From NCBI RefSeq assembly GCF_014205295.1, contig NZ_JACHNF010000001.1, positions 6,014,001 to 6,078,000 on the forward strand: a stretch of 64,000 nt of DNA, written 5' to 3'. This DNA comes from Kribbella solani. Its GTDB lineage: Bacteria; Actinomycetota; Actinomycetes; Propionibacteriales; Kribbellaceae. Shown one piece after another: positions 1 to 64,000 of the stretch. The position numbers and the translations under genes were made by a program. Every line of letters begins with the position of its first letter. Position 1 is the first letter of the stretch. The notes beneath the pieces were generated by a model. It saw nothing but the letters and a program-made list of their open reading frames with translations, did no database searches and had not been told where the DNA came from.

Positions 1-814
1 CGGTGAACGCGTCGAACGTTCCACCGGGCGGCGGCGACAGCTTGTCGGCGACGAGCTTGCGGTTGAACTCCGCCGCCTCGATCGCCTTCGGGTCGTCGAA
101 CGTGGGCTTCGACCAGTCCTCGCTGAAGCTGCTGGTCCCGTTGGTGAGCAGCCACGGCATGATCGCGCCGAAGTACGCCGAGTCGGCCGCGTACCCGAAC
201 GCGCCCGTCTTCGTCTTGATCTGCTCGCACGCGTGCCGGAAGTCGTCCCAGGTCCACTTCGGCGTCGGTTCCGGCACGCCGGCCTTGGCGAAGAGGTCCT
301 TCGAGTACCACATGCACATCGTGTTGAACTCGCCCGGCAGGTAGTACGTCTTGCCGTCGGTGGAGGCGTACTTCTTGTCCCACTCGATCAGGTTCGGGTC
401 CATGTCGGCGTAGTACTCGTCGATCGTCGACTGGTCCTTCTTGATGTAGTCGTCGAGCGGCGCGAGCAGGCCCTTCGAGGCGAACAGCCGCTGCCCCTCG
501 GTGGCGATCTGGATCACGTCCGGGACCTGGCCGCCGGCGATCCGGGTGGACAGCTTGTTGAAGAAGTCACCCCAGTTGGACAGCGGGATGCCCTCGGCCT
601 TGAGCTTGATCTCCGGATGCTGCTCGGTGAACTTCGCGAACAGCTTGTTCCAGGTGGCCTGCTGCTCGGCCGTGCCCATGTAGACGAACGACAGTTCCTT
701 GGTGCCGGAACCGCCGCTGCCGTTGCCGCCACCACAGGCCGCCAGCGAGGCGGCGAGCGCCGTACCCCCGGTCGTCTGTATGAAGCGTCGCCGGCTGAGC
801 AGGGGCTGATTCAT
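1..814 (-). CDS. ABC transporter sugar-binding lipoprotein (5' part)
   Basis: Read on the reverse strand from ATG at 814; the reading frame is open to the window edge, so the C-terminus is missing and about 271 residues are seen. The N-terminus has a twin-arginine-like run (RRRF, residues 8-11), a hydrophobic stretch and a lipobox LAAC with Cys27, then a Gly/Ser linker, so it is an exported lipoprotein. The mature part has features of family 1 extracellular solute-binding proteins: FTEQHPEIK near the start, a GGQVPDV motif and Trp-rich segments later. It would capture a sugar or oligosaccharide for an ABC importer whose permeases should lie beyond position 1. A GGAGG ribosome site lies 6 bases before the start. 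The substrate cannot be named. Confidence 0.88.
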   Translation of the reverse strand, partial: MNQPLLSRRRFIQTTGGTALAASLAACGGGNGSGGSGTKELSFVYMGTAEQQATWNKLFAKFTEQHPEIKLKAEGIPLSNWGDFFNKLSTRIAGGQVPDVIQIATEGQRLFASKGLLAPLDDYIKKDQSTIDEYYADMDPNLIEWDKKYASTDGKTYYLPGEFNTMCMWYSKDLFAKAGVPEPTPKWTWDDFRHACEQIKTKTGAFGYAADSAYFGAIMPWLLTNGTSSFSEDWSKPTFDDPKAIEAAEFNRKLVADKLSPPPGGTFDAFT

Positions 815-835
815 GACCGTCCTCCAGCGCACGGG

Positions 836-892
836 GAAATCGATTTCTCACAAGTTCGGTCAGCATAGGCCCGGCGGCCGAAACGGTGTCAA
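836..892 (-). promoter_or_regulatory. Promoter and LacI-type operator of the sugar-binding protein gene
   Basis: On the reverse strand a perfect -35 TTGACA (892-887) is followed after 19 bases by TATGCT (867-862). Just downstream lies the 12-bp palindrome GAAATCGATTTC (836-847), with the central CG typical of LacI-family operators, placed between the start of transcription and the gene. The arrangement suggests repression by a LacI-type sugar regulator. The rest of 815-1152 holds no convincing gene, only this promoter and the 22-bp palindrome at 991-1012. Confidence 0.6.
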
Positions 893-990
893 GGGTCCGG
901 ACCGGGAAAACTCAGGGGGAATCCTTCGCCGCGCCGGGGCCTGCCGCGGCTGCCGGGCTCAGGCGGAAAACCGGCGCCGGCCGGGTGAGA

Positions 991-1012
991 TGTCATGGGT
1001 GCACCCATGACA
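991..1012. promoter_or_regulatory. 22-bp perfect palindrome upstream of the S53 peptidase
   Basis: An exact 22-bp palindrome with arms TGTCATGGGTG and CACCCATGACA, followed by a further GATGTCAG half-site-like sequence. It ends 140 bases before the start of the secreted peptidase and about 180 bases from the divergent lipoprotein gene. There is no T-tract, so a dimeric regulator site is more likely than a terminator. The regulator is unknown. Confidence 0.45.
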
Positions 1013-1152
1013 GATGTCAGCGGTCCGATCGCTGGCCCCGGGATCACCGGCGGGCGGACGATGCGAAGTATCCCAACCATTGCCGGTCTCCGCCCCCCCC
1101 CGGCAGTACGGGAAGCTCGGGCGGAGGTCCGGCCACAACTCGAGGAGTCCAG

Positions 1153-2349
1153 TTGAGGCAACGGATTCTCGTGTCCGCCCTGGGTGTCGGTGCTCTCGCC
1201 GTCGCCGGACTGACCGTCCAGGGAGCCGTCGCGGCCCCCGCCCCGTACACCGCCGGGAAGCATGCCGCCAAGGTCTGCTCCGCCGCCAGGACCGCACACA
1301 CCGCGGTCTGCAACGCGATCAAGCTCGTCGACGCGAACGGCGTCGCACCGGCTTCCGCCGCGCCGCCCTCGACCGGTCTCACCCCTACCGGTCTGCGCGA
1401 CGCCTACAAACTCAACGGCCTCAGCGCCGGCGGCCGGACGGTCGCCATCGTGGACGCGTACGGCTATCCGAATCTCGAACGGGACCTCGGCGTCTACCGC
1501 TCCCAGTTCGGCCTGTCGGCGTGTACGACGGCCAACGGCTGCCTGCGCGTGATCGACCAGACCGGCGGCACCGCGTTGCCGAAGTTCAACGTCGGCTGGG
1601 CGGGTGAGCAGGCGCTCGACGTGGATGCGGTCTCGGCGGCCGCGCCGGACGCGAAGATCATCGTCGTCCAGGCCAAGTCGGCGGGCTTCGCGGACCTCGG
1701 TGCCGCGGTCGTGACGGCGTCCAAGCAGGCCGGGGTTGTTGCCATCTCCAACAGTTACGGCGGCAGTGACGCGGCCGACTCGACGTACGGCAGCTACTAC
1801 AACCACCCGGGGATCGCCGTCACCGCATCGACCGGTGACAACGGCTACCAGGGTGGCAGCTACCCGGCGTCGTCGTCGTACACGACCGCCGTCGGTGGTA
1901 CCTCGTTGGTTGCCGCGAGCAACTCTCGGGGCTGGAGCGAGACCGTCTGGAGCGGCGCCGGATCGGGGTGCTCGACGTACAACACCGCGTTGAGCGCGGC
2001 CGCGTCGTTCGGCACCGGCTGCTCGAAGCGGGCGATGGCCGACGTCTCCGCCGCGGCCGATCCGGCCAAGGGCGGGATGGCGATCTACTACCCGACCAGC
2101 AGGACGGCGTCGACCTGGGCGCAGTTCGGCGGTACGAGTGAGGCCGCGCCGATCATCGCCTCGGTGTACGCCCTGTCCGGCAACACCGCCGGGTACGCGA
2201 ACGCGTTGCCGTACGCCCATCCGGGTTCGCTGTTCGACGTGACGAGCGGCAGCAACGGCTCGTGCCCGACGACGCAGTGGTGCAACGCCCGGGCCGGGTG
2301 GGACGGTCCGACCGGTCTTGGTACGCCGAACGGCACCGGCGCTTTCTGA
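1153..2349 (+). CDS. Secreted S53-family (sedolisin-like) serine peptidase
   Basis: 398 residues from a TTG start at 1153, chosen because CGAGGAG lies 5 bases upstream and the next residues form a clean Sec signal peptide (RQR, then a hydrophobic core ending near AVAAPAP). The Ser-Glu-Asp arrangement of sedolisins is visible: Glu152 and Asp156 in GEQALD, the oxyanion Asp229 in STGDNG, and Ser329 in GGTSEAAP. This separates it from subtilisins, which use Asp-His-Ser. The region before the catalytic domain is short (about 70 residues after the start) compared with the long propeptides of classical sedolisins. The likely role is extracellular protein degradation at low pH. It precedes a second secreted peptidase, suggesting a nutrient-scavenging pair, although each gene has its own leader. 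Confidence 0.85.
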   Translation: MRQRILVSALGVGALAVAGLTVQGAVAAPAPYTAGKHAAKVCSAARTAHTAVCNAIKLVDANGVAPASAAPPSTGLTPTGLRDAYKLNGLSAGGRTVAIVDAYGYPNLERDLGVYRSQFGLSACTTANGCLRVIDQTGGTALPKFNVGWAGEQALDVDAVSAAAPDAKIIVVQAKSAGFADLGAAVVTASKQAGVVAISNSYGGSDAADSTYGSYYNHPGIAVTASTGDNGYQGGSYPASSSYTTAVGGTSLVAASNSRGWSETVWSGAGSGCSTYNTALSAAASFGTGCSKRAMADVSAAADPAKGGMAIYYPTSRTASTWAQFGGTSEAAPIIASVYALSGNTAGYANALPYAHPGSLFDVTSGSNGSCPTTQWCNARAGWDGPTGLGTPNGTGAF

Positions 2350-2360
2350 TCGATTTCGAC

Positions 2361-2411
2361 ACTGGTAGTGACCGGGCAGTGGCTGTGTGCAACTTTCCGG
2401 TCACTACTAGT
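2361..2411 (+). terminator. Stem-loop after the S53 peptidase gene
   Basis: Arms at 2361-2375 and 2397-2411 pair over 15 bp with one G-U pair and a 21-base loop, starting 12 bases after the stop codon. There is no U-tract, as is usual for actinobacterial terminators. It separates the two peptidase genes. Confidence 0.6.
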
Positions 2412-2556
2412 ACTGTTCCGGGCACGAAGGACAACCCTCAACTCCCAGGCAATCCGGAGATTTCTCTTCCCCGGACGCCCCCGCAGGCTTAATGTCAGCC
2501 CCCGGGACGGGTCGTGGAGGGCGACCCGCAGATCACGAACTCCATGGAGATTTGCT

Positions 2557-5487
2557 GTGACCACATCACGCAGAGGGCGGGGGCTCCTGGCAGTCTCCGC
2601 CGTCTCCGCGGCCGCGACCGTGCTGGCCATGACGGCCACCGGCGCGAACGCCGCGCAAACCGCGAAGCCCGACCCGGCCAAGCCCGCCCAGTCGGAGAAC
2701 TTCGGCGGCAAGGAGCAGAAGGGCTACTACGACGCCCGGACGCCGAACGCCAAGACCACCTACGCGCGGTCCGCGAAGGTGGCCGGCAAGGAGACGGCGG
2801 CCTCGGAGAAGTTCCGCAACTCGCTCGGCACCCAGGGTGTCGTCGAGCTCGACCCGAACACCGGTACGCCGGCCCAGGTCACCAAGCTGAACGGCTTCCT
2901 CACCGGCAAGAGCGGTAAGAAGGCCGAGACCATCGTCCTCGACTACGTCAAGGCGCACCCGGAGGTCTTCAAGCTCTCCGCCGCCGACCTCGGCACGCTG
3001 AAGCTGCGCAAGGACTACGTCGACGACCTCGGTACGCACCACATCTTCTGGTCCCAGGTCGTCGACGGGGTCGAGGTGTTCGGCAACGGCCTGAAGGCCA
3101 ACGTGACCAAGCACGGCCAGCTGGTCTCCGTGATGGGCTCGCCGGTTTCCGGCCTGGCCTCGGCGGCGCAGTCCCGCTCCGCCGCCGCCGCGCCGAAGCT
3201 GAGCGCCTCGGCCGCCCGCAGCGCCGCCATCGAGGACATCGGCGGTACGGCCAAGTCCGCGACCGCGAAGTCCGCCGGGGTCAGCACCACCTTCAGCAAC
3301 GGCGACACCGCCAAGCAGGTCTGGTTCCACACCGCGGACGGTCTGCGCAAGGGCTGGCTGACGTACGTGAACGCCGGCGGCACCAAGGTGTACTCGCACG
3401 TGATCGACGCCCAGACCGGCGGGCTGCTCTTCCGCCGCAACCTGTCCAGCGCCGCGAACGGTGACGCGCTCGTCCAGGACAACTACCCGGGCGCGGCCAA
3501 GGGTGGTACCCAGCGGGTCGAGAACCTGATCTACAACAAGTGGCTGCCGAAGAACGCCAAGACGCTGCTGGAGGGTACGTCGGTCGCCGCCTGGGCGGAC
3601 GTCAACGACGACAACCAGCCGAACGCGGGTGAGACGGTCAAGGTGCCCGGCACGGCGGGGCCCAGCGGGACCGGCGCCGAGTACAAGCTGACCAGCTTCC
3701 CGAACGCGTCGTCGTTCTGCTCCGCGTCCTACATCTGCACCTGGGACCCGGCCAAGCCGGACTCCTGGAAGACGAACATGAACCAGGACGTCACCAACGC
3801 GTTCTACCTGGCCAGCAACTTCCACGACTGGCTGGCGAAGCCGCCGATCAGCTTCACCCCGGCGGCGGGCTCGTTCGACGCGGCCGGCGGCGACCCGGTG
3901 CACCTGAACGCGCTCGACGGCGCGGCCACCGGTGCCGACGGCGGCCCGGACGCGAACCACATCGACAACGCGAACATGAACACCCCGCCGGACGGCACCC
4001 CGCCGACCATGCAGATGTACCTGTGGCACCAGCCGGGCGCGACCGACGCGCAGGACCCGTACGTACCGGCCAGCGGCGCCAACGACGCCAGCATCCTGTA
4101 CCACGAGTACACCCACGGTCTGTCCAACCGCCTGGTCGTCGACGCCACCGGCAACTCGACGCTGAACAGCATCCAGGCCGGCTCGATGGGCGAGGCGTGG
4201 AGCGACTTCTACGCGATGGACTACCTGGTCTCGCACGGTCTGGAGAAGGACACCACCGCCCCTGGTGAGGTCCTCGAAGGCAAGTACGTCGCGCACGGCG
4301 AGCTGTTCCGGACCGAGGCGATCGACTGCCGGGTGAAGGCGGTCAGCCCGAACTGCGTCAAGGCCAACGGCGCCAAGGGCGGTTACACCTACGGCGACTT
4401 CCCGACCATCGGTGGTACGCCGGAGGTGCACTCGTCCGGCGAGGTCTGGGCGCAGACGCTGTGGGACCTGCGCGAGCGCTTCGGCCGCGGGTACGCGATG
4501 AGCATCATCACCCGGGCGATGGAGCTGGCTCCGGCCGACCCGACGATGCTCGACATGCGGAACGCGGTCGTCCAGGCCGACCTGATCGCCAGCGGCGGCA
4601 AGAACGCCGACATCATCTGGACGGTCTTCGCCAACCGCGGCATGGGCTGGTACGCCGGTGTCGTCGACGGCGGCGACGCCTACCCGGCGGAGGACTTCCA
4701 CAAGCCGCCGACAGGCGCGACCACCACGCTCAGCGGCACGGTCAAGGACAAGGACACCGGGGCCCCGATCGCGGGCGCGCTGGTCTACGTCGGCGGCCAC
4801 TCGTCCGGTTACGCCGGTGACTACGCCGGTTCGACCGACGCGGCCGGCAAGTACACGATCACCGGCGTGGCTCCGGGTACGTACCCGAAGGTGGTCGTCT
4901 CCGCGCCGGGTTACGAGCTGATCGTCCAGTCGGTCAAGGTCAGCCCGGGCGCGAGCGCGAACTTCGTGCCGCGGCGCAACTGGGCGGCATCGTCCGGCGG
5001 CGGCACGGTGGCCGGCTTCAACGGGCCGGACTTCAGCCCGCAGTGTGGGCCGGACTTCGCCATCGACAACGCGCAGGGCACCGGCTGGGGCAGCACCACC
5101 GGCGACAACAACGGCACGGCGACCAACACCATGATCGCCAAGCACGTCGACATCAAGCTGCCGGCGAAGGTCAACGTCAGCAACTTCAACGTCGACCCGT
5201 CGAACACCTGCGGCGACCCGGGCAGCTCGTCCACCGGCCAGTACCGGATCGAGACCTCGGCCGACGGCAGCACCTGGGCCACCGCGGCGGAGGGTACGTT
5301 CGGCGCCGCCAACCGGGGCAAGTACAACCTGGTCGCCCCGACCGGCAACGCGACCGGCGTCCAGTACGTCCGGTTCTGGATGCTCAGCCCGCAGGTCCCG
5401 GACTTCGCCACCAACTGCCCGAACGGGGCCTTCGGCGGCTGCAAGTTCACCGACATGACCGAACTCCAGGTCTTCGGCACCAAGTAA
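2557..5487 (+). CDS. Secreted M36 (fungalysin-type) metallopeptidase
   Basis: 976 residues from GTG at 2557, with GGAGA 6 bases upstream; earlier in-frame starts lack a signal peptide. A signal peptide (residues 1-35) is followed by a FTP/PepSY-like propeptide region (about 90-210) and the M36 zinc domain, with HEYTH at 516-520 and the third zinc ligand Glu546 in GSMGEAWSDFY. After the catalytic domain come a carboxypeptidase-regulatory-like beta domain (about 723-805, beginning SGTVKDKDTG) and a C-terminal F5/8-type discoidin-like domain (about 815-976) that probably binds carbohydrate or surfaces. The enzyme is expected to be exported as a zymogen and to act outside the cell. The call is secure; the exact substrate is not known. 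Confidence 0.9.
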   Translation: MTTSRRGRGLLAVSAVSAAATVLAMTATGANAAQTAKPDPAKPAQSENFGGKEQKGYYDARTPNAKTTYARSAKVAGKETAASEKFRNSLGTQGVVELDPNTGTPAQVTKLNGFLTGKSGKKAETIVLDYVKAHPEVFKLSAADLGTLKLRKDYVDDLGTHHIFWSQVVDGVEVFGNGLKANVTKHGQLVSVMGSPVSGLASAAQSRSAAAAPKLSASAARSAAIEDIGGTAKSATAKSAGVSTTFSNGDTAKQVWFHTADGLRKGWLTYVNAGGTKVYSHVIDAQTGGLLFRRNLSSAANGDALVQDNYPGAAKGGTQRVENLIYNKWLPKNAKTLLEGTSVAAWADVNDDNQPNAGETVKVPGTAGPSGTGAEYKLTSFPNASSFCSASYICTWDPAKPDSWKTNMNQDVTNAFYLASNFHDWLAKPPISFTPAAGSFDAAGGDPVHLNALDGAATGADGGPDANHIDNANMNTPPDGTPPTMQMYLWHQPGATDAQDPYVPASGANDASILYHEYTHGLSNRLVVDATGNSTLNSIQAGSMGEAWSDFYAMDYLVSHGLEKDTTAPGEVLEGKYVAHGELFRTEAIDCRVKAVSPNCVKANGAKGGYTYGDFPTIGGTPEVHSSGEVWAQTLWDLRERFGRGYAMSIITRAMELAPADPTMLDMRNAVVQADLIASGGKNADIIWTVFANRGMGWYAGVVDGGDAYPAEDFHKPPTGATTTLSGTVKDKDTGAPIAGALVYVGGHSSGYAGDYAGSTDAAGKYTITGVAPGTYPKVVVSAPGYELIVQSVKVSPGASANFVPRRNWAASSGGGTVAGFNGPDFSPQCGPDFAIDNAQGTGWGSTTGDNNGTATNTMIAKHVDIKLPAKVNVSNFNVDPSNTCGDPGSSSTGQYRIETSADGSTWATAAEGTFGAANRGKYNLVAPTGNATGVQYVRFWMLSPQVPDFATNCPNGAFGGCKFTDMTELQVFGTK

Positions 5488-5517
5488 CACCCCGCAGCAC
5501 CCCGCAGCACCCCGCGA
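5488..5517. repeat. 10-bp tandem repeat after the M36 stop codon
   Basis: CACCCCGCAG occurs at 5488-5497 and 5498-5507, with a third slightly changed copy at 5508-5517. The array starts on the base after the TAA stop and abuts the terminator. It is probably a slippage-type duplication without function. Confidence 0.7.
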
Positions 5518-5548
5518 AGGCCGGCCGAGCACCCGCTCGACCGGCCTT
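5517..5548 (+). terminator. Terminator of the M36 peptidase gene
   Basis: An 8-bp arm AAGGCCGG (5517-5524) pairs with CCGGCCTT (5541-5548), and an inner CGAG pairs with CTCG, giving a 12-bp interrupted GC-rich stem. It lies 29 bases after the stop codon. Confidence 0.75.
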
Positions 5549-5588
5549 CCGGCATGTCAGGGGGACCCGTCAGCCCCTCCGGCTAGCG

Positions 5589-5678
5589 CCATTTGGGACG
5601 TGAACGTCCGCCGTTGCCCGTTCACCACCTGCATGCGGGTGGTGAACGGGCACTTCGGGAGGTTCACCTCCGAAATGG
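5589..5678. repeat. 90-bp imperfect palindrome made of three nested hairpins
   Basis: The element is symmetric about 5633.5 with no gaps: 36 of 45 positions of the two arms are complementary, from outer CCATTT to AAATGG. The centre (5616-5651) is a 36-base hairpin with one G-U pair. Each outer arm also folds on itself: 5596-5609 (GGACGT/ACGTCC) and about 5658-5671 (GGAGGT/ACCTCC). The motif GTGAAC or its complement recurs four times. It lies between the ends of two convergent genes, the usual place for REP/BIME-like elements. The flank to 5791 holds only a T-rich patch (5730-5755) and no gene. Confidence 0.7.
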
Positions 5679-5791
5679 GGATCGGGCCGGGGGTGGGACG
5701 GGTGACCGGATGGTGGACAGTGGGGGGTAAGTCTAGTGTTTTGGTTTAGTTTCGAAAGGTGGAGATTGGCGCTGACCTGACGGCGCCCGGC

Positions 5792-6886
5792 TCAGTGGGT
5801 GGGCGGGGCGGCTACCGAGCCGCGCTCGATCAGGGTCGGGGTGAGCGTGGTACGCCGGACCCGGCGGTTGGTGTCGACCGCGGAGGTGACGCGGGCGACG
5901 ACGTGACTGACCAGGGCGTCGAGTGGCCAGTGGAACGTCGACAGGGGTGGCGTGAGCAGCTGCGACATCGGCTGGTCGTCGTAGCCGAGCAGCGAGAGGT
6001 CGTCCGGGATGCGCAGGCCGAGCTCACGGGCGGCCGCGTACACGCCGAAGGCCATCGAGTCGGCGAGCGCGAGGATGCCGGTCGGGCGCGACGGACCGGT
6101 CAGCAGCGTACGGGCGACCTCGGTGGCGCCGGCCAGATCATGCGGACACTGCAGCAACTGCAACCGCAGACCAAGCTCCCCAGCCACCCGCTGCGCGAGT
6201 TCTTCAGCCGGCCGCCAGGCCACCGGCCGAGGCTGAACAGCATCAGACTGCTCCACGTCCAACCGGTGGGTCGAGGTGGGTGCGGCGAGATCGCCTTGGC
6301 CGGCGGCGAGCCGGCGGGTTGGGATGAGGATGGCGAGGTCGTGGTGGCCGGCGGTGGTGAGGCGGCGGAGGGCTGTGGTGACGCCGGTCTCGTTGTCGAG
6401 GACGACCTCGGACTTTGCCTTCGCGCCCGGCAGGGCGTCGCCGATCGCGATCACCGGTGCCTGCTCGGCGATCTCCGCCCAGCCCTTCGCGGCCGGGTCG
6501 ATCGGGATCACCACGATCGCGTCGGCGCGGTGGTCGACCAGGTGCTGGGCGAGCTCGAGTTGCCGGTCGGCATCGCCGGCCGAGTCGATGATCCAGGCGT
6601 TCCGGTCCGGGGCGAGCAGCTCGCGGCCGAGCGCGGCGGCGACCCGTTGCTGCCACAGGTCCTCCAGCGACGCGCACAGTACGCCGACCGAGCCGCTGCG
6701 CCCGGAGGCGAGCGCCCGCGCGACCGGATCGGCCTGGTACCCGAGCCGGTCGGCCGCGTCCTGAACCCGCTGCCGGGTCTCCGGCGTGCCGTGCAGACCA
6801 CGCAGCGCGTACGACACGGCGGCCATCGAGAGCCCGGTCTCGGCGGCGATGTCCTTGAGGGTTGGCCTGCGGCCGGTTCCGGACAT
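5792..6886 (-). CDS. LacI-family transcriptional regulator
   Basis: 364 residues from ATG at 6886. The N-terminus carries a LacI helix-turn-helix (TLKDIAAETGLSMAAVSYAL, residues 9-28) and hinge, followed by a periplasmic-binding-protein-like effector domain (starting near GSVGVLCASLEDLWQQ). The upstream extension of the frame toward 7369 overlaps the divergent gene and is rejected. It is divergent from the amidohydrolase gene, and two identical palindromes typical of LacI operators lie between them, so it very likely controls that operon and possibly itself. The effector is probably a sugar-like or small organic molecule, but cannot be named. Confidence 0.88.
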   Translation of the reverse strand: MSGTGRRPTLKDIAAETGLSMAAVSYALRGLHGTPETRQRVQDAADRLGYQADPVARALASGRSGSVGVLCASLEDLWQQRVAAALGRELLAPDRNAWIIDSAGDADRQLELAQHLVDHRADAIVVIPIDPAAKGWAEIAEQAPVIAIGDALPGAKAKSEVVLDNETGVTTALRRLTTAGHHDLAILIPTRRLAAGQGDLAAPTSTHRLDVEQSDAVQPRPVAWRPAEELAQRVAGELGLRLQLLQCPHDLAGATEVARTLLTGPSRPTGILALADSMAFGVYAAARELGLRIPDDLSLLGYDDQPMSQLLTPPLSTFHWPLDALVSHVVARVTSAVDTNRRVRRTTLTPTLIERGSVAAPPTH

Positions 6887-6920
6887 GCCCACGACCCTAG
6901 CCGGGGGTACGGACAGAAAC

Positions 6921-6972
6921 TTGACAGGACGCCCTTTGAAGCGCTTCACTTGGTACACGCTGAAGCGCTTCA
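6921..6972 (+). promoter_or_regulatory. Twin LacI operators and promoter of the amidohydrolase operon
   Basis: TGAAGCGCTTCA occurs twice exactly, at 6937-6948 and 6961-6972, centres 24 bp apart (about two helical turns). A perfect -35 TTGACA lies at 6921-6926. No good -10 is obvious; TTCACT (6945-6950) at 18-base spacing would lie inside the first operator. The downstream gene has GAGGA 7 bases before its ATG. The layout predicts tight repression by the divergent LacI protein. Confidence 0.75.
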
Positions 6973-6997
6973 ATTTGATCAAACCGAGGAGCGGTCG

Positions 6998-7900
6998 ATG
7001 ATCGACGTCCACCAGCACCTCTGGCCGGAGGCTTTCGTGGACCGGCTCCGGGCTCGCCGGCAGCCGCCGTACCTGACCGGCTGGACGCTGCACACCGCGA
7101 CCGAGGCGCCGTACGACGTGGACCCCGCCGCGCACGAGCTCGGCAAGCGGGTCGCGCTGGAGCAGGACCTCGGTACGACGCTGGCGGCCGTGTCGCTGTC
7201 GAGCCCGCTGGGTGTCGAGCACCTCGGTGACGAAGAGCTGCTGACCGCCTGGCACGCCGGGGCGGCGGAGTTCCCGAAGCCGTTCCGCGCCTGGGCTTCG
7301 GTGAACCTGCTGGAGCCGGACGTCGAAGAGCTGAAATCCCTGCTGGCCAAGGGCTTTCTCGGCCTGCAACTACCCGCGCACGTGCTCGGTACGCCGGCCG
7401 GCTGGGATGCCGTCGGTGAGCTGCTGCGTACGGCCGAGCTGTCCGGCCGGCCGATCCTGGTGCACCCCGGCGTGGCTGACCAGACCGATGGTCCCGGTTG
7501 GTGGGCGCCCGTCGTCGACTACACCGCACAGTTGCAGGCCGCATGGTGGGCCTGGCACGCGTACGGGGGCCGGCGCGCGTACCCCGAGCTGCGGATGTGT
7601 TTCGTCGCGGCGGCCGGGCTCGCGCCCGTACACCACGAGCGGCTGACCGCGCGCGGCGGACGGCTCGGCACCATCGACCCGAAGTTGTACGTCGACACCT
7701 CGAGCTACGGCCCGCAGGGGATCGACGCGGTCGCGCGAGTCCTCGGTATCGACCAGGTCGTGCACGGCACCGACCGGCCGTACGCGGGGATCACCGACCT
7801 TCGCCAGGGCGACGCCGCGACCGCGGTGATCCGCCACGACAACCCGCACCGGCTCTTGTTCGGTGCCGGATTCCCACCTCCTGAGAGGGGAGTGCAGTGA
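6998..7900 (+). CDS. Metal-dependent amidohydrolase (amidohydrolase-2-like)
   Basis: 300 residues from ATG at 6998. It begins with the metal-binding pattern DVHQHLW (residues 3-9) of the TIM-barrel amidohydrolase superfamily, has VHPGVAD in the middle and HGTDRPYA near the C-terminus, which supplies the late Asp. This resembles the PF04909 group, which includes decarboxylases and lactone hydrolases. The stop overlaps the start of the next gene (GTGA), so the two are translationally coupled. The LacI regulator and operators in front suggest a catabolic, inducible function acting with the cupin enzyme. The substrate is unknown. Confidence 0.75.
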   Translation: MIDVHQHLWPEAFVDRLRARRQPPYLTGWTLHTATEAPYDVDPAAHELGKRVALEQDLGTTLAAVSLSSPLGVEHLGDEELLTAWHAGAAEFPKPFRAWASVNLLEPDVEELKSLLAKGFLGLQLPAHVLGTPAGWDAVGELLRTAELSGRPILVHPGVADQTDGPGWWAPVVDYTAQLQAAWWAWHAYGGRRAYPELRMCFVAAAGLAPVHHERLTARGGRLGTIDPKLYVDTSSYGPQGIDAVARVLGIDQVVHGTDRPYAGITDLRQGDAATAVIRHDNPHRLLFGAGFPPPERGVQ

Positions 7901-8457
7901 CTGCTCAGCCCATCGATGTACCTGACATCCCGGCCCGCCAGGCCAGCCGCCTCGTGGAGCTGAACAACTGTCTGTCGCTGGACGACCTGCCCGGCCGCGA
8001 CCTGACCCCGGCCGAGCTCTCCGAGCTGGCCGCGTCGATCGCCGCGCAGCCGCAGCTGTGGGAGGACAAGGTCGCGTACAGCGACGAGGAGCGCGTGTTC
8101 GCCTCGCTGCACCGCGACGCCAACGTCGACGTGTGGCTGATCTGCTGGACGCCCGTCAACGACACCGGCTGGCACGACCACGACGTCTCGTCCGGCGCGG
8201 TCGCGGTCGCGAAGGGCAAGCTGGTCGAGCACAACCTCGCCATCGGGACCGACTCGATCGAGACCGAGGTCTCGGCCGGGGACGTGTACGGCTTCGGGCC
8301 GGACCACATTCACCGGTTGACCGGGCTCGACAAGGGCAGTGTCACCGTGCACGCGTACAGTCCGCCGCTGTGGCGGATGGGTCAGTACACCGCGAAGGAC
8401 GGTGTACTTCGGCGCATCTCCGTCTCGTACGCCGATGAGCTCCGCCCGCTGGACTGA
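7897..8457 (+). CDS. Cysteine dioxygenase-like cupin protein
   Basis: 186 residues from GTG at 7897, overlapping the previous stop by 4 bases. The sequence TGWHDHDVSSGAVAVAKG carries the two His of the first cupin motif and PDHIHRLTG supplies the third, matching the cysteine dioxygenase type I family (PF05995), which binds Fe(II) with three His. Bacterial CDO-like proteins also oxidise 3-mercaptopropionate or other thiols, so cysteine is not certain. Its coupling to an amidohydrolase under LacI control is unusual for cysteine catabolism. Confidence 0.7.
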   Translation: MTAQPIDVPDIPARQASRLVELNNCLSLDDLPGRDLTPAELSELAASIAAQPQLWEDKVAYSDEERVFASLHRDANVDVWLICWTPVNDTGWHDHDVSSGAVAVAKGKLVEHNLAIGTDSIETEVSAGDVYGFGPDHIHRLTGLDKGSVTVHAYSPPLWRMGQYTAKDGVLRRISVSYADELRPLD

Positions 8458-8477
8458 CTTGTACTAGCGTCGGACCC

Positions 8478-9284
8478 ATGAGGATTCGGGTCGTCGATGC
8501 GTTTGCGGAGCGGGCGTTCGTCGGGAACCAGGCCGGCGTGTGCGTACTGGAAGCCGGCGACTGGCCGGACGAGAAGTGGATGCAGGCGGTCGCCGCGGAG
8601 ATGAACCACGCGGAGACCGCCTTCGTCCGTCCGAGCGCCGGCGCGGAGGCGGACTGGGATCTGCGCTGGTTCACGCCGACGAACGAAGAAAAGCTGTGTG
8701 GGCACGCGACGCTGGCGACGGCGCACGTGCTCGCGTCCGACGGCAAGGTGACCGGCAAGGCCTCGTTCTCGACGCTGAGCGGGGTCCTGGTGGCGGACGT
8801 CGCGGACGACGGCATCACGCTGGACTTTCCGGTGAACCGGCCGGTCGCGGTGGACGTTCCTGCCGGGCTGGTGGCGGCGCTGGGGCTCGAGCCGCTGGAG
8901 ACGTACATCATCGGCGACCTGCGGGACCTGCTGGTCGTCGTACCCGACGAGGCGACCGTGCTTGCGGTGGTGCCCGACTTCGACGGGCTCGAGGTGATCA
9001 CCAAGCAGGTGCGGCTGCGCGGGATCATCGTGACGGCGCCGAGCGAGCGGTACGACTTCGTGTCCCGGTTCTTCGCGCCCGGGAGCGGGATTCCGGAGGA
9101 CCCGGTGACGGGAAGCGCGCACACCGGACTGGCGCCGTACTGGGGCGATCGCCTCGGGCGGGACGAACTGGTCGGCTACCAGGCGTCCGCCCGAGGCGGG
9201 GTCGTGCGGGTCAAGTCGTCAGGTGACCGGGTTCTGCTGACCGGTCACGCGATCACCGTCCTCGACGGACAACTGCTCGTCTAG
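8478..9284 (+). CDS. PhzF-family isomerase/epimerase-like protein
   Basis: 268 residues. The family hallmarks are visible: GNQAGVCVL near residues 16-24, the catalytic Glu46 in NHAETAFV, CGHATLA near 75-81 and a late GSAHTGLAPYW. PhzF-fold proteins are dimers with two diaminopimelate-epimerase-like halves. Most genomic members are not phenazine enzymes, and no phenazine genes lie nearby, so the substrate is unknown. TACTAG at 8462-8467 stands 10 bases before ATG and no Shine-Dalgarno is seen, so the mRNA may be almost leaderless. Confidence 0.82.
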   Translation: MRIRVVDAFAERAFVGNQAGVCVLEAGDWPDEKWMQAVAAEMNHAETAFVRPSAGAEADWDLRWFTPTNEEKLCGHATLATAHVLASDGKVTGKASFSTLSGVLVADVADDGITLDFPVNRPVAVDVPAGLVAALGLEPLETYIIGDLRDLLVVVPDEATVLAVVPDFDGLEVITKQVRLRGIIVTAPSERYDFVSRFFAPGSGIPEDPVTGSAHTGLAPYWGDRLGRDELVGYQASARGGVVRVKSSGDRVLLTGHAITVLDGQLLV

Positions 9285-9302
9285 GACCTGCTCGTCTAGG
9301 AC
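9273..9302. repeat. 15-bp tandem duplication spanning two stop codons
   Basis: CTGCTCGTCTAGGAC is repeated exactly at 9273-9287 and 9288-9302. The CTAG of the first copy gives the stop of the PhzF gene and that of the second copy gives the stop of the convergent gene on the reverse strand. Confidence 0.85.
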
Positions 9303-9916
9303 CAGGTCTCGGCGTGGGTGGCCACGCCGTTCGGGGCGATCAGTTCGGTCACGACGTCCTCGGCTTCGACGTCGAGCGGTTCGTACGGTGCTTCGGGTAC
9401 GACGTACGCGCGCGCTCCCGCGACCATCTCCGTACCTGGCAGCTCGAACCAGGCTTCGCCGACCTCGCGGCTGATCTCGTAGATGGCCTGCTCGGCGGTG
9501 TCGACCGGGTCGCGGTCGCCGGACTCGTCCAGCTCGGCCGGGTGCCGTTCCTGTGCGGCGCGACCGGCTTCGAGCAGCGTGTCCAGGTCGAGTACGCGCA
9601 GATCGAACCGCGACACGACGCTGATCACGTGGTCCTGCTCGGTCTCTTCGTCGTCTTCCTCGACCGGCTCGTCCAGCAGCAGCGGCGTCGTGCCGGTGTG
9701 CTCGAACACGGCGTCGTTCCAGTCCTCGACCACGCCTTCGAGCGCGGCGTTGTGCTCGAACAGCGTGGCGTGGTCCTCGGTGCCGGTCATCGCCAGCAGC
9801 GCGTCGGTGTGCGCCTGCAGCCGCTCGGCGAGCTTACGGCTCGCGGCGGCGAGTGCCTCCCGGGTCTCCGAGGAGAAGAACTGCTCGGCGGGGGCGGTGG
9901 TGTCGATCTCGGTCAC
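9296..9916 (-). CDS. Acidic protein of unknown function
   Basis: 206 residues from ATG at 9916. It has no signal peptide or membrane segment. It is strongly acidic, with an Asp/Glu run near residues 83-94 (PVEEDDEETEQD), and mostly helical in its first 75 residues. I recognise no domain. It is convergent with the PhzF gene and divergent from kdpF, sharing that upstream region. Composition matches neighbouring genes, so it looks like a resident gene. Confidence 0.6.
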   Translation of the reverse strand: MTEIDTTAPAEQFFSSETREALAAASRKLAERLQAHTDALLAMTGTEDHATLFEHNAALEGVVEDWNDAVFEHTGTTPLLLDEPVEEDDEETEQDHVISVVSRFDLRVLDLDTLLEAGRAAQERHPAELDESGDRDPVDTAEQAIYEISREVGEAWFELPGTEMVAGARAYVVPEAPYEPLDVEAEDVVTELIAPNGVATHAETWS

Positions 9917-9962
9917 GTGGGTGTTGATCCCTGTCTGTGGGTCGGAATACCAGCCGCAAGTA

Positions 9963-10013
9963 TGTGAGAAGTCCGTGAGAGCTGTACAGCCGGGTGTGAG
10001 AGGACTGCGAGAA
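9963..10013 (+). promoter_or_regulatory. Direct repeats upstream of kdpF, possible KdpE site
   Basis: A 19-base sequence beginning TGTGAGAAGTC at 9963 recurs with 14 of 19 matches at 9995 (TGTGAGAGGAC), 32 bases apart, about three helical turns. The pair ends 38 bases before kdpF. OmpR-type regulators bind direct repeats, so KdpE is the natural candidate, but no consensus for this genus is known to me. Confidence 0.35.
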
Positions 10014-10051
10014 GCCTCCTGACCGGGCAGGTAGCGGTGTGCAGTGGAGGC

Positions 10052-10141
10052 ATGAACGCCGAGAACATCGCCGGTCTGGTGGTTGCCGCCGCGCTGGTCC
10101 TCTATCTGATCGCCGCCCTGATCTTTCCCGAGAGGTTCTGA
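10052..10141 (+). CDS. kdpF: KdpF, small subunit of the potassium-transporting ATPase
   Basis: A 29-residue single-span membrane peptide starting [16 protein letters not shown] and ending FPERF, typical of KdpF in length and sequence. It stabilises the KdpFABC complex in the membrane. GTGGAGG lies just before the ATG, and the TGA stop shares one base with the ATG of kdpA (TGATG), so translation is coupled. Confidence 0.92.
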
Positions 10142-11802
10142 TGTCAGACACCGCGGCCGGCCTCCTGCAGGTCGGCTTCCTGATCTTGTGCCTGGCGGTG
10201 GTCTACCGGCCGCTCGGTGGGTACATGGCGCGTACGTACGAGTCCGGGAAGGACCTGCGTGTCGAGCGTGGCCTGTACAAACTCTTCGGCGTCGACGCGC
10301 GCGCCGACCAGACCTGGGCGGTGTACGGGCGGTCGCTGATCGCCTTCTCGGCCGCGAGTCTGGTACTGCTCTTCCTGCTGCAACGCCTGCAGCACTGGCT
10401 GCCGCTGTCGCTCGGCCTGCCCAGCGTCCCGAACGGTATCGCCTTCAACACCGCCGCCTCCTTTGTCACGAACACCAACTGGCAGTCGTACTCACCTGAG
10501 GCGACGATGGGTCACCTGGTCCAGTTCGCCGGGCTGGCCGTCCAGAACTTCGTCTCGGCGGCGGTCGGGATGACGGTGGTGATCGCGCTGATCCGCGGCT
10601 TCACCCGCTCGAAGACCGACCGCGTCGGCAACTTCTGGGTCGACCTGACCCGGACGCTGCTGCGCGTTCTGCTCCCGATGGCGGTCATCGGCGGTCTCGC
10701 GCTGGTCGCGATGGGCGTCGTGCAGAACTTCTCCGGCGGTCACGAGGTGACCTCGGTGGTGGGCCAGACCCAGACGATCCCGGGTGGCCCGGTCGCCAGT
10801 CAGGAAGTGATCAAGGAGCTGGGTACGAACGGTGGTGGCTTCTACAACGCCAACTCGGCGCACCCGTTCGAGAACCCGAACGGCCTGTCGAACCTGTTCG
10901 AGATCTTCCTCCTGCTGGTCATCCCGGTCTGTATGACCCGGACCTTCGGCTTGATGGTGAAGGACAAGCGCCAGGGGTACGCGATCCTCGGCGTGATGGG
11001 CACGATCTGGGCCGCCTTCACCTTCTCCGCCACGTTCTTCGAGACCCGGGGTGCCGGCACGGCGACCCAGGCCGCCGGAGCCGCGATGGAGGGCAAGGAG
11101 ACCCGGTTCGGCGAGTGGGCGTCCGCACTGTTCGCCAGCTCGACCACCGGTACGTCGACCGGCGCGGTGAACTCCGCGCACGACTCGTTCACCCCGCTCG
11201 GCGGCGGTACCGCCCTGTTCCACATGATGCTGGGCGAAGTCACACCCGGCGGTACCGGATCGGGCTTGTACGGGATGCTCGTGCTGGCGATTCTCGCGGT
11301 CTTCGTCGCGGGCCTGATGGTCGGTCGTACGCCGGAGTACCTGAAGAAGAAGATCACCGCGCGCGAGATGAAGCTGGTCGCGCTGTACATCCTGACCACG
11401 CCGACCATTGTCCTGGTCGGTACGTCGATCGCGATGGGTCTGGCCTCCGCGCGGGTGTCGATCTTCAACACCGACAGCCCGCACGGATTCTCCGAGGTGC
11501 TGTACGCGTTCACGTCGGCCGGCAACAACAACGGCAGCGCGTTCGGTGGACTGAGCGCGAACACGCCGTTCTTCAACACCGCGCTCGGAATCGCGATGCT
11601 GCTCGGCCGGTTCGTGCCGATCCTCTTCGTACTGGCGCTGGCCGGATCGCTCGCGAAACAGCAGCCGGTGCCCGTGACGCAGGGCACGCTGCCCACCCAC
11701 AAGGCCCTGTTCGTGACGCTGCTGGTCGGCACCGTGCTGATCGTCACCGGCCTTACCTACTTCCCCGCCCTGACCCTTGGACCCCTCGCGGAGGGACTGT
11801 GA
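10141..11802 (+). CDS. kdpA: KdpA, potassium channel-like subunit
   Basis: 553 residues, with about ten membrane spans. It contains a selectivity-filter-type sequence [20 protein letters not shown] and other KdpA signatures such as [15 protein letters not shown]. KdpA provides the high-affinity potassium path of the KdpFABC P-type ATPase. The stop overlaps the GTG start of kdpB. Length is as expected for the family and nothing is missing. Confidence 0.97.
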
Positions 11803-13880
11803 CCACGCTGATGAACCCGCCGGCCGCGAAGCCGGCGGCGACCCCGAAGCGGGCCCCCTCGGGCCTGTTCGACCCGAAGCTGCTGCTCAGCTCACTGCCG
11901 GACGCGCTGCGCAAGCTCGATCCGCGGGTGATGTGGAAGAGCCCGGTGATGTTCGTGGTCGAGGTCGGCGCGGTCGTGTCGACGATCTTCGCCGTCACCG
12001 ACCCGAGTGTGTTCGCCTGGTGGATCGTGGTCTGGCTGTGGCTGACGACGATCTTCGCGAACCTCGCCGAAGCCGTCGCCGAGGGGCGCGGCAAGGCGCA
12101 GGCGGAGACGCTGCGCCGGGCCAAGACCGAGACGACCGCACGCCGCCTGATCGCGGACGGCGAGGAAGAGGCGGTTCCGGCGACCCAGCTGCAGCTCGGT
12201 GATCTGGTCGTGGTCGAGGCCGGCCAGATCATCCCCGGCGACGGTGACGTGATCGAGGGCGTCGCCAGCGTCGACGAGTCGGCCATCACCGGTGAGTCGG
12301 CGCCGGTGATCCGGGAGTCCGGCGGCGACCGGAGCGCGGTCACCGGCGGTACCAAGGTGCTGTCCGACCGGATCGTCGTGAAGATCACCACGAAGCCCGG
12401 TGAGAGCTTCATCGACCGGATGATCGCGCTGGTCGAGGGCGCGTCCCGGCAGAAGACGCCGAACGAGATCGCGCTGAACATCCTGCTGGCCAGCCTGACG
12501 ATCGTGTTCCTGATCGCCACCGTCACGCTGCCGACGTTCGCGAACTACGCGCATACCAACCTCAGCGTGGTGATCCTGGTCGCGCTCCTGGTCTGCCTGA
12601 TCCCGACCACGATCGGCGCGCTGCTGTCCGCGATCGGGATCGCCGGGATGGACCGGCTCGTGCAGCGCAACGTACTCGCTATGTCCGGCCGTGCGGTCGA
12701 GGCGGCCGGTGACGTGAACACCTTGCTGCTGGACAAGACCGGCACGATCACCTTGGGCAACCGGCAGGCGGCCGAGTTCATCCCGGTCGCGGGCGTGTCC
12801 GATACCCAGCTGGCCGACGCGGCGCAGTTGTCCAGCCTGGCCGACGAGACGCCGGAAGGGCGGTCGATCGTCGTACTGGCGAAGACCGGGTACGGACTGC
12901 GGGAGCGGCACACCGGCGAGTTGCCGCATGCAACGTTCGTCGAGTTCACCGCGCAGACCCGGATGAGCGGCGTGGACGTCGACGACCGGCAGATCCGGAA
13001 GGGCGCCGCCGGTGCGGTGAACGCCTGGATCGGCGCGCACGGCGGGCGTACGGACAGCCGGCTCGGGGAGATCGTCGACGGAATCTCGGCCTCCGGCGGT
13101 ACGCCGCTGGTCGTTGCCGAGAGCATCGACGGCGAGGCGCGGGCGCTCGGCGTCATCCACCTGAAGGACGTGGTCAAGGCCGGGATGCGGGAACGGTTCG
13201 ACCAGATGCGCGCGATGGGCATCCGGACCGTGATGATCACCGGCGACAACGCGCTGACGGCGAAGGCGATCGCGGACGAGGCCGGGGTGGACGACTTCCT
13301 GGCCGAGGCGACGCCCGAGGACAAGATGGCGCTGATCAAGAAGGAGCAGGAGGGTGGCCGGCTGGTCGCGATGACCGGCGACGGTACGAACGACGCGCCG
13401 GCGCTCGCCCAGGCCGATGTCGGCGTCGCGATGAACTCCGGTACGTCGGCCGCCAAGGAGGCCGGCAACATGGTCGACCTGGATTCCAACCCGACCAAGC
13501 TGATCGAGATCGTTGAAATCGGCAAGCAGTTGCTGATCACCCGCGGCTCGCTGACCACGTTCTCGATCGCCAACGACGTGGCCAAGTACTTCGCGATCCT
13601 GCCGGCCCTGTTCGCCTCCGCGTACCCGGGCCTGGACAAGCTGAACATCATGGGCCTGCACTCGCCGCAGTCGGCGATCGTGTCCGCGATCGTGTTCAAC
13701 GCGCTGATCATCGTGCTGCTGGTACCGCTGGCGCTGCGCGGCGTCCGGTACAAGCCGTCCTCGGCGTCCGCGATGCTGCGCCGCAACCTGCTCGTGTACG
13801 GCGTCGGCGGGCTGATCTCGCCGTTCGTCGGGATCAAACTTCTCGACCTGGTGATCTCCTTGATCCCCGGTCTGCGCTGA
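11799..13880 (+). CDS. kdpB: KdpB, ATP-hydrolysing subunit
   Basis: 693 residues from GTG at 11799, overlapping kdpA by 4 bases; an in-frame ATG at 11811 is the alternative. P-type ATPase motifs are present: the phosphorylated Asp312 in [14 protein letters not shown] in the actuator domain ([12 protein letters not shown]) and [19 protein letters not shown] in the hinge. It couples ATP hydrolysis to potassium uptake through KdpA in the membrane complex. Confidence 0.97.
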
Positions 13881-13894
13881 AAGGACATTTGCTG

Positions 13895-14512
13895 ATGGCA
13901 AGCAGTTTCCGGCAGCTCGGTGTCGCGGTCCGGGTGCTCCTGGTCTTCACCGTGATCCTGGGCGTGCTGTATCCGCTGAGCATGACCGGGATCGCCCAGG
14001 TGCTGTTCCCCGGGAACGCCAACGGTTCGATCGTCAAGGTCGACGGCAAGGCGGTCGGCTCGGACCTGATCGGTCAGGGGTACACGCTGGACAGCGGGAC
14101 GAAGGACGCCGACGGGAAGCCGGTCATGGTCGCGGACCCGAAGTGGTTCCAGACCCGGCCGTCGGCGGTCGACTACGACGGGATGGGTAGCGCGGCGTCG
14201 CAGTACGGGCCGAACAACCCTGAGTTGGTGAAGCTGATCGACGAGCGCCGGCAGGAGGTCGCCAAGCTGAACGGTGTCGACCCGTCACAGGTCCCGCCGG
14301 ACGCGGTCACGGCGAGTGGCAGCGGCCTCGACGCGGGCATCAGCCCGGCGTACGCCGCGATCCAGGTGAACCGGGTCGCCCGCGAGCGGGGGATGACCGT
14401 GGTGGCCGTCCAGCAGCTGGTCAAGGAGAACACCACCGGCCGTACGCTCGGCTTCCTCGGCGAACCGTACGTCAACGTGGTCACGCTCAACGCCGCGCTA
14501 GCGAAGAGCTGA
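13895..14512 (+). CDS. kdpC: KdpC, potassium-transporting ATPase subunit C
   Basis: 205 residues from ATG at 13895, preferred over the in-frame TTG at 13889 because AAGGA (13881-13885) is 9 bases away. One N-terminal membrane span is followed by an external domain with YDGMGSAASQYGPNNPEL and SGLDAGISPAYA, both typical of KdpC. It helps assemble the KdpFABC complex. It follows kdpB after 14 bases. Confidence 0.95.
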   Translation: MASSFRQLGVAVRVLLVFTVILGVLYPLSMTGIAQVLFPGNANGSIVKVDGKAVGSDLIGQGYTLDSGTKDADGKPVMVADPKWFQTRPSAVDYDGMGSAASQYGPNNPELVKLIDERRQEVAKLNGVDPSQVPPDAVTASGSGLDAGISPAYAAIQVNRVARERGMTVVAVQQLVKENTTGRTLGFLGEPYVNVVTLNAALAKS

Positions 14513-14524
14513 GAGCATGTTGGT

Positions 14525-17092
14525 ATGAAGCGCGGGTATCTGCGGGTGTACCTCGGGGCCGCGCCCGGTGTCGGTAAGACGTACAAGATGCTGGGCGAGG
14601 GGCAGCGACGCCTGGCCCGGGGGACCGATGTGGTCGTCGGGTTCGTCGAGACGCACGGGCGGGTGCACACCGCGGAGATGCTCGAAGGGCTGGAGGCGGT
14701 GCCGCGGCGGATCATCGACTACCGCGGCGCCAGCTTCACCGAGCTGGACCTCGATGCCGTACTGACCCGGCGCCCCGAGGTGGCGCTGATCGACGAGCTG
14801 GCGCACACGAACGTACCGGGCAGCCGGAACGAGAAGCGCTGGCAGGACATCGAGGAGCTGCTGAACGCCGGCATCGACGTCATCTCGGCGGTCAACATCC
14901 AGCACCTCGAATCGATCAACGACGTGGTCGAGAAGATCACCGGCGTACCGCAGCAGGAGACCGTACCGGACCGGGTCGTCCGCGCCGCCGACCAGATCGA
15001 GCTGGTCGACATGACGCCGGAGGCGCTCCGGCGGCGGATGGCCCACGGCAACGTGTACGCGGCGGACAAGATCGATGCTGCCTTGGGCAACTACTTCCGG
15101 GTCGGCAACCTGTCCGCGCTGCGCGAGCTCGCGCTGCTCTGGCTGGCGGACCGGGTGGACGCGGGCCTGCAGCAGTACCGCGCCGAGCACGACATCGACT
15201 CGACCTGGGAAGCGCGGGAGCGGGTGGTGGTCGCGCTCACCGGCGGTCCCGAGGGCGAGACGCTGATCCGGCGCGCCGCCCGGATCGCGGCGCGGTCCTC
15301 GGGCGGCGACCTGCTGGCGTTGCACGTGGCCCGGTCCGACGGCCTGACCGGGGCGAACCCGGGCAAGCTGGCCCAGCAGCGGCACTTGGTCGAGAAACTC
15401 GGCGGCACGTACCACCAGGTGGTCGGCGACGACATCCCGGACGCGTTGCTGACCTTCGCGAAGGCGGAGAACGCGACGCAGCTCGTGCTGGGCGGCAGCC
15501 GCCGTTCGCGGTTCGGGACGCTGTTCAGCGGGCCTGGCATCGGCGCCACCACGATCCGCGACTCGGGCGATATCGACGTACACATCGTCACCCACTCGCA
15601 GATGGGTCGCGGCCGGCTGCCGCGGACTCACGGCAGCCTGTCCAAGCGCCGGAAGATCCAAGGGTTCGCGCTGTCGGTGCTGCTGCAGCCGCTGCTCGCG
15701 TTGGGTCTCGGTCTCGGCGGCGATCGGCTGAACCTGACCAGCGACGTACTCGTGTTCCTGCTGGCCGTGGTGGTGGTCGCCTTGGTCGGCGGGCGCTGGC
15801 CGGCGATGGTGACGGCGATCGGCGGGTCGCTCGTACTGAACTGGTACTTCACCCCACCGACCAGGACGTTCACCATCGCGGAGGTGAACAACGTGCTGGC
15901 GCTGGTGATCTTTGTCCTGGTCGCGGCGATGGTCAGTTCGGTGGTCGACCGAGCGGCGCGAAGGACCAGACAGGCGGCCCGGGCCGCCGCCGAATCGGAG
16001 ACGCTGGCGACCTTGGCCGGCTCCGTACTGCGCGGCGAGACCGCGTTGCCCGCGCTGCTGGAGCGGGTCCGGGAGGCGTTCGGGATGACCGGCGCCTGCC
16101 TGATGGAACGCGTGGACGACGACGAGCTGACCGAGATCTGGCGCCCGCTGGCCTCGGCCGGAACGCTCACCTGTACGCGGCCGGAGGAGGCCGACGCGGA
16201 GATCCCGGCCCGGGACAACCTCGTCCTGGTGCTGCAGGGTCATCAACTGGAGGCGGACGAGCGACGGCTGGTGGGTGCGTTCGCGGCACACGCCGCCGCG
16301 CTGGTGGATCGGGCCCGGCTGAGCGAGGCCGCCGCGGAGGCGAAGCCGCTGGCCGAGGCCGACAAGCTGCGTACGGCGCTGCTGCGCGCGGTCGGGCATG
16401 ACCTGAGGTCACCGCTGGCTTCGGCGAAGGCGTCCGTGACGTCACTGCGCAGCGACGATGTCGAGTGGAGCGAATCCGAGCGGTCCGAGCTGCTGGAGAC
16501 GGCTGACGAATCGCTCGATCGGTTGTCGCGGCTGGTGGACAACCTGCTCGACCTGAGCCGATTGCAGGCCGGCGTACTGCCGGTGTTCACCCGGCCGATG
16601 GCTCTGGACGAGATCCTGCCCGGCGTACTGGCGGAGCTCGGCGATGACGGGGATGAGGTCGCCGTGGACATCCCGCATACGCTGCCGCTGGTCGAAGCCG
16701 ATGCGGCGCTGCTGGAGCGGGTGGTCGCGAATCTGCTGGCGAACGCGATCCGGTACTCGCCGCCCGGCCGGCCGCCGCTGGTCACCGGGAGCGCGCTGGG
16801 TGCCACCGTCGAGATTCGGGTGATCGACCGTGGCCCGGGCATCCCGAGCGAAGATCGGGACCGGGTGTTCGCACCGTTCCAGCGGCTCGGTGACACCGAC
16901 AACACGGTCGGCGTCGGCCTTGGCCTGGCGCTCGCCCGCGGACTCGCCGAGGCGATGCGCGGCAGCGTGCAGCCCGAGGACACCCCGGGTGGCGGACTGA
17001 CCATGGTGGTCTCGATCCCCACCGCCGCCCTCCGCCCGGCCGACACCCCGGTCCCCGGCACCCGCGAACGATCCGAGAAAGAGGCCCCATGA
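14525..17092 (+). CDS. kdpD: KdpD, osmosensitive potassium-channel histidine kinase
   Basis: 855 residues. The N-terminal KdpD domain has a Walker A motif GAAPGVGKT (11-19) and LIDELAHTN; next come a universal-stress-protein-like segment (about 230-365), four closely spaced membrane spans (about 380-480), and the kinase core with phospho-acceptor His625 in GHDLRSPL and ATP-binding signatures NLLANAIRYS and DRGPGIP. It senses potassium limitation or ion stress and phosphorylates KdpE. It starts 12 bases after kdpC and overlaps kdpE by ATGA, so the whole locus kdpFABCDE is probably one transcript. Confidence 0.95.
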   Translation: MKRGYLRVYLGAAPGVGKTYKMLGEGQRRLARGTDVVVGFVETHGRVHTAEMLEGLEAVPRRIIDYRGASFTELDLDAVLTRRPEVALIDELAHTNVPGSRNEKRWQDIEELLNAGIDVISAVNIQHLESINDVVEKITGVPQQETVPDRVVRAADQIELVDMTPEALRRRMAHGNVYAADKIDAALGNYFRVGNLSALRELALLWLADRVDAGLQQYRAEHDIDSTWEARERVVVALTGGPEGETLIRRAARIAARSSGGDLLALHVARSDGLTGANPGKLAQQRHLVEKLGGTYHQVVGDDIPDALLTFAKAENATQLVLGGSRRSRFGTLFSGPGIGATTIRDSGDIDVHIVTHSQMGRGRLPRTHGSLSKRRKIQGFALSVLLQPLLALGLGLGGDRLNLTSDVLVFLLAVVVVALVGGRWPAMVTAIGGSLVLNWYFTPPTRTFTIAEVNNVLALVIFVLVAAMVSSVVDRAARRTRQAARAAAESETLATLAGSVLRGETALPALLERVREAFGMTGACLMERVDDDELTEIWRPLASAGTLTCTRPEEADAEIPARDNLVLVLQGHQLEADERRLVGAFAAHAAALVDRARLSEAAAEAKPLAEADKLRTALLRAVGHDLRSPLASAKASVTSLRSDDVEWSESERSELLETADESLDRLSRLVDNLLDLSRLQAGVLPVFTRPMALDEILPGVLAELGDDGDEVAVDIPHTLPLVEADAALLERVVANLLANAIRYSPPGRPPLVTGSALGATVEIRVIDRGPGIPSEDRDRVFAPFQRLGDTDNTVGVGLGLALARGLAEAMRGSVQPEDTPGGGLTMVVSIPTAALRPADTPVPGTRERSEKEAP

Positions 17093-17766
17093 CCAGAGTG
17101 TTGGTGGTTGATGACGAGCCGCAGATCGTGCGGGCGTTGCAGATCAATCTGAAGGCGCGCGGGTACGAGGTGCATCTGGCCGGGACCGGTACGGCAGCGC
17201 TGAAGGTTGCCGCGCAGCATCCGCCGGAGCTGGTGATTCTGGACCTCGGGCTGCCGGACTTCGACGGGGTGGACGTGATCCGCGGGCTGCGCGGCTGGAC
17301 GGACGCGCCGATCCTGGTGCTGTCCGGGCGGATCGACCAGACCGACAAGGTCGAGGCGCTGGACGCCGGCGCGGACGACTACGTGACCAAACCGTTCGGC
17401 ATCGACGAGCTGCTGGCCCGGATGCGCGCCGTACTGCGCCGCAGCAACGTCGCCCAGGACCAGCCGGTGGTGACCGTCGGCGGCGCCGTCGTCGACCTGG
17501 CCGCGAAGCGGGTCACGCTGGCGAACGGCGAGGACATCCGCCTCACCCCGACCGAATGGCACCTACTGGAGGTCCTGCTCCGCAACCCTGGCAAGCTGCT
17601 CGCCCAGCGCCAGCTCCTGACCGAAGTCTGGGGCCCCGGGTACGAGACGGCCAGCGGCAACCTGCGCTTCTACATGGGCCAGCTCCGCCGCAAACTCGAA
17701 CCCGACCCGGCCCGCCCGAAGCACCTCCTCACCGAACCCGGCATGGGCTACCGCTTCGAACCCTGA
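17089..17766 (+). CDS. kdpE: KdpE, OmpR-type response regulator
   Basis: 225 residues: a receiver domain with Asp8/Asp9, phospho-acceptor Asp52 in LVILDLGLPD and the conserved Lys in DDYVTKPF, then an OmpR/PhoB winged-helix domain (about 128-223) ending MGYRFEP. It is coupled to kdpD by a 4-base overlap and is expected to activate the kdp operon. Confidence 0.95.
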   Translation: MTRVLVVDDEPQIVRALQINLKARGYEVHLAGTGTAALKVAAQHPPELVILDLGLPDFDGVDVIRGLRGWTDAPILVLSGRIDQTDKVEALDAGADDYVTKPFGIDELLARMRAVLRRSNVAQDQPVVTVGGAVVDLAAKRVTLANGEDIRLTPTEWHLLEVLLRNPGKLLAQRQLLTEVWGPGYETASGNLRFYMGQLRRKLEPDPARPKHLLTEPGMGYRFEP

Positions 17767-17821
17767 TCGGGTGTCCGTTTCGTTCAAGACGTCGTGGATG
17801 CAGGTGCGGCAGGCTGTGGGC

Positions 17822-18664
17822 ATGGACATGTACACGGCAGGGCGGGACTTCGTACGGCGGGACGGGCGGGTGCTCGAACGGCGGCTGTTCGCGACGATCT
17901 TCGAGGGCGCCGACCCACAGGGCGTGGTGGATGCGCTGCGTGGTTACCAGAACGCCGACGGTGGATTCGGGCACGGCCTGGAGCCGGACAAACGCTGCCC
18001 GGACAGTCTCCCGCTGGACGTCGAGGTCGCCTTCGACACCCTGATCGCGGCCGGTACGCGGGACGAGGAAATGATCCGCCGGGCAGCGGACTGGCTGGAC
18101 AGCGTCGCGACGCCGGACGGCGCGGTCCCGCTGTGTGGACCGGCGGTCGAGGGGTACCCGCGCGCGGAACACATCAGCGAGTGGACGTACCAGCCGGGCA
18201 TCAACCCGACCGCGGGCCTGGTCGGCCGGCTGCACCACCTGGACGTCGCGCACCCGTGGCGCGACCGGGCGGAGGCGTGGTGCGCGGCTGAGCTCGAGAA
18301 GGGCTTCCCGGAGGACGCGCACGGGATGCACGAGGCGATGGAGTTCCTTGAATACCGCAAGGACATCGACCTGGATCGCGTACGCGACTGGTTGCCGAAA
18401 CTGCAGTACTTCCGCGCCGACGCGGCCGACCCTTCGTACGGCGTGACGCCGCTGCAGTTCGCGTCGACACCCGACAGCCCGTGGCGGGAGCTCTTCACCG
18501 AGGCCCAGCTCGAAGCCCACCTCGACCGCCTGATCGCCGACCAGCAGGACGACGGCGGCTGGGCCATCACCTGGGAACCGCCCGGCCCAGCGGCCACCCT
18601 GGAGTACCGGGCGGTCGTCACCCTCGGCGCCCTCCGGACCCTGAAGGCGTACAACCGCCTGTAG
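17822..18664 (+). CDS. Alpha/alpha-toroid (prenyltransferase/squalene-oxidase repeat-like) protein
   Basis: About 280 residues if read from ATG at 17822 (MDMYTAGRDFV); GTG at 17771 and ATGs at 17798 and 17828 are also in frame, and no strong ribosome site decides between them. Two repeats of the QNxDGGF / QQDDGGW type (residues about 43-50 and 241-248) mark the alpha-alpha toroid fold seen in terpene cyclases and prenyltransferases. The catalytic acidic motifs of class II cyclases are not obvious, so a non-cyclase role is likely. It lies 4-55 bases after kdpE depending on the start, with no terminator between them. Function unknown. Confidence 0.6.
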   Translation: MDMYTAGRDFVRRDGRVLERRLFATIFEGADPQGVVDALRGYQNADGGFGHGLEPDKRCPDSLPLDVEVAFDTLIAAGTRDEEMIRRAADWLDSVATPDGAVPLCGPAVEGYPRAEHISEWTYQPGINPTAGLVGRLHHLDVAHPWRDRAEAWCAAELEKGFPEDAHGMHEAMEFLEYRKDIDLDRVRDWLPKLQYFRADAADPSYGVTPLQFASTPDSPWRELFTEAQLEAHLDRLIADQQDDGGWAITWEPPGPAATLEYRAVVTLGALRTLKAYNRL

Positions 18665-18671
18665 TTCGACG

Positions 18672-18697
18672 GGAATTTAGGGAGCGCCTCGACGGTT
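18672..18697 (+). promoter_or_regulatory. SigR/SigH-type promoter of rpmE2
   Basis: GGAAT at 18672-18676 is followed after exactly 18 bases by GTT at 18695-18697, matching the GGAAT-N18-GTT consensus of actinobacterial SigR/SigH sigma factors. The rpmE2 start codon lies 73 bases further on. In Streptomyces an L31 gene is reported as a SigR target, which fits. I see no Zur-box palindrome here. Confidence 0.55.
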
Positions 18698-18770
18698 ATG
18701 TGGTCCGTGCGGATGAACCGGTCCACCCCTTGACCGATCCGTCCGCTCCCTACTTGGAAGGAAGTTCAGC

Positions 18771-19016
18771 ATGCAGAAGGACATTCATCCCGACTACCGC
18801 CGGGTCGTCTTCCGGGACAAGTCCGGCAACTTCAGCTTCCTCACCGGCTCGACCCGCGAGAGCACCCAGACCGTGGTCTGGGAGGACGGCAATACCTACC
18901 CGGTCGTCGACGTCGAGATCTCGTCCGCCAGCCACCCGTTCTACACGGGTCAGCAGCGCGTGATGGACACCCAGGGCCGCGTGGAGAAGTTCAAGAAGCG
19001 CTACGGCAAGCAGTAA
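18771..19016 (+). CDS. rpmE2: Ribosomal protein bL31, type B (zinc-free form)
   Basis: 81 residues beginning [19 protein letters not shown] and containing the family sequence [12 protein letters not shown]. The Cys pairs of zinc-binding L31 are absent, so this is the type B paralogue, which can replace the zinc form on the 50S subunit when zinc is scarce or thiols are oxidised. GGAAGGA lies about 8 bases before the ATG. It is a single gene with its own promoter and terminator. Confidence 0.95.
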
Positions 19017-19024
19017 CACCCGAT

Positions 19025-19053
19025 CAGCCCGCCACCGTCCTGGTGGCGGGCTG
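19025..19053 (+). terminator. Terminator of rpmE2
   Basis: A perfect 12-bp GC-rich stem (19025-19036 with 19042-19053) and a 5-base loop, 9 bases after the stop codon, followed by ACCTTTG. Confidence 0.88.
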
Positions 19054-19141
19054 ACCTTTGCCTGGCTGATGTCTCGTATTTCAGATACCGAGCTGGGCGC
19101 GGCGCTTACCCCCGGGGTGGGGGTGGTTTCACACTGTGGGG

Positions 19142-20563
19142 ATGGAACCGGTGGAGCTCACGGGTGCCGGCCTCAGTCCGCTGGAGGCGGTGGCGCTCGG
19201 GCAGCGGCGTACGGCGGTACGCCTGGGGGAGGTCGCGCGGAAGCGGATGCTGGCTTCGGCGGCCGTGGTGGCCGCGGTGTCGGAGCGGCGGCCGGTGTAC
19301 GGGCGGACGACCGGCGTCGGCGCGAACCGGGACGTACTGACCGCGGACCCGGAGCACGGCGCGCGACTGCTCGGTTCGCATTCGACCACCGGTACGACCT
19401 CGTACCCGAAGGACGTCGTGCGGGTCGGCCTGCTGATCCGGGTCAACCAGCTGGCCGCCGGTGGGTCCGGGCTCGATCCGGCGGTGGCCGACGCGATCAT
19501 TGGGCTGCTCAACGACGATGACCTGCCCGACCTGCATCGTGGTGGTGCGATCGGTACCGGCGACCTCGGTCCGCTGGCCGAGCTCGGGCTCGCGCTGGGC
19601 GACGTGATCGACGGTACGAGCGCGCTGCCGCTGCTCTCCAGCAACGCGTTCACGTTGGCCGAATGCTGCCTGGCGTACGTGGAAGCGTCGACGCTGATCA
19701 ACGTCGTACCGCTGGTCGGCGCACTTTCGCACGTCGCGCTTCGCGGCAACGCCGAGGTGTACGACACCCGCGTCCACGAAGCGCGGCCGCAACCGGGACA
19801 GGTCCGCGTCGCGCGGCGGATGCGGGAACTGCTCGACGGGCTGCCGCTGCGGCCGGCCCGGGTGCAGGACCCGTTCGGCCTGCGGGCGTTCGCGCAGGTG
19901 CTCGGCCCGGCCGTCGACCATTCCGATGCCCTGGGCAACAGTGTGCGGATCGACATCAACGCGGCCGCCGAGAACCCGCTGGTGGCCGGCGACACCGTAC
20001 TGCACAACGGCAACTGGCACGCGATGCCGATCGCGCTCGCGCTCGACTCGCTCCGGCTCAGCCTGCACAGCGTCGCGACCCTGTCGACCACCCGGGTCGC
20101 GAACCTGGTCGACCCCGACTACACCGGCCTCAGCCGCTTCCTGGCCAGCGGTGCCGAGGCGAGCTCCGGCGTGATGATGATCGAGTACGTGGCGCACGAC
20201 GCGCTGGCCGCGGTCCGCTCCGCCGCCCAGCCGGCCACCCTGGGTACGGCGACCCTGTCCCGCGGCGCCGAACTGCACGCCAGCTTCGCACCACAAGCCG
20301 CCGCGCTCACCTCACAACTCCTGGACGCGCTCCGCGAAGTCCTCGCCAGCGAACTGGTCACCGCGGTCCGCGCGATCCGCCTGGCCGGGCTCACCCCCAA
20401 AGCGCTGGCCCCCGCGGCCGTCGGCCCGTGGCTGACCGACGCCCTGGCCGCTCTCCCCGACGACCTGGCCGACCGCTCCCTCCGCGAGGACCTGGAAATC
20501 GCCCGCGGTCTGTTGACCCAATGGGGCGACCGGCAAGTTGAACATCCGGCGGAGGCCGGCTAA
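19142..20563 (+). CDS. Divergent histidine/aromatic ammonia-lyase homologue with altered MIO triad
   Basis: 473 residues from ATG at 19142 (GTG at 19136 is also in frame). The whole chain aligns with the HAL/PAL family: YGRTTGVG with the usual catalytic Tyr, QDPFGLRAF, AENPLV and HNGNWHAMP. The segment that normally reads GASGDLAPLAH reads IGTGDLGPLAE, so the MIO-forming Ala-Ser-Gly is Gly138-Thr139-Gly140. The Tyr of QDxYSLR is Phe245, and the LINGT motif reads LSSNAF. Serine is needed for normal MIO formation, so standard ammonia-lyase chemistry is doubtful. A real hutH lies 4 kb away. An imperfect palindrome (CTCGTAT/ATACCGAG, 19073-19092) precedes it. It could be a pseudoenzyme or use a different mechanism. 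Confidence 0.75.
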   Translation: MEPVELTGAGLSPLEAVALGQRRTAVRLGEVARKRMLASAAVVAAVSERRPVYGRTTGVGANRDVLTADPEHGARLLGSHSTTGTTSYPKDVVRVGLLIRVNQLAAGGSGLDPAVADAIIGLLNDDDLPDLHRGGAIGTGDLGPLAELGLALGDVIDGTSALPLLSSNAFTLAECCLAYVEASTLINVVPLVGALSHVALRGNAEVYDTRVHEARPQPGQVRVARRMRELLDGLPLRPARVQDPFGLRAFAQVLGPAVDHSDALGNSVRIDINAAAENPLVAGDTVLHNGNWHAMPIALALDSLRLSLHSVATLSTTRVANLVDPDYTGLSRFLASGAEASSGVMMIEYVAHDALAAVRSAAQPATLGTATLSRGAELHASFAPQAAALTSQLLDALREVLASELVTAVRAIRLAGLTPKALAPAAVGPWLTDALAALPDDLADRSLREDLEIARGLLTQWGDRQVEHPAEAG

Positions 20564-20564
20564 C

Positions 20565-20646
20565 GACAGGAGGTTGTCTGACCCGCCGGCGACGGTCACG
20601 CTCAGCGCAGCGCGCCGACGGGTCAGATCCGGCACTACCTCCTGTC
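20565..20646. terminator. Large bidirectional stem-loop between convergent genes
   Basis: Nested arms pair GACAGGAGGT (20565-20574) with ACCTCCTGTC (20637-20646), CTGACCCG (20578-20585) with CGGGTCAG (20619-20626) and CGGCG with CGCCG. It lies between the stop codons of the lyase homologue and the reverse-strand hydrolase, so it can serve both. Confidence 0.8.
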
Positions 20647-20647
20647 C

Positions 20648-21859
20648 TTACAGCTGCCGGAGGTCGAACGCGGCAGCCATCGCCTTGAAGCCGGCCGCGT
20701 TCGGGTGCAGGTGGTCGCCCGCGTCGTACGCCGGCAGGAACTTCGACGGAGCCGCCGGATCCCGCGTGGCCTTGTCGAAGTCCACCACCCCGTCGTACTC
20801 ACCCGAGGTCCGGATCCACGTGTTCAGCGCCTGCCGATCGGCCTCACCTTCCGGGGTGTAATACCCGGCCCCTTCGTACGGCGTCAGGGTCGCGCCGATC
20901 ACCTTCAGCCCGGCCTGGTGCGCGCGCCGGATGAACTGCCGATGGATCGCGATCAGGTCCGCCGGATCGGTCGCGCCACGGCTGTTCCCGATGTCGTTGA
21001 TGCCTTCCAGCAGGACAACCGTCCGTACACCGGTCTGCCCGATCACGTCCCGATCGAAGCGCGCCAGCGTCGAGTCACCCGCCGTACCCGCGTTCGCGAG
21101 CAGACGGTTGCCGCTGATGCCGGCGTTCAGTACGCCGAGCTCCCGCGCCGGTGGGGCGGCCAGCAGCCGGTCGGCGAGCTGATCCGGGTACCGCAGGTTC
21201 TTGTCCACCGGCGACACCACCCCGTCGGTGATCGAGTCGCCGAACAGAACGACGGACCCGCGTACGCGACTCTGCACGTCCACACCTTCGATGATGTACC
21301 GCGCCGCACCCGGGATCGCCTGGTACGCCGACCCGTCACCGCCGGTCTGATCACCGGCCGCCGAGAACCCGGTCGCGTACCCGGCCGGATGCTGCGTGAG
21401 CGGACCGGTCGGCCCGGGGAAGTACGTGCTGATCACCAGATCGGTGTCCTCCGGTACGACAACGCGGACCGGATCGGACACCCACTCGGACCCGACCGGG
21501 ATCGTCACCGAAGCACGCCCGTCGAACAGCACAGGCACCAACTTCGCCGGGTCCACCGTGGGCGTACCCGCTTGTGCATCACCGCGTGGCGTCACACTCA
21601 CTTTTCCGACCACGAGCGGGCGCGTTCCGTACACATGGGACAGCCGCAACCGGACCTGCGCCCCACCAACCGACAGATGCGCGACCTGCCGAAGGGTCGT
21701 GTCGGTGACGCCGGTAGCCGACAGTCCGGACGTCCCCGGCGGCGTAACCGCAACCGACCAACTACCAACCCACCCGGCGGGCTGCACCGCTGTCGCACTC
21801 GGCGTGACAAACCCACCAACCAGAACAACCACAAGAGCCAACCACTTGAACCGACGCAT
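20648..21859 (-). CDS. Secreted SGNH/GDSL-family hydrolase
   Basis: 403 residues from ATG at 21859, preceded by AAGGTGG. A signal peptide (MRRFKWLALVVVLVGG, cleavage near ATAVQPA) is followed by a beta-rich N-terminal region (about 35-195) and an SGNH esterase domain with block I VLFGDSITDG, block II NAGISGNR, block III EGINDIG and block V DHLHPN. These give the Ser-Asp-His triad. Such two-domain secreted enzymes are lipases or carbohydrate esterases; the substrate is unknown. Confidence 0.87.
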   Translation of the reverse strand: MRRFKWLALVVVLVGGFVTPSATAVQPAGWVGSWSVAVTPPGTSGLSATGVTDTTLRQVAHLSVGGAQVRLRLSHVYGTRPLVVGKVSVTPRGDAQAGTPTVDPAKLVPVLFDGRASVTIPVGSEWVSDPVRVVVPEDTDLVISTYFPGPTGPLTQHPAGYATGFSAAGDQTGGDGSAYQAIPGAARYIIEGVDVQSRVRGSVVLFGDSITDGVVSPVDKNLRYPDQLADRLLAAPPARELGVLNAGISGNRLLANAGTAGDSTLARFDRDVIGQTGVRTVVLLEGINDIGNSRGATDPADLIAIHRQFIRRAHQAGLKVIGATLTPYEGAGYYTPEGEADRQALNTWIRTSGEYDGVVDFDKATRDPAAPSKFLPAYDAGDHLHPNAAGFKAMAAAFDLRQL

Positions 21860-21971
21860 AAGACCACCTTCAACTGGGCGGACAGAAGATGTTCCCTCCA
21901 ATCTCACGCCCAGCAACCACCCCCCAGCAACCAGTAGTCGCCCAACGGTCAAACCCCCGCGCCCGACGGTC

Positions 21972-22730
21972 TCAACCGTGCAGGCGGCGGGTTAGTGCGG
22001 TGGCGGCTTGGTGGATTTTGTGGGCCAGGTGGGGGCGGTCGGTGGTGGGGACGGTATCGGTGCGGAAAGTGACGCTGATGGCAGCTACTGGGTGGCCGGA
22101 GTGGTCGAGGGCGGCGCTGGCTACCGTGGCGACGCCGGGGGTGATGAATGAGTCCTCGACCGCGAAACCCTGGCGTTTCTCGTCGGCCAGGAGGCGGCGG
22201 AGCTGGGTCAGGGATTGGGGGCCCTGGTCGGTGCGGCGGACGAACGACTCAGGGTCGGGGAACAGCGCCCGGACCTGAGCGGGTGGCAGCTCGGCGAGTA
22301 AGGCGCGGCCGGAGGCGGTCAGGGTGGCGGGGAGGCGTACGCCGACGTCCGTGACCAGTGTGACCGGCCGCGGCGGCTGTTCCTTGAGCAGGTAGACAAG
22401 CTCACGCCCGTGCAGTACGCCGAGGTGCGCGGTCTGTCCGACCTCGTGGACCAGCTGCACCAACAGTGGTCGCGCCAACCGTTCCAGCGGGTCGTGCCGC
22501 AAGTACGCGGAGCCGATCTCGAACGCGGCCACCCCCAGCCCGTACCGCTTCTCTTCGGGCAGATGGACGACGAAACCTTCGTCGATCATTGCCCGCAGCA
22601 AGTGGTACGTGGACGAGCGTGGCAGTCCGACCGCGGAGGCGATGCGCTCCATCGGTACCGGACCGGGCTGTGTGGCCAGGAACGTCAGCACCCGCAACGT
22701 GCGGGTCGAGGCGGGAACGTTGCCGCTCAC
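21972..22730 (-). CDS. IclR-family transcriptional regulator
   Basis: 252 residues: an N-terminal winged helix (VPMERIASAVGLPRSSTYHLLRAM, residues about 25-48) and a C-terminal effector-binding domain (about 75-250) containing TASGRALLAEL and EDSFITPGVATVASAALDHSG. It lies 1.2 kb upstream of hutH on the opposite strand. An 18-bp palindrome before hutH is a plausible binding site, so it is a candidate regulator of histidine use. This link is inferred from position only. Confidence 0.88.
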   Translation of the reverse strand: MSGNVPASTRTLRVLTFLATQPGPVPMERIASAVGLPRSSTYHLLRAMIDEGFVVHLPEEKRYGLGVAAFEIGSAYLRHDPLERLARPLLVQLVHEVGQTAHLGVLHGRELVYLLKEQPPRPVTLVTDVGVRLPATLTASGRALLAELPPAQVRALFPDPESFVRRTDQGPQSLTQLRRLLADEKRQGFAVEDSFITPGVATVASAALDHSGHPVAAISVTFRTDTVPTTDRPHLAHKIHQAATALTRRLHG

Positions 22731-22768
22731 AACCGCAGGCTACCCCCACCGCTCCGGAACGCAGGCGC

Positions 22769-22960
22769 TCAAACCCCGGACGATTCCCGTTTCCGCGCGC
22801 GGCTGCGCTGCATCCAGTACCGGAAACCCTCGCCGACGACCGCCACCGCGAACAATCCGCCGGCGACGCCCCAGTCCATGAAGTCCGGCCCGGAAACCAG
22901 GTAGCCGACCACCAGCGCCAGCACGAGGAAGAACAGCAACGAGAGGAACAGTCGTTTCAC
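22769..22960 (-). CDS. Small two-span membrane protein
   Basis: 63 residues from GTG at 22960, with AGAAGG about 7 bases upstream. The GTG overlaps the TGA of the preceding GNAT gene (GTGA), so translation is coupled. It has two hydrophobic stretches (about residues 3-22 and 29-46) and a basic C-terminus (RSRARKRESS). The overlapping reading frame 22740-22985 has no such features and is rejected. Function unknown. Confidence 0.7.
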   Translation of the reverse strand: MKRLFLSLLFFLVLALVVGYLVSGPDFMDWGVAGGLFAVAVVGEGFRYWMQRSRARKRESSGV

Positions 22961-23853
22961 AGTGCCTTCTCCGCGGTCCACGCACCCGAAGTCACCCGGT
23001 ACCCGAGCCACTTGTTCACCGCGAGCATCGGCGCGTTCGCGGCGTCGTTCCCGGTCGAGGCGACGGTGAAGCCGGCGTCCCGCGCCCGGGCGAGCGCGGC
23101 GGACTTCACCACCTTCGCCAGTCCGCGCCCGCGTGCCGCCGGGATCGTGCCGGTCAGGTTCGACCAGATCATCCCGCGGTCCGGGTCGGCGGTCGTGGTG
23201 ACAAAGGACAGCACCTGGTCACCGTCCAGCACGGCGAAGCTCAAGTCGTGCCGTCCGTCCGGGTTGTGCCACGACACGTCCACCCATTCCTCGTACGCGG
23301 GTCCGCCCGACAGACCACTCGGATCGTCGTCCCGGACCGCGATTTCCGCGTCGAACAGCTGCCGCGGTGTCAGCGTGCTGTAATCCAACACCCGCAGGCC
23401 CGCCGGCGGATCAACCGGTTCAGGTACGGCGGAGAGCTCCGCCGCGGCGTGCGCCATCTGCCGCCCGAGCGTGAACCCATGCCGCTCCGCGAAACCCTTC
23501 GAGGCGTCGTCGTCACGCACCGCCACCAGCAGTCGCCCAGCGCCGGTCGCGACGGCCCGCTCGGTGATCGCGGCCAGCAGCGCGCTCCCGATCCCACGCC
23601 GCCGAACCTCCGGTGGCACCTGGACCGTGATGCGTACCCGCGGCGCCCGCGCGTCCGGCGGCGGCAGATAGATGTTGGCGTACCCGACCACGTCCGCGCC
23701 GTCCGCCGCGACCAGTACGCCGCGACTCTGCCCGTGCCGCAGCTCGAGCTCGACCGCGCGTGCTGTTTTGACCAGTTGCGGCATCGTGACGGCCCAGATC
23801 CGGGCAACCCCCACCGCGTCCGCCGGAACCGCAGTCCGGACCTCGAACCCCAT
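22957..23853 (-). CDS. Double-domain GNAT acetyltransferase
   Basis: 298 residues with two GNAT folds in tandem. The first has the acetyl-CoA pyrophosphate loop VRRRGIGSALL (about 83-93) and the second has AARGRGLAKVVKSAAL (about 240-255). Similar to mycothiol-synthase-like double GNATs in layout, but shorter and without its specific motifs. The substrate is unknown. It is divergent from hutH and coupled to the small membrane protein gene. Confidence 0.82.
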   Translation of the reverse strand: MGFEVRTAVPADAVGVARIWAVTMPQLVKTARAVELELRHGQSRGVLVAADGADVVGYANIYLPPPDARAPRVRITVQVPPEVRRRGIGSALLAAITERAVATGAGRLLVAVRDDDASKGFAERHGFTLGRQMAHAAAELSAVPEPVDPPAGLRVLDYSTLTPRQLFDAEIAVRDDDPSGLSGGPAYEEWVDVSWHNPDGRHDLSFAVLDGDQVLSFVTTTADPDRGMIWSNLTGTIPAARGRGLAKVVKSAALARARDAGFTVASTGNDAANAPMLAVNKWLGYRVTSGAWTAEKAL

Positions 23854-23887
23854 ACGAGGAGCGTACGGCTACCGAGGGTCGCGACCG

Positions 23888-23905
23888 TGTCTCGGACCCG
23901 AGACA
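23888..23905. promoter_or_regulatory. Palindromic operator candidate before hutH
   Basis: TGTCTCGG at 23888-23895 and CCGAGACA at 23898-23905 form an 18-bp palindrome with a 2-base centre, 55 bases before the hutH start and 35 bases before the divergent GNAT start. Size and place fit an IclR-type site controlling hutH. Confidence 0.5.
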
Positions 23906-23959
23906 GAAACTGGTACGGCGCTGCTGTCGATCCCGGCGGCCGCGCGGTGCAATGACTAG

Positions 23960-25501
23960 GTGGAGAACACGGTGATTGTCGGCGTCGGCCCGCTGACCCC
24001 GGCCGAAGTGGTCGCGGTCGCGCGGTACGGCGCGCAGGTACGGATCGACGACCAGGCGCTGGAGGAGATCGCGAAGTCGCGGGCCGCGATCGAGGCACTG
24101 GCCCATGCGGACACCCCGCACTACGGCGTCTCGACCGGTTTCGGCGCGCTCGCGACCCGGCACATCGCGCCGGAGCTGCGGGCCCAGTTGCAGCGCAGCC
24201 TGATCCGCTCGCACGCGGCCGGCTCCGGCCCGGAGGTCGAGCCCGAGGTCGTCCGCGCCCTCGCGCTGCTGCGGCTGTCCACCCTCGCGACCGGACGTAC
24301 CGGGGTGAAGGTCGAGACCGCGCAGGCGTACGCCGGGCTGCTCAACGCCAACCTGACTCCGGTCGTGCACGAGTACGGCAGCCTCGGCTGTTCCGGCGAT
24401 CTCGCGCCGCTGTCGCATGTCGCGCTGGCGATCCTCGGCGAAGGCAAGGTCCGTGATGCCGACGGCAACCTTCTCGACGCCGGCGAGGCGCTGCGCGCGC
24501 ACGGTCTGACGCCGATCGTGCTGGCGGAGAAGGAAGGTCTGGCGCTGATCAACGGCACCGACGGGATGCTCGGCATGCTGGTGCTCGCGCTCGCCGACCT
24601 GGACCGGCTGTTCCGGACCGCCGACCTCGCCGCCGCGATGAGCGTCGAAGCCCAGCTCGGCACCGATCGGGTGTTCGCCGCGGACCTGCAGGCCCTGCGG
24701 CCGCACCCCGGCCAGGCCGCGGCGGCCGCGAACCTGCGCGCGATCCTCAAGGACAGCGCGATCGTCGCCAGCCACCGTGGTCCGGACTGCAACCGGGTCC
24801 AGGACGCGTACTCGCTCCGGTGCTCGCCGCAGGTTCACGGCGCCGCCCGTGACACCGCCGCCCACGCGAAGAACGTCGCGGCCAACGAGCTCCAGGCCGC
24901 GATCGACAACCCGGTCGTGCTGCCGGACGGCCGGGTCGAGTCGAACGGCAACTTCCACGGCGCCCCGATCGGGTACGTGCTGGACTTCCTCGCGATCGCC
25001 GTCGCGGACCTGGCGAGTATCAGCGAACGCCGCACCGACCGCTTCCTCGACGTCGCCCGCAACCACGGTCTGAACGCGTTCCTGGCCGACGATCCGGGCG
25101 TCGACAGCGGTCACATGATCGCGCAGTACACGCAGGCCGCGATCGTGTCCGAGCTGAAGCGGCTGGCCGTACCCGCGAGCGTCGACTCGATCCCGAGCAG
25201 CGCGATGCAGGAGGACCACGTCTCGATGGGCTGGTCGGCCGCACGCAAGCTGCGCAAGGCCGTCGACGGCCTGCAGCGGGTGCTCGCGATCGAGATCCTG
25301 ACCGCCGCGCGGGCACTCGACCTGCGCGCCCCGCTCACGCCCGCACCGGCGACGGCCGCCGCCCAAGCGGCGCTGCGGCAGTACGTCGATGGTCCGGCCA
25401 CCGACCGGTTCCTCGCCCCCGAGCTCGAACACTCCGTCCAACTCGTTGCCAATGGCACCTACATCGAAGCCGTCGAGACCGTCACCGGTCCGCTGAATTG
25501 A
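23960..25501 (+). CDS. hutH: Histidine ammonia-lyase
   Basis: 513 residues from GTG at 23960. The N-terminus MENTVIVG aligns with that of Streptomyces HutH; GTG at 23972, with GGAG 6 bases upstream, is an alternative. It removes ammonia from histidine to give urocanate. The MIO triad is Cys144-Ser145-Gly146 in GSLGCSGDLAPLSH, the form usual for actinobacterial enzymes. The other active-site regions are intact: HYGVSTGFG, LINGTDGML, QDAYSLRCSPQ and SNGNFHGAPI. It heads the hut gene group and is followed by hutU after 15 bases. Confidence 0.97.
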   Translation: MENTVIVGVGPLTPAEVVAVARYGAQVRIDDQALEEIAKSRAAIEALAHADTPHYGVSTGFGALATRHIAPELRAQLQRSLIRSHAAGSGPEVEPEVVRALALLRLSTLATGRTGVKVETAQAYAGLLNANLTPVVHEYGSLGCSGDLAPLSHVALAILGEGKVRDADGNLLDAGEALRAHGLTPIVLAEKEGLALINGTDGMLGMLVLALADLDRLFRTADLAAAMSVEAQLGTDRVFAADLQALRPHPGQAAAAANLRAILKDSAIVASHRGPDCNRVQDAYSLRCSPQVHGAARDTAAHAKNVAANELQAAIDNPVVLPDGRVESNGNFHGAPIGYVLDFLAIAVADLASISERRTDRFLDVARNHGLNAFLADDPGVDSGHMIAQYTQAAIVSELKRLAVPASVDSIPSSAMQEDHVSMGWSAARKLRKAVDGLQRVLAIEILTAARALDLRAPLTPAPATAAAQAALRQYVDGPATDRFLAPELEHSVQLVANGTYIEAVETVTGPLN

Positions 25502-25516
25502 GAGGCTGGATCACCC

Positions 25517-27172
25517 ATGTCCGGACCACGTCCCGTCCGCGCGCCCCGCGGTACCACCCTGACCGCTCGCGGCTGGCAGCAGGAGGCAGCGCTGCGGATG
25601 CTGCAGAACAACCTCGACCCGGAGGTCGCCGAGCACCCCGACGAGCTGGTCGTGTACGGCGGTTCCGGCAAGGCCGCGCGGGACTGGAACTCGTTCGACG
25701 CGATGGTCCGGACGCTGACCACGCTGAAGGACGACGAGACCATGCTGGTCCAGTCCGGCCGCCCGGTCGGGGTGATGCGGACACATGAGTGGGCGCCGCG
25801 GGTACTGATCGCGAACTCGAACCTGGTCGGCGACTGGGCCACCTGGGAGGAGTTCCGCAAACTAGAGGCGATGGGGCTGACCATGTACGGCCAGATGACG
25901 GCCGGGTCGTGGATCTACATCGGCACCCAGGGCATCCTGCAGGGTACGTACGAGACGTTCGGCGCGGTCGCGGAGAAGAAGTTCGACGGCTCGCTGGCCG
26001 GTACGGTCACGCTGACCGCGGGCCTCGGCGGAATGGGCGGCGCGCAGCCGCTGGCCGTGACGATGAACGACGGCGTGGCGATCTGCATCGACGTCGACGA
26101 GTCGCGCATCCAGCGCCGGATCGAGCACCGCTACCTGGACGTCCGCGCGTCCTCCGTCGATGAAGCGCTTCAACTGGCCGAAGAGGCGAAGAAGGCGCGG
26201 CGGCCGTTGTCGATCGGCGTGCTCGGCAACGCCGCGACGATCGTGCCGGACCTGCTCAAGCGGGGTGCGCCGATCGACGTCGTCACCGACCAGACCTCGG
26301 CACACGACCCGTTGATGTACCTGCCGGTCGGCGTCGAGTTCGACGACTGGGCGGCCGCGCGGGAGAAGGACCCGGCCGGGTTCACCGAGCGGGCGCAGGA
26401 GTCGATGGCCCGGCACGTCCAGGCGATGGTCGAGTTCCAGGACGCGGGCGCCGAGGTGTTCGACTACGGCAACTCGATCCGGGACGAGGCGCGCAAGGCC
26501 GGGTACGCCCGCGCGTTCGAGTTCCCCGGTTTCGTACCGGCGTACATCCGGCCGCTGTTCTGCGAAGGAAAAGGCCCGTTCCGGTGGGCGGCGCTGTCGG
26601 GTAATCCGGCCGACATCGCCAAGACGGACCAGGCGATCCTGGACCTGTTCCCGGAGAACGAGCACCTGAGCCGCTGGATCAAGCTGGCCGGGGAGCGGGT
26701 CGCCTTCCAGGGGCTGCCGGCCCGGATCTGCTGGCTCGGCCAGGGCGAGCGGGACAAGGCCGGCGTCCGGTTCAACGACATGGTGGCGTCGGGTGAACTC
26801 GAGGCGCCGATCGTGATCGGCCGGGACCACCTGGACACCGGCAGCGTGGCGTCGCCCTACCGGGAGACCGAAGGCATGCTGGACGGCTCGGACGCGATCG
26901 CGGACTGGCCGTTGCTGAACGCGATGGTGAACGTGTCCAGCGGCGCGTCCTGGGTGTCGATCCACCACGGCGGCGGCGTCGGCATCGGCCGGTCCATCCA
27001 CGCCGGTCAGGTGTCGGTTGCCGACGGCACCGACCTGGCCCGGCAGAAGCTGCAGCGGGTACTGACGAACGATCCGGCGATGGGTGTGATCCGTCACGTC
27101 GACGCCGGCTACGACCAGGCGGCCGAGGTCGCGGCCGAGCGTGGCGTCCGGGTTCCGATGCGGGAAAGCTGA
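25517..27172 (+). CDS. hutU: Urocanate hydratase
   Basis: 551 residues, normal length. It adds water to urocanate to form imidazolone propionate, using tightly bound NAD+. It shows the family sequences [23 protein letters not shown] and the catalytic-region Cys405 in [17 protein letters not shown] precedes the ATG. It forms an operon with hutH. Confidence 0.98.
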
Positions 27173-27193
27173 CTGTCCGCGACCAGCACAATC

Positions 27194-27210
27194 TGTACTG
27201 CTACGGTACA
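27194..27210. promoter_or_regulatory. Inverted repeat upstream of the transporter operon
   Basis: TGTAC (27194-27198) and GTACA (27206-27210) form a short inverted repeat with a 7-base spacer, 95 bases before the ATPase gene and 22 bases after hutU. It may mark a separate, regulated promoter for the transporter genes. The regulator is unknown. Confidence 0.3.
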
Positions 27211-27304
27211 CATTTCCAACCGGTGAGAAACCGTGCGAGCACGTGGTTCAGGACCAACGGTCCGCTAGGGTCTTTCGGGCGACCAACGAGCGCGAAGGGG
27301 CGCC

Positions 27305-28303
27305 ATGATCGAGTTCGAGGACGTCACCAAGCAGTATCCGGACGGCACCGTCGCCGTCGACAAACTGTCCCTGCGGATCCCGAGCAACCAGATCACCGTG
27401 TTCGTCGGCCCGTCCGGCTGCGGCAAGACCACGTCGCTGCGGATGATCAACCGGACCATCGAACGGTCCGGTGGCACGATCTCGATCGACGGGGAGGACA
27501 TCAACTCCCAGGACGCGGTCACGCTGCGGCGCGGCATCGGGTACGTGATCCAGAACGCCGGACTGTTCCCGCACAAGACAGTGGTGGACAACATCGCCAC
27601 CGTGCCGAAACTGCTCGGCTGGGACAAGCGCAAGGCGCGCGGTACGGCGATGGAACTGCTGGAACGCGTCGGCCTGGAAACCAAGATGGCCGAGCGGTAC
27701 CCGGCGCAACTGTCCGGTGGGCAGCAGCAACGCGTCGGCGTCGCCCGTGCCCTCGCGGCCGATCCCAAGATCATGTTGATGGACGAGCCGTTCAGCGCCG
27801 TCGACCCGATCGTCAGGCATCAGCTGCAAGAGGAGCTGCTGCGCCTGCAACGCGACATCGGCAAGACGATCGTGTTCGTCACGCATGACATCGACGAGGC
27901 GATCAAGCTCGGCGACAACGTGGCAGTACTGCAGGTGGGCGGGAAGCTGGCGCAGTTCGCGCCGCCGGCCGAGCTGCTGGCGAACCCGGTCGACGATTTC
28001 GTCCGTGGGTTCGTCGGGCAGGACCGCGGTTACCGGGCGCTGACGTTCGTACACCCGGAGAACCTGGCGGTGCGGCCGCTGCCGGACGAGCTGGCGTTGC
28101 GCGACGGCGTACCTGTCGGGTGGCGGAACGGCTCCGAAGAGCTGCTGCCGGTCGGCGCGGTCTTCAAACGCGGCGACTCGTTGCGCGCGGCCCTCGACGC
28201 CGTCCTCACCTCGCCCACCGGCTGCGGAATCTGCGTCGACGACGACGGCAAGGCCATCGGCGTCATCGACCAGGCAGCCGTTGCGGAAGCGCTTCGCCCA
28301 TGA
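27305..28303 (+). CDS. ABC transporter ATPase, quaternary-ammonium (OpuC/ProV/HutV) type
   Basis: 332 residues: Walker A GPSGCGKTT, Q-loop IQNAGLFPH, signature LSGGQQQRVG and Walker B IMLMDEPFSAVD, followed by a C-terminal extension that looks like CBS or regulatory sequence (about 245-330). The ATPase belongs to the glycine betaine/choline/proline group. Its place inside the hut genes recalls HutV of proteobacterial HutXWV histidine importers, which come from the same family. It may import histidine, urocanate or osmolytes. It overlaps the permease gene by ATGA. Confidence 0.88.
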   Translation: MIEFEDVTKQYPDGTVAVDKLSLRIPSNQITVFVGPSGCGKTTSLRMINRTIERSGGTISIDGEDINSQDAVTLRRGIGYVIQNAGLFPHKTVVDNIATVPKLLGWDKRKARGTAMELLERVGLETKMAERYPAQLSGGQQQRVGVARALAADPKIMLMDEPFSAVDPIVRHQLQEELLRLQRDIGKTIVFVTHDIDEAIKLGDNVAVLQVGGKLAQFAPPAELLANPVDDFVRGFVGQDRGYRALTFVHPENLAVRPLPDELALRDGVPVGWRNGSEELLPVGAVFKRGDSLRAALDAVLTSPTGCGICVDDDGKAIGVIDQAAVAEALRP

Positions 28304-28956
28304 CGTGGATCGGCGACAATCTCGGGCTGATCTGGGAGCAACTGCGGGAGCATCTGTACCTGGCGATCCTGCCGGTCATTCTCGGGCTGATCATCTCGGT
28401 GCCGCTCGGGTACGTCGCGACCCGCTACGCCTGGCTGGCCAACCCGCTGATCGCATTCGGCGGCATCCTGTACTCGCTGCCGTCGATCGCGCTGTTCATC
28501 GTGCTGCCGGCGATCCTCGGGACCAAGGTGCTGTCCGAGGTGAACATCGTGGTGGCACTGACCATCTACACCGTGTCGCTGCTGATCCGGAACGTGATCG
28601 ACGGACTCCGATCCGTGCCACCGGACGTACGCCAATCGGCGATCGCGGTCGGGTACGGATCGATGCACCGGCTGGTCGCGATCGACCTGCCGATCGCGGT
28701 GCCGGTGATCTTCACCGGACTGCGCGTGGTCACGGTCGCGAACATCTCGATGGTGAGCGTCGGCGCGGTGATCGGGATCGGCGGCCTGGGTGAGCTGTTC
28801 ACGCTCGGCTTCCAGAAGGCGTTCCTGACGCCGGTCGTGGTCGGCGTGGTGCTCTCGCTGGCGCTGGCGTTGCTCGCGGACTTCGTCCTGGTGACCCTGC
28901 AACGGGTGCTGACCCCGTGGACCCGCGTCGTGGCGCCCGTAGGGGAGGTGGCGTGA
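28300..28956 (+). CDS. ABC transporter permease (OpuC-type, first)
   Basis: 218 residues from ATG at 28300, overlapping the ATPase stop. It has about five or six membrane spans and the cytoplasmic EAA-like loop near RSVPPDVRQSAIAVGYGSMHRLVAIDLP, which docks on the ATPase. This is one of two permeases of the osmoprotectant-type importer. Confidence 0.88.
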   Translation: MTWIGDNLGLIWEQLREHLYLAILPVILGLIISVPLGYVATRYAWLANPLIAFGGILYSLPSIALFIVLPAILGTKVLSEVNIVVALTIYTVSLLIRNVIDGLRSVPPDVRQSAIAVGYGSMHRLVAIDLPIAVPVIFTGLRVVTVANISMVSVGAVIGIGGLGELFTLGFQKAFLTPVVVGVVLSLALALLADFVLVTLQRVLTPWTRVVAPVGEVA

Positions 28957-28957
28957 C

Positions 28958-29608
28958 ATGTGGCAGTTCCTGACCGACTCGTACAACTGGTCCGGCAACG
29001 AAGGCATCTGGGCGCGGATCGTCGAACACCTCTGGTACACGTTTGCCGCGCTCGGCCTGTCGGTGCTGATCGGACTGCCGATCGGCCTCCGGATCGGGCA
29101 CACCCGGCGTGGCGCGTTCCTTGCCATCAACACCGGCAACGCGGCCCGCGCGCTGCCCAGCCTCGGCCTGCTGATGCTGGCGGTGCTGCTGACCGACCAG
29201 ATCGGCTTCCTGCCCGTACTGATCGCCCTGGTCGCGCTCGGAATCCCGCCCATCCTCGCCTCGACGTACGCGGGACTGTCCGGTGTCGATCCGGCCACGA
29301 TCGACGCCGCTCGTGGCATGGGGATGACCGGGCGGGAGATTCTGACCAAGGTGGAGATCCCGATCGGGCTGCCGCTGATCATCTCCGGCATCCGCAGCGC
29401 CACCCTGCAGATCGTCTCCACCGCGACCATCGCGGCGCTGGTGTCCCTCGGCGGGCTCGGCCGGTACGTGATCGACGGGCTGAAGCTGCGCGACTTCCCG
29501 CAGATGTTCACCGGCGCGCTGCTGGTGGCCCTGATGGCGCTGCTGCTGGACGCGTTGTTCGCGCTGATCGGGCGGATCACCGTCTCACCGGGACTGAAAA
29601 CCGGCTGA
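28958..29608 (+). CDS. ABC transporter permease (OpuC-type, second)
   Basis: 216 residues from ATG at 28958, one base after the previous stop. It has about six membrane spans and an EAA-like loop DAARGMGMTGREILTKVEIP. It pairs with the preceding permease, giving the two-permease layout of OpuC/OsmU systems, in contrast to the single permease of HutXWV. Confidence 0.88.
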   Translation: MWQFLTDSYNWSGNEGIWARIVEHLWYTFAALGLSVLIGLPIGLRIGHTRRGAFLAINTGNAARALPSLGLLMLAVLLTDQIGFLPVLIALVALGIPPILASTYAGLSGVDPATIDAARGMGMTGREILTKVEIPIGLPLIISGIRSATLQIVSTATIAALVSLGGLGRYVIDGLKLRDFPQMFTGALLVALMALLLDALFALIGRITVSPGLKTG

Positions 29609-29687
29609 ACTGTCCGTACGACCTGATGAACTTGGGCTACATCCATCGGCACCGGCCGGTGGCTGAACGAGAACACTGGAGGCTCTC

Positions 29688-30611
29688 GTGTTGAGATCCA
29701 CACTCATCCGTACCGCGATCGCCGGCGTGGCGGTCCTCGGCCTGGCCGGCTGTGGGGGTGGGGGCGACCAGCTCGGCAGCGGCAACGCGGGGTCCTCGCC
29801 CGCGCCGTCCAAGGTGACCAGCATCACCGTCGGGTCCGCGGACTTCTCCGAGAGCCAGCTGCTGGCGGAGATCTACGGGCAGGCGCTTGCCGCCAAGGGC
29901 ATCGACGTGAAGAAGAAGCCGAACATCGGCAACCGCGAGACGTACATGGCGGCAATCAAGGACGGGTCCGTCGACCTGGTGCCGGAGTACACCGGCGCCG
30001 CGCTGGCGTACTTCGACAAGAACTCCACCGAGACCGACCCGCAGAAGGCGTACGACGCGCTGAAGAAGGCGCTGCCGTCCGGGCTGGAGATCCTGGAGAT
30101 GTCGCCGGCCGCCGACGAGGACACCATCGTGGTGACCAAGGCGACCGCCGACAAGTACAACCTGAAGTCGATCGGTGACCTGAAGGGGAAGAACCTGGTC
30201 GCCGGTGGCAGCTCCGAGTTCAAGGTCCGGACCGCCGGGCTGAAGGGCATGAAGGAGAAGTACGACGTCGACTTCAAGGACTACAAGACGCTGGACGCGG
30301 GCGGCCCGCTGAGCATCAAGGCGCTGGAGGACAACACCATCCAGGTGACCGACCTGTTCACCACCCAGGCCGTGATCAAGGACAAGGGCTGGGTGCAGCT
30401 GGAGGACCCGGAGAACATCCTGCCGCCGAACAACATCGTTCCGCTGATCCGTACCGACCACAAGTCCGACGACGTCGCCAAGACACTGAACGCGGTCGAC
30501 GCCAAGCTGACCACCGACGACCTGACCGCGCTGGTCAAGCGGATGGACGTCGGCAAGGAGAGCGCGGACGCGGTCGCGAAGGACTGGCTGTCGAAGAACC
30601 CGCTGTCCTGA
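29688..30611 (+). CDS. Substrate-binding lipoprotein of the OpuC/OsmX type
   Basis: 307 residues from GTG at 29688 with CTGGAGG upstream. It has a lipoprotein signal ending LAGC with Cys22, then a Gly/Ser linker. The mature protein has GSADFSESQLLAEIYGQAL and LVPEYTGAAL, typical of the OpuAC/QAT binding-protein family (PF04069). It delivers substrate to the two permeases. The aromatic cage residues that would separate betaine from histidine-like ligands cannot be assigned by eye. Confidence 0.88.
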   Translation: MLRSTLIRTAIAGVAVLGLAGCGGGGDQLGSGNAGSSPAPSKVTSITVGSADFSESQLLAEIYGQALAAKGIDVKKKPNIGNRETYMAAIKDGSVDLVPEYTGAALAYFDKNSTETDPQKAYDALKKALPSGLEILEMSPAADEDTIVVTKATADKYNLKSIGDLKGKNLVAGGSSEFKVRTAGLKGMKEKYDVDFKDYKTLDAGGPLSIKALEDNTIQVTDLFTTQAVIKDKGWVQLEDPENILPPNNIVPLIRTDHKSDDVAKTLNAVDAKLTTDDLTALVKRMDVGKESADAVAKDWLSKNPLS

Positions 30612-30621
30612 GAGCCCTGCC

Positions 30622-32061
30622 GTGAGCTTCGAATCCCTCTGGGCCGACCAGTCGGCCATCGGCCGCCACCCCGAAACCGGCGGCTACACCCGAGGCGGCT
30701 GGACCCCCAGCGAACGCGAGGCGACGCACTGGTTCCTGAACCAGTGCGCCACCCGCAACCTGACAGTCGAATCCGACGGCATCGGCAACCACATCGCCTG
30801 GTGGAACCCGCGCGGAGAGCCGGTCCACCGGCCGGCTCCCCGCGTGGGCGGTACCGCACAGCCGACTTACCCCGGTGGTCCGGGTGCGCGCCCCGGTGAC
30901 CCGGGCAGTGGTGTCGGTGACCGGGGCACGGGTGTCGGTGCCTCGGGCTCACGTGTCGGTGACCCGGGGTCAGGCGCAGGTGCTTCGTACGCAGTTGCCG
31001 GTGGGGATGCTGGATGGAGCGGTTCTTCTGCTTCGCCGGGCGGGGAGCCGGCCGGAGGGCCGGCTTTCCGGCCGGGGGTTGTCACTGGGAGTCATTTGGA
31101 CTCGGTGATTGATGGTGGGGCTTTTGATGGGCCGCTGGGGGTGGTTTCGGCTTTGGCGGCTGTGGATCGGTTGCGGGCGGAGGGGTTCGAGCCGGGCGTG
31201 CCGATCGGCATCGGGGCGTTTGTGGAAGAAGAAGGGTCGCGGTTCGGGATGCCTTGTCTGGGGTCCCGCATCGCGGCCGGAGTACTGCCTGCTGAGAAGG
31301 CACTGCGGTTGACGGATCGCACGGGTGTCGAGCTGCGGCAGGCGCTGGAAGAGGCCGGGATCGACCCGGCCGGCGTCGGCCCGTCCCCACTGATGCAGCG
31401 AATGGGGACGTTCGTCGAGCTGCACGTCGAGCAGGGCCGCGGACTGACCGCACCCGTCGGAGTCGCGAGCTCGATCTGGCCGCACGGGCGGTACCGGTTC
31501 ACGTTCACCGGCGAGGCGAACCACGCCGGCACGACCCTGATGGAAGACCGGCACGACCCCATGCTCACGTACGCGATGACCGCGCTGGCCGCGAACAAGC
31601 AGGCCCGGCTGGCCGGCGCCCGCGCCACCTTCGGCCGGGTCGCGGTCGAACCGAACGGCACCAACGCGATCCCGTCCCAGGTAACGGCATGGCTGGACGC
31701 CCGCGCCGCCGACACCGCCACCCTCGAATCGTTGCTCGCGGCAATCACCAGGCTATCCACCGAACGCGCCGAGCGCGACGGCACCACCGTCGAGGTGACG
31801 GCGGAGTCCGTCTCACCGATCGTCGACTTCCCGGCCGGTCTCCGCGATCGCCTGTCCGACGTACTGGGCGGCGCCCCGGTGCTCCCGACCGGCGCCGGTC
31901 ACGACGCCGGCGTGTTTTCCGCGGCCGGCATCCCGACCGCGATGCTCTTCGTCCGGAACCCGACCGGCGTATCCCATTCACCCGCCGAGTACGCCGAACC
32001 GGACGACTGTCTCGCCGGCGTCGAGGCGCTGGCCGCCGTACTGAAGGACCTCGCGAAGTGA
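30622..32061 (+). CDS. M20-family amidohydrolase (allantoate/N-carbamoyl amino acid hydrolase type) with repeat insertion
   Basis: 479 residues, about 70 longer than usual. The metal and catalytic sites of the M20 amidase group are intact: TGSHLDSV with His158 and Asp160, GAFDGPLGV, EEEGSRF, ELHVEQG, a dimerisation domain with NHAGTT, and the late His in GVSHSPAEY. Between GNHIAWWNP (ending near residue 65) and VVTGSHLDS a Gly/Pro-rich insertion of about 80 residues contains a 7-residue tandem repeat. It starts 10 bases after the binding-protein gene and overlaps hutF by GTGA. In this place it may hydrolyse N-formylglutamate, the HutF product, since hutG is absent. Annotation as allantoate hydrolase would not fit the context. 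Confidence 0.8.
   Translation: MSFESLWADQSAIGRHPETGGYTRGGWTPSEREATHWFLNQCATRNLTVESDGIGNHIAWWNPRGEPVHRPAPRVGGTAQPTYPGGPGARPGDPGSGVGDRGTGVGASGSRVGDPGSGAGASYAVAGGDAGWSGSSASPGGEPAGGPAFRPGVVTGSHLDSVIDGGAFDGPLGVVSALAAVDRLRAEGFEPGVPIGIGAFVEEEGSRFGMPCLGSRIAAGVLPAEKALRLTDRTGVELRQALEEAGIDPAGVGPSPLMQRMGTFVELHVEQGRGLTAPVGVASSIWPHGRYRFTFTGEANHAGTTLMEDRHDPMLTYAMTALAANKQARLAGARATFGRVAVEPNGTNAIPSQVTAWLDARAADTATLESLLAAITRLSTERAERDGTTVEVTAESVSPIVDFPAGLRDRLSDVLGGAPVLPTGAGHDAGVFSAAGIPTAMLFVRNPTGVSHSPAEYAEPDDCLAGVEALAAVLKDLAK
30874..30987 (+). repeat. 21-bp in-frame tandem repeat in the M20 gene
   Basis: Five units of 21 bp and a 9-bp remnant, encoding GGPGARP, GDPGSGV, GDRGTGV, GASGSRV, GDPGSGA and GAS. Each DNA unit begins with GGT. 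Third codon positions after the array, to about 31170, are richer in T than in neighbouring genes. This is a minisatellite-like insertion close to the active-site metal ligands. Confidence 0.85.
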
Positions 32062-33404
32062 CGTCGTACTGGTGCGAGACCGCTCTCCTCCCGACCGGTC
32101 TCGCCGCGAGAGTTCTCGTCACGATCGCCGACGGTCGCTTCACCACGGTCGGGCCCGACACCGACCCGGGGGACGCGACGATCCTGCACGGCCTCGTCGT
32201 CCCCGGCCTGGCGAACTGTCACAGTCACGCGTTCCACCGCGCGCTCCGCGGCCGTACGCAGACCGAGCGTGGCACGTTCTGGACCTGGCGCGAGCAGATG
32301 TACGCCGTCGCCGCCGCGCTCACCCCGGACACGTACTACGACCTGGCGAAAGCCGTGTACGGCGAAATGCTGCTCGCCGGCATCACCGCGGTCGGCGAAT
32401 TCCACTACCTCCATCACGCCCCCGGCGGCAGTCGCTACAACGACCCGAACGCGATGGGTACGGCCCTGATCGCCGCCGCCCGCGACGTCGGGATCCGGAT
32501 CGCCCTGCTCGACACCTGCTACGTTGCCGGCGGCATCGACCAGCCGCTGAACGAGGTGCAGCAGCGCTTCAGCGACGGCGACGCGACGAGCTGGGCGTCC
32601 CGGGTCGAGCAGCTCACCGGCGCGGACATGGTGGCCGGCGCGGACGATGTGGTGATCGGGGCGGCCGCGCATTCGGTGCGGGGCGTTCCCCAGGAGCAGC
32701 TCGGCGCGGTCGCGGCCGCATTCCCTGACGTACCGCTGCATATTCATCTCTCCGAGCAGGTCGCGGAAAACGAGGCATGCCTCGCGGCGTACGGGCGTAC
32801 GCCGACGCAGATCCTCGACGAAACCGGATTCCTCAGCGAGCGGACGAGCGCAATCCATGCGACCCATCTGACCTCGGTGGATGTGGAGTTGCTGGGGAGC
32901 TCGGCGACGTACGCGTGCTTCTGCCCGACGACCGAACGTGATCTCGCGGACGGGATCGGCCCATCGGTGCAGCTGCGCGACGCGGGGTCGCCGTTGACGC
33001 TCGGGTCCGACAGTCACGCGGTGATCGACCTGTTCGAGGAGATGCGCGCGGTCGAGCTGAACGAACGCCTCGCCACCCAGGAACGCGGCCACTGGTCAGC
33101 CCCCGAGCTACTCAAGGCCGCATCCGCCGACGGCCATCAGTCAATCGGCTTCCCCGACGCCGGCGCAATCCAGGTCGGCGCTCGCGCTGATCTGGTCGCA
33201 ATCCGCCTGAACACGGTCCGCACAGCCGGCACCATCACCAGCGGAAGTTTCTCCGGGAGTGCGGAAGCTGTTGTTTTCTCGGCAACCGCCTCCGATGTTT
33301 CCGATGTCGTCGTCTCCGGCAACCATCTGGTTGCTGACAGCAATCACAATCGAATGGACGTCGCGGCCGAGCTGGCTGCCTCGATCACGGCGGTGACCCG
33401 ATGA
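32058..33404 (+). CDS. hutF: Formimidoylglutamate deiminase
   Basis: 448 residues from GTG at 32058, overlapping the M20 stop. An amidohydrolase-superfamily barrel with the metal site [18 protein letters not shown] and [11 protein letters not shown], all typical of HutF. It turns N-formimidoyl-L-glutamate into N-formyl-L-glutamate and ammonia. It overlaps hutI by ATGA. Its presence means histidine is degraded by the five-step pathway that needs a formylglutamate hydrolase. Confidence 0.96.
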
Positions 33405-34576
33405 GTACCTTGCTGCTGACCGGAATCAACTCCCTGGTCACGAACGACCCGGCCCACGGCGGCCCCCTCGGCGAGCTGCACGACGCCGCCGTGGTGATCG
33501 ACGGCGGCAAAATTGCTTGGGTCGGCCAACGACGAGACGCCCCGGCCGCCGACACCGCGCGCGACCTCGGTGGCCGCGCCGTGATCCCCGGTTTCGTGGA
33601 CTCGCATTCGCACCTGGTGTTCGCGGGCGACCGCGCCGAGGAGTTCGCCGCCCGGATGACCGGCACGCCGTACTCGGCCGGCGGCATCCGTACCACCGTC
33701 GCCGCGACCCGCGAGGCAACCGACGACCAGCTGACCGCGAACGTCGCCCGCCTCGTCGCCGAGATGCGCCGCCAGGGCACGACGACGGTCGAGATCAAAT
33801 CCGGCTACGGACTCACGGTCGCGGACGAGGCGCGCTCACTCCAGATCGCGCGCCAGTTCACCGACGAGACCACGTACCTCGGCGCGCACGTCGTACCGCT
33901 CGACTACGCCGACGACCCGGCCGCGTACGTCGAGCTGGTCACCGGTCCGATGCTCGACGCGGCGGCGAAGCACTCGAAGTGGATCGACGTCTTCGTCGAG
34001 CGCGGCGCTTTCGACGCGGATCAAGGCCGGGCGATCCTCACCGCCGGCATCGCGCGTGGCCTGCAGGCGCGGGTACACGCGAACCAGCTCGGCGAAGGCC
34101 CCGGCGTACAGCTCGCTTGCGAAGTCGGCGCGGCCGCCGCGGACCACTGCACGTACCTGACCGACGCCGACATCGACGCCCTCGCCTCGACCGGCGTCGT
34201 CGCCGGGCTGCTGCCGGCGATCGAGTTCTCCACCAGATCCCCGTACCCGAACGCCCGCCGGCTGATCGACGCCGGCGTCACCGTAGCCCTGGCCACCGAC
34301 TGCAACCCCGGCTCCGGCTACTCGTCGTCGATGCCGTTCTGCATCGCCCTAGCCGTCCGCGACATGCACCTGACCCCCGCCGAGGCCCTCTGGTCCGCCA
34401 CCGCCGGCGGCGCCACCGCCCTCCGCCGCCCCGACATCGGCCACCTGACCCCCGGCGCCCAAGCCAACCTGGCCATCCTCGACGCCCCCTCCTACCTCCA
34501 TCTCGCCTACCGCCCCGGCGTCCCCCTCATCACCCACACCCTGATCGCAGGTCGCTCCCACCCAGTGCTGAACTGA
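33401..34576 (+). CDS. hutI: Imidazolonepropionase
   Basis: 391 residues. It opens the imidazolone ring of the HutU product to give formimidoylglutamate. The metal site is seen in [14 protein letters not shown], followed by the substrate-contact sequence [17 protein letters not shown] and [16 protein letters not shown]. It is coupled to hutF by a 4-base overlap and is the last gene of the hut group. Confidence 0.97.
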
Positions 34577-34598
34577 CCCTGCGCGACACCGGGTCAGT
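34572..34598 (+). terminator. Terminator after hutI
   Basis: ACTGACCC (34572-34579) pairs with GGGTCAGT (34591-34598) across an 11-base loop. The arm overlaps the hutI stop codon. The next gene is convergent. Confidence 0.65.
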
Positions 34599-34626
34599 CC
34601 AACACGGCAACCAACACCCGATCTAT

Positions 34627-35028
34627 TTATTTCCAGCCGCTACAGGAGCCGGCGCCACTCTGGACGAAGCAGGCCCGCGCCCAAACACTCTGCCCGCTCG
34701 CCAGGCTGTAGGTTCTGGTCATTTCCTTGCGCACGTTGTACCGAGGTCGCGCGTCGTTCTCCCACAGCTTCTTCTGATTCCCCACGAGGTTGCACCCGCT
34801 ACGGCTCGAGGAAACACAGATCCAGGCAGTCATTTTGGCGCGGTCGGCTTCCATCCGTGCTTTGACGGTGGCACTTGTGCGGCTGGAAGTAATCGAGCCG
34901 TTGAAGTGGCTGCTGGTGCCGGCGGGGTCCGGGATCTCGAACTGCCGCTCAGCCGCTGCCGCCGGCACAACGGCAAGCCCAGAAATCGACACGCCGGTCA
35001 GCGCAATCAGGGCGATTCTACTGAACAA
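34627..35028 (-). CDS. Small secreted protein, paralogue A
   Basis: 133 residues from TTG at 35028. GGAGG lies 7 bases upstream, exactly as in the neighbouring paralogue B, which decides this rare start over the longer frame to 35259. A signal peptide ends AAAAE. The mature part of about 107 residues has four Cys (ICV, SGCNL, ACFV, SCSGWK), probably two disulfides. It shares SGCNLVGNQKK and TY...SGQSVW.RACFV with paralogue B. No family recognised. The region has a lower GC content than its surroundings. Confidence 0.72.
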   Translation of the reverse strand: MFSRIALIALTGVSISGLAVVPAAAAERQFEIPDPAGTSSHFNGSITSSRTSATVKARMEADRAKMTAWICVSSSRSGCNLVGNQKKLWENDARPRYNVRKEMTRTYSLASGQSVWARACFVQSGAGSCSGWK

Positions 35029-35060
35029 AACTCTACCTCCGATGACAGAATGCGGTACCG

Positions 35061-35480
35061 CTATTTCCAGCCGCTGCAGGTTCCGGTGCCGTCCGCGTGC
35101 ACGAAGCAAGCGCGCACCCAAACGCTTTGCCCGCTGGTCTTCGTGTAGGTCTTGTTGACCCTGTAGTGGAGGAAATCTGAGTGTGGTCGTGAGTCCATTT
35201 CGACGACCTTCTTTTGATTTCCCACGAGGTTGCAGCCGCTGATGCTCGCGGAGATGCACGCCAGACCCGTCAGTTTGACAATGTAGGCGTCGGCGTATCC
35301 GTCGAACGTGGCCTCCGTGTTGCTGGTAATCAGCGAACCGCGAAAGTTGTTCCCGCCTCTGAGGGGGTCCTTGATTTCGAATTCTCGCCTGGTGGCCCCT
35401 GATTCCGCTGATGCCGGTGCGACGGCGAGGGTGGCGATCGAGACGCAGGCGAGGGCGGCCAGGGTGATTTTTTGGAACAT
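35061..35480 (-). CDS. Small secreted protein, paralogue B
   Basis: 139 residues from ATG at 35480 with GGAGG 7 bases upstream. A signal peptide ends near APASAES. The mature part has four Cys in the same positions as paralogue A and the same C-terminus CSGWK. B lies 32 bases upstream of A, so they form a tandem duplication, probably cotranscribed. The function may be extracellular binding or an inhibitor role; this is a guess from size and disulfides only. Confidence 0.74.
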   Translation of the reverse strand: MFQKITLAALACVSIATLAVAPASAESGATRREFEIKDPLRGGNNFRGSLITSNTEATFDGYADAYIVKLTGLACISASISGCNLVGNQKKVVEMDSRPHSDFLHYRVNKTYTKTSGQSVWVRACFVHADGTGTCSGWK

Positions 35481-35676
35481 GGTTCTACCTCCGACTTATT
35501 TGGCGGTCCGGGTGCAATAGTTGGTAACTGTCGGGTCAACTAAAGCATCAAGTAATGCCATTGTTCGAATGGAGCCGGAGGAGGCTACCACGTGAAACAT
35601 TCGTGCGGATCCGGTCATTTTGGGCGAGTGTTGATATTCGGGTGCGCCGGTGGCTGTTGGGTGCGAAACTGGGGGT

Positions 35677-36213
35677 ATGGATATCGCGATGCGGCTCAAG
35701 GGTGCGTTTCGTTGGCGTACTGACGCCGGCGTCTGAAGTTCGTACGCCGACCTGACCGGGTGGTGGCGGGATGCCGGGCTGCTCCGGGAGTTGGGGCCGG
35801 CGTTGGGGGCGTTGTACGACGTGACGCCTACCGTCGTGCTCGGGCCGGTTTCGCGTGGGTCGTTGGTGGGGGCGTTGACGGCGGCCGCGCTGGGGGTCGG
35901 GTTCGTGGAGATGCGGAAGGGCGCTAGCCAGGCGACCGACAGCGATCGGTGGGTGCGGCGTACGACCGCGCCCGACTACCGGGATCGGCACGAGGTGTTC
36001 GGCTTCCGGCGGGACCTGGTGCGTGCGGGCGATCAGGTGCTGATGGTCGACGACTGGATCGACACCGGGGCGACGGCGCGGACGGCGCGGGCGCTGGTCG
36101 AGGACTGCGGCGCGCACTGGATCGGCGCGGCCTGCATCGTCGACGGCCTGACCGACCCACGCCTACGCCACGACCTCCCGGTCCGCTGCCTCATCGACGT
36201 CCGCCGCCTCTGA
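35677..36213 (+). pseudogene. Phosphoribosyltransferase-like gene with an in-frame TGA
   Basis: From ATG at 35677 the frame reads MDIAMRLKGAFRWRTDAGV, meets TGA at 35734-35736 and continues in the same frame (YADLTGWWRDAGLLREL...) to 36213 with no frameshift. The body has VLGPVSRGSLVGAL and the PRPP-binding motif VLMVDDWIDTGATART, typical of type I phosphoribosyltransferases. The only later starts are weak, such as TTG at 35791 with a ribosome-site-like CCGGGAG directly touching it; a protein from there (140 residues) would keep the PRPP loop but lose the N-terminal hood. It is probably a recent nonsense mutation, or a shortened gene. Confidence 0.6.
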
Positions 36214-36305
36214 CCACGCCCGGCTCTGACCACGTCCACTGGCGTACGGCAGCGCGCAGCCGCCACGCCAGGCCGTCGAGCCTCGACCGTTGAGCCCGAG
36301 TTTGG

Positions 36306-36350
36306 GAAGCCACCGCGCATTCTTCGAGCCGATTCATGCGCGGTGGCTTC
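36306..36350 (+). terminator. Strong stem-loop downstream of the phosphoribosyltransferase
   Basis: A perfect 15-bp stem (36306-36320 with 36336-36350) and a 15-base loop, 92 bases after the stop. The remaining sequence from 36351 to 36506 shows no gene or clear signal. Confidence 0.75.
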
Positions 36351-36506
36351 TCGAAGTGGGCCGAGCCGATGGTGCATCGGGGGCGTACGCGTCGTCCCTC
36401 GGCGGGTGTCTTCTGGGTCACTTGGAAAGCCTTTGCCGAGGGGTTGCTGGGGCGGGGGAACCCCGGTCGCACCCTGGGGTGGACCCTTAAATCCGGGGGT
36501 GTGCTT

Positions 36507-36617
36507 GGGAATGACCTGGGCGGTGTGCAATGTTGAGTCAAGTGAACTCAAGTTTGTTCGGTCACGGATTTGAAACCGAGGCGGGCGAACGGCAACATTG
36601 AGTCTGCATCAGTCAAC
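36507..36617 (+). promoter_or_regulatory. dnaK control region: HAIR operator and SigH-type promoter
   Basis: A HAIR element, the HspR target CTTGAGT-N7-ACTCAAG, is present as GTTGAGT-N7-ACTCAAG at 36532-36552. A second, degenerate copy (TTGAGT-N7-AGTCAAC) lies at 36598-36617 just before the ribosome site. A SigH/SigR-like promoter GGAAT (36508-36512), 19 bases, GTT (36532-36534) ends inside the first HAIR, so HspR binding would block it. dnaK starts 82 bases after the first HAIR. Confidence 0.85.
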
Positions 36618-36633
36618 TCTGTGGAGGTAAAGC

Positions 36634-38517
36634 ATGGCCCGCGCGGTCGGTATCGATCTCGGTACGACGAACTCCGTCATCGCCGTACTGGAAGGTGGCG
36701 AGCCCACCGTCATCCCCAACGCCGAGGGAGCGCGCACGACGCCCTCGGTGGTGGCTTTCGCCAAGAACGGCGAGGTCCTGGTCGGCGAGGTGGCCAAGCG
36801 GCAGGCCACCACGAACGTCGACCGCACCATCCGCTCGGTCAAGCGCCACATGGGCGAGGCCTGGAGCGTGGACATCGACGGGAAGAAGTTCACCCCGCAG
36901 CAGATCAGCGCGTTCGTGCTGCAGAAGCTGAAGCGGGACGCCGAGGCGTACCTCGGGGAGCAGGTCACCGACGCGGTCATCACCGTGCCGGCGTACTTCT
37001 CCGACGCGCAGCGCCAGGCGACCAAGGAGGCCGGCGAGATCGCCGGCCTGAAGGTGCACCGGATCGTCAACGAGCCGACCGCGGCCGCGCTGGCGTACGG
37101 GCTGGACAAGGGCACCGAGCAGACCATCCTGGTCTTCGACCTGGGCGGCGGCACGTTCGACGTGTCGCTGCTCGAGATCGGCGACGGCGTCTTCGAGGTG
37201 AAGGCGACCAGCGGTGACAACCACCTCGGTGGTGACGACTGGGACAACCGGATCGTGCAGTGGCTGGTGACCCAGTTCAAGAACAAGAACGGCACGGACC
37301 TGTCCGGCGACAAGATGGCCATGCAGCGGCTGAACGAGGCCGCCGAGAAGGCGAAGATCGAGCTGTCCAGCGCGGCCGAGACCACGATCCACCTGCCGTA
37401 CCTGAGCCTGACCGATGCCGGCCCGCTGCACCTGGAGGAGAAGCTCTCCCGGGCCGAGTTCCAGAAGCTGAGCAACGACCTGCTGGAGCGCGCCCGCGCC
37501 CCGTTCAAGGCGGTCATCAAGGACGCCGGGATCGACGTCTCGAAGATCGACCACGTGATCCTGGTCGGTGGTTCGACCCGGATGCCGGCGGTGGCCGACC
37601 TGGTCAAGGAGCTGACCGGCGGCAAGGACCCGAACAAGGGCGTCAACCCGGACGAGGTCGTGGCGGTCGGTGCTTCCCTGCAGGCCGGTGTGCTGAAGGG
37701 TGAGGTGAAGGACGTCCTGCTGCTGGACGTGACCCCGCTGAGCCTCGGCATCGAGACCAAGGGCGGCGTGTTCACCAAGATCATCGAGCGGAACACCACG
37801 ATCCCGACCAAGGGTTCGGAGATCTTCACCACCGCCGAGGACAACCAGCCGTCGGTGATGATCCAGGTGTACCAGGGCGAGCGCGAGATGGCCCGGGACA
37901 ACAAGTCGCTGGGCAACTTCGAGCTGACCGGCCTGCCGCCGGCGCCGCGGAACGTGCCGCAGATCGAGGTCACCTTCGACATCGACGCGAACGGCATCGT
38001 GCACGTGAACGCCAAGGACCTGGCCACCGGCAAGGAGCAGCGGATGACGGTGACCGGTGGCTCCGCGCTGCCGAAGACCGACATCGACCAGATGGTCCGC
38101 GACGCCGAGCAGTACGCCGAGGACGACCGCCAGCGCCGGGAGGCGGTCGAGAGCCGCAACCAGGCCGAGAGCCTGGTCTACCAGACCGAGAAGTTCCTGC
38201 AGGAGAACGAGGACAAGGTCCCGGACGACGTCAAGACCGAGGTCAAGGACGGCGTCGCCGAGCTGAAGAAGGCGCTCGAGGGTGACGACGCCGACGCGGT
38301 GAAGACCGCTTCGGAGAAGCTCGCCCAGTCCAGCCAGAAGATGGGCGCGGCGATGTACGCGAACGCCCAGGCCGCCGGCGGGTCCGCCGACGAGGGTGCC
38401 ACCTCCGGCAACGCCGACGGGAACAGCACCAACGATGACGACGACGTGGTCGACGCCGAGATCGTGGACGAGGACCGGCCGCAGGACAAGACGCAGGACA
38501 AGACGGAGGACAAGTGA
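36634..38517 (+). CDS. dnaK: Chaperone DnaK (Hsp70)
   Basis: 627 residues, GTGGAGG before ATG. ATPase-domain motifs [25 protein letters not shown] and VGGSTRMP are intact, followed by the substrate-binding domain ([17 protein letters not shown]) and an acidic C-terminal tail ([14 protein letters not shown]). It is the ATP-dependent folding chaperone that works with GrpE and DnaJ and also serves as HspR co-repressor in actinobacteria. First gene of the dnaK-grpE-dnaJ-hspR operon. Confidence 0.98.
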
Positions 38518-39206
38518 CGGATCGACCGACTGGCAGCGAGTTCGGTGACGGCGAGCCCGTCGTCCGGGACAAGCGCCGGATCGACCCGGACACCGGCTCG
38601 TTGCGGGAGGCCCCGGAGCAGTCCGGGGCCGACGGCGGAACCCCCGGCGGGCAGCCGCCGCGGGAGCCGTCCGACCTGGCCGGCCCGTCCGCGCAGGAGG
38701 CTCTGCTGACCGAGGCGCTCTCGGAGCGTACGGCGGACCTGCAGCGTCTGCAGGCCGAGTACGTGAACTACAAGCGCCGCGTCGACCGGGACCGGGAAGC
38801 CGCCCGGGAGCTGGTGGTCGGGTCGGTACTGACCGAGCTGCTCGGCATCCTGGACGACATCGGCCGGGCCCGTGAGGCCGGTGAGCTGGAGGGCGCCTTC
38901 AAGGCGGTCTCCGAGTCGCTGGAGCGGGTCACCGAGAAGCTCGGCCTGGTGAAGTTCGGCGAGAAGGGTGACACCTTCGACCCGCGGATTCACGAGGCCC
39001 TGCTGCACAACTACTCCGACGAGGTCGACGGCCCGACCGCGACGATGATCATGCAACCGGGCTACCGGCACGGCGAGCGGATCCTGCGCGCGGCCCGGGT
39101 GGCCGTGTCGGAGCCGACCGAGCAACTACCGGCGGACGCGGTGCAGACCGACGGTCCGGTGGAGAGCACTGATGACGAACAGGCCGCGGACAAGTCTGCG
39201 GAATAG
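38514..39206 (+). CDS. grpE: GrpE nucleotide exchange factor
   Basis: 230 residues from GTG at 38514, overlapping dnaK by 4 bases. A disordered Gly/Pro-rich N-terminus (about 1-60) precedes a coiled coil (about 65-95, [24 protein letters not shown]) and the beta-wing head domain with [12 protein letters not shown]. It releases ADP from DnaK. Confidence 0.96.
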
Positions 39207-39233
39207 TCGGCCGAACGGGAGGGGAGGCGTCGG

Positions 39234-40411
<1,178 letters not shown>

Positions 40412-40412
<1 letters not shown>

Positions 40413-40882
40413 TGGCCTCAAGAGCAAGCACGAGGCCGTTCGGTCAGGTGCCGACCTGGGACGACCGCACCCCGATCTACGTGATCTCGGTGGCGGCCCA
40501 GCTGGCCGGCATGCACCCGCAGACCTTGCGTCAGTACGACCGGCTCGGCCTGGTGGTGCCGAGCCGGGCGTCCGGCCGCGGCCGGCGCTACTCGGCGTAC
40601 GACGTGGCGAAACTGCGCTACGTGCAGCACCTCAGCCAGGAGGAAGGTGTGAACCTGGCGGGTATTCGGCACATTCTCGCGCTACAGTCCGAAGTGGAGG
40701 ATCTGCGCAAGCGGGTCAACCAGCTACTGGCAGAAGTTCAGCGCGGTGTCGGCGCCTCGCGGCGTACCGCCACCAGCCGGGTCTTCTCGGCCGGCCCCGC
40801 CGGTGACGTGATCGCCATGGGCCGGCAGCAGACCACCACCCGTTGGATTCGCACCCAGCCCCTGGAACTCGGGCCGCGCTGA
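40412..40882 (+). CDS. hspR: HspR, MerR-type heat-shock repressor
   Basis: 156 residues from ATG at 40412 (GTG at 40409 also possible; GGGAG at 40401-40405 is better placed for the ATG). The MerR helix-turn-helix ISVAAQLAGMHPQTLRQYDRLGLVVPSR (about 23-50) is followed by a coiled coil (LQSEVEDLRKRVNQLLAEV). HspR binds HAIR elements; these occur before dnaK and clpB in this window, so it represses its own operon and clpB. Confidence 0.95.
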
Positions 40883-40897
40883 TCCAGCACCTTCCAG

Positions 40898-40926
40898 CAG
40901 GTGTGTGACGAGTCGTCGCACACCTG
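40898..40926 (+). terminator. Terminator of the dnaK operon
   Basis: A 13-bp stem with one mismatch (40898-40910 with 40914-40926) and a 3-base loop, 16 bases after hspR. A second GC-rich inverted repeat (CCACCG...CGGTGG, about 40933-40981) follows. Confidence 0.8.
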
Positions 40927-41124
40927 CCCAGGCCACCGGAGGCCTCCGAAACCCCACCCCCTCGGGGCCTCCGGCCGGTGGAGACGGTCGTACCCCGCGA
41001 CCTCTCCACAGTCGAAGGCGCGCCACCCCCCGGCGCCCTTCGACCCCGCAGGGTGGTCCATCCCCGGACCGCCCTGCGGTTCTCATCGCTGCCGGGTGTT
41101 GTCCGCTGCGCATACTCTGGCGGG

Positions 41125-41661
41125 GTGACGCTGAAGCTGGAGACGGACCGGCTGTTGATCCGGGACTGGGAGGAAGACGACGCCGACGCCGCGCTGGAGA
41201 TCTATGGCTCCGCCGACGTGGCGCCCTGGTTGTCACCGGCCATCGACAAGGTGCCGGACGCCGCGAGTATGCGGCTGATCCTGCAGGCCTGGATCGAGGC
41301 CCAACCGAACTTCGTGGTCCCGGCCGGCCGCTGGGCGGTCACCCGCCGGGACGACGGTGAAGTCGTCGGCGCGCTGCTGATCCGGCTGCTCCCTCCGTAC
41401 GAGGAGGATCTGGAGATCGGCTGGCAGTTGCGGCCGAGCGCCTGGGGCAACGGGTACGCGACCGAGGCGAGCGGTGCTTTGATGCGCTGGGCGTTCGTCG
41501 AGGGGCAGGTCGACGAGTTGTTCGCGGTCGCCCGGCCGAACAACAAACGCGCGATCGCCACCGCGAAACGGCTCGGGATGCAGTGGGTGGGTGAGACCGA
41601 GAAGTACTACGAGCTGAACTTGCAGGTCTACCGAATGCGCGCCTCCGAGTTCAAACGCTGA
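41125..41661 (+). CDS. GNAT-family N-acetyltransferase (RimJ/RimL-like)
   Basis: 178 residues from GTG at 41125. It begins LKLETDRLLIRDWEEDD, the usual opening of RimJ/RimL-type GNATs, with the acetyl-CoA loop RPSAWGNGYATEASGALMRWAF. No ribosome site is seen; CATACT at 41111-41116 lies 8 bases upstream, so a leaderless mRNA is likely. The 3' end overlaps the convergent mannosyltransferase gene by 34 bases. The acceptor is unknown. Confidence 0.85.
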   Translation: MTLKLETDRLLIRDWEEDDADAALEIYGSADVAPWLSPAIDKVPDAASMRLILQAWIEAQPNFVVPAGRWAVTRRDDGEVVGALLIRLLPPYEEDLEIGWQLRPSAWGNGYATEASGALMRWAFVEGQVDELFAVARPNNKRAIATAKRLGMQWVGETEKYYELNLQVYRMRASEFKR

Positions 41662-42812
41662 CTGGCCAGCACCTGGGGCGCGTTGCGCGCGGCCAGTGTG
41701 ACTAGGTACGCCACACCGATCAGGACGTAGCTGGAGCCCAGTAGGTGTTCCAGGACGTTCCAGTGCCGTCCTTCGGGGTCCAGGTACACATGCGGTCCGA
41801 CTGCGAAGGTGGCTACTACCAGGAGCGACAGCGCGGTGGTCGACTTGTTCCGCTTTCGCCAGGCGTGGCAGCCGATCGCCAGTACGGCGGGTGCGATCCA
41901 CACCCAGTGGTGCGACCAGCTGACCGGTGACGCGAGCAGTCCGAAGACAGCAACCACCAGCAGTGCGGTCACGTCGTCACCGTTGGCGCGTGCCTTTCGC
42001 GCCGCGATCAGTGTCGGTACGAGCGCCGCAAGTACTAGTACGAACCAGATCACCAGTTGCAGCGGCCCGTCCGGTACGAGCCGGTGCACGACGGCCTGGA
42101 AGCACTGGTTGAACGCATACGTCGCGCCGCCGATGCGGTCGGTGGAGAAGAGCACGCCGAACCAGTACGCCGTCGAGTCGATAGGCCTGAGCGCGTACGC
42201 GACCAGGCTGATTCCGGCGAACGCACCCAGGACAGTGGCTGCCTCGCGGTACTGCCGGCGAACCAGGAAGTACAGGATGAACACGAGCGGCGTCAGCTTG
42301 ATCGCGGCGGCGAGCCCGATCAGTACGCCGCGTGGCCAGCGTGGACGGGTGATCAGGCAGTCGACCGCGACCAGTCCCATCAGGATCAGGTTGACCTGCG
42401 CGAACCCGACGTTCGATCGCACCGGCTGCAGGAACATCGCCAGCACGACAACGGCCAGACCGAGGTACTGGGCGATCCTGGTCGTGCCGAGCAGGCGCCG
42501 GGCGACGACCAGCATCGTCGCGGTCAGTGCGATCACGCTGGCCGTACTGATCATCAGATCGGCCAGCGGGCGCGGTACGAGGTGCAGTGGTACGAACAGC
42601 ATCGCGGCGAACGGCGGATAGGTGAACGGCAACGCGAAGCCCGGTACGAGCGACGGGAAGTCGTCCGCGTACAGCCGGAGATCGTGCAGTAGCGCGTATC
42701 CACCGGTGCGGTAGACGTTCAGATCGATGTTGCCCGAGTAGACGATGTAGATCACTGTCGTGATCGCCACCGCGAAGTACAGCAGTCGCCGGAGCATCAG
42801 CTCGTACTTCAT
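41628..42812 (-). CDS. GT87-type membrane mannosyltransferase, copy 2
   Basis: 394 residues from ATG at 42812, overlapping the upstream paralogue stop (ATGA). It is a polytopic protein with about ten membrane spans. The GT-C signature region DLNVYRTGGYALLH and FTYPPFAA, plus QPVRSNVGFAQVNL and AAIKLTPLVFILYFL, match the GT87 family (alpha-1,2-mannosyltransferases such as PimE that use polyprenyl-phosphate-mannose). It probably adds mannose to a lipoglycan or glycan on the outer face of the membrane. The next gene upstream is a paralogue. Confidence 0.82.
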   Translation of the reverse strand: MKYELMLRRLLYFAVAITTVIYIVYSGNIDLNVYRTGGYALLHDLRLYADDFPSLVPGFALPFTYPPFAAMLFVPLHLVPRPLADLMISTASVIALTATMLVVARRLLGTTRIAQYLGLAVVVLAMFLQPVRSNVGFAQVNLILMGLVAVDCLITRPRWPRGVLIGLAAAIKLTPLVFILYFLVRRQYREAATVLGAFAGISLVAYALRPIDSTAYWFGVLFSTDRIGGATYAFNQCFQAVVHRLVPDGPLQLVIWFVLVLAALVPTLIAARKARANGDDVTALLVVAVFGLLASPVSWSHHWVWIAPAVLAIGCHAWRKRNKSTTALSLLVVATFAVGPHVYLDPEGRHWNVLEHLLGSSYVLIGVAYLVTLAARNAPQVLASQRLNSEARIR

Positions 42813-44044
42813 GCGATGCTCTTCCGCCGCCGGAACTCGTAGGCGCCCAACAGGATGGTGGTAGCCGCACAGATGGCGTACGAGTTGCCGAGGAACAGAT
42901 CGAAGCCTCGGAGGGTGTACTCCTTGTCGCCCAGGTGCGGTGCGGTCCACGGCAGCCCGAACGCGATGCTGACAGTCCACAGCGCAGCGAACGCGACCAG
43001 CACCGGACGCTTCCCGCTGGACACCTCGACGACCCGGAACCACAGCAGTGCGCAGATAGGCAGTGCCCAGACGAAGTGGCCGGTCCAGGAGATCGGCGAG
43101 ATCAGTACGCCGGTCAGTGCGGTGAGCAGGATCGACTCGAGCCGATAGCCGTGGTCGTACGCCCGCTTGGCTGTCCACAGACCGATCGCCAGGGTCAGGG
43201 CGACTGCCAGCGCCCACGCCGGTGCGATCCCCTGGACGCCACCGGCGAGCCGGGCGAAGACACCGCGCCAGGACTGGTTGCTGATGAAGTGCGTCGCACC
43301 AGGGCGGCTCGGGTCGAGCATGTACTTGGTGAAGAACTGCCAGGTCCCTGTGGGCATGGCGATCGCGCCGGCCAGCATGGTCGCGGCCGTTGCGGCGGAG
43401 GCAACAACTGCCTCACGGAATCGGCGAGTCACCAGCAGGTACAGGATGAAGATCCCTGGCGTCAGCTTGATACCTGTCGCGATGCCGACCAGTACACCCC
43501 GGTAGCGGCGCGGCAGGTGGCCGAGCAGATCCACCAGCAGCATCGCCAGCAGCAGTAGGTTGATCTGGCCGAGGTCAAACGACGACCGGACCGGCTCAAG
43601 CGCCACACCGGCCGCACCGACTGCCAGTCCGGCAGCCGCCACGCTGTACCGCGACCAGTTCGGCCGCAGTGCGCGGACCGTGACCAGACCGATGACGATG
43701 AGCGCGCTGGCCGATGCCAGTGTCATGACTGCCCGCCCGGCCCCGGTGCCGAGGAGTGCCACCGGTACGAAGACCAGCGCGGCGAACGGTGGGTACGTGA
43801 ACCCGAGCAGCATGTCCTTCGGGAAGGCGTGGTGGGCGGTGTAGATGTCCTGACCGTGCAGGAACGCTCGGGACGCGACGACGTACACCCGGAGGTCGTA
43901 CTGCAGCGCGAACGGGTTCCAGCGCAGCAGGCAGAGGCCGAGGAACACGGCAGCGGCGGCAGCGAGCAGGGCCGTGCGGCGACGGTTGGTCCGGAGGGCC
44001 GGCGGCCTGCTGCTGGTGGTGGGGCGGACAGGACTGATGGTCAT
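42809..44044 (-). CDS. GT87-type membrane mannosyltransferase, copy 1
   Basis: 411 residues from ATG at 44044, preceded by GGGAGG. Same architecture as the following gene: YDLRVYVVASRAFLHGQ with the catalytic-type Asp, GFTYPPFAALVFVP, EPVRSSFDLGQINLLLL and TGIKLTPGIFILYLL. Compared with copy 2 it has a longer basic N-terminus. The two genes form a coupled operon and arose by tandem duplication; different acceptor linkages are likely. Divergent from the large sensor kinase gene. Confidence 0.82.
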   Translation of the reverse strand: MTISPVRPTTSSRPPALRTNRRRTALLAAAAAVFLGLCLLRWNPFALQYDLRVYVVASRAFLHGQDIYTAHHAFPKDMLLGFTYPPFAALVFVPVALLGTGAGRAVMTLASASALIVIGLVTVRALRPNWSRYSVAAAGLAVGAAGVALEPVRSSFDLGQINLLLLAMLLVDLLGHLPRRYRGVLVGIATGIKLTPGIFILYLLVTRRFREAVVASAATAATMLAGAIAMPTGTWQFFTKYMLDPSRPGATHFISNQSWRGVFARLAGGVQGIAPAWALAVALTLAIGLWTAKRAYDHGYRLESILLTALTGVLISPISWTGHFVWALPICALLWFRVVEVSSGKRPVLVAFAALWTVSIAFGLPWTAPHLGDKEYTLRGFDLFLGNSYAICAATTILLGAYEFRRRKSIA

Positions 44045-44116
44045 GACAGTGAGCCTCCCGGCTGGACCGGGGTGACCACATCGCCGCTGAGTGCAACGCA
44101 GAGTCACCGGTTGGGA

Positions 44117-44153
44117 TGACACAAGAACGTCGCGTGTCACTCCTTTGAGTGAC
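44117..44153. promoter_or_regulatory. Overlapping inverted repeats in the divergent GT87/kinase region
   Basis: GTCACTC and GAGTGAC (44136-44142 and 44147-44153) form a perfect 7-bp inverted repeat with a 4-base centre. TGACAC (44117-44122) and GTGTCA (44134-44139) form a second one with an 11-base centre sharing GTCA. The region 44045-44245 contains both promoters; these repeats are operator candidates, perhaps for the downstream NarL-type regulator. Confidence 0.45.
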
Positions 44154-44245
44154 GTTGAGTCGGTGGCAAACGCTGCAGAATGAATCCTGGGCCCAAGGGA
44201 TGGTCGCTGACCGTGACAAGCGACCCTGACGAGCAAAGGAGAGCC

Positions 44246-47245
44246 GTGAGCGTGCGCCGGCTGCCGGAACTGCTGGCTGCCGTGCGTCGCCAGGCGTCGG
44301 AAGTCCGGGTGGACGCGGTCGTGGCCGTGCTCGGGCTGATGCTCAGTCAGCTCATCCTGTGGCAGGGCTGGGGCAGCCCGCCGCACGGCCCGGGGGCACT
44401 GCTGATGCTCGTGCTCGCCGCGCCGGCCCTGATCGCGTTCCGCCGGATCGACCCGGTGATCGCCGCCGTCGGCATGGCCGCGGGCGCTTCGGCCGCCTGG
44501 ATGCTGTCGCAGACGGACCTGGTCCTGTTCGTCGGTTGTGCGATGGCCTTGTGGTCACTGCCGACGCGTTGCTCATGGCGTACGGCGGCGGCCACGATCA
44601 CCGCGACCACAGTCGTGCCCTTCGTGGTGGCTTCGCTGTTCGACGACTCGGCCACTACTTGGCGATGGCTGTGGATACCGCTGCTGGTGATCGGCGTGGC
44701 CCGCCTGGCGTACCAGCTGATCTCGCGAAGGCACGTGGCGTACACAGCCAAGCAGCGGTTTGCGGAGCTGCGCTCGCTGGCCACGGGTCGTACGCACCGG
44801 ATTGAGTTCGATGCTGTCGTGGCCGGAGCGGTTACCGCGTTGACTTCGGTCGACCTGATGCACTGGCGCTCCGGCTTCACTGCGGCTGAATGGCCCGCGC
44901 CGAAGTGGATGATCTACTTCTGCGCGTACGCGGCGCTGACTCTCGTACTGCGCCGGGTCTGGCCGGTCGTACCGGTTCTGGTGCTGACAGTCGCCAGTCT
45001 GCTGACGTACTGGCTGGCCGGGCCGCGCTGGTTGTTACTGGCAGCGTTCGCATTGGCGCTCTGCTCGCTGATCGCAGACCGGGTGACCTGGCCGCGGATG
45101 CTGCTGATCGGTGCCGTCCTCACCGCACTGCCGGTGGTGGCCGAATTGATCCGCTACCGCCAGATGGTGCTGATCTTTCCTCGTCTGCGGCACGAGGGTC
45201 TGGAGAACGTGGGGGGTGTTTGGCACAACCGGGTCTACGAGGGCATCGTCGACAGCCAGTGGCCGTGGTGGTTGTCGGTTTTGCTGGTGTTGCCCGTGCT
45301 CGCGTACCTGCTGCGCTGGTGGTGGCTGGCGAAATCGGCCCAGACCGTCGCCTGGCTGCGGAACCCAGTGGTCCTGGACTGCCTGCTGGCACTGGCCAGT
45401 GTGCTCGTACTGCACTGGAAGGTGTTCCACCCCGACTCCGCATGGTCCACCGCGGCGCCCTGGTTGCGTACTGCCGTGGTCATCGCTCCGGTCTTGATCG
45501 CGCTGCGCCGGTTCTTCCCGCTGGCCGCGGCATTCGGCCTGCTGATCGCGGCGATGATGACCCAGGCCATGGGCAGCGTCGAATGGGTCCTGCTGGGCGG
45601 TTGCGCGCTGGCCCTGTGGAGCCTGGTCACTCGCCGCTCGCTCATGGTGGCGCTGCCGGGCCTTGCCGGTGTCGTTGCGGTACTGCCGTGGCTGGTCAAC
45701 CTGTACTGGCGGCCGTTGGTTCGACTGGCACATCCGACGATCTGGCAAGACGAGGTGCCCTTCAGCCTGCCCGGGCGGGGTCCGGATGAGACCTTCCTCG
45801 GAACGCGCTACGGCATCCGCATCGAAGAGCTGCATCACCTCCAGGCGCACGACTGGCCCTGGAAGTACGTGGCTGGACTCCTGGTGGCCGGCCTGGCGGC
45901 ACTGGCGTACCGCCTGCTCCGTCACCGCGTCCGCATCCCCGTTCGGTCGCTCCAGGAGTGGCTGAGCGACGCACGGACGGCGGCGGTGTGGCAGCACGGC
46001 TACCTGCTCGATTTACTGCTCGCGGTGACCGTCGCGACGGCGGTGCTGCTGGACATCAGAGCAGGCCAGTACCGGATGCACTGGTGGGCCGCTCAGCATT
46101 GGACGATCTACGTACTCGTCTACGCCCCGATGACCTTGGTGTTCCGGCGAATCCAGCCGGTCATTCCCTCGGTGGTCCTTGCCGGCGCGAGCCTGGTGGC
46201 GTACCTCGCCGACGGCCAGAACCTGCTGCTGACCGCCGCGCTCGGGATCGCCCTCTACTCACTGGTGGTGCGGACCAAACCCTCGCTCGGGCTGCCGATC
46301 ACAGGCGTGATCCTCGTACTGCTGCCGGCGATCCCGGCCTGGCTGCCCGGACGGTTCCGGTTCCTGGCCTGGTTCTTCCCGGCCACGCTGGACATGCAGT
46401 TCAACGGGCTCTCGCTGAACGACTACGGCCCCGAGTTCATCCGGCTGTCCCAGCGCGCATGGCCGATCTACCTGTCCCTGGTCCTGCTGTTACCGGTCTG
46501 CGGCGGCCTGCTCGCGCGCCTGTACCAGCGGAGTCGCCAGCCGTCGGCCCGTGAGGCCGAGCTGGAGCGGTTGACGGTTGAGCAGGGCGAGGTCCAGGTC
46601 GTACTGACCGAACGCTCGCACATCGCCCGCGACCTGCACGACGTCGTGGCGCATGCGGTCAACCTGATGGTGATCCAGGCAGAGACCGGTCCGGACCTGG
46701 TACAGCGCGGCGAGGCCGACGTACTTGCCGGGTTCCAACGGATCGGGGACGCCGGGCGCCGGGCGCTCGGTGAGTTGGACCGGATGCTGTCCGCGCTCCG
46801 CGACGAGGACGGCATCCCGGACCCGGCACTGGCACCGCAGCCGGGACTGGCCGACCTGCGCCGGCTGGCCGGTGACGTGTCCAGTGAGTCGATGACGGTG
46901 TCGCTCGACCTGCAGGGCGACCCGGACCTACCGCCGGACGGTCACCAGCTCGCGGCGTACCGGCTGGTGCAGGAGGCGCTGACCAACGCGGTGCGGCACG
47001 CGGAAGCGACCAAGGCGATGGTGACGGTGGAGATCAAGGAGGCTGGGATTCAGGTGCGGATCGCCGACGACGGGCGCGGGTTCGAACCCGAGGTGGCGCA
47101 GGCCGGCGGCCGGCACGGCCTGGCCGGGATGCGGGAGCGGGTCCGGATTCACGAGGGCAAGCTGACCATCACCTCGGCGCCCGGCGAGGGTACCGAGATC
47201 AGCGCCTGGCTGCCGATCAGCCGGAAGGCGGTACCGGCCGGATGA
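44246..47245 (+). CDS. Very large NarL-type sensor histidine kinase with a four-fold repeated membrane domain
   Basis: 999 residues from GTG at 44246, chosen because AAAGGAGAG lies just upstream; ATG at 44180 would add 22 residues. About 770 residues of membrane-rich sequence precede a HisKA_3 domain with phospho-acceptor His798 in ARDLHDVVAH and an ATPase domain (QEALTNAVRHA, ADDGRGFEP, GLAGMRERV). The membrane part contains four units, each with an [F/L]RR[I/V/F]xP motif at residues 65, 235, 420 and 633 followed by a hydrophobic pair of spans and an A-L-x-S-L motif. Units 1 and 3 (FRRIDP, LRRFFP; ALWSL) and 2 and 4 (LRRVWP, FRRIQP) resemble each other most. It overlaps its regulator by ATGA. 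The signal is unknown. Confidence 0.88.
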   Translation: MSVRRLPELLAAVRRQASEVRVDAVVAVLGLMLSQLILWQGWGSPPHGPGALLMLVLAAPALIAFRRIDPVIAAVGMAAGASAAWMLSQTDLVLFVGCAMALWSLPTRCSWRTAAATITATTVVPFVVASLFDDSATTWRWLWIPLLVIGVARLAYQLISRRHVAYTAKQRFAELRSLATGRTHRIEFDAVVAGAVTALTSVDLMHWRSGFTAAEWPAPKWMIYFCAYAALTLVLRRVWPVVPVLVLTVASLLTYWLAGPRWLLLAAFALALCSLIADRVTWPRMLLIGAVLTALPVVAELIRYRQMVLIFPRLRHEGLENVGGVWHNRVYEGIVDSQWPWWLSVLLVLPVLAYLLRWWWLAKSAQTVAWLRNPVVLDCLLALASVLVLHWKVFHPDSAWSTAAPWLRTAVVIAPVLIALRRFFPLAAAFGLLIAAMMTQAMGSVEWVLLGGCALALWSLVTRRSLMVALPGLAGVVAVLPWLVNLYWRPLVRLAHPTIWQDEVPFSLPGRGPDETFLGTRYGIRIEELHHLQAHDWPWKYVAGLLVAGLAALAYRLLRHRVRIPVRSLQEWLSDARTAAVWQHGYLLDLLLAVTVATAVLLDIRAGQYRMHWWAAQHWTIYVLVYAPMTLVFRRIQPVIPSVVLAGASLVAYLADGQNLLLTAALGIALYSLVVRTKPSLGLPITGVILVLLPAIPAWLPGRFRFLAWFFPATLDMQFNGLSLNDYGPEFIRLSQRAWPIYLSLVLLLPVCGGLLARLYQRSRQPSAREAELERLTVEQGEVQVVLTERSHIARDLHDVVAHAVNLMVIQAETGPDLVQRGEADVLAGFQRIGDAGRRALGELDRMLSALRDEDGIPDPALAPQPGLADLRRLAGDVSSESMTVSLDLQGDPDLPPDGHQLAAYRLVQEALTNAVRHAEATKAMVTVEIKEAGIQVRIADDGRGFEPEVAQAGGRHGLAGMRERVRIHEGKLTITSAPGEGTEISAWLPISRKAVPAG

Positions 47246-47901
47246 TCAAGGTGATGGTGGTCGACGACCAGGACCTGGTCCGGGACGGGATCTCGATGAT
47301 CCTGGACGGGCAGCCGGACATCGAGGTGGTGGCGCAGGCGGTGGACGGCGCGGACGCGATCCGGCAGGCGGCCGCCGTGCTCGACCTCGGCGTGGTGCTG
47401 ATGGACGTGCGGATGCCGGTGATGGACGGGATCGAGGCGACCCGCCGCCTGGTCGCCGGGCCGAACGCGCCGCGGGTGGTGATCCTGACCACGTTCGACC
47501 TGGACGAGTACGTGTACGACGCGCTGCGCGCCGGGGCGAGCGGATTCCTGCTGAAGCGGTCCTCCCGCGACGACCTGATCAACGCGGTCCGGGTGATCGC
47601 GGGCGGCGACGCGCTGCTCGCCCCGCCGGTGACCCGGCGGCTGCTCGACCGGTTCGCCGACAATCGGCTGGACCCGACCGTGACCGCCAGCCTGGACGTA
47701 CTGACCGCGCGGGAACGCGAGGTGCTGGAACTGGTCGCGAAGGGGAACTCGAACCAGGAGATCGCGGCTGAGCTGCATCTGACCGAGCACACGGTGAAGA
47801 CCCATGTCAGCCGGATGCTTGCCAAATGCGGTCTGCGGGACCGGGTTCAGGCGGTGATTCTGGCGTACGACGCCGGGCTGGTGTCGGCGGGCCGGAAGTA
47901 G
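47242..47901 (+). CDS. NarL/LuxR-type response regulator
   Basis: 219 residues: receiver domain with phospho-acceptor Asp55 in VVLMDVRMPVMDG and the conserved Lys in GFLLKRSSRDDL, followed by a LuxR-type helix-turn-helix (LTAREREVLELVAKGNSNQE, then HLTEHTVKTHVSRML). Coupled to the large kinase. Targets are unknown; the divergent mannosyltransferase operon is a nearby candidate. Confidence 0.95.
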   Translation: MIKVMVVDDQDLVRDGISMILDGQPDIEVVAQAVDGADAIRQAAAVLDLGVVLMDVRMPVMDGIEATRRLVAGPNAPRVVILTTFDLDEYVYDALRAGASGFLLKRSSRDDLINAVRVIAGGDALLAPPVTRRLLDRFADNRLDPTVTASLDVLTAREREVLELVAKGNSNQEIAAELHLTEHTVKTHVSRMLAKCGLRDRVQAVILAYDAGLVSAGRK

Positions 47902-47944
47902 CTTCCTGGTCCGGAACCCTGAACCGACCCTGGAATATCCCAGA

Positions 47945-47977
47945 GTTGAGTGGAATGGACTCAAGTTTGGATAGGTT
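47945..47977 (+). promoter_or_regulatory. clpB control region: HAIR operator overlapping a SigH/SigR promoter
   Basis: The HAIR element GTTGAGT-N7-ACTCAAG lies at 47945-47965. Its 7-base spacer starts with GGAAT (47952-47956), which with GTT at 47975-47977 forms an exact GGAAT-N18-GTT promoter. The -35 is thus inside the repressor site. clpB starts 46 bases after the GTT, with AAAGG upstream. Confidence 0.85.
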
Positions 47978-48022
47978 GTATCCAGTGACTGTTGTTACTG
48001 GAGCTTGAAAGGCTGGAACCAG

Positions 48023-50578
<2,556 letters not shown>

Positions 50579-50605
<27 letters not shown>

Positions 50606-50640
50606 GTCAGAAGACGCGCTGGATGTCTTCGGTGCCTGAG
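50579..50640. repeat. 28-bp tandem duplication of the clpB 3' end
   Basis: A 28-base sequence at 50579-50606, covering the last codons and stop of clpB, recurs at 50613-50640 with three mismatches. The copies would encode DALDVSAA-stop and DALDVFGA-stop. The end of the second copy supplies the first base of GATAAT (50640-50645), the apparent -10 of the next gene. Confidence 0.85.
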
Positions 50641-50650
50641 ATAATGGATC

Positions 50651-51307
50651 GTGACGCGATCACGAGCTGACTGGGTGAACACGACGCACGACTGGGCGGC
50701 GTCGGTGGACCACGAGCACCTCGAGCAGATCCGGGGCGGGACCGCGGTTTCGGTCCCGCACCTGGCGCTCGAGGTGCTCGCATATCCCGACGACGAGGCC
50801 GAGTCGCTCGGCCGGCGCGGGAAGTGCACGGTGACGCTGCACCCCGACGGGTCCATCGAGATCACCGACGACGGCCGCGGTACCGACACGCGGGTTGACG
50901 AGCATGGTGCGGTGGTGAAGAAGCCGATCATGGCGACCAAGGACCTGCGGTTCTTCGACGAGGTGGATGGTCCGTTGTTGCCGGACGGGCATCCGCGGCG
51001 CGGCATGTCGGTTGTCGCGGCATTGAGCGATTGGCTCGTACACACGAACCGTCGGACGAACGGGTCGTGGACTCAGCGGTACGAGTACGGCGTACCGGTG
51101 ACTGATCTTGAGCCGGTTGCCGCCGACGGGACCACTGGTACGACAGTGCACTTCCTGCCGTCGCCGTCCCACGCCCCAAACCGGTTTGGGGCGGTAAACC
51201 TGCCGTTTTGGGAGGGTAATGCTCCCCAAACCGGTTTGGGGGTCGCACTTGGGGACCTGGATTTGGCGTTCGCGCACCTCGATATCACCGTCGTGTCGCT
51301 TGGGTGA
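50651..51307 (+). CDS. Stand-alone GyrB-like GHKL ATPase-domain protein
   Basis: 218 residues from GTG at 50651. GATAAT lies 5 bases upstream and no ribosome site is seen, so the mRNA is probably leaderless. The chain follows the GyrB/ParE N-terminal ATPase domain: EVLAYPDDEA (41-50; GyrB has E-V-V-D-N-x-x-D-E-A), DGSIEITDDGRGTDTR, and RRGMSVVAALSDWLVHTNRR. The Mg-binding Asn of GyrB is Tyr45 here, while Glu41 is kept, so ATP hydrolysis is uncertain. There is no transducer or TOPRIM domain. The C-terminal 45 residues are encoded by a palindromic element and look abnormal. Function unknown. Confidence 0.72.
   Translation: MTRSRADWVNTTHDWAASVDHEHLEQIRGGTAVSVPHLALEVLAYPDDEAESLGRRGKCTVTLHPDGSIEITDDGRGTDTRVDEHGAVVKKPIMATKDLRFFDEVDGPLLPDGHPRRGMSVVAALSDWLVHTNRRTNGSWTQRYEYGVPVTDLEPVAADGTTGTTVHFLPSPSHAPNRFGAVNLPFWEGNAPQTGLGVALGDLDLAFAHLDITVVSLG
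51174..51242. repeat. Pair of identical 18-bp palindromes inside the GyrB-like gene
   Basis: CCCCAAACCGGTTTGGGG, a perfect palindrome, occurs at 51175-51192 (20 bp with its flanking G and C) and again at 51225-51242, exactly 50 bp apart. Between them CCGTTTTGGGAGG resembles another half. The pair is read in frame as part of the C-terminus. It looks like a REP/BIME-type insertion in a coding region. Confidence 0.8.
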
Positions 51308-51357
51308 TCTGGCAGGATCGAGAGCGGGGGTTTGGCTGGAAGGAACGTGCGGGTCGA

Positions 51358-51813
51358 ATGAGTGAGCAGCCGGGTGACGAGCGGCCGGGGCCGTACAGCG
51401 GTCTGTTCGGTGCCGTTCCGGACACGTACGGACCGCGCCCGGGGCCGCCGCCCAAGCAGGTGACGATCGCGTCGGTCATCTCGATGGGCCTCGGCGCGAT
51501 GTGCCTGCTGCTCGCGGTGCTCGCGCTCACCTCCGCCGGCGGTCAGATCTCGGAGGTACTCACCGGTTCCCGCGACAACGCACCGGTCGCCGTCGCGGCC
51601 GCGATGCTGTGCGCGGTGATCTACCTGGCCCCGGCGATCTACGTCCGCAAACGCCACGCCTGGGCCCGGTACCTGCTGATTGCCGTCGCCGCGATGGGCA
51701 TCGCCGGCGGCGTACTGTCCTTCCCCGCCGGCCTCCTCGGCCTGGCGATCCACGTAGCCCTACTGACCCTGATGCTCCAACAACCCACCAAACGCTGGTT
51801 CCACCACCGCTGA
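51358..51813 (+). CDS. Membrane protein of unknown function
   Basis: 151 residues from ATG at 51358; AAGGA is 13 bases upstream, rather far. A Pro-rich cytoplasmic N-terminus (about 1-33, GPRPGPPPKQ) is followed by four membrane spans (about 36-58, 75-95, 105-122, 124-143) and a basic end (KRWFHHR). No domain recognised. It is the same strand as its neighbours but not coupled to them. Confidence 0.7.
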   Translation: MSEQPGDERPGPYSGLFGAVPDTYGPRPGPPPKQVTIASVISMGLGAMCLLLAVLALTSAGGQISEVLTGSRDNAPVAVAAAMLCAVIYLAPAIYVRKRHAWARYLLIAVAAMGIAGGVLSFPAGLLGLAIHVALLTLMLQQPTKRWFHHR

Positions 51814-51883
51814 CCCGCTGCCCGCCGCTGACCCGCCGACCGCCGCTGGTTCAACCGCCCGCCGTCGACCCAGGAGACGTACG

Positions 51884-52234
51884 TTGGAAATCTGGATCAA
51901 CCCCGCCTGCTCGAAATGCCGAGCCGCCACCAGCGCCCTCGACGAGGCCGGCGTCGAGTACACCGTCCGCCGCTACCTGGACGACCCACCCACGGCCACC
52001 GAGCTGGAGGACGTCCTGACCCGCCTCAACCTCGACCCCTGGGACCTCGTCCGCCACAACGAACCAGCCGCCCAGCCCCTGAAGTCCGCCCCCCGAGACC
52101 CCGCCCACCGCACCACCTGGATCGAGGCCATGGTCAACAACCCAATCCTCATCCAACGCCCCATCATCACCACCACCGACAAAACCACCGCCATCGCCCG
52201 AGACCCCCAAACCCTCAAACGCTTCCTGCCCTGA
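51884..52234 (+). CDS. ArsC/Spx-family thioredoxin-fold protein
   Basis: 116 residues from TTG at 51884 with CAGGAG 7 bases upstream. It starts IWINPACSKCRAATSALDEAG with the redox Cys pair CSKC, followed by RRYLDDPPTATEL, matching the ArsC family (PF03960). Glutaredoxin-linked arsenate reductases belong here, but no other arsenic genes are near, so arsenate reduction is not assured. Confidence 0.75.
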   Translation: MEIWINPACSKCRAATSALDEAGVEYTVRRYLDDPPTATELEDVLTRLNLDPWDLVRHNEPAAQPLKSAPRDPAHRTTWIEAMVNNPILIQRPIITTTDKTTAIARDPQTLKRFLP

Positions 52235-52286
52235 CCACCAGCACCAGCACCTGCCCCGCGGTGCCCGCGGCTGCCCCACGACACCT

Positions 52287-52946
52287 GTGGACAACGACAA
52301 CCCCACCGCAGGCGTTTCCTGGACAATCCGTCGAGTGTTCATCACCACCGGCTTGTCCCACGGCGATCCCACCCTCTCCGCCTGGGTAGACGAATCGGTG
52401 ATCGTCGACGGCTCACGCTGCCCGACCGGCACCTACACCTTGGCCGCCGTCGTCGCGAAAGCAGCCGCAGTAGGCACGACGCGGGACGTCGTCCGTGCTC
52501 TCACGCTGACCAGAGGCGGCCGCTTGCATTGGGTCGATGAGTCGGGCAAGCGTCGCGATCGGATCGCCGCCGCGATCGCGGCCCTTGAGTTGTCGGTGAT
52601 CGTCGTCGCGGGATCGCCGGTTCAGCGTGCCAAACAAGAGCGTGCCCGGCGGTGTTGTCTGGAGCGGTTGCTGCAGGAGTTGAGTTCGACCGGTGTACGC
52701 GAGGTCTGTCTGGAGTCACGCACCGCGACACCTGACCGCCGGGATCTGAGCTTGGTCGAGTCGGCGCGACGGAAAGGTCTGATTCCCCGTGGTTTCCGGG
52801 TCGGCTTCGCGCGTCCACGGGATGAGCCGATGTTGTGGATCCCGGACGCGGTCGCGGGGGCGGTGACGGCGTCCCGGCTCGGCGAACCGCGGTGGCAGCT
52901 CGCGATGTCGGAGATCCTCACCGAACACGAGGTCGAAGTTCGCTAG
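52287..52946 (+). CDS. Conserved-type hypothetical protein, DUF3800-like
   Basis: 219 residues from GTG at 52287; GTG at 52335 would give a shorter form starting FITTGLSHG. It has an early acidic motif AWVDES, then LHWVDESGKRRDRIAAAIAAL and a late DEPMLWIPDAVAGAV. This layout resembles DUF3800-type proteins, which have a predicted RNase H-like fold with catalytic acids. No membrane segment. The assignment is tentative. Confidence 0.6.
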   Translation: MDNDNPTAGVSWTIRRVFITTGLSHGDPTLSAWVDESVIVDGSRCPTGTYTLAAVVAKAAAVGTTRDVVRALTLTRGGRLHWVDESGKRRDRIAAAIAALELSVIVVAGSPVQRAKQERARRCCLERLLQELSSTGVREVCLESRTATPDRRDLSLVESARRKGLIPRGFRVGFARPRDEPMLWIPDAVAGAVTASRLGEPRWQLAMSEILTEHEVEVR

Positions 52947-52955
52947 AAAGCGCGA

Positions 52956-52991
52956 AAGCTGGGGCCCATCCTCCGGTGGGAATCCCAGCTT
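52956..52991 (+). terminator. Terminator after the DUF3800-like gene
   Basis: AAGCTGGG (52956-52963) pairs with CCCAGCTT (52984-52991), with partial inner pairing of CCCAT and GTGGG. The next gene is convergent; 52992-53071 has no further feature. Confidence 0.75.
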
Positions 52992-53071
52992 CACTTCTCG
53001 CCAGGCAGCGCGCGGCGAGCTACTTGCAGTATGCCACAGGTGGTCACTCGCTGTCAGACAGCATCCACAGC

Positions 53072-54223
53072 TCAGAGTTTTTGCAGGCGGGTCAGGGCTT
53101 CTTGGAGTAGGGCGGGTTGTTTGCAGAAGGCCCAGCGGACGAGGGGGCGGCCTAGGGTGGTGTGGTCGTAGAAGACCTGGTGGGGGATGGCTACTACGCC
53201 GGCGCGTTCGGGGAGCATGCGGCAGAAGTCGATGCCGTCGGTGTGGCCGAGGGGGCGGATGTCGGTGGTGATGAAGTAGGTGCCGGCGGGGCGGTGGACC
53301 TCGAAGCCGAGGTCGGTGAGGCCTCCGGCGAGGAGGTCGCGGCGGGACTGCAGGTCGGCGCGCAGGGTGTCGAAGTAATCGTTGCCTAGTGCAAGCGCAT
53401 TGGCGACGGCGGGCTGGAAGGGCGTGCCGGAGGTGAAGGTGAGGAACTGTTTCGCGGTCGTCACCGCCGTCACCACCGCCGCCGAACCGGTCACCCAGCC
53501 GATCTTCCAGCCGGTGACCGCGAAGGTTTTGCCGGCGCTGCTGATCGACACGGTGCGATCGGCCATTCCCTCGTACGTGGCCAGCGGCCGGTGCCGCAGT
53601 CCGTCGTACACCAGGTGTTCGTACACCTCGTCGGTGATCACGATCAGGTCGTGCTCGACCGCGACATCGCGTACGCCGCGCAGCTCGTCGTCGGTGAGTA
53701 CGGTGCCGGTCGGGTTGTGCGGTGAGTTGATCAGCAGCACCTTCGTACGCGGCGTGACCGCGGCGCGCAGCTCGTCCAGCTCCAGCCGGTACGAGGGCGC
53801 ACGCAGCGTCACCGGAACCCGGCGCCCGCCCGCGAACGCGATCCCGGCGGCGTACGAGTCGTAGTACGGCTCCAGCGCGATCACCTCGTCACCGGGCTCC
53901 ACGTACGCGAGCAGTGCCGCCGCGACCGCCTCGGTGGCACCGGTCGTGATCAGCACCTGGGTGTCCGGGTCGTACGAGAGCCCGTAGAACCGCCGCTGAT
54001 GATCCGCGACCGCCTGCCGGAGCACGGGTACGCCGCGCGCCGGGGCGTACTGGTTCGCGCCGGAGCGGATCGCCGCGATCGCGTCCTCGAGTACGGAGTC
54101 GGGGCCGTCGCGATCCGGGAAGCCCTGGCCGAGGTTCACCGAACCGGTCGCCAGCGCGAGCGCGGACATCTCGGCGAAGATCGTCGTGCCCAGACCGTTC
54201 AGCCGTTCTGCGGGTGCGTGCAT
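53072..54223 (-). CDS. PLP-dependent class I/II aminotransferase (DapC/kynurenine-aminotransferase type)
   Basis: 383 residues from ATG at 54223. It shows LGQGFPDRDGPDSV, NQYAPARGVPVLRQAV, NSPHNPTGTVL, ITDEVYEHLVYDG and the PLP-lysine region SISSAGKTFAVTGWKIGW. These are typical of the branch with N-succinyldiaminopimelate, kynurenine and glutamine/methionine aminotransferases. No lysine-pathway genes lie nearby. The start is 3 bases after the stop of the MarR gene upstream on the same strand, so they may be cotranscribed. Confidence 0.88.
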   Translation of the reverse strand: MHAPAERLNGLGTTIFAEMSALALATGSVNLGQGFPDRDGPDSVLEDAIAAIRSGANQYAPARGVPVLRQAVADHQRRFYGLSYDPDTQVLITTGATEAVAAALLAYVEPGDEVIALEPYYDSYAAGIAFAGGRRVPVTLRAPSYRLELDELRAAVTPRTKVLLINSPHNPTGTVLTDDELRGVRDVAVEHDLIVITDEVYEHLVYDGLRHRPLATYEGMADRTVSISSAGKTFAVTGWKIGWVTGSAAVVTAVTTAKQFLTFTSGTPFQPAVANALALGNDYFDTLRADLQSRRDLLAGGLTDLGFEVHRPAGTYFITTDIRPLGHTDGIDFCRMLPERAGVVAIPHQVFYDHTTLGRPLVRWAFCKQPALLQEALTRLQKL

Positions 54224-54226
54224 CGT

Positions 54227-54658
54227 CTAACCCTCGACTGCCGTGACCATGTGTGCAAGCCAGGCCCGCGCGGTTGCCCGGTCGGTCGCGCTGAAGGCCG
54301 CTTCCAGCTCGTTCTCGACCTTGCGGATCGCCGGTGCCGCCTCGGCCAGCCGGCGCTCGCCGCCCGGGGTGAGGTGGATCTGCTGGGTTCGCCGGTCCTT
54401 CGGGTTGGGCCGGCGTTCGACCAGGCCGGCCCGCTCCATCCCGGTGAGCAGCTCGTTCGCGGACTGCCGGGTGGTGCCGACCACGCGGCCGATGTCGGCG
54501 ACGGTCAGCCCGGGGCTTTCCCGCACGCACAGCAATGTCCCGTACTGCTGCACGGACAGCCCGTGGTCGTCGAGCGCGGCCGCCAGCGCCGACCGCATGC
54601 TCAGCCAGGCGTGCCGGACCAGGAACGTCACGCAGCCGGTCTCGTCAGTCGGTTCCAT
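54227..54658 (-). CDS. MarR-family transcriptional regulator
   Basis: 143 residues from ATG at 54658 (ATG at 54667 is also in frame). A winged helix spans LTVADIGRVVGTTRQSANELLTGMERAGLVERRPNPKDRRTQ (about 54-95; read in parts), flanked by dimerisation helices. It is divergent from an MFS exporter, with two palindromes between the genes, the usual drug-efflux control layout. Confidence 0.9.
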   Translation of the reverse strand: MEPTDETGCVTFLVRHAWLSMRSALAAALDDHGLSVQQYGTLLCVRESPGLTVADIGRVVGTTRQSANELLTGMERAGLVERRPNPKDRRTQQIHLTPGGERRLAEAAPAIRKVENELEAAFSATDRATARAWLAHMVTAVEG

Positions 54659-54691
54659 GCAACACATTCTGCCGGGGAAAACCCACAATGG

Positions 54692-54746
54692 AGATTGACA
54701 GGTTCCTGTCAATCTATGATGATCGAGTTCTCGTCAGGTTCCTGAC
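54692..54746. promoter_or_regulatory. Two MarR-type operators between the MarR and MFS genes
   Basis: The first palindrome (54692-54715) has perfect 11-bp arms AGATTGACAGG and CCTGTCAATCT around TT. The second (54733-54746) has GTCAGG and CCTGAC around TT; centres are 36 bp apart. TTGACA at 54695-54700 within the first site looks like the -35 for the MFS gene, with GATGAT (54718-54723) or TATGAT (54715-54720) as -10. The MFS GTG lies 16 bases after the second site. Confidence 0.8.
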
Positions 54747-54762
54747 AATCATAGGAGACTTC

Positions 54763-56319
54763 GTGTCCTCGATCGACCCCATCCCCGACACCCGCCGGCA
54801 GCGGCGGATTCTGACCGTACTGGTGGTCTCGGCCGTCCTGATCTGGATCGACTCGACCGTCCTCGGGATCGCCCTCGAACGCCTCGCCGACCCGGTCGAC
54901 GGCCTCGGCGCCACGCCCGGCCAGCTGCAATGGGCCATCGGCATCTACTCGCTGCTCTTCGCCACCGCCCTGTTCCTGGCCGGTGCGCTCGGCGACCGGT
55001 ACGGCCACCGGACCGTACTGATGCTCGGCCTGCTGATCTTCGGGATCGCCTCCGCCTGGGCCGCCTGGGCGACCGGGCCGACGGCGCTGATCCTGGCCCG
55101 CGCGACCATGGGCCTCGGCGGCGCGCTGATCATGCCGCCGTCGATGGCGATCATCGGCTGGACCTTCCCGCCGCAACGCCGAGCCGCCGCGATCGCGGTC
55201 TGGGGCTCGTCGGCCGGCGTCGGGGTCGCGGTCGGCCCGGTGCTCGGCGGTCTGCTGATCGACCATTTCTGGTGGGGTTCGGTGTTCACCATCAACCTGC
55301 CGATCGTCGCGTTCGGCCTGATCGGCGCGGCGCTGGTGCTGCCGAACCCGCGCAGCCCGGAGCGCCGCCGCCTCGACCCGATCGGCCTCAGCCTGTCCAC
55401 GCTCGGCCTGCTCGGCGTCTCGTACGGCCTGATCGAAGGCGGTCATCAGGGCGGCTGGGATCGCTGGCAGGTGTGGGCGAGCATCGTCGCCGGAGTCGTC
55501 CTGCTGGCCGGTTTCATCGTGTCCGAGTGGCGGGAAGAGCGGCCGAGCTTCGACCCACGGCTGTTCCGCGACCGGCGCTTCGCGGCCGGCAACTTCACCC
55601 TCTCCGTCGTCTTCCTGACCCTCACCGGCCAGAGTTTCTACCTGGCCTTCTACTACCAGGGCGCGCGCGGCATGAGCGCGCTCTCGGCCGGCCTGATGTC
55701 GTTGCCGGCGGCAATCGGGGTGATCATCGGCTCCCAGCTCGGCGCCCGGCTGGCCGCCCGCTTCGGCGTCGCCAAGGTGTCGGGTACGGCGGTGCTCGTG
55801 CTCGCCGCGTGCTTCGGGCTCAACCTCCTGTACGACGTGAACACGTCCTTGGTCTGGCTGGGTCTGGTCGGTGGAATCGTTGGCCTGTCCATCGGTATGA
55901 CGACCGCGCCGACCACCGCCGCGATCATGGCGACGCTGCCGCTGGACCGGATGGGTGCCGGTTCGGCCGTGAACAACGCGCTCCGTCAGGTCGGCAGCGT
56001 GCTCGGTGTCGCGGTCCTCGGTACGGTCGTGTCGTCGACGTACCAGGACAGGATCGCGCCGTCGCTGGCCGGCCTGCCGCCCGCCGCCGGTACGTCGGCA
56101 GAAACCACCCGCCACGCCGCGATCGCACTCGGCCGCCCGGACCTCATCCAGCACGCGAACGACGCCTTCATCCACGCCATGCACGTCGCCGCCGCAGTCG
56201 CCGGCGCGATCGTCCTGACCGGCGCCATCGTCCTCATCCTCGCCTTCCGAACCCCGAAGCCGCCCCACTCCCCAGACCCCACCAACCCTCACCCCCTGAA
56301 CGCGAGGGTCGCCCCCTGA
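54763..56319 (+). CDS. MFS drug exporter, DHA2 (14-span) type
   Basis: 518 residues from GTG at 54763 with AGGAG 5 bases upstream. It has about 14 membrane spans. Motif A GALGDRYGHRTVLM and the motif C-like GSSAGVGVAVGPVLGGLL place it among EmrB/QacA-type proton antiporters. It probably exports toxic compounds and is repressed by the divergent MarR protein. The 3' end overlaps the start of a repeat array. Confidence 0.9.
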   Translation: MSSIDPIPDTRRQRRILTVLVVSAVLIWIDSTVLGIALERLADPVDGLGATPGQLQWAIGIYSLLFATALFLAGALGDRYGHRTVLMLGLLIFGIASAWAAWATGPTALILARATMGLGGALIMPPSMAIIGWTFPPQRRAAAIAVWGSSAGVGVAVGPVLGGLLIDHFWWGSVFTINLPIVAFGLIGAALVLPNPRSPERRRLDPIGLSLSTLGLLGVSYGLIEGGHQGGWDRWQVWASIVAGVVLLAGFIVSEWREERPSFDPRLFRDRRFAAGNFTLSVVFLTLTGQSFYLAFYYQGARGMSALSAGLMSLPAAIGVIIGSQLGARLAARFGVAKVSGTAVLVLAACFGLNLLYDVNTSLVWLGLVGGIVGLSIGMTTAPTTAAIMATLPLDRMGAGSAVNNALRQVGSVLGVAVLGTVVSSTYQDRIAPSLAGLPPAAGTSAETTRHAAIALGRPDLIQHANDAFIHAMHVAAAVAGAIVLTGAIVLILAFRTPKPPHSPDPTNPHPLNARVAP

Positions 56320-56410
56320 GGAAGGGTTGCCCCTTGCACGGGAGGGTTGCCCCCTGGAAATTCGAGGGGGCAACCCTGCGGTTGCGGGGATGACCCTTCA
56401 AATGGAGGGT
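56304..56410. repeat. Array of short GGGTTGCCCC repeats with a 35-base hairpin
   Basis: AGGGTCGCCCCCTG (56305), AGGGTTGCCCCTTG (56323) and AGGGTTGCCCCCTG (56343) are direct copies at 18-20 bp intervals. The third pairs with AGGGGGCAACCCT (56365-56377) in a perfect 13-bp stem with a 9-base loop (56343-56377). ACCCTTC and GAGGGTT follow at about 56392-56410. It lies between convergent genes, overlaps the last codons of the MFS gene, and may also act as a terminator. Confidence 0.75.
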
Positions 56411-56445
56411 TCGGCGCTCAGCGGCGCAGGTCCGGGCGGGGGTGG

Positions 56446-57141
56446 TCAGGGGACTGGTTGGGGGGTGGGGCGGAGGGCTCGGAGCCAGCGTTCGGTTTGG
56501 GCTATGTGGGCGGAGGCGGCGGTGGCGGCGGCCGCGGGGTCGCGGGTGGTGATGGCGGCGAGGATCGCGCGGTGGCCGCGGTCGCTGGTTTGTTTGATCG
56601 CGTCGAAGTCGGTGCCCGGTTCGAAGATCCGGTAGTGGCCGCCGCGGCCGCGGATCACGTCGGTCAGCGCGGTCACCGTCGGGTTGCCGCCGGCCGTACA
56701 GATCGCGCCGTGGAACTCGGCGTCCAGGTGCTGGATCTCGGTCGCGTCGGTGGTCGACTCGAGCCGGTCGAGGATCTCGCTCAGCCGCCCGGCCAGCTCC
56801 GGGTCCTGCCGGGCGGCGGCGGTCGCGGTGGCATGCGATTCGAGGACGCGGCGCACCTCGAGCAGTTCGAGCAGTCCTTCCAGCGGGATCAGCTCGACCG
56901 AGAGCGAGAACCGGCTGATGATCGCGGCCGGGTCGAGCGCCGACACGTACGTACCCGAACCGTGCCGGGACTCGATCACGCCGAGCGCGCCGAGCGATCG
57001 GACCGCCTCGCGCAACGAGCTGCGGGACACGCCGAGGTGCTCGCACAGCTCCGGCTCCGGCGGGAACTTCGCCCCCGGGCCGAGCTCGCCGGACGCGATC
57101 ATCTGTCGCAGCCCAGCCAGTGCCTTGTCCGTCGCGGCCAT
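56446..57141 (-). CDS. GntR-family regulator, FadR subfamily
   Basis: 231 residues. The GntR winged helix (FPPEPELCEHLGVSRSSLRE, then LGALGVIESRHGSGTYV) is followed by an all-helical FCD domain (about 85-225) with the metal/ligand residues of DAEFHGAICTAGGN and GHRAIL. FadR-type regulators sense organic acids. Its target is not clear; the HAD gene upstream on the same strand or genes elsewhere are possible. Confidence 0.9.
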   Translation of the reverse strand: MAATDKALAGLRQMIASGELGPGAKFPPEPELCEHLGVSRSSLREAVRSLGALGVIESRHGSGTYVSALDPAAIISRFSLSVELIPLEGLLELLEVRRVLESHATATAAARQDPELAGRLSEILDRLESTTDATEIQHLDAEFHGAICTAGGNPTVTALTDVIRGRGGHYRIFEPGTDFDAIKQTSDRGHRAILAAITTRDPAAAATAASAHIAQTERWLRALRPTPQPVP

Positions 57142-57233
57142 CGGTCACCTCCTCGCCACAGCCTAAGTCATCAGACAATTCGCGCGAAAACCCGTCCAAT
57201 GACAGCACGAAAGTGGTTAGCAAGCACAATTCA

Positions 57234-57872
57234 TCAGATGTTTGCGCGCAAGAACCCCAACAGGTCGGCTGCCCGCCAGCGCCGCTCCGCCAGCCGCTCG
57301 GACGGTACCTCGCCATTCACCCACACGGTGGTCATCCCACGCTCGTGCGGCAGCGCCAGATTCACTTCGAGATCGTCGAACATCGCCGCCCGCGCCGGCT
57401 CGATCCCGAAGCGGCCCAGGAAGGCGTCCAGGCTCTCGGCGTACGGCTTCGGCACCAGCTTCCCGGCGAGGATGTCGAACACGCCATCGATGCATTCGTC
57501 GAGTCCGAGCCGGCTGAGCGCCTGCTCCGCGTGGTACGCCGACCCGTTCGTGTACACGTAGCGCCGCCCCGGCAACGCGGTCAGTACGGCGGCCAGGTCC
57601 GGAGCGGGCTCGATCACCGAGTAGTCGAGCCGCCGTTCGAAGCCGAGGAAGTCGTGTGGGTCGATCGTCCCGGTCAGCATCGCGCCGCGCAGCGACGTAC
57701 CGTACCCGGCGACCAGGTCGGCCTGGATCTGCCGCGCGCCCGCGAGGTCGGTCCGGTAGTACGCGGCGATGGTCGACAGGATGCCGTGGGTGAGTTGCGC
57801 GGCAAGCGCCGAGTCAGCCGGGTACAACGTGTTGTCCAGGTCCAGTACCCAGGTGTCGATGTCCGCCAGCAC
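57234..57872 (-). CDS. HAD-superfamily hydrolase, pyrimidine 5'-nucleotidase (Sdt1-like) type
   Basis: 212 residues from GTG at 57872. HAD motifs: DLDNTLY with Asp11 and Asp13, VYTNGS, the Lys in KLVPKPYAES, and AAMFDDLEVN. The YPADSALAAQ sequence after motif I is typical of the Sdt1/pyrimidine nucleotidase group, which removes phosphate from nucleotides or other phosphate esters. TACTCT about 6 bases before the GTG suggests a leaderless mRNA. Confidence 0.82.
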   Translation of the reverse strand: MLADIDTWVLDLDNTLYPADSALAAQLTHGILSTIAAYYRTDLAGARQIQADLVAGYGTSLRGAMLTGTIDPHDFLGFERRLDYSVIEPAPDLAAVLTALPGRRYVYTNGSAYHAEQALSRLGLDECIDGVFDILAGKLVPKPYAESLDAFLGRFGIEPARAAMFDDLEVNLALPHERGMTTVWVNGEVPSERLAERRWRAADLLGFLRANI

Positions 57873-57926
57873 TCGACCAGAGTAGGTGACAGACTGGGGG
57901 CTGGTCCCGACAGGAGGACGGAGAAG

Positions 57927-58694
57927 ATGGCGACTGCGCTTGTTACCGGCCCGGCGACGGGGATCGGCCGCGCGTTCGCGGACAAGCTGGCACTGGAGGG
58001 GTACGACCTGGTGCTGGTGTCGCGCGACGAGGCGCGGCTCAAGGAGGTCGCGACCGAGATCACCCGGCTGCACGGCGTCGACTGCGAGGTATTGGTCGCG
58101 GACCTGACCGACGCGGAGGACCTCGCCCGGGTGGAGGAGCGGTTCCGGACCGGCCCGATCGAGGTGCTGGTCAACAACGCCGGCTTCGGGCAGAAGAAGC
58201 CCTTCTGGGCGAACCCGATCGAGGCCGAGGAGAAACAGCTCGACCTGCTGGTACGGGTGGTGCTGCGCCTAACGCATGCCGCCGTACTTCCGATGATCGA
58301 GCGCGGCTCCGGCGCGGTCGTCAATGTTTCGTCGGTGGCCGGGTTCCTGCAGCGCAACGTCTACAGCGCGCACAAGGCCTGGGTGACCAACTTCTCCGCC
58401 GGGCTGGCGGTCGAGCTGCATGCCAAGGGCGTCGCGGTGATGGCGTTGTGCCCCGGGTTCGTGCACACCGAGTTCCATGAGCGGATGGAGATGGACAAGT
58501 CGGTCATCCCGTCGTTCATGTGGCTGGATGCGACCGATCTGGTCGACGCGGCCTGGAAGGACCTGATGCGCGGGAAGGCGATCTCGATCCCGTCCCGGCG
58601 CTATCAGCTGATCGCGGCGGTGGCCCGGTTCACCCCGCGCGCTCTGATCGCGCGGGTGTCGACCGTGGGTCTGGACGGCCGGCGGCGGGCTTGA
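57927..58694 (+). CDS. Short-chain dehydrogenase/reductase
   Basis: 255 residues from ATG at 57927 with AGGAGG-like sequence upstream. Rossmann motif TGPATGIGRA, NNAGFGQ, catalytic Ser in NVSSVAG and YSAHK supply the SDR active site. Such DltE/SDR proteins act on ketones or fatty-acyl substrates; the substrate is unknown. The last 65 bases overlap the convergent TetR gene. Confidence 0.9.
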   Translation: MATALVTGPATGIGRAFADKLALEGYDLVLVSRDEARLKEVATEITRLHGVDCEVLVADLTDAEDLARVEERFRTGPIEVLVNNAGFGQKKPFWANPIEAEEKQLDLLVRVVLRLTHAAVLPMIERGSGAVVNVSSVAGFLQRNVYSAHKAWVTNFSAGLAVELHAKGVAVMALCPGFVHTEFHERMEMDKSVIPSFMWLDATDLVDAAWKDLMRGKAISIPSRRYQLIAAVARFTPRALIARVSTVGLDGRRRA

Positions 58695-59274
58695 GCGCCT
58701 CGTAGATCGTCTTGGTCAGCGCGGCGGCGTACGCGTCGTGCTCGGCCGCGGATGGGTTGATCCCGGCGAAGCTGACTTCGAATCCACGCTGGAAACAGGC
58801 GCCGAACAGCAGCGCGGCCGCCGCGCTCACGTCCGCGGTACGCCGAATCCGGCCGAGCTTCTGCTCCTCGCGCAAATAGCGGATCAGGCCTTCCTGCGCC
58901 TTGTGCGGGCCTGCGTTCAGCTCGCGCAGGCGGTTGCGGTGCGCGATCAGCAGTTCCTGGGACGAGAACAGTGAGACCAGGATCGGGAAACCTTCGACGT
59001 AGAAGTCGATCGCGGTCCGGGCCAGCCGGGTCAGGTTGCCGCGGACGGTCCCGCTGCCGGGGTTGCCGATCAGCTCCTTGAGCGATCCGGGCAGCTGTGG
59101 CATCCGCTCGTGCAGTACGGCGAGCAGGATCGCCGGCTTGTCGGTGAAATGCTTGTAGAGCGCGGCCTCGGAGTACCCGGCGACCTGCGCGATCGACTTG
59201 GTGGTCGCCCGGGCGAAGCCCTGGGTCCGGAGCACCTCCGCGGCCGCGTCCAGGATGTCGTCCCTGGTGCCCAT
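58630..59274 (-). CDS. TetR-family transcriptional regulator
   Basis: 214 residues from ATG at 59274. Helix-turn-helix ATTKSIAQVAGYSEAALYKHF (about 23-43) and a ligand domain ending in a basic tail (PDPRSTPARSERAG). The tail is encoded in the overlap with the SDR gene. It is divergent from an NAD(P)-binding protein gene with two palindromes between them, so it probably represses that gene. Confidence 0.9.
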   Translation of the reverse strand: MGTRDDILDAAAEVLRTQGFARATTKSIAQVAGYSEAALYKHFTDKPAILLAVLHERMPQLPGSLKELIGNPGSGTVRGNLTRLARTAIDFYVEGFPILVSLFSSQELLIAHRNRLRELNAGPHKAQEGLIRYLREEQKLGRIRRTADVSAAAALLFGACFQRGFEVSFAGINPSAAEHDAYAAALTKTIYEALKPAAGRPDPRSTPARSERAG

Positions 59275-59336
59275 CCGGTGCTCCTCTCTCGGCGTACCCG
59301 ACCCGCGCGCTCGGCGGCAGCCTACCTTGACAGGTT

Positions 59337-59378
59337 GGTGAGTGTTTACTCACCATAGTGAGTGAGTGTTTACTAACC
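59337..59378. promoter_or_regulatory. TetR operator pair
   Basis: GGTGAGT and ACTCACC around GTTT form a perfect 18-bp site at 59337-59354. A second site, AGTGAGT-GTTT-ACTAACC (59361-59378), is degenerate; centres are 24 bp apart. TTGACA at 59327-59332 is a likely -35. The start of the regulated gene lies 15 bases after the second site. Confidence 0.8.
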
Positions 59379-59392
59379 TGGAGGGGTTGACG

Positions 59393-60076
59393 ATGAAGCT
59401 GGTGGTTTTCGGGGCGTCCGGCCGGATCGGGACCGAGCTGGTCCGGCAGGCAGTGGCGGCCGGTCATACGGTCACGGCGGTCGTGCGCGCCGGTTCGAGT
59501 CTGCAGGTGGCGCTGCCGGAGCTGCGGCTGGTCGCGGCCCAGGCCGGCGTCCCTGGTGGGCAGGTCGAGGTGGTCACCGCCGACGTGCTGGACCCGGCCG
59601 CGATCGCGCCGGTGCTGGCCGGGCACGACGGGGTGCTGTCGGCGCTCGGTCCACGACCGTCCGGCCCGAGCGACCTACTGACCGAGAGCGCGCGAAGCAT
59701 GCTGCGCGCGCTGGACGAGAGCGGCGTACGCCGGTTCCTGGTCGTGAGCGTGGCCGGGATTCACACCAAGGGTGATGATCCGTTCACCAAGTACGTGGTG
59801 AAGCCGATCCTTGGGCGGTTCCTGCGTGAGTCGTTCGCGGACGCGCGCCGGATGGAGGAACTGGTCACGGCGAGTACGGCTGACTGGACCATTGTCTGCC
59901 CGCCCCGGCTGACGAACGGTGCTGGAAAGGGGCGGATTCGCAGCAACACCGAAGGTACGGTCCGGGGCGGATTCACGATCACCCGCGCGGACGTCGCCAC
60001 GTACCTGCTGGATGTCGTCGCCGATCCCGGGCTGCACCGCAAGACCGCGATCATTGCTAACGGATCGGGTCGTTGA
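59393..60076 (+). CDS. NAD(P)-binding Rossmann-fold protein (NmrA/biliverdin-reductase-like)
   Basis: 227 residues from ATG at 59393 with GGAGGGG 7 bases upstream. It opens MKLVVFGASGRIGTELVRQA, a dinucleotide-binding GxxGxxG loop, and contains VSVAGIHTKG and CPPRLTNG as in atypical SDR proteins of the NAD(P)H-binding (PF13460) family. Under control of the divergent TetR, it may be a redox or quinone-stress reductase. The 3' end overlaps the convergent gene by 20 bases. Confidence 0.85.
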   Translation: MKLVVFGASGRIGTELVRQAVAAGHTVTAVVRAGSSLQVALPELRLVAAQAGVPGGQVEVVTADVLDPAAIAPVLAGHDGVLSALGPRPSGPSDLLTESARSMLRALDESGVRRFLVVSVAGIHTKGDDPFTKYVVKPILGRFLRESFADARRMEELVTASTADWTIVCPPRLTNGAGKGRIRSNTEGTVRGGFTITRADVATYLLDVVADPGLHRKTAIIANGSGR

Positions 60077-61037
60077 CGGGCGCGTCGGGCCGCAGCTTGA
60101 TCGTCGCGGCGATGGCGGTCGGTGACTTGCTGATGCTCCAGACCGTGCCGGCCCAGCTCTCGCCGAGGAAGACGGTGACGTCGGAGCCGCCGGACGTCGC
60201 CGGATGACCGCCGATCGTCATGGTCGGCTTGACGGACGGCGCCGGGCGGACCACGCCGACCGTGGTGAGCGACCCGATGGCGCCCGGATCGACCGGATCG
60301 GCGTCGCCGAGCAGCACCGAGTAGCTCTCCGGCGAGACCGGTGACCCGTGCGGTTCCGCGACCGCGACGACCTCGTCCGATTCGACCGCGCTCCGGCCGA
60401 AGCTGAACGGGACGGTCACCGGCGCCGGTTTCGCGCGCAGCTGGATGCCTTCGGCAACATGCCGGGCGCGCTCCGGCGTGGCATCGGTACCGGTGTCCTG
60501 CACGGTCGCCCACCCGGTGTCCGAGTACCGGAAGGCGATCCGGACGCCACCGTGATCCCGCGCGAGGAGATACACCGGGCGCCCGTCGATGTCGTCGAGC
60601 CGCCGCTCACCGGTCACCCCCGGCCAGGCGCCCGGGGCGTACATGGTCGCGACCGCGGTCGCGCCGGGGGCCAGGCCGGAGTTGTCGGCGGCAACGAGTT
60701 TGACCGACTGCCAGCGGTTCGCGCTGGTGTACAAGCGTGGGGTGAAGCCGCCCGCCGAGCCGACGTCGAAGGCCCGCGACCAGATGCCGAACGGTACGAC
60801 CTGGCCTGGTGCGGCCGGCTGGACCCGGTCCGCGCGGACCGCGTGCAGCACCATCGGCGTCGCCGACACGGCCGCGATCAGCGCGACCACCGCGGCACCA
60901 CCGAGCACCCGCCGCCGCCGGACCGTCCGGCGGCCGTCCCGCATCGCCCGGTCGATACTGACCCCCGCCGGGCTCTGGTCAGGGGTTTCGCGCAAGGCCT
61001 TCAGCAGGCCGGCGTACTCCTCGGGTTCGGGGCTCAT
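60057..61037 (-). CDS. Membrane-anchored partner protein of the ECF sigma factor
   Basis: 326 residues from ATG at 61037, overlapping the sigma-factor stop (ATGA). A basic cytoplasmic part of about 42 residues is followed by one membrane span (about 43-66) and an external domain of about 260 residues with no family I recognise. There is no zinc-finger anti-sigma motif. The coupling suggests it controls or senses for the sigma factor. Confidence 0.75.
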   Translation of the reverse strand: MSPEPEEYAGLLKALRETPDQSPAGVSIDRAMRDGRRTVRRRRVLGGAAVVALIAAVSATPMVLHAVRADRVQPAAPGQVVPFGIWSRAFDVGSAGGFTPRLYTSANRWQSVKLVAADNSGLAPGATAVATMYAPGAWPGVTGERRLDDIDGRPVYLLARDHGGVRIAFRYSDTGWATVQDTGTDATPERARHVAEGIQLRAKPAPVTVPFSFGRSAVESDEVVAVAEPHGSPVSPESYSVLLGDADPVDPGAIGSLTTVGVVRPAPSVKPTMTIGGHPATSGGSDVTVFLGESWAGTVWSISKSPTAIAATIKLRPDAPVNDPIR

Positions 61038-61558
61038 CGGGACTGCTCCTTCCTGAGCTCGGGCTCGATGTCCAGGCGGTCGCCGAGCAGGCGCCGGAGC
61101 AACGTCAGGCCACGGGCGGTCTGGCCTTTCACCGCGTTCTCCGAACAGCCCAGCGTTCCGGCCACGTCGCGGACCGGGAGGTCGTACAGGAAGCGCAACA
61201 CCAGCACGGCGCGGGTCCGGGGCGGGATCCGGTCCAGGGCCGCCGCGACGACCAGGCGGGTCTCCACCTCGCGGCCGGTGCTCGCCGGAAAGTCGATCGG
61301 CTGATCCGTCAGCCGGACCCGCGACCAGCCGAGACGACGTTCGTTCAGGAAAGTACGGACCACGATCATCCGTACGTACGCGTCCAGGTTGTCGGCGTTC
61401 GTTGCCTTGTGCCAGTGCACGTACAGCTTGGTGATCGCGGCCTGTACGACATCGTCGGCCCGGTGCGCGTCCTTGCACAGCGAACCGGCCAGCCGGCGCA
61501 ACTCGGGCAGGCGCGCGGTCACGTACTCGACGTACTGCTGCTCGTCAGCCGACCGCAC
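61034..61558 (-). CDS. ECF sigma factor, SigE-like family
   Basis: 174 residues from GTG at 61558, with a strong GGAAGGAGGT 6 bases upstream. Region 2 (AHRADDVVQAAITKLYVHWHK) and region 4 (ALDRIPPRTRAVLVLRFLYDLPV...ENAVKGQTARGL) are clear. It belongs to the actinobacterial SigE-type ECF group whose members are paired with one-span membrane proteins. It would direct RNA polymerase to its own regulon in response to an envelope signal. Confidence 0.92.
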   Translation of the reverse strand: MRSADEQQYVEYVTARLPELRRLAGSLCKDAHRADDVVQAAITKLYVHWHKATNADNLDAYVRMIVVRTFLNERRLGWSRVRLTDQPIDFPASTGREVETRLVVAAALDRIPPRTRAVLVLRFLYDLPVRDVAGTLGCSENAVKGQTARGLTLLRRLLGDRLDIEPELRKEQSR

Positions 61559-61583
61559 GGCCGCACCTCCTTCCGGTACACCA

Positions 61584-63218
61584 TCATGGGCGCGCCACCG
61601 GCCAGACCCATACCCCACCAACGAACGTGCTCCGGCCGAGCAACTCGTCGAGACATCCACGTAACTCACCTCGATCGTGTTCCAGGACGACGGCATCGGC
61701 CCGCCAGTAGCGCAGGTCGGCGTCGAGTTGGGCGGGGTCGATCACACATCCATCACCGTTCGCGGCCTGACGCATCAGGGTGGCGGTCGGGCGGGGCTGC
61801 GCGCCGTACGCGCCGCCGCGGTCGGGACCGTACGGTCCGACGAAGTAGCCCTCGGGGATGGCGAAGCCGAAGCCCGCGGCCGCCTGCCAGCGCATCGGCC
61901 GCGCATCGGCGGGATTCGGCGGCGGAGCGGGTACGACGGTGTGGCCCGGGCGTACGTAGCCGCGCCACGAACCGTCCGTGAAGAAGCTGGGTACGGGCCG
62001 GCGGTCCACGACCACCAATGGGGTCGGGACGATCGGGACCAGGGCGGCGCCGATGGCCGCCCACCCGAGCCACCGGAACGGCGTCGCCCGTAGCGCGTCG
62101 ATGCCGAGGGCAAGCAGTGCGCCGATCGGCGGGATGCAGGCCATCGCGAACCGCGACTCGATCACCGATTCGTACAGCGGCAGCTGAGCGAGCAGGGTCC
62201 ACGGTCCGGGGGTCAGCGACAACCATCCGATCAGCGCGGTGGTCGCGCCGAGGATACGGACGAGCTGTTGTTTGCGTAAGGCAAATACCAGGCCGATGAC
62301 GAGGATGATCAGCGGCCAGCCGAAGAACGCGTTCTCCTCGGTCCGGTTCAGCGAGAGTTGTCGCGTGACCTCGGGATCGCCGAACAGCGATCGGGTGGGG
62401 AACGCGGTCAGGGCGTGCAGCGAGTTGCCGGCCCGCCCGTGTACGAGGCTGTGGTAGCTCTGCGGACCCCTGAACTGCCAGAACAACGAACCGGCGACCA
62501 GGACCAGCGCGATCAGGCCGGCGCCGGCGATCGTGGTCGCGTACCGGCGGGCGAACGCGGCCGCGCGCCCTGGATCGACCCAACCGTGGACGATGCCGAA
62601 GACAACCAGTCCAGTTGCTGCGAGCAACAAGATCTCTTCACCGAGGAAGAGTTGGTACGCGATCAGCAGGCCGACGACGATCGCGGTCCGGCGGCCGGGT
62701 GGGCGGGGGAGGAGCAGGCACGGGATGACCGCGAGGACGACGAAGTTCGGGTGCGCGTTCGCGTGCGAGATCATCGCGGGCGCGAAACCGCAGAACAGGC
62801 CGCCGAGTGCGGCAGCGGGCGCGGACGCGATTCGCCGGGAGAACAACCAGTACCAGGCGAATGCCGTACCGGCCAGGCCGATGGTCAGCGCGATCGCCCA
62901 GGTGACGCCCGAGCCGAGCAGCACGGTGACCGGGATCAGCGGGATGCTCAGGCCGAGCATGGTCGTGTTCGCCATCAGGTTGACGCCGTCCGGATGGTTC
63001 AGAAGCCCTGTGAACAAAGGGTTCTGGCCGTTCAGCACTTGGTGTGCGGTGATGTCGAAGAACCATTGCCACTGTTCCTGGTCCTGCCCGCTGTCGTACA
63101 GGTACCTACCGTTCGGGTCGGACCACAGTCCGTGCAGGAGAACCACGGCTGCGAACACGTACGCCACGGCGACCACCGCTGTGGTGACCTGATGTCGTGA
63201 CCTCAGCTGCGTCTTCAC
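61584..63218 (-). CDS. Polytopic membrane protein, GT-C glycosyltransferase-like
   Basis: 544 residues from ATG at 63218, overlapping the upstream gene stop by ATGA. About ten membrane spans (to about residue 400) are followed by an external C-terminal domain. The first loop has YDSGQDQEQWQWFFD and HPDGVNLMANTTM, acidic residues typical of GT-C transferases that use lipid-linked sugars. Coupling to a polyprenyl-phosphate glucosyltransferase-like gene supports a role in transferring the sugar outside the membrane. Confidence 0.72.
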   Translation of the reverse strand: MKTQLRSRHQVTTAVVAVAYVFAAVVLLHGLWSDPNGRYLYDSGQDQEQWQWFFDITAHQVLNGQNPLFTGLLNHPDGVNLMANTTMLGLSIPLIPVTVLLGSGVTWAIALTIGLAGTAFAWYWLFSRRIASAPAAALGGLFCGFAPAMISHANAHPNFVVLAVIPCLLLPRPPGRRTAIVVGLLIAYQLFLGEEILLLAATGLVVFGIVHGWVDPGRAAAFARRYATTIAGAGLIALVLVAGSLFWQFRGPQSYHSLVHGRAGNSLHALTAFPTRSLFGDPEVTRQLSLNRTEENAFFGWPLIILVIGLVFALRKQQLVRILGATTALIGWLSLTPGPWTLLAQLPLYESVIESRFAMACIPPIGALLALGIDALRATPFRWLGWAAIGAALVPIVPTPLVVVDRRPVPSFFTDGSWRGYVRPGHTVVPAPPPNPADARPMRWQAAAGFGFAIPEGYFVGPYGPDRGGAYGAQPRPTATLMRQAANGDGCVIDPAQLDADLRYWRADAVVLEHDRGELRGCLDELLGRSTFVGGVWVWPVARP

Positions 63219-63958
63219 GTGAACGCCGGAACGACGAGTTGGTCAAGAGGCGGGAGGCTGTGGTGGTACCGGCGAATCCGTCCGAGCTCGATCAGGCCGG
63301 CCAGGTAGCCGGATGGGCGGAGCTTCGACCCTTCCTGGTCCGACCATCGCACCGGGATCTCGGCAACCTCCAAGCCGAGCCGGTGGAACAGGTGCAGTAC
63401 CTCGGCATCGGAGCACCACCCGTCCACGCGGGCCAGTTGAAACACGAGCCGGCCGCGCGGCCCGTCGTACAACTTGAAGCCACACTGCGTGTCCTGGATA
63501 CCTGGTACGGCCAGCAGCTGGATGAGCGCGTTGCCGAAGCGGCCGCATGTTTCACGCAGTGCGCTCTGGCGTACGACCAGCTGCGACTGCGGTAGTGCGC
63601 GCGATCCGATCGCCGCCCAGGCGCCACGATCGAGTGCCTTGTGCAACAACTCCACCTGCTCGATCGACGTGGCGTTGTCCGCGTCGCACATCAGTACGCG
63701 ATCACCGCGCGAGGCGAGGACGCCGATCCGTACGGCGTGGCCCTTTCCCCGGTTCACCGGCCAGCGGATCAGGCGGACCCGGTCGTCGTGGAACGCGTGC
63801 ACCGCCTGCGCCGTGGCGTCGGCCGAACCGTCGTCGACGACCAGGACCTCCCATTCCGCGGACGTCGCCGTCAGGTACGCGGTGACCGCTCGCAGGGTTC
63901 GCGGAAGCCGGCGCTCCTCGTTGTACGCGGGAATCACCACGCTGAGCTGAACTCTCAC
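63215..63958 (-). CDS. GT2 glycosyltransferase, dolichyl/polyprenyl-phosphate sugar synthase type
   Basis: 247 residues from GTG at 63958. The frame is open further upstream to the window end, so an earlier start is possible. GT2 motifs: LSVVIPAYNEERRLP, VVDDGSADAT, NRGKGHAVRIG and MCDADNATS (DxD-like), then DTQCGFKLYDG and the late WSDQEGSKL, as in ALG5-like transferases. No C-terminal membrane spans. It probably makes polyprenyl-phosphate-sugar for the following GT-C gene. Confidence 0.87.
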   Translation of the reverse strand: MRVQLSVVIPAYNEERRLPRTLRAVTAYLTATSAEWEVLVVDDGSADATAQAVHAFHDDRVRLIRWPVNRGKGHAVRIGVLASRGDRVLMCDADNATSIEQVELLHKALDRGAWAAIGSRALPQSQLVVRQSALRETCGRFGNALIQLLAVPGIQDTQCGFKLYDGPRGRLVFQLARVDGWCSDAEVLHLFHRLGLEVAEIPVRWSDQEGSKLRPSGYLAGLIELGRIRRYHHSLPPLDQLVVPAFT

Positions 63959-64000
63959 ACCCCGCAGACCACGCCGGCGGCCCGATCCGTTGGGTGAGCT

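Follow-up and report, generated by a model that had tools for sequence, protein, structure and literature searches.

A conserved actinobacterial clade of histidine ammonia-lyase relatives without the MIO serine, possibly acting on an imported histidine betaine

Ammonia-lyases of the MIO kind (HAL, PAL and TAL) carry an Ala/Cys-Ser-Gly tripeptide, the Ser of which is needed for MIO. Ergothionase is a HAL-fold enzyme that removes trimethylamine from a histidine betaine (ergothioneine trimethylamine-lyase). Changing the MIO Ser to Ala decreased the activity of HAL and PAL more than a thousandfold, and abolished the MIO absorbance of RxPAL (PMC3903478). Ergothionase is stated to lack MIO in a 2026 paper that cites Maurer 2019 (PMC13405746). 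Among the importers of quaternary amines (OpuC and EgtU), the cage of EgtUC is given as F293, Y341, Y419, Y443 and N339 in a further article (PMC9732360).

Here we describe a gene in a 64,000-nucleotide stretch of Kribbella solani DNA, called the window, from a genome of 7.85 Mb in 2 contigs (Table 1). The open reading frame starts with ATG, with an in-frame GTG upstream at 19136, and has 0 internal stops, in agreement with the initial annotation, which called the gene otherwise intact. The annotation also credited it with its own upstream region and terminator. A scan of 18900-20760 returned no promoter-like or terminator-like site, and what stands of that claim is a strong hairpin lacking a U tract. 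Upstream, a CobW-like gene remnant of 39 codons (18655-18771), matching the gene's end, precedes an L31 gene; one relative (L001) has a 371-codon gene at this place.

The protein matches Pfam PF00221 (Lyase_aromatic) at 309 bits (E 6.5e-92, cut-off 27.3). On the other hand, two NCBIfam HAL models score it below their cut-offs, at 248 bits (cut-off 524) and 232 bits (TIGR01225, the HutH equivalog, cut-off 539). Eight NCBIfam families match the window protein and the scanned relatives, and none reaches its cut-off. An AlphaFold2 model from 17 alignment rows had a mean pLDDT of 50, too poor for use.

Table 1 Positions of the HAL-fold gene and of other features in the window
Feature	Position	Strand	Details
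LacI regulator (-), Amidohydro_2 protein (+), CDO_I cupin (+)	5816..8457		Module adjoins the same lyase type in six other loci
HAL-fold (PF00221) gene, MIO-less by sequence, 473 aa	19142..20563	+	G138-T139-G140-D141, S166-S167-N168-A169, F245, H288, Y349
Hairpin without a U tract, where the lyase and lipase genes converge	20560..20655		z -5.0; 0/200 shuffles as good
IclR-type regulator	21972..22730	-	Together with hutH in 16/22 close-relative loci and in L089 and L094 (family codes f20 and f19)
Ordinary hutH	23960..25501	+	GSLGCSGDLAPL (CSG), NGT, QDAYSLR
hutU, urocanate hydratase	25517..27172	+	TIGR01228, 921 bits, cut-off 375
OpuC/ProV-like ABC ATPase	27305..28303	+	Best NCBIfam model proV, 303 bits, just below cut-off 327
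Two OpuC-type ABC permease genes	28300..29608 (28300-28956, 28958-29608)	+	
OpuAC-type (PF04069) substrate-binding protein	29688..30611	+	Two quaternary-amine-cage tyrosines replaced
Rest of the hut operon: M20-type amidohydrolase, hutF, hutI	30622..34576	+	

Where HAL reads GSLGCSGDL, the window protein reads GAIGTGDL, within GGAIGTGDLG. Counted from the conserved Gly135 through Asp141 in an alignment of 57 rows, the loop has 7 residues in all 20 rows of the clade containing the window protein, in 4/4 deep relatives and in 6/6 ergothionase-type rows, and its equivalent has 8 residues in 19/19 HALs. The position of the MIO Ser is Ser in all 19 HALs and Thr in all 20 clade rows. The change in the clade is a one-residue deletion plus a substitution of Thr for Ser. 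With the Ser absent and one residue fewer, the window protein falls outside the MIO ammonia-lyases. Because MIO needs the Ser and the clade lacks it, an ordinary MIO is not expected in the window protein.

The initial annotation had noticed Gly-Thr-Gly in place of Ala-Ser-Gly and the missing Ser, as well as a changed NGT motif (LLSSNAF is read at the corresponding place), and had overlooked the deletion. Its suspicion that the standard reaction had been lost or replaced by new chemistry gains support from the sequences, as the state is clade-wide. The remaining difference it listed, Phe245 for the Tyr of QDxYSLR, is true of the window protein (QDPFGLR) but not of the clade, in which Tyr occurs in 7/20 rows and Ala in 1/20. 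Because the position varies, Phe245 was dropped as a clade marker.

PDB searches returned ergothionase 6s7j of Treponema denticola among HALs, not as the top match. Its loop is SSIGEGDITT and its second motif SCNAQG, and five proteobacterial relatives (L123-L127) share the short loop and S-x-N-A. This combination of a short MIO-less loop with S-x-N-A, seen in 6/6 ergothionase-type rows (one of them characterised), is present in the window protein. Position 166 is accordingly Ser in the clade and the ergothionase group, and Asn in HAL. The MIO-less precedent in ergothionase means that the state of the clade is not unprecedented in the HAL fold. The clade also resembles 6s7j in its PF00221-type sequence and in having the same Tyr/His/Gln/Arg/Glu set. 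Tyr53, His80, Gln242, Arg248 and Glu377, which in HAL provide the base and the binding sites for the carboxylate and the imidazole, are invariant in the clade, the deep relatives, the ergothionase group and the HALs wherever sequence is present (one deep-relative row ends before position 377).

Unlike ergothionase, the clade has Thr, or Ile, where the 6s7j loop has Glu, and Ser-Gly at 342-343 as in HAL. The Lys at 6s7j position 383, present in 5/6 ergothionase-type rows (Ala in the other), is replaced by Tyr349 in 20/20 clade rows; Tyr is also found there in 19/19 HALs and in three deep rows, the fourth having Trp. The clade is like HAL (HutH) in family, in ring-side and carboxylate residues and in the hut genes near some of its loci. 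It is unlike HAL in lacking ASG or CSG, in the shorter loop, in the loss of NGT, and in having His288 for Ser and Glu277 for Asp. Glu277 is specific to the clade and deep relatives together (24/24 rows; Asp elsewhere), while His288 marks the 20 core rows; at this position three deep rows have Thr and one has Ser, 18 HALs have Ser and one has Thr, and five ergothionase-type rows have Pro and one has Val. In our reading, the active site would be a mosaic, HAL-like on the ring side and ergothionase-like on the amine side.

On an unrooted tree computed without the trait columns, the clade and the deep relatives (20 + 4 rows) form one side of a branch with support 100/99. The ergothionase group (6 rows) has support 100/99 and the HALs (19 rows) 83/81. 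The best tree keeps the clade and the ergothionase group separate, although a tree that unites them is not rejected (p-AU 0.089). The MIO-less state takes two changes on the best unrooted tree, and a single clade of the HALs and the L122 row is not rejected either (p-AU 0.33).

Other PF00221 genes met in the searches vary in the same region. A third homologue in the window's genome (L025, C1:4852114-4853448, minus strand) has no MIO tripeptide (EEGAGSAGEIIP, QAPVSFR). On two Rhizobium plasmids, the region of the MIO loop has three residues fewer than in HAL (GSAGYLTHNAH in L119, GSAGYLVHNAH in L121); the L121 gene is annotated as histidine ammonia-lyase and lies beside ABC transporter genes and hutC. 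On a Paracoccus saliphilus plasmid (L126, 6818-8506), an ergothionase-type gene annotated as aromatic amino acid ammonia-lyase directly follows hutU in a hut operon.

The loop state of the window protein is identical in 22/22 close-relative loci (21 from records named Kribbella and one from a record titled Streptomyces sp. SID13031; 86-96% identity). The gene was found in 38/38 genomes of the genus at an identity of at least 86%, with loops read in the 22 close-relative loci. Comparison with 18 orthologues of equal length gave dN/dS of 0.05-0.16 (median 0.09), indicating purifying selection; four loci one codon shorter (L008, L010, L016 and L021) were left out. Among 296 sampled genomes of the class, clade members occur in at least 22 genomes besides the window's, at 40-51% identity and in seven family codes, when the best five candidates per genome are scored (the best seven for the amidohydrolase below), so that absences are soft. 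All 22 of these wider loci carry Thr in the loop, as TG in 20 and TA in 2. Thr is also found at the MIO Ser position in Nonomuraea gerenzanensis, the best match in a plasmid collection, and among the four deep relatives, which belong to other classes of this phylum, two have Thr there and two have Ile. No MIO Ser was found among the 50 loops read (23 including the window's, 22, 4 and 1). Coverage outside Actinomycetota was by the plasmid collection and by a pattern scan of all genome contigs, which reaches close relatives only. To the question in the initial annotation of whether the GTG triad is conserved as a clade, the answer is that the short Thr loop is clade-wide, with Thr139-Gly140 in 18/20 rows and Ala replacing Gly in 2. 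By all sequence signs, the window gene belongs to an old, conserved and MIO-free clade of actinobacteria.

We conceived that the window protein could be a C-N lyase that works without MIO on an imported betaine of the histidine type, with hercynine as the best guess, yielding urocanate for HutU; as a whole, this reading falls somewhat short of an even chance. Its parts differ in strength. The protein is probably a lyase, and a histidine-derived substrate is slightly favored, while a trimethylated one is put a little lower than the whole reading. In the proposed course, the partner OpuC-type transporter would import hercynine (N,N,N-trimethylhistidine). The retained HAL-fold residues and the ergothionase-like amine side (the short loop, and Ser-Ser-Asn-Ala for Asn-Gly-Thr) would then act on an amine that is already a good leaving group, making MIO unnecessary. 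Hercynine would be split into urocanate and trimethylamine, and urocanate would pass to HutU. The combination of a HAL-like ring side, including Tyr349, with an ergothionase-like amine side suggests a substrate in which a histidine ring is joined to a readily leaving amine, as in hercynine.

Gene neighborhoods bear on this proposal in both directions. Outside the genus, 28 loci were compared, comprising 27 genome loci (two on contigs shorter than 8 kb) and Nonomuraea; each counts as an independent case even though several share one family (f21). In 20/28 the lyase has OpuC-type transporter genes nearby, mostly as a divergent operon, with the binding-protein gene just upstream of the lyase in five (L104-L107 and L112). 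hutU is within the stretch in 11/28, representing six family codes. In a locus from another class (L109), hutH, the ATPase, two permeases, the binding protein, the lyase, an amidohydrolase, hutU, hutF and hutI run in one direction. Against the hercynine reading, hutU is absent from the stretch in 17/28 loci and an OpuC gene in 8/28; six loci (L087, L097, L099, L103, L111 and L117) have neither. In the window itself, the transporter lies about 10 kb from the lyase, within the hut operon. Among close-relative loci, hutH is within the stretch in 16/22, and five of the other six stretches are shorter than 13 kb. As a separate observation, three f21 loci (L104, L106 and L112) have the lyase and binding protein beside an opposite-strand cluster in which candidate genes for a histidine kinase, a roadblock protein and a small GTPase were picked out by eye.

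The partner genes are those of OpuC and EgtU importers, i.e. an ATPase, two permeases and an OpuAC-type binding protein. In the 27 lyase genomes, 31 binding proteins score above 150 bits against the window's, and 20 of these 31 have a lyase no more than 15 kb away, compared with 1/22 of the lower-scoring ones (Fisher p 9e-6, with loci not independent and the 150-bit line drawn after the scores were seen). Proteins on different contigs were scored as not near, and the two-piece proteins of G295, G074 and G132 were joined with their bits summed. One genome with two lyase copies (G261) has such a binding protein beside each. The other 11 of the 31 were scored as not near a lyase, including second transporter copies in several f21 genomes, and this counts against the hercynine reading.

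The cage differs from that of OpuC and EgtU. As mapped by alignment to 4z7e and 6v1r rather than to EgtUC itself, the equivalents of Y341 and Y443 are lost in 15/16 full-length lyase-linked binding proteins, with Asp at the first, and only that of L109 keeps both. The window's binding protein has lost both, and three partial linked proteins have lost the second. The N339 equivalent is Asp in most lyase-linked proteins and kept in L096 and L106. Six lower-scoring OpuC-type proteins of these genomes were also read, and four of them retain both tyrosines, unlike the other two. The loss weighs against hercynine, as it fits an ammonium smaller than trimethylammonium, which the ligand may carry. Three aromatic cage positions remain, which may leave room for a betaine. 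OpuC-type systems may also carry histidine itself, a further point against hercynine. In searches of mainly open-access literature, the titles and abstract openings retrieved gave no description of this clade or of a hercynine lyase.

The strongest alternative, unlikely yet still well ahead of the others, is a MIO-free lyase whose imported substrate, other than hercynine, is a betaine or N-substituted aromatic amino acid (ergothioneine, oxidised ergothioneine, or tryptophan or tyrosine betaine). In 6/28 loci, a module of LacI, Amidohydro_2 and CDO_I genes sits next to the lyase; in the window, about 12 kb separates the two. The amidohydrolase of the module is 12-22 kb from the lyase in 36/38 genomes of the genus and on a different contig in the other two. 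In the class sample, with the best seven candidates per genome scored, it occurs in at least 13/23 lyase-bearing genomes and at least 8/273 others. As the latter have no listed lyase, the amidohydrolase also occurs alone. In G241, the lyase cluster is followed by egtD (above cut-off) and by egtB- and egtA-type genes, as judged by Pfam domains. The module and egt links leave room for an ergothioneine-related substrate. The same transporter type also adjoins another MIO-less type in L143, where the same amidohydrolase is present too, and in L166 OpuC-type transporter genes directly follow a 52% identical, putatively MIO-less relative of L025. However, egtD is present in 19/27 lyase genomes and adjacent to the lyase cluster in only 1/19, and the Lys of the ergothionase-type rows is Tyr in the clade. 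Moreover, the window's neighbor is an ordinary hutU, which the thiourocanate hydratase model scores at 677 bits, below its cut-off of 930. The genes at 5816-9284 of the window are of LacI, Amidohydro_2, CDO_I cupin and PhzF-like type, and the module made up of the first three occurs in several families of actinobacteria, both together with the lyase and apart from it.

A further alternative is a catalytically dead paralogue that regulates HutH or assembles with it, in keeping with the missing MIO. By its sequence, the window genome retains a standard MIO-type HAL, and 19/20 lyase genomes searched hold another, HAL-like PF00221 match (loop read for the window hutH and L109 only). We consider such a pseudoenzyme improbable, because the five catalytic-site residues are invariant, dN/dS is low and transporter genes are commoner neighbors than hut genes.

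Less probable again, and by a good deal, is that Gly-Thr-Gly still cyclises into an ethylidene MIO analogue. Thr139-Gly140 would offer a Gly nucleophile and a losable hydroxyl. Against this are the shorter loop, the Ile in 2/4 deep relatives and the Ala for Gly in 2/20 clade rows, and a Ser to Thr change reportedly inactivated Pseudomonas HAL. Recent decay of HAL in this strain is practically out of the question, as nothing was found in its favor, ASG, which the initial annotation would have taken as its sign in close relatives, was found in neither the 22 close-relative loci nor 22 further loci of the class, and the gene is intact, under purifying selection, present throughout the genus and part of a wider clade with no MIO Ser in 27 relatives.

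The clade proteins match PF00221 and invite annotation as HAL, yet the scanned members pass no curated NCBIfam cut-off. MIO-less branches of the HAL fold would comprise this clade, ergothionase and the L025 and L118/L143 types, and three of these four include members with an OpuC-type importer alongside. It is conceivable, though clearly less likely than the lyase assignment or a histidine-derived substrate, that the clade represents a new activity among these branches, a MIO-free hercynine trimethylamine-lyase with its own importer feeding the Hut pathway, and that the MIO loop arose when an ancestral lyase free of MIO gained one residue by insertion. If so, actinobacteria would have an unrecognised route that degrades histidine betaines with release of trimethylamine. 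The HAL fold would then have a broad MIO-free side, and how MIO arose could be tested by setting loops that have the extra residue against those that lack it.
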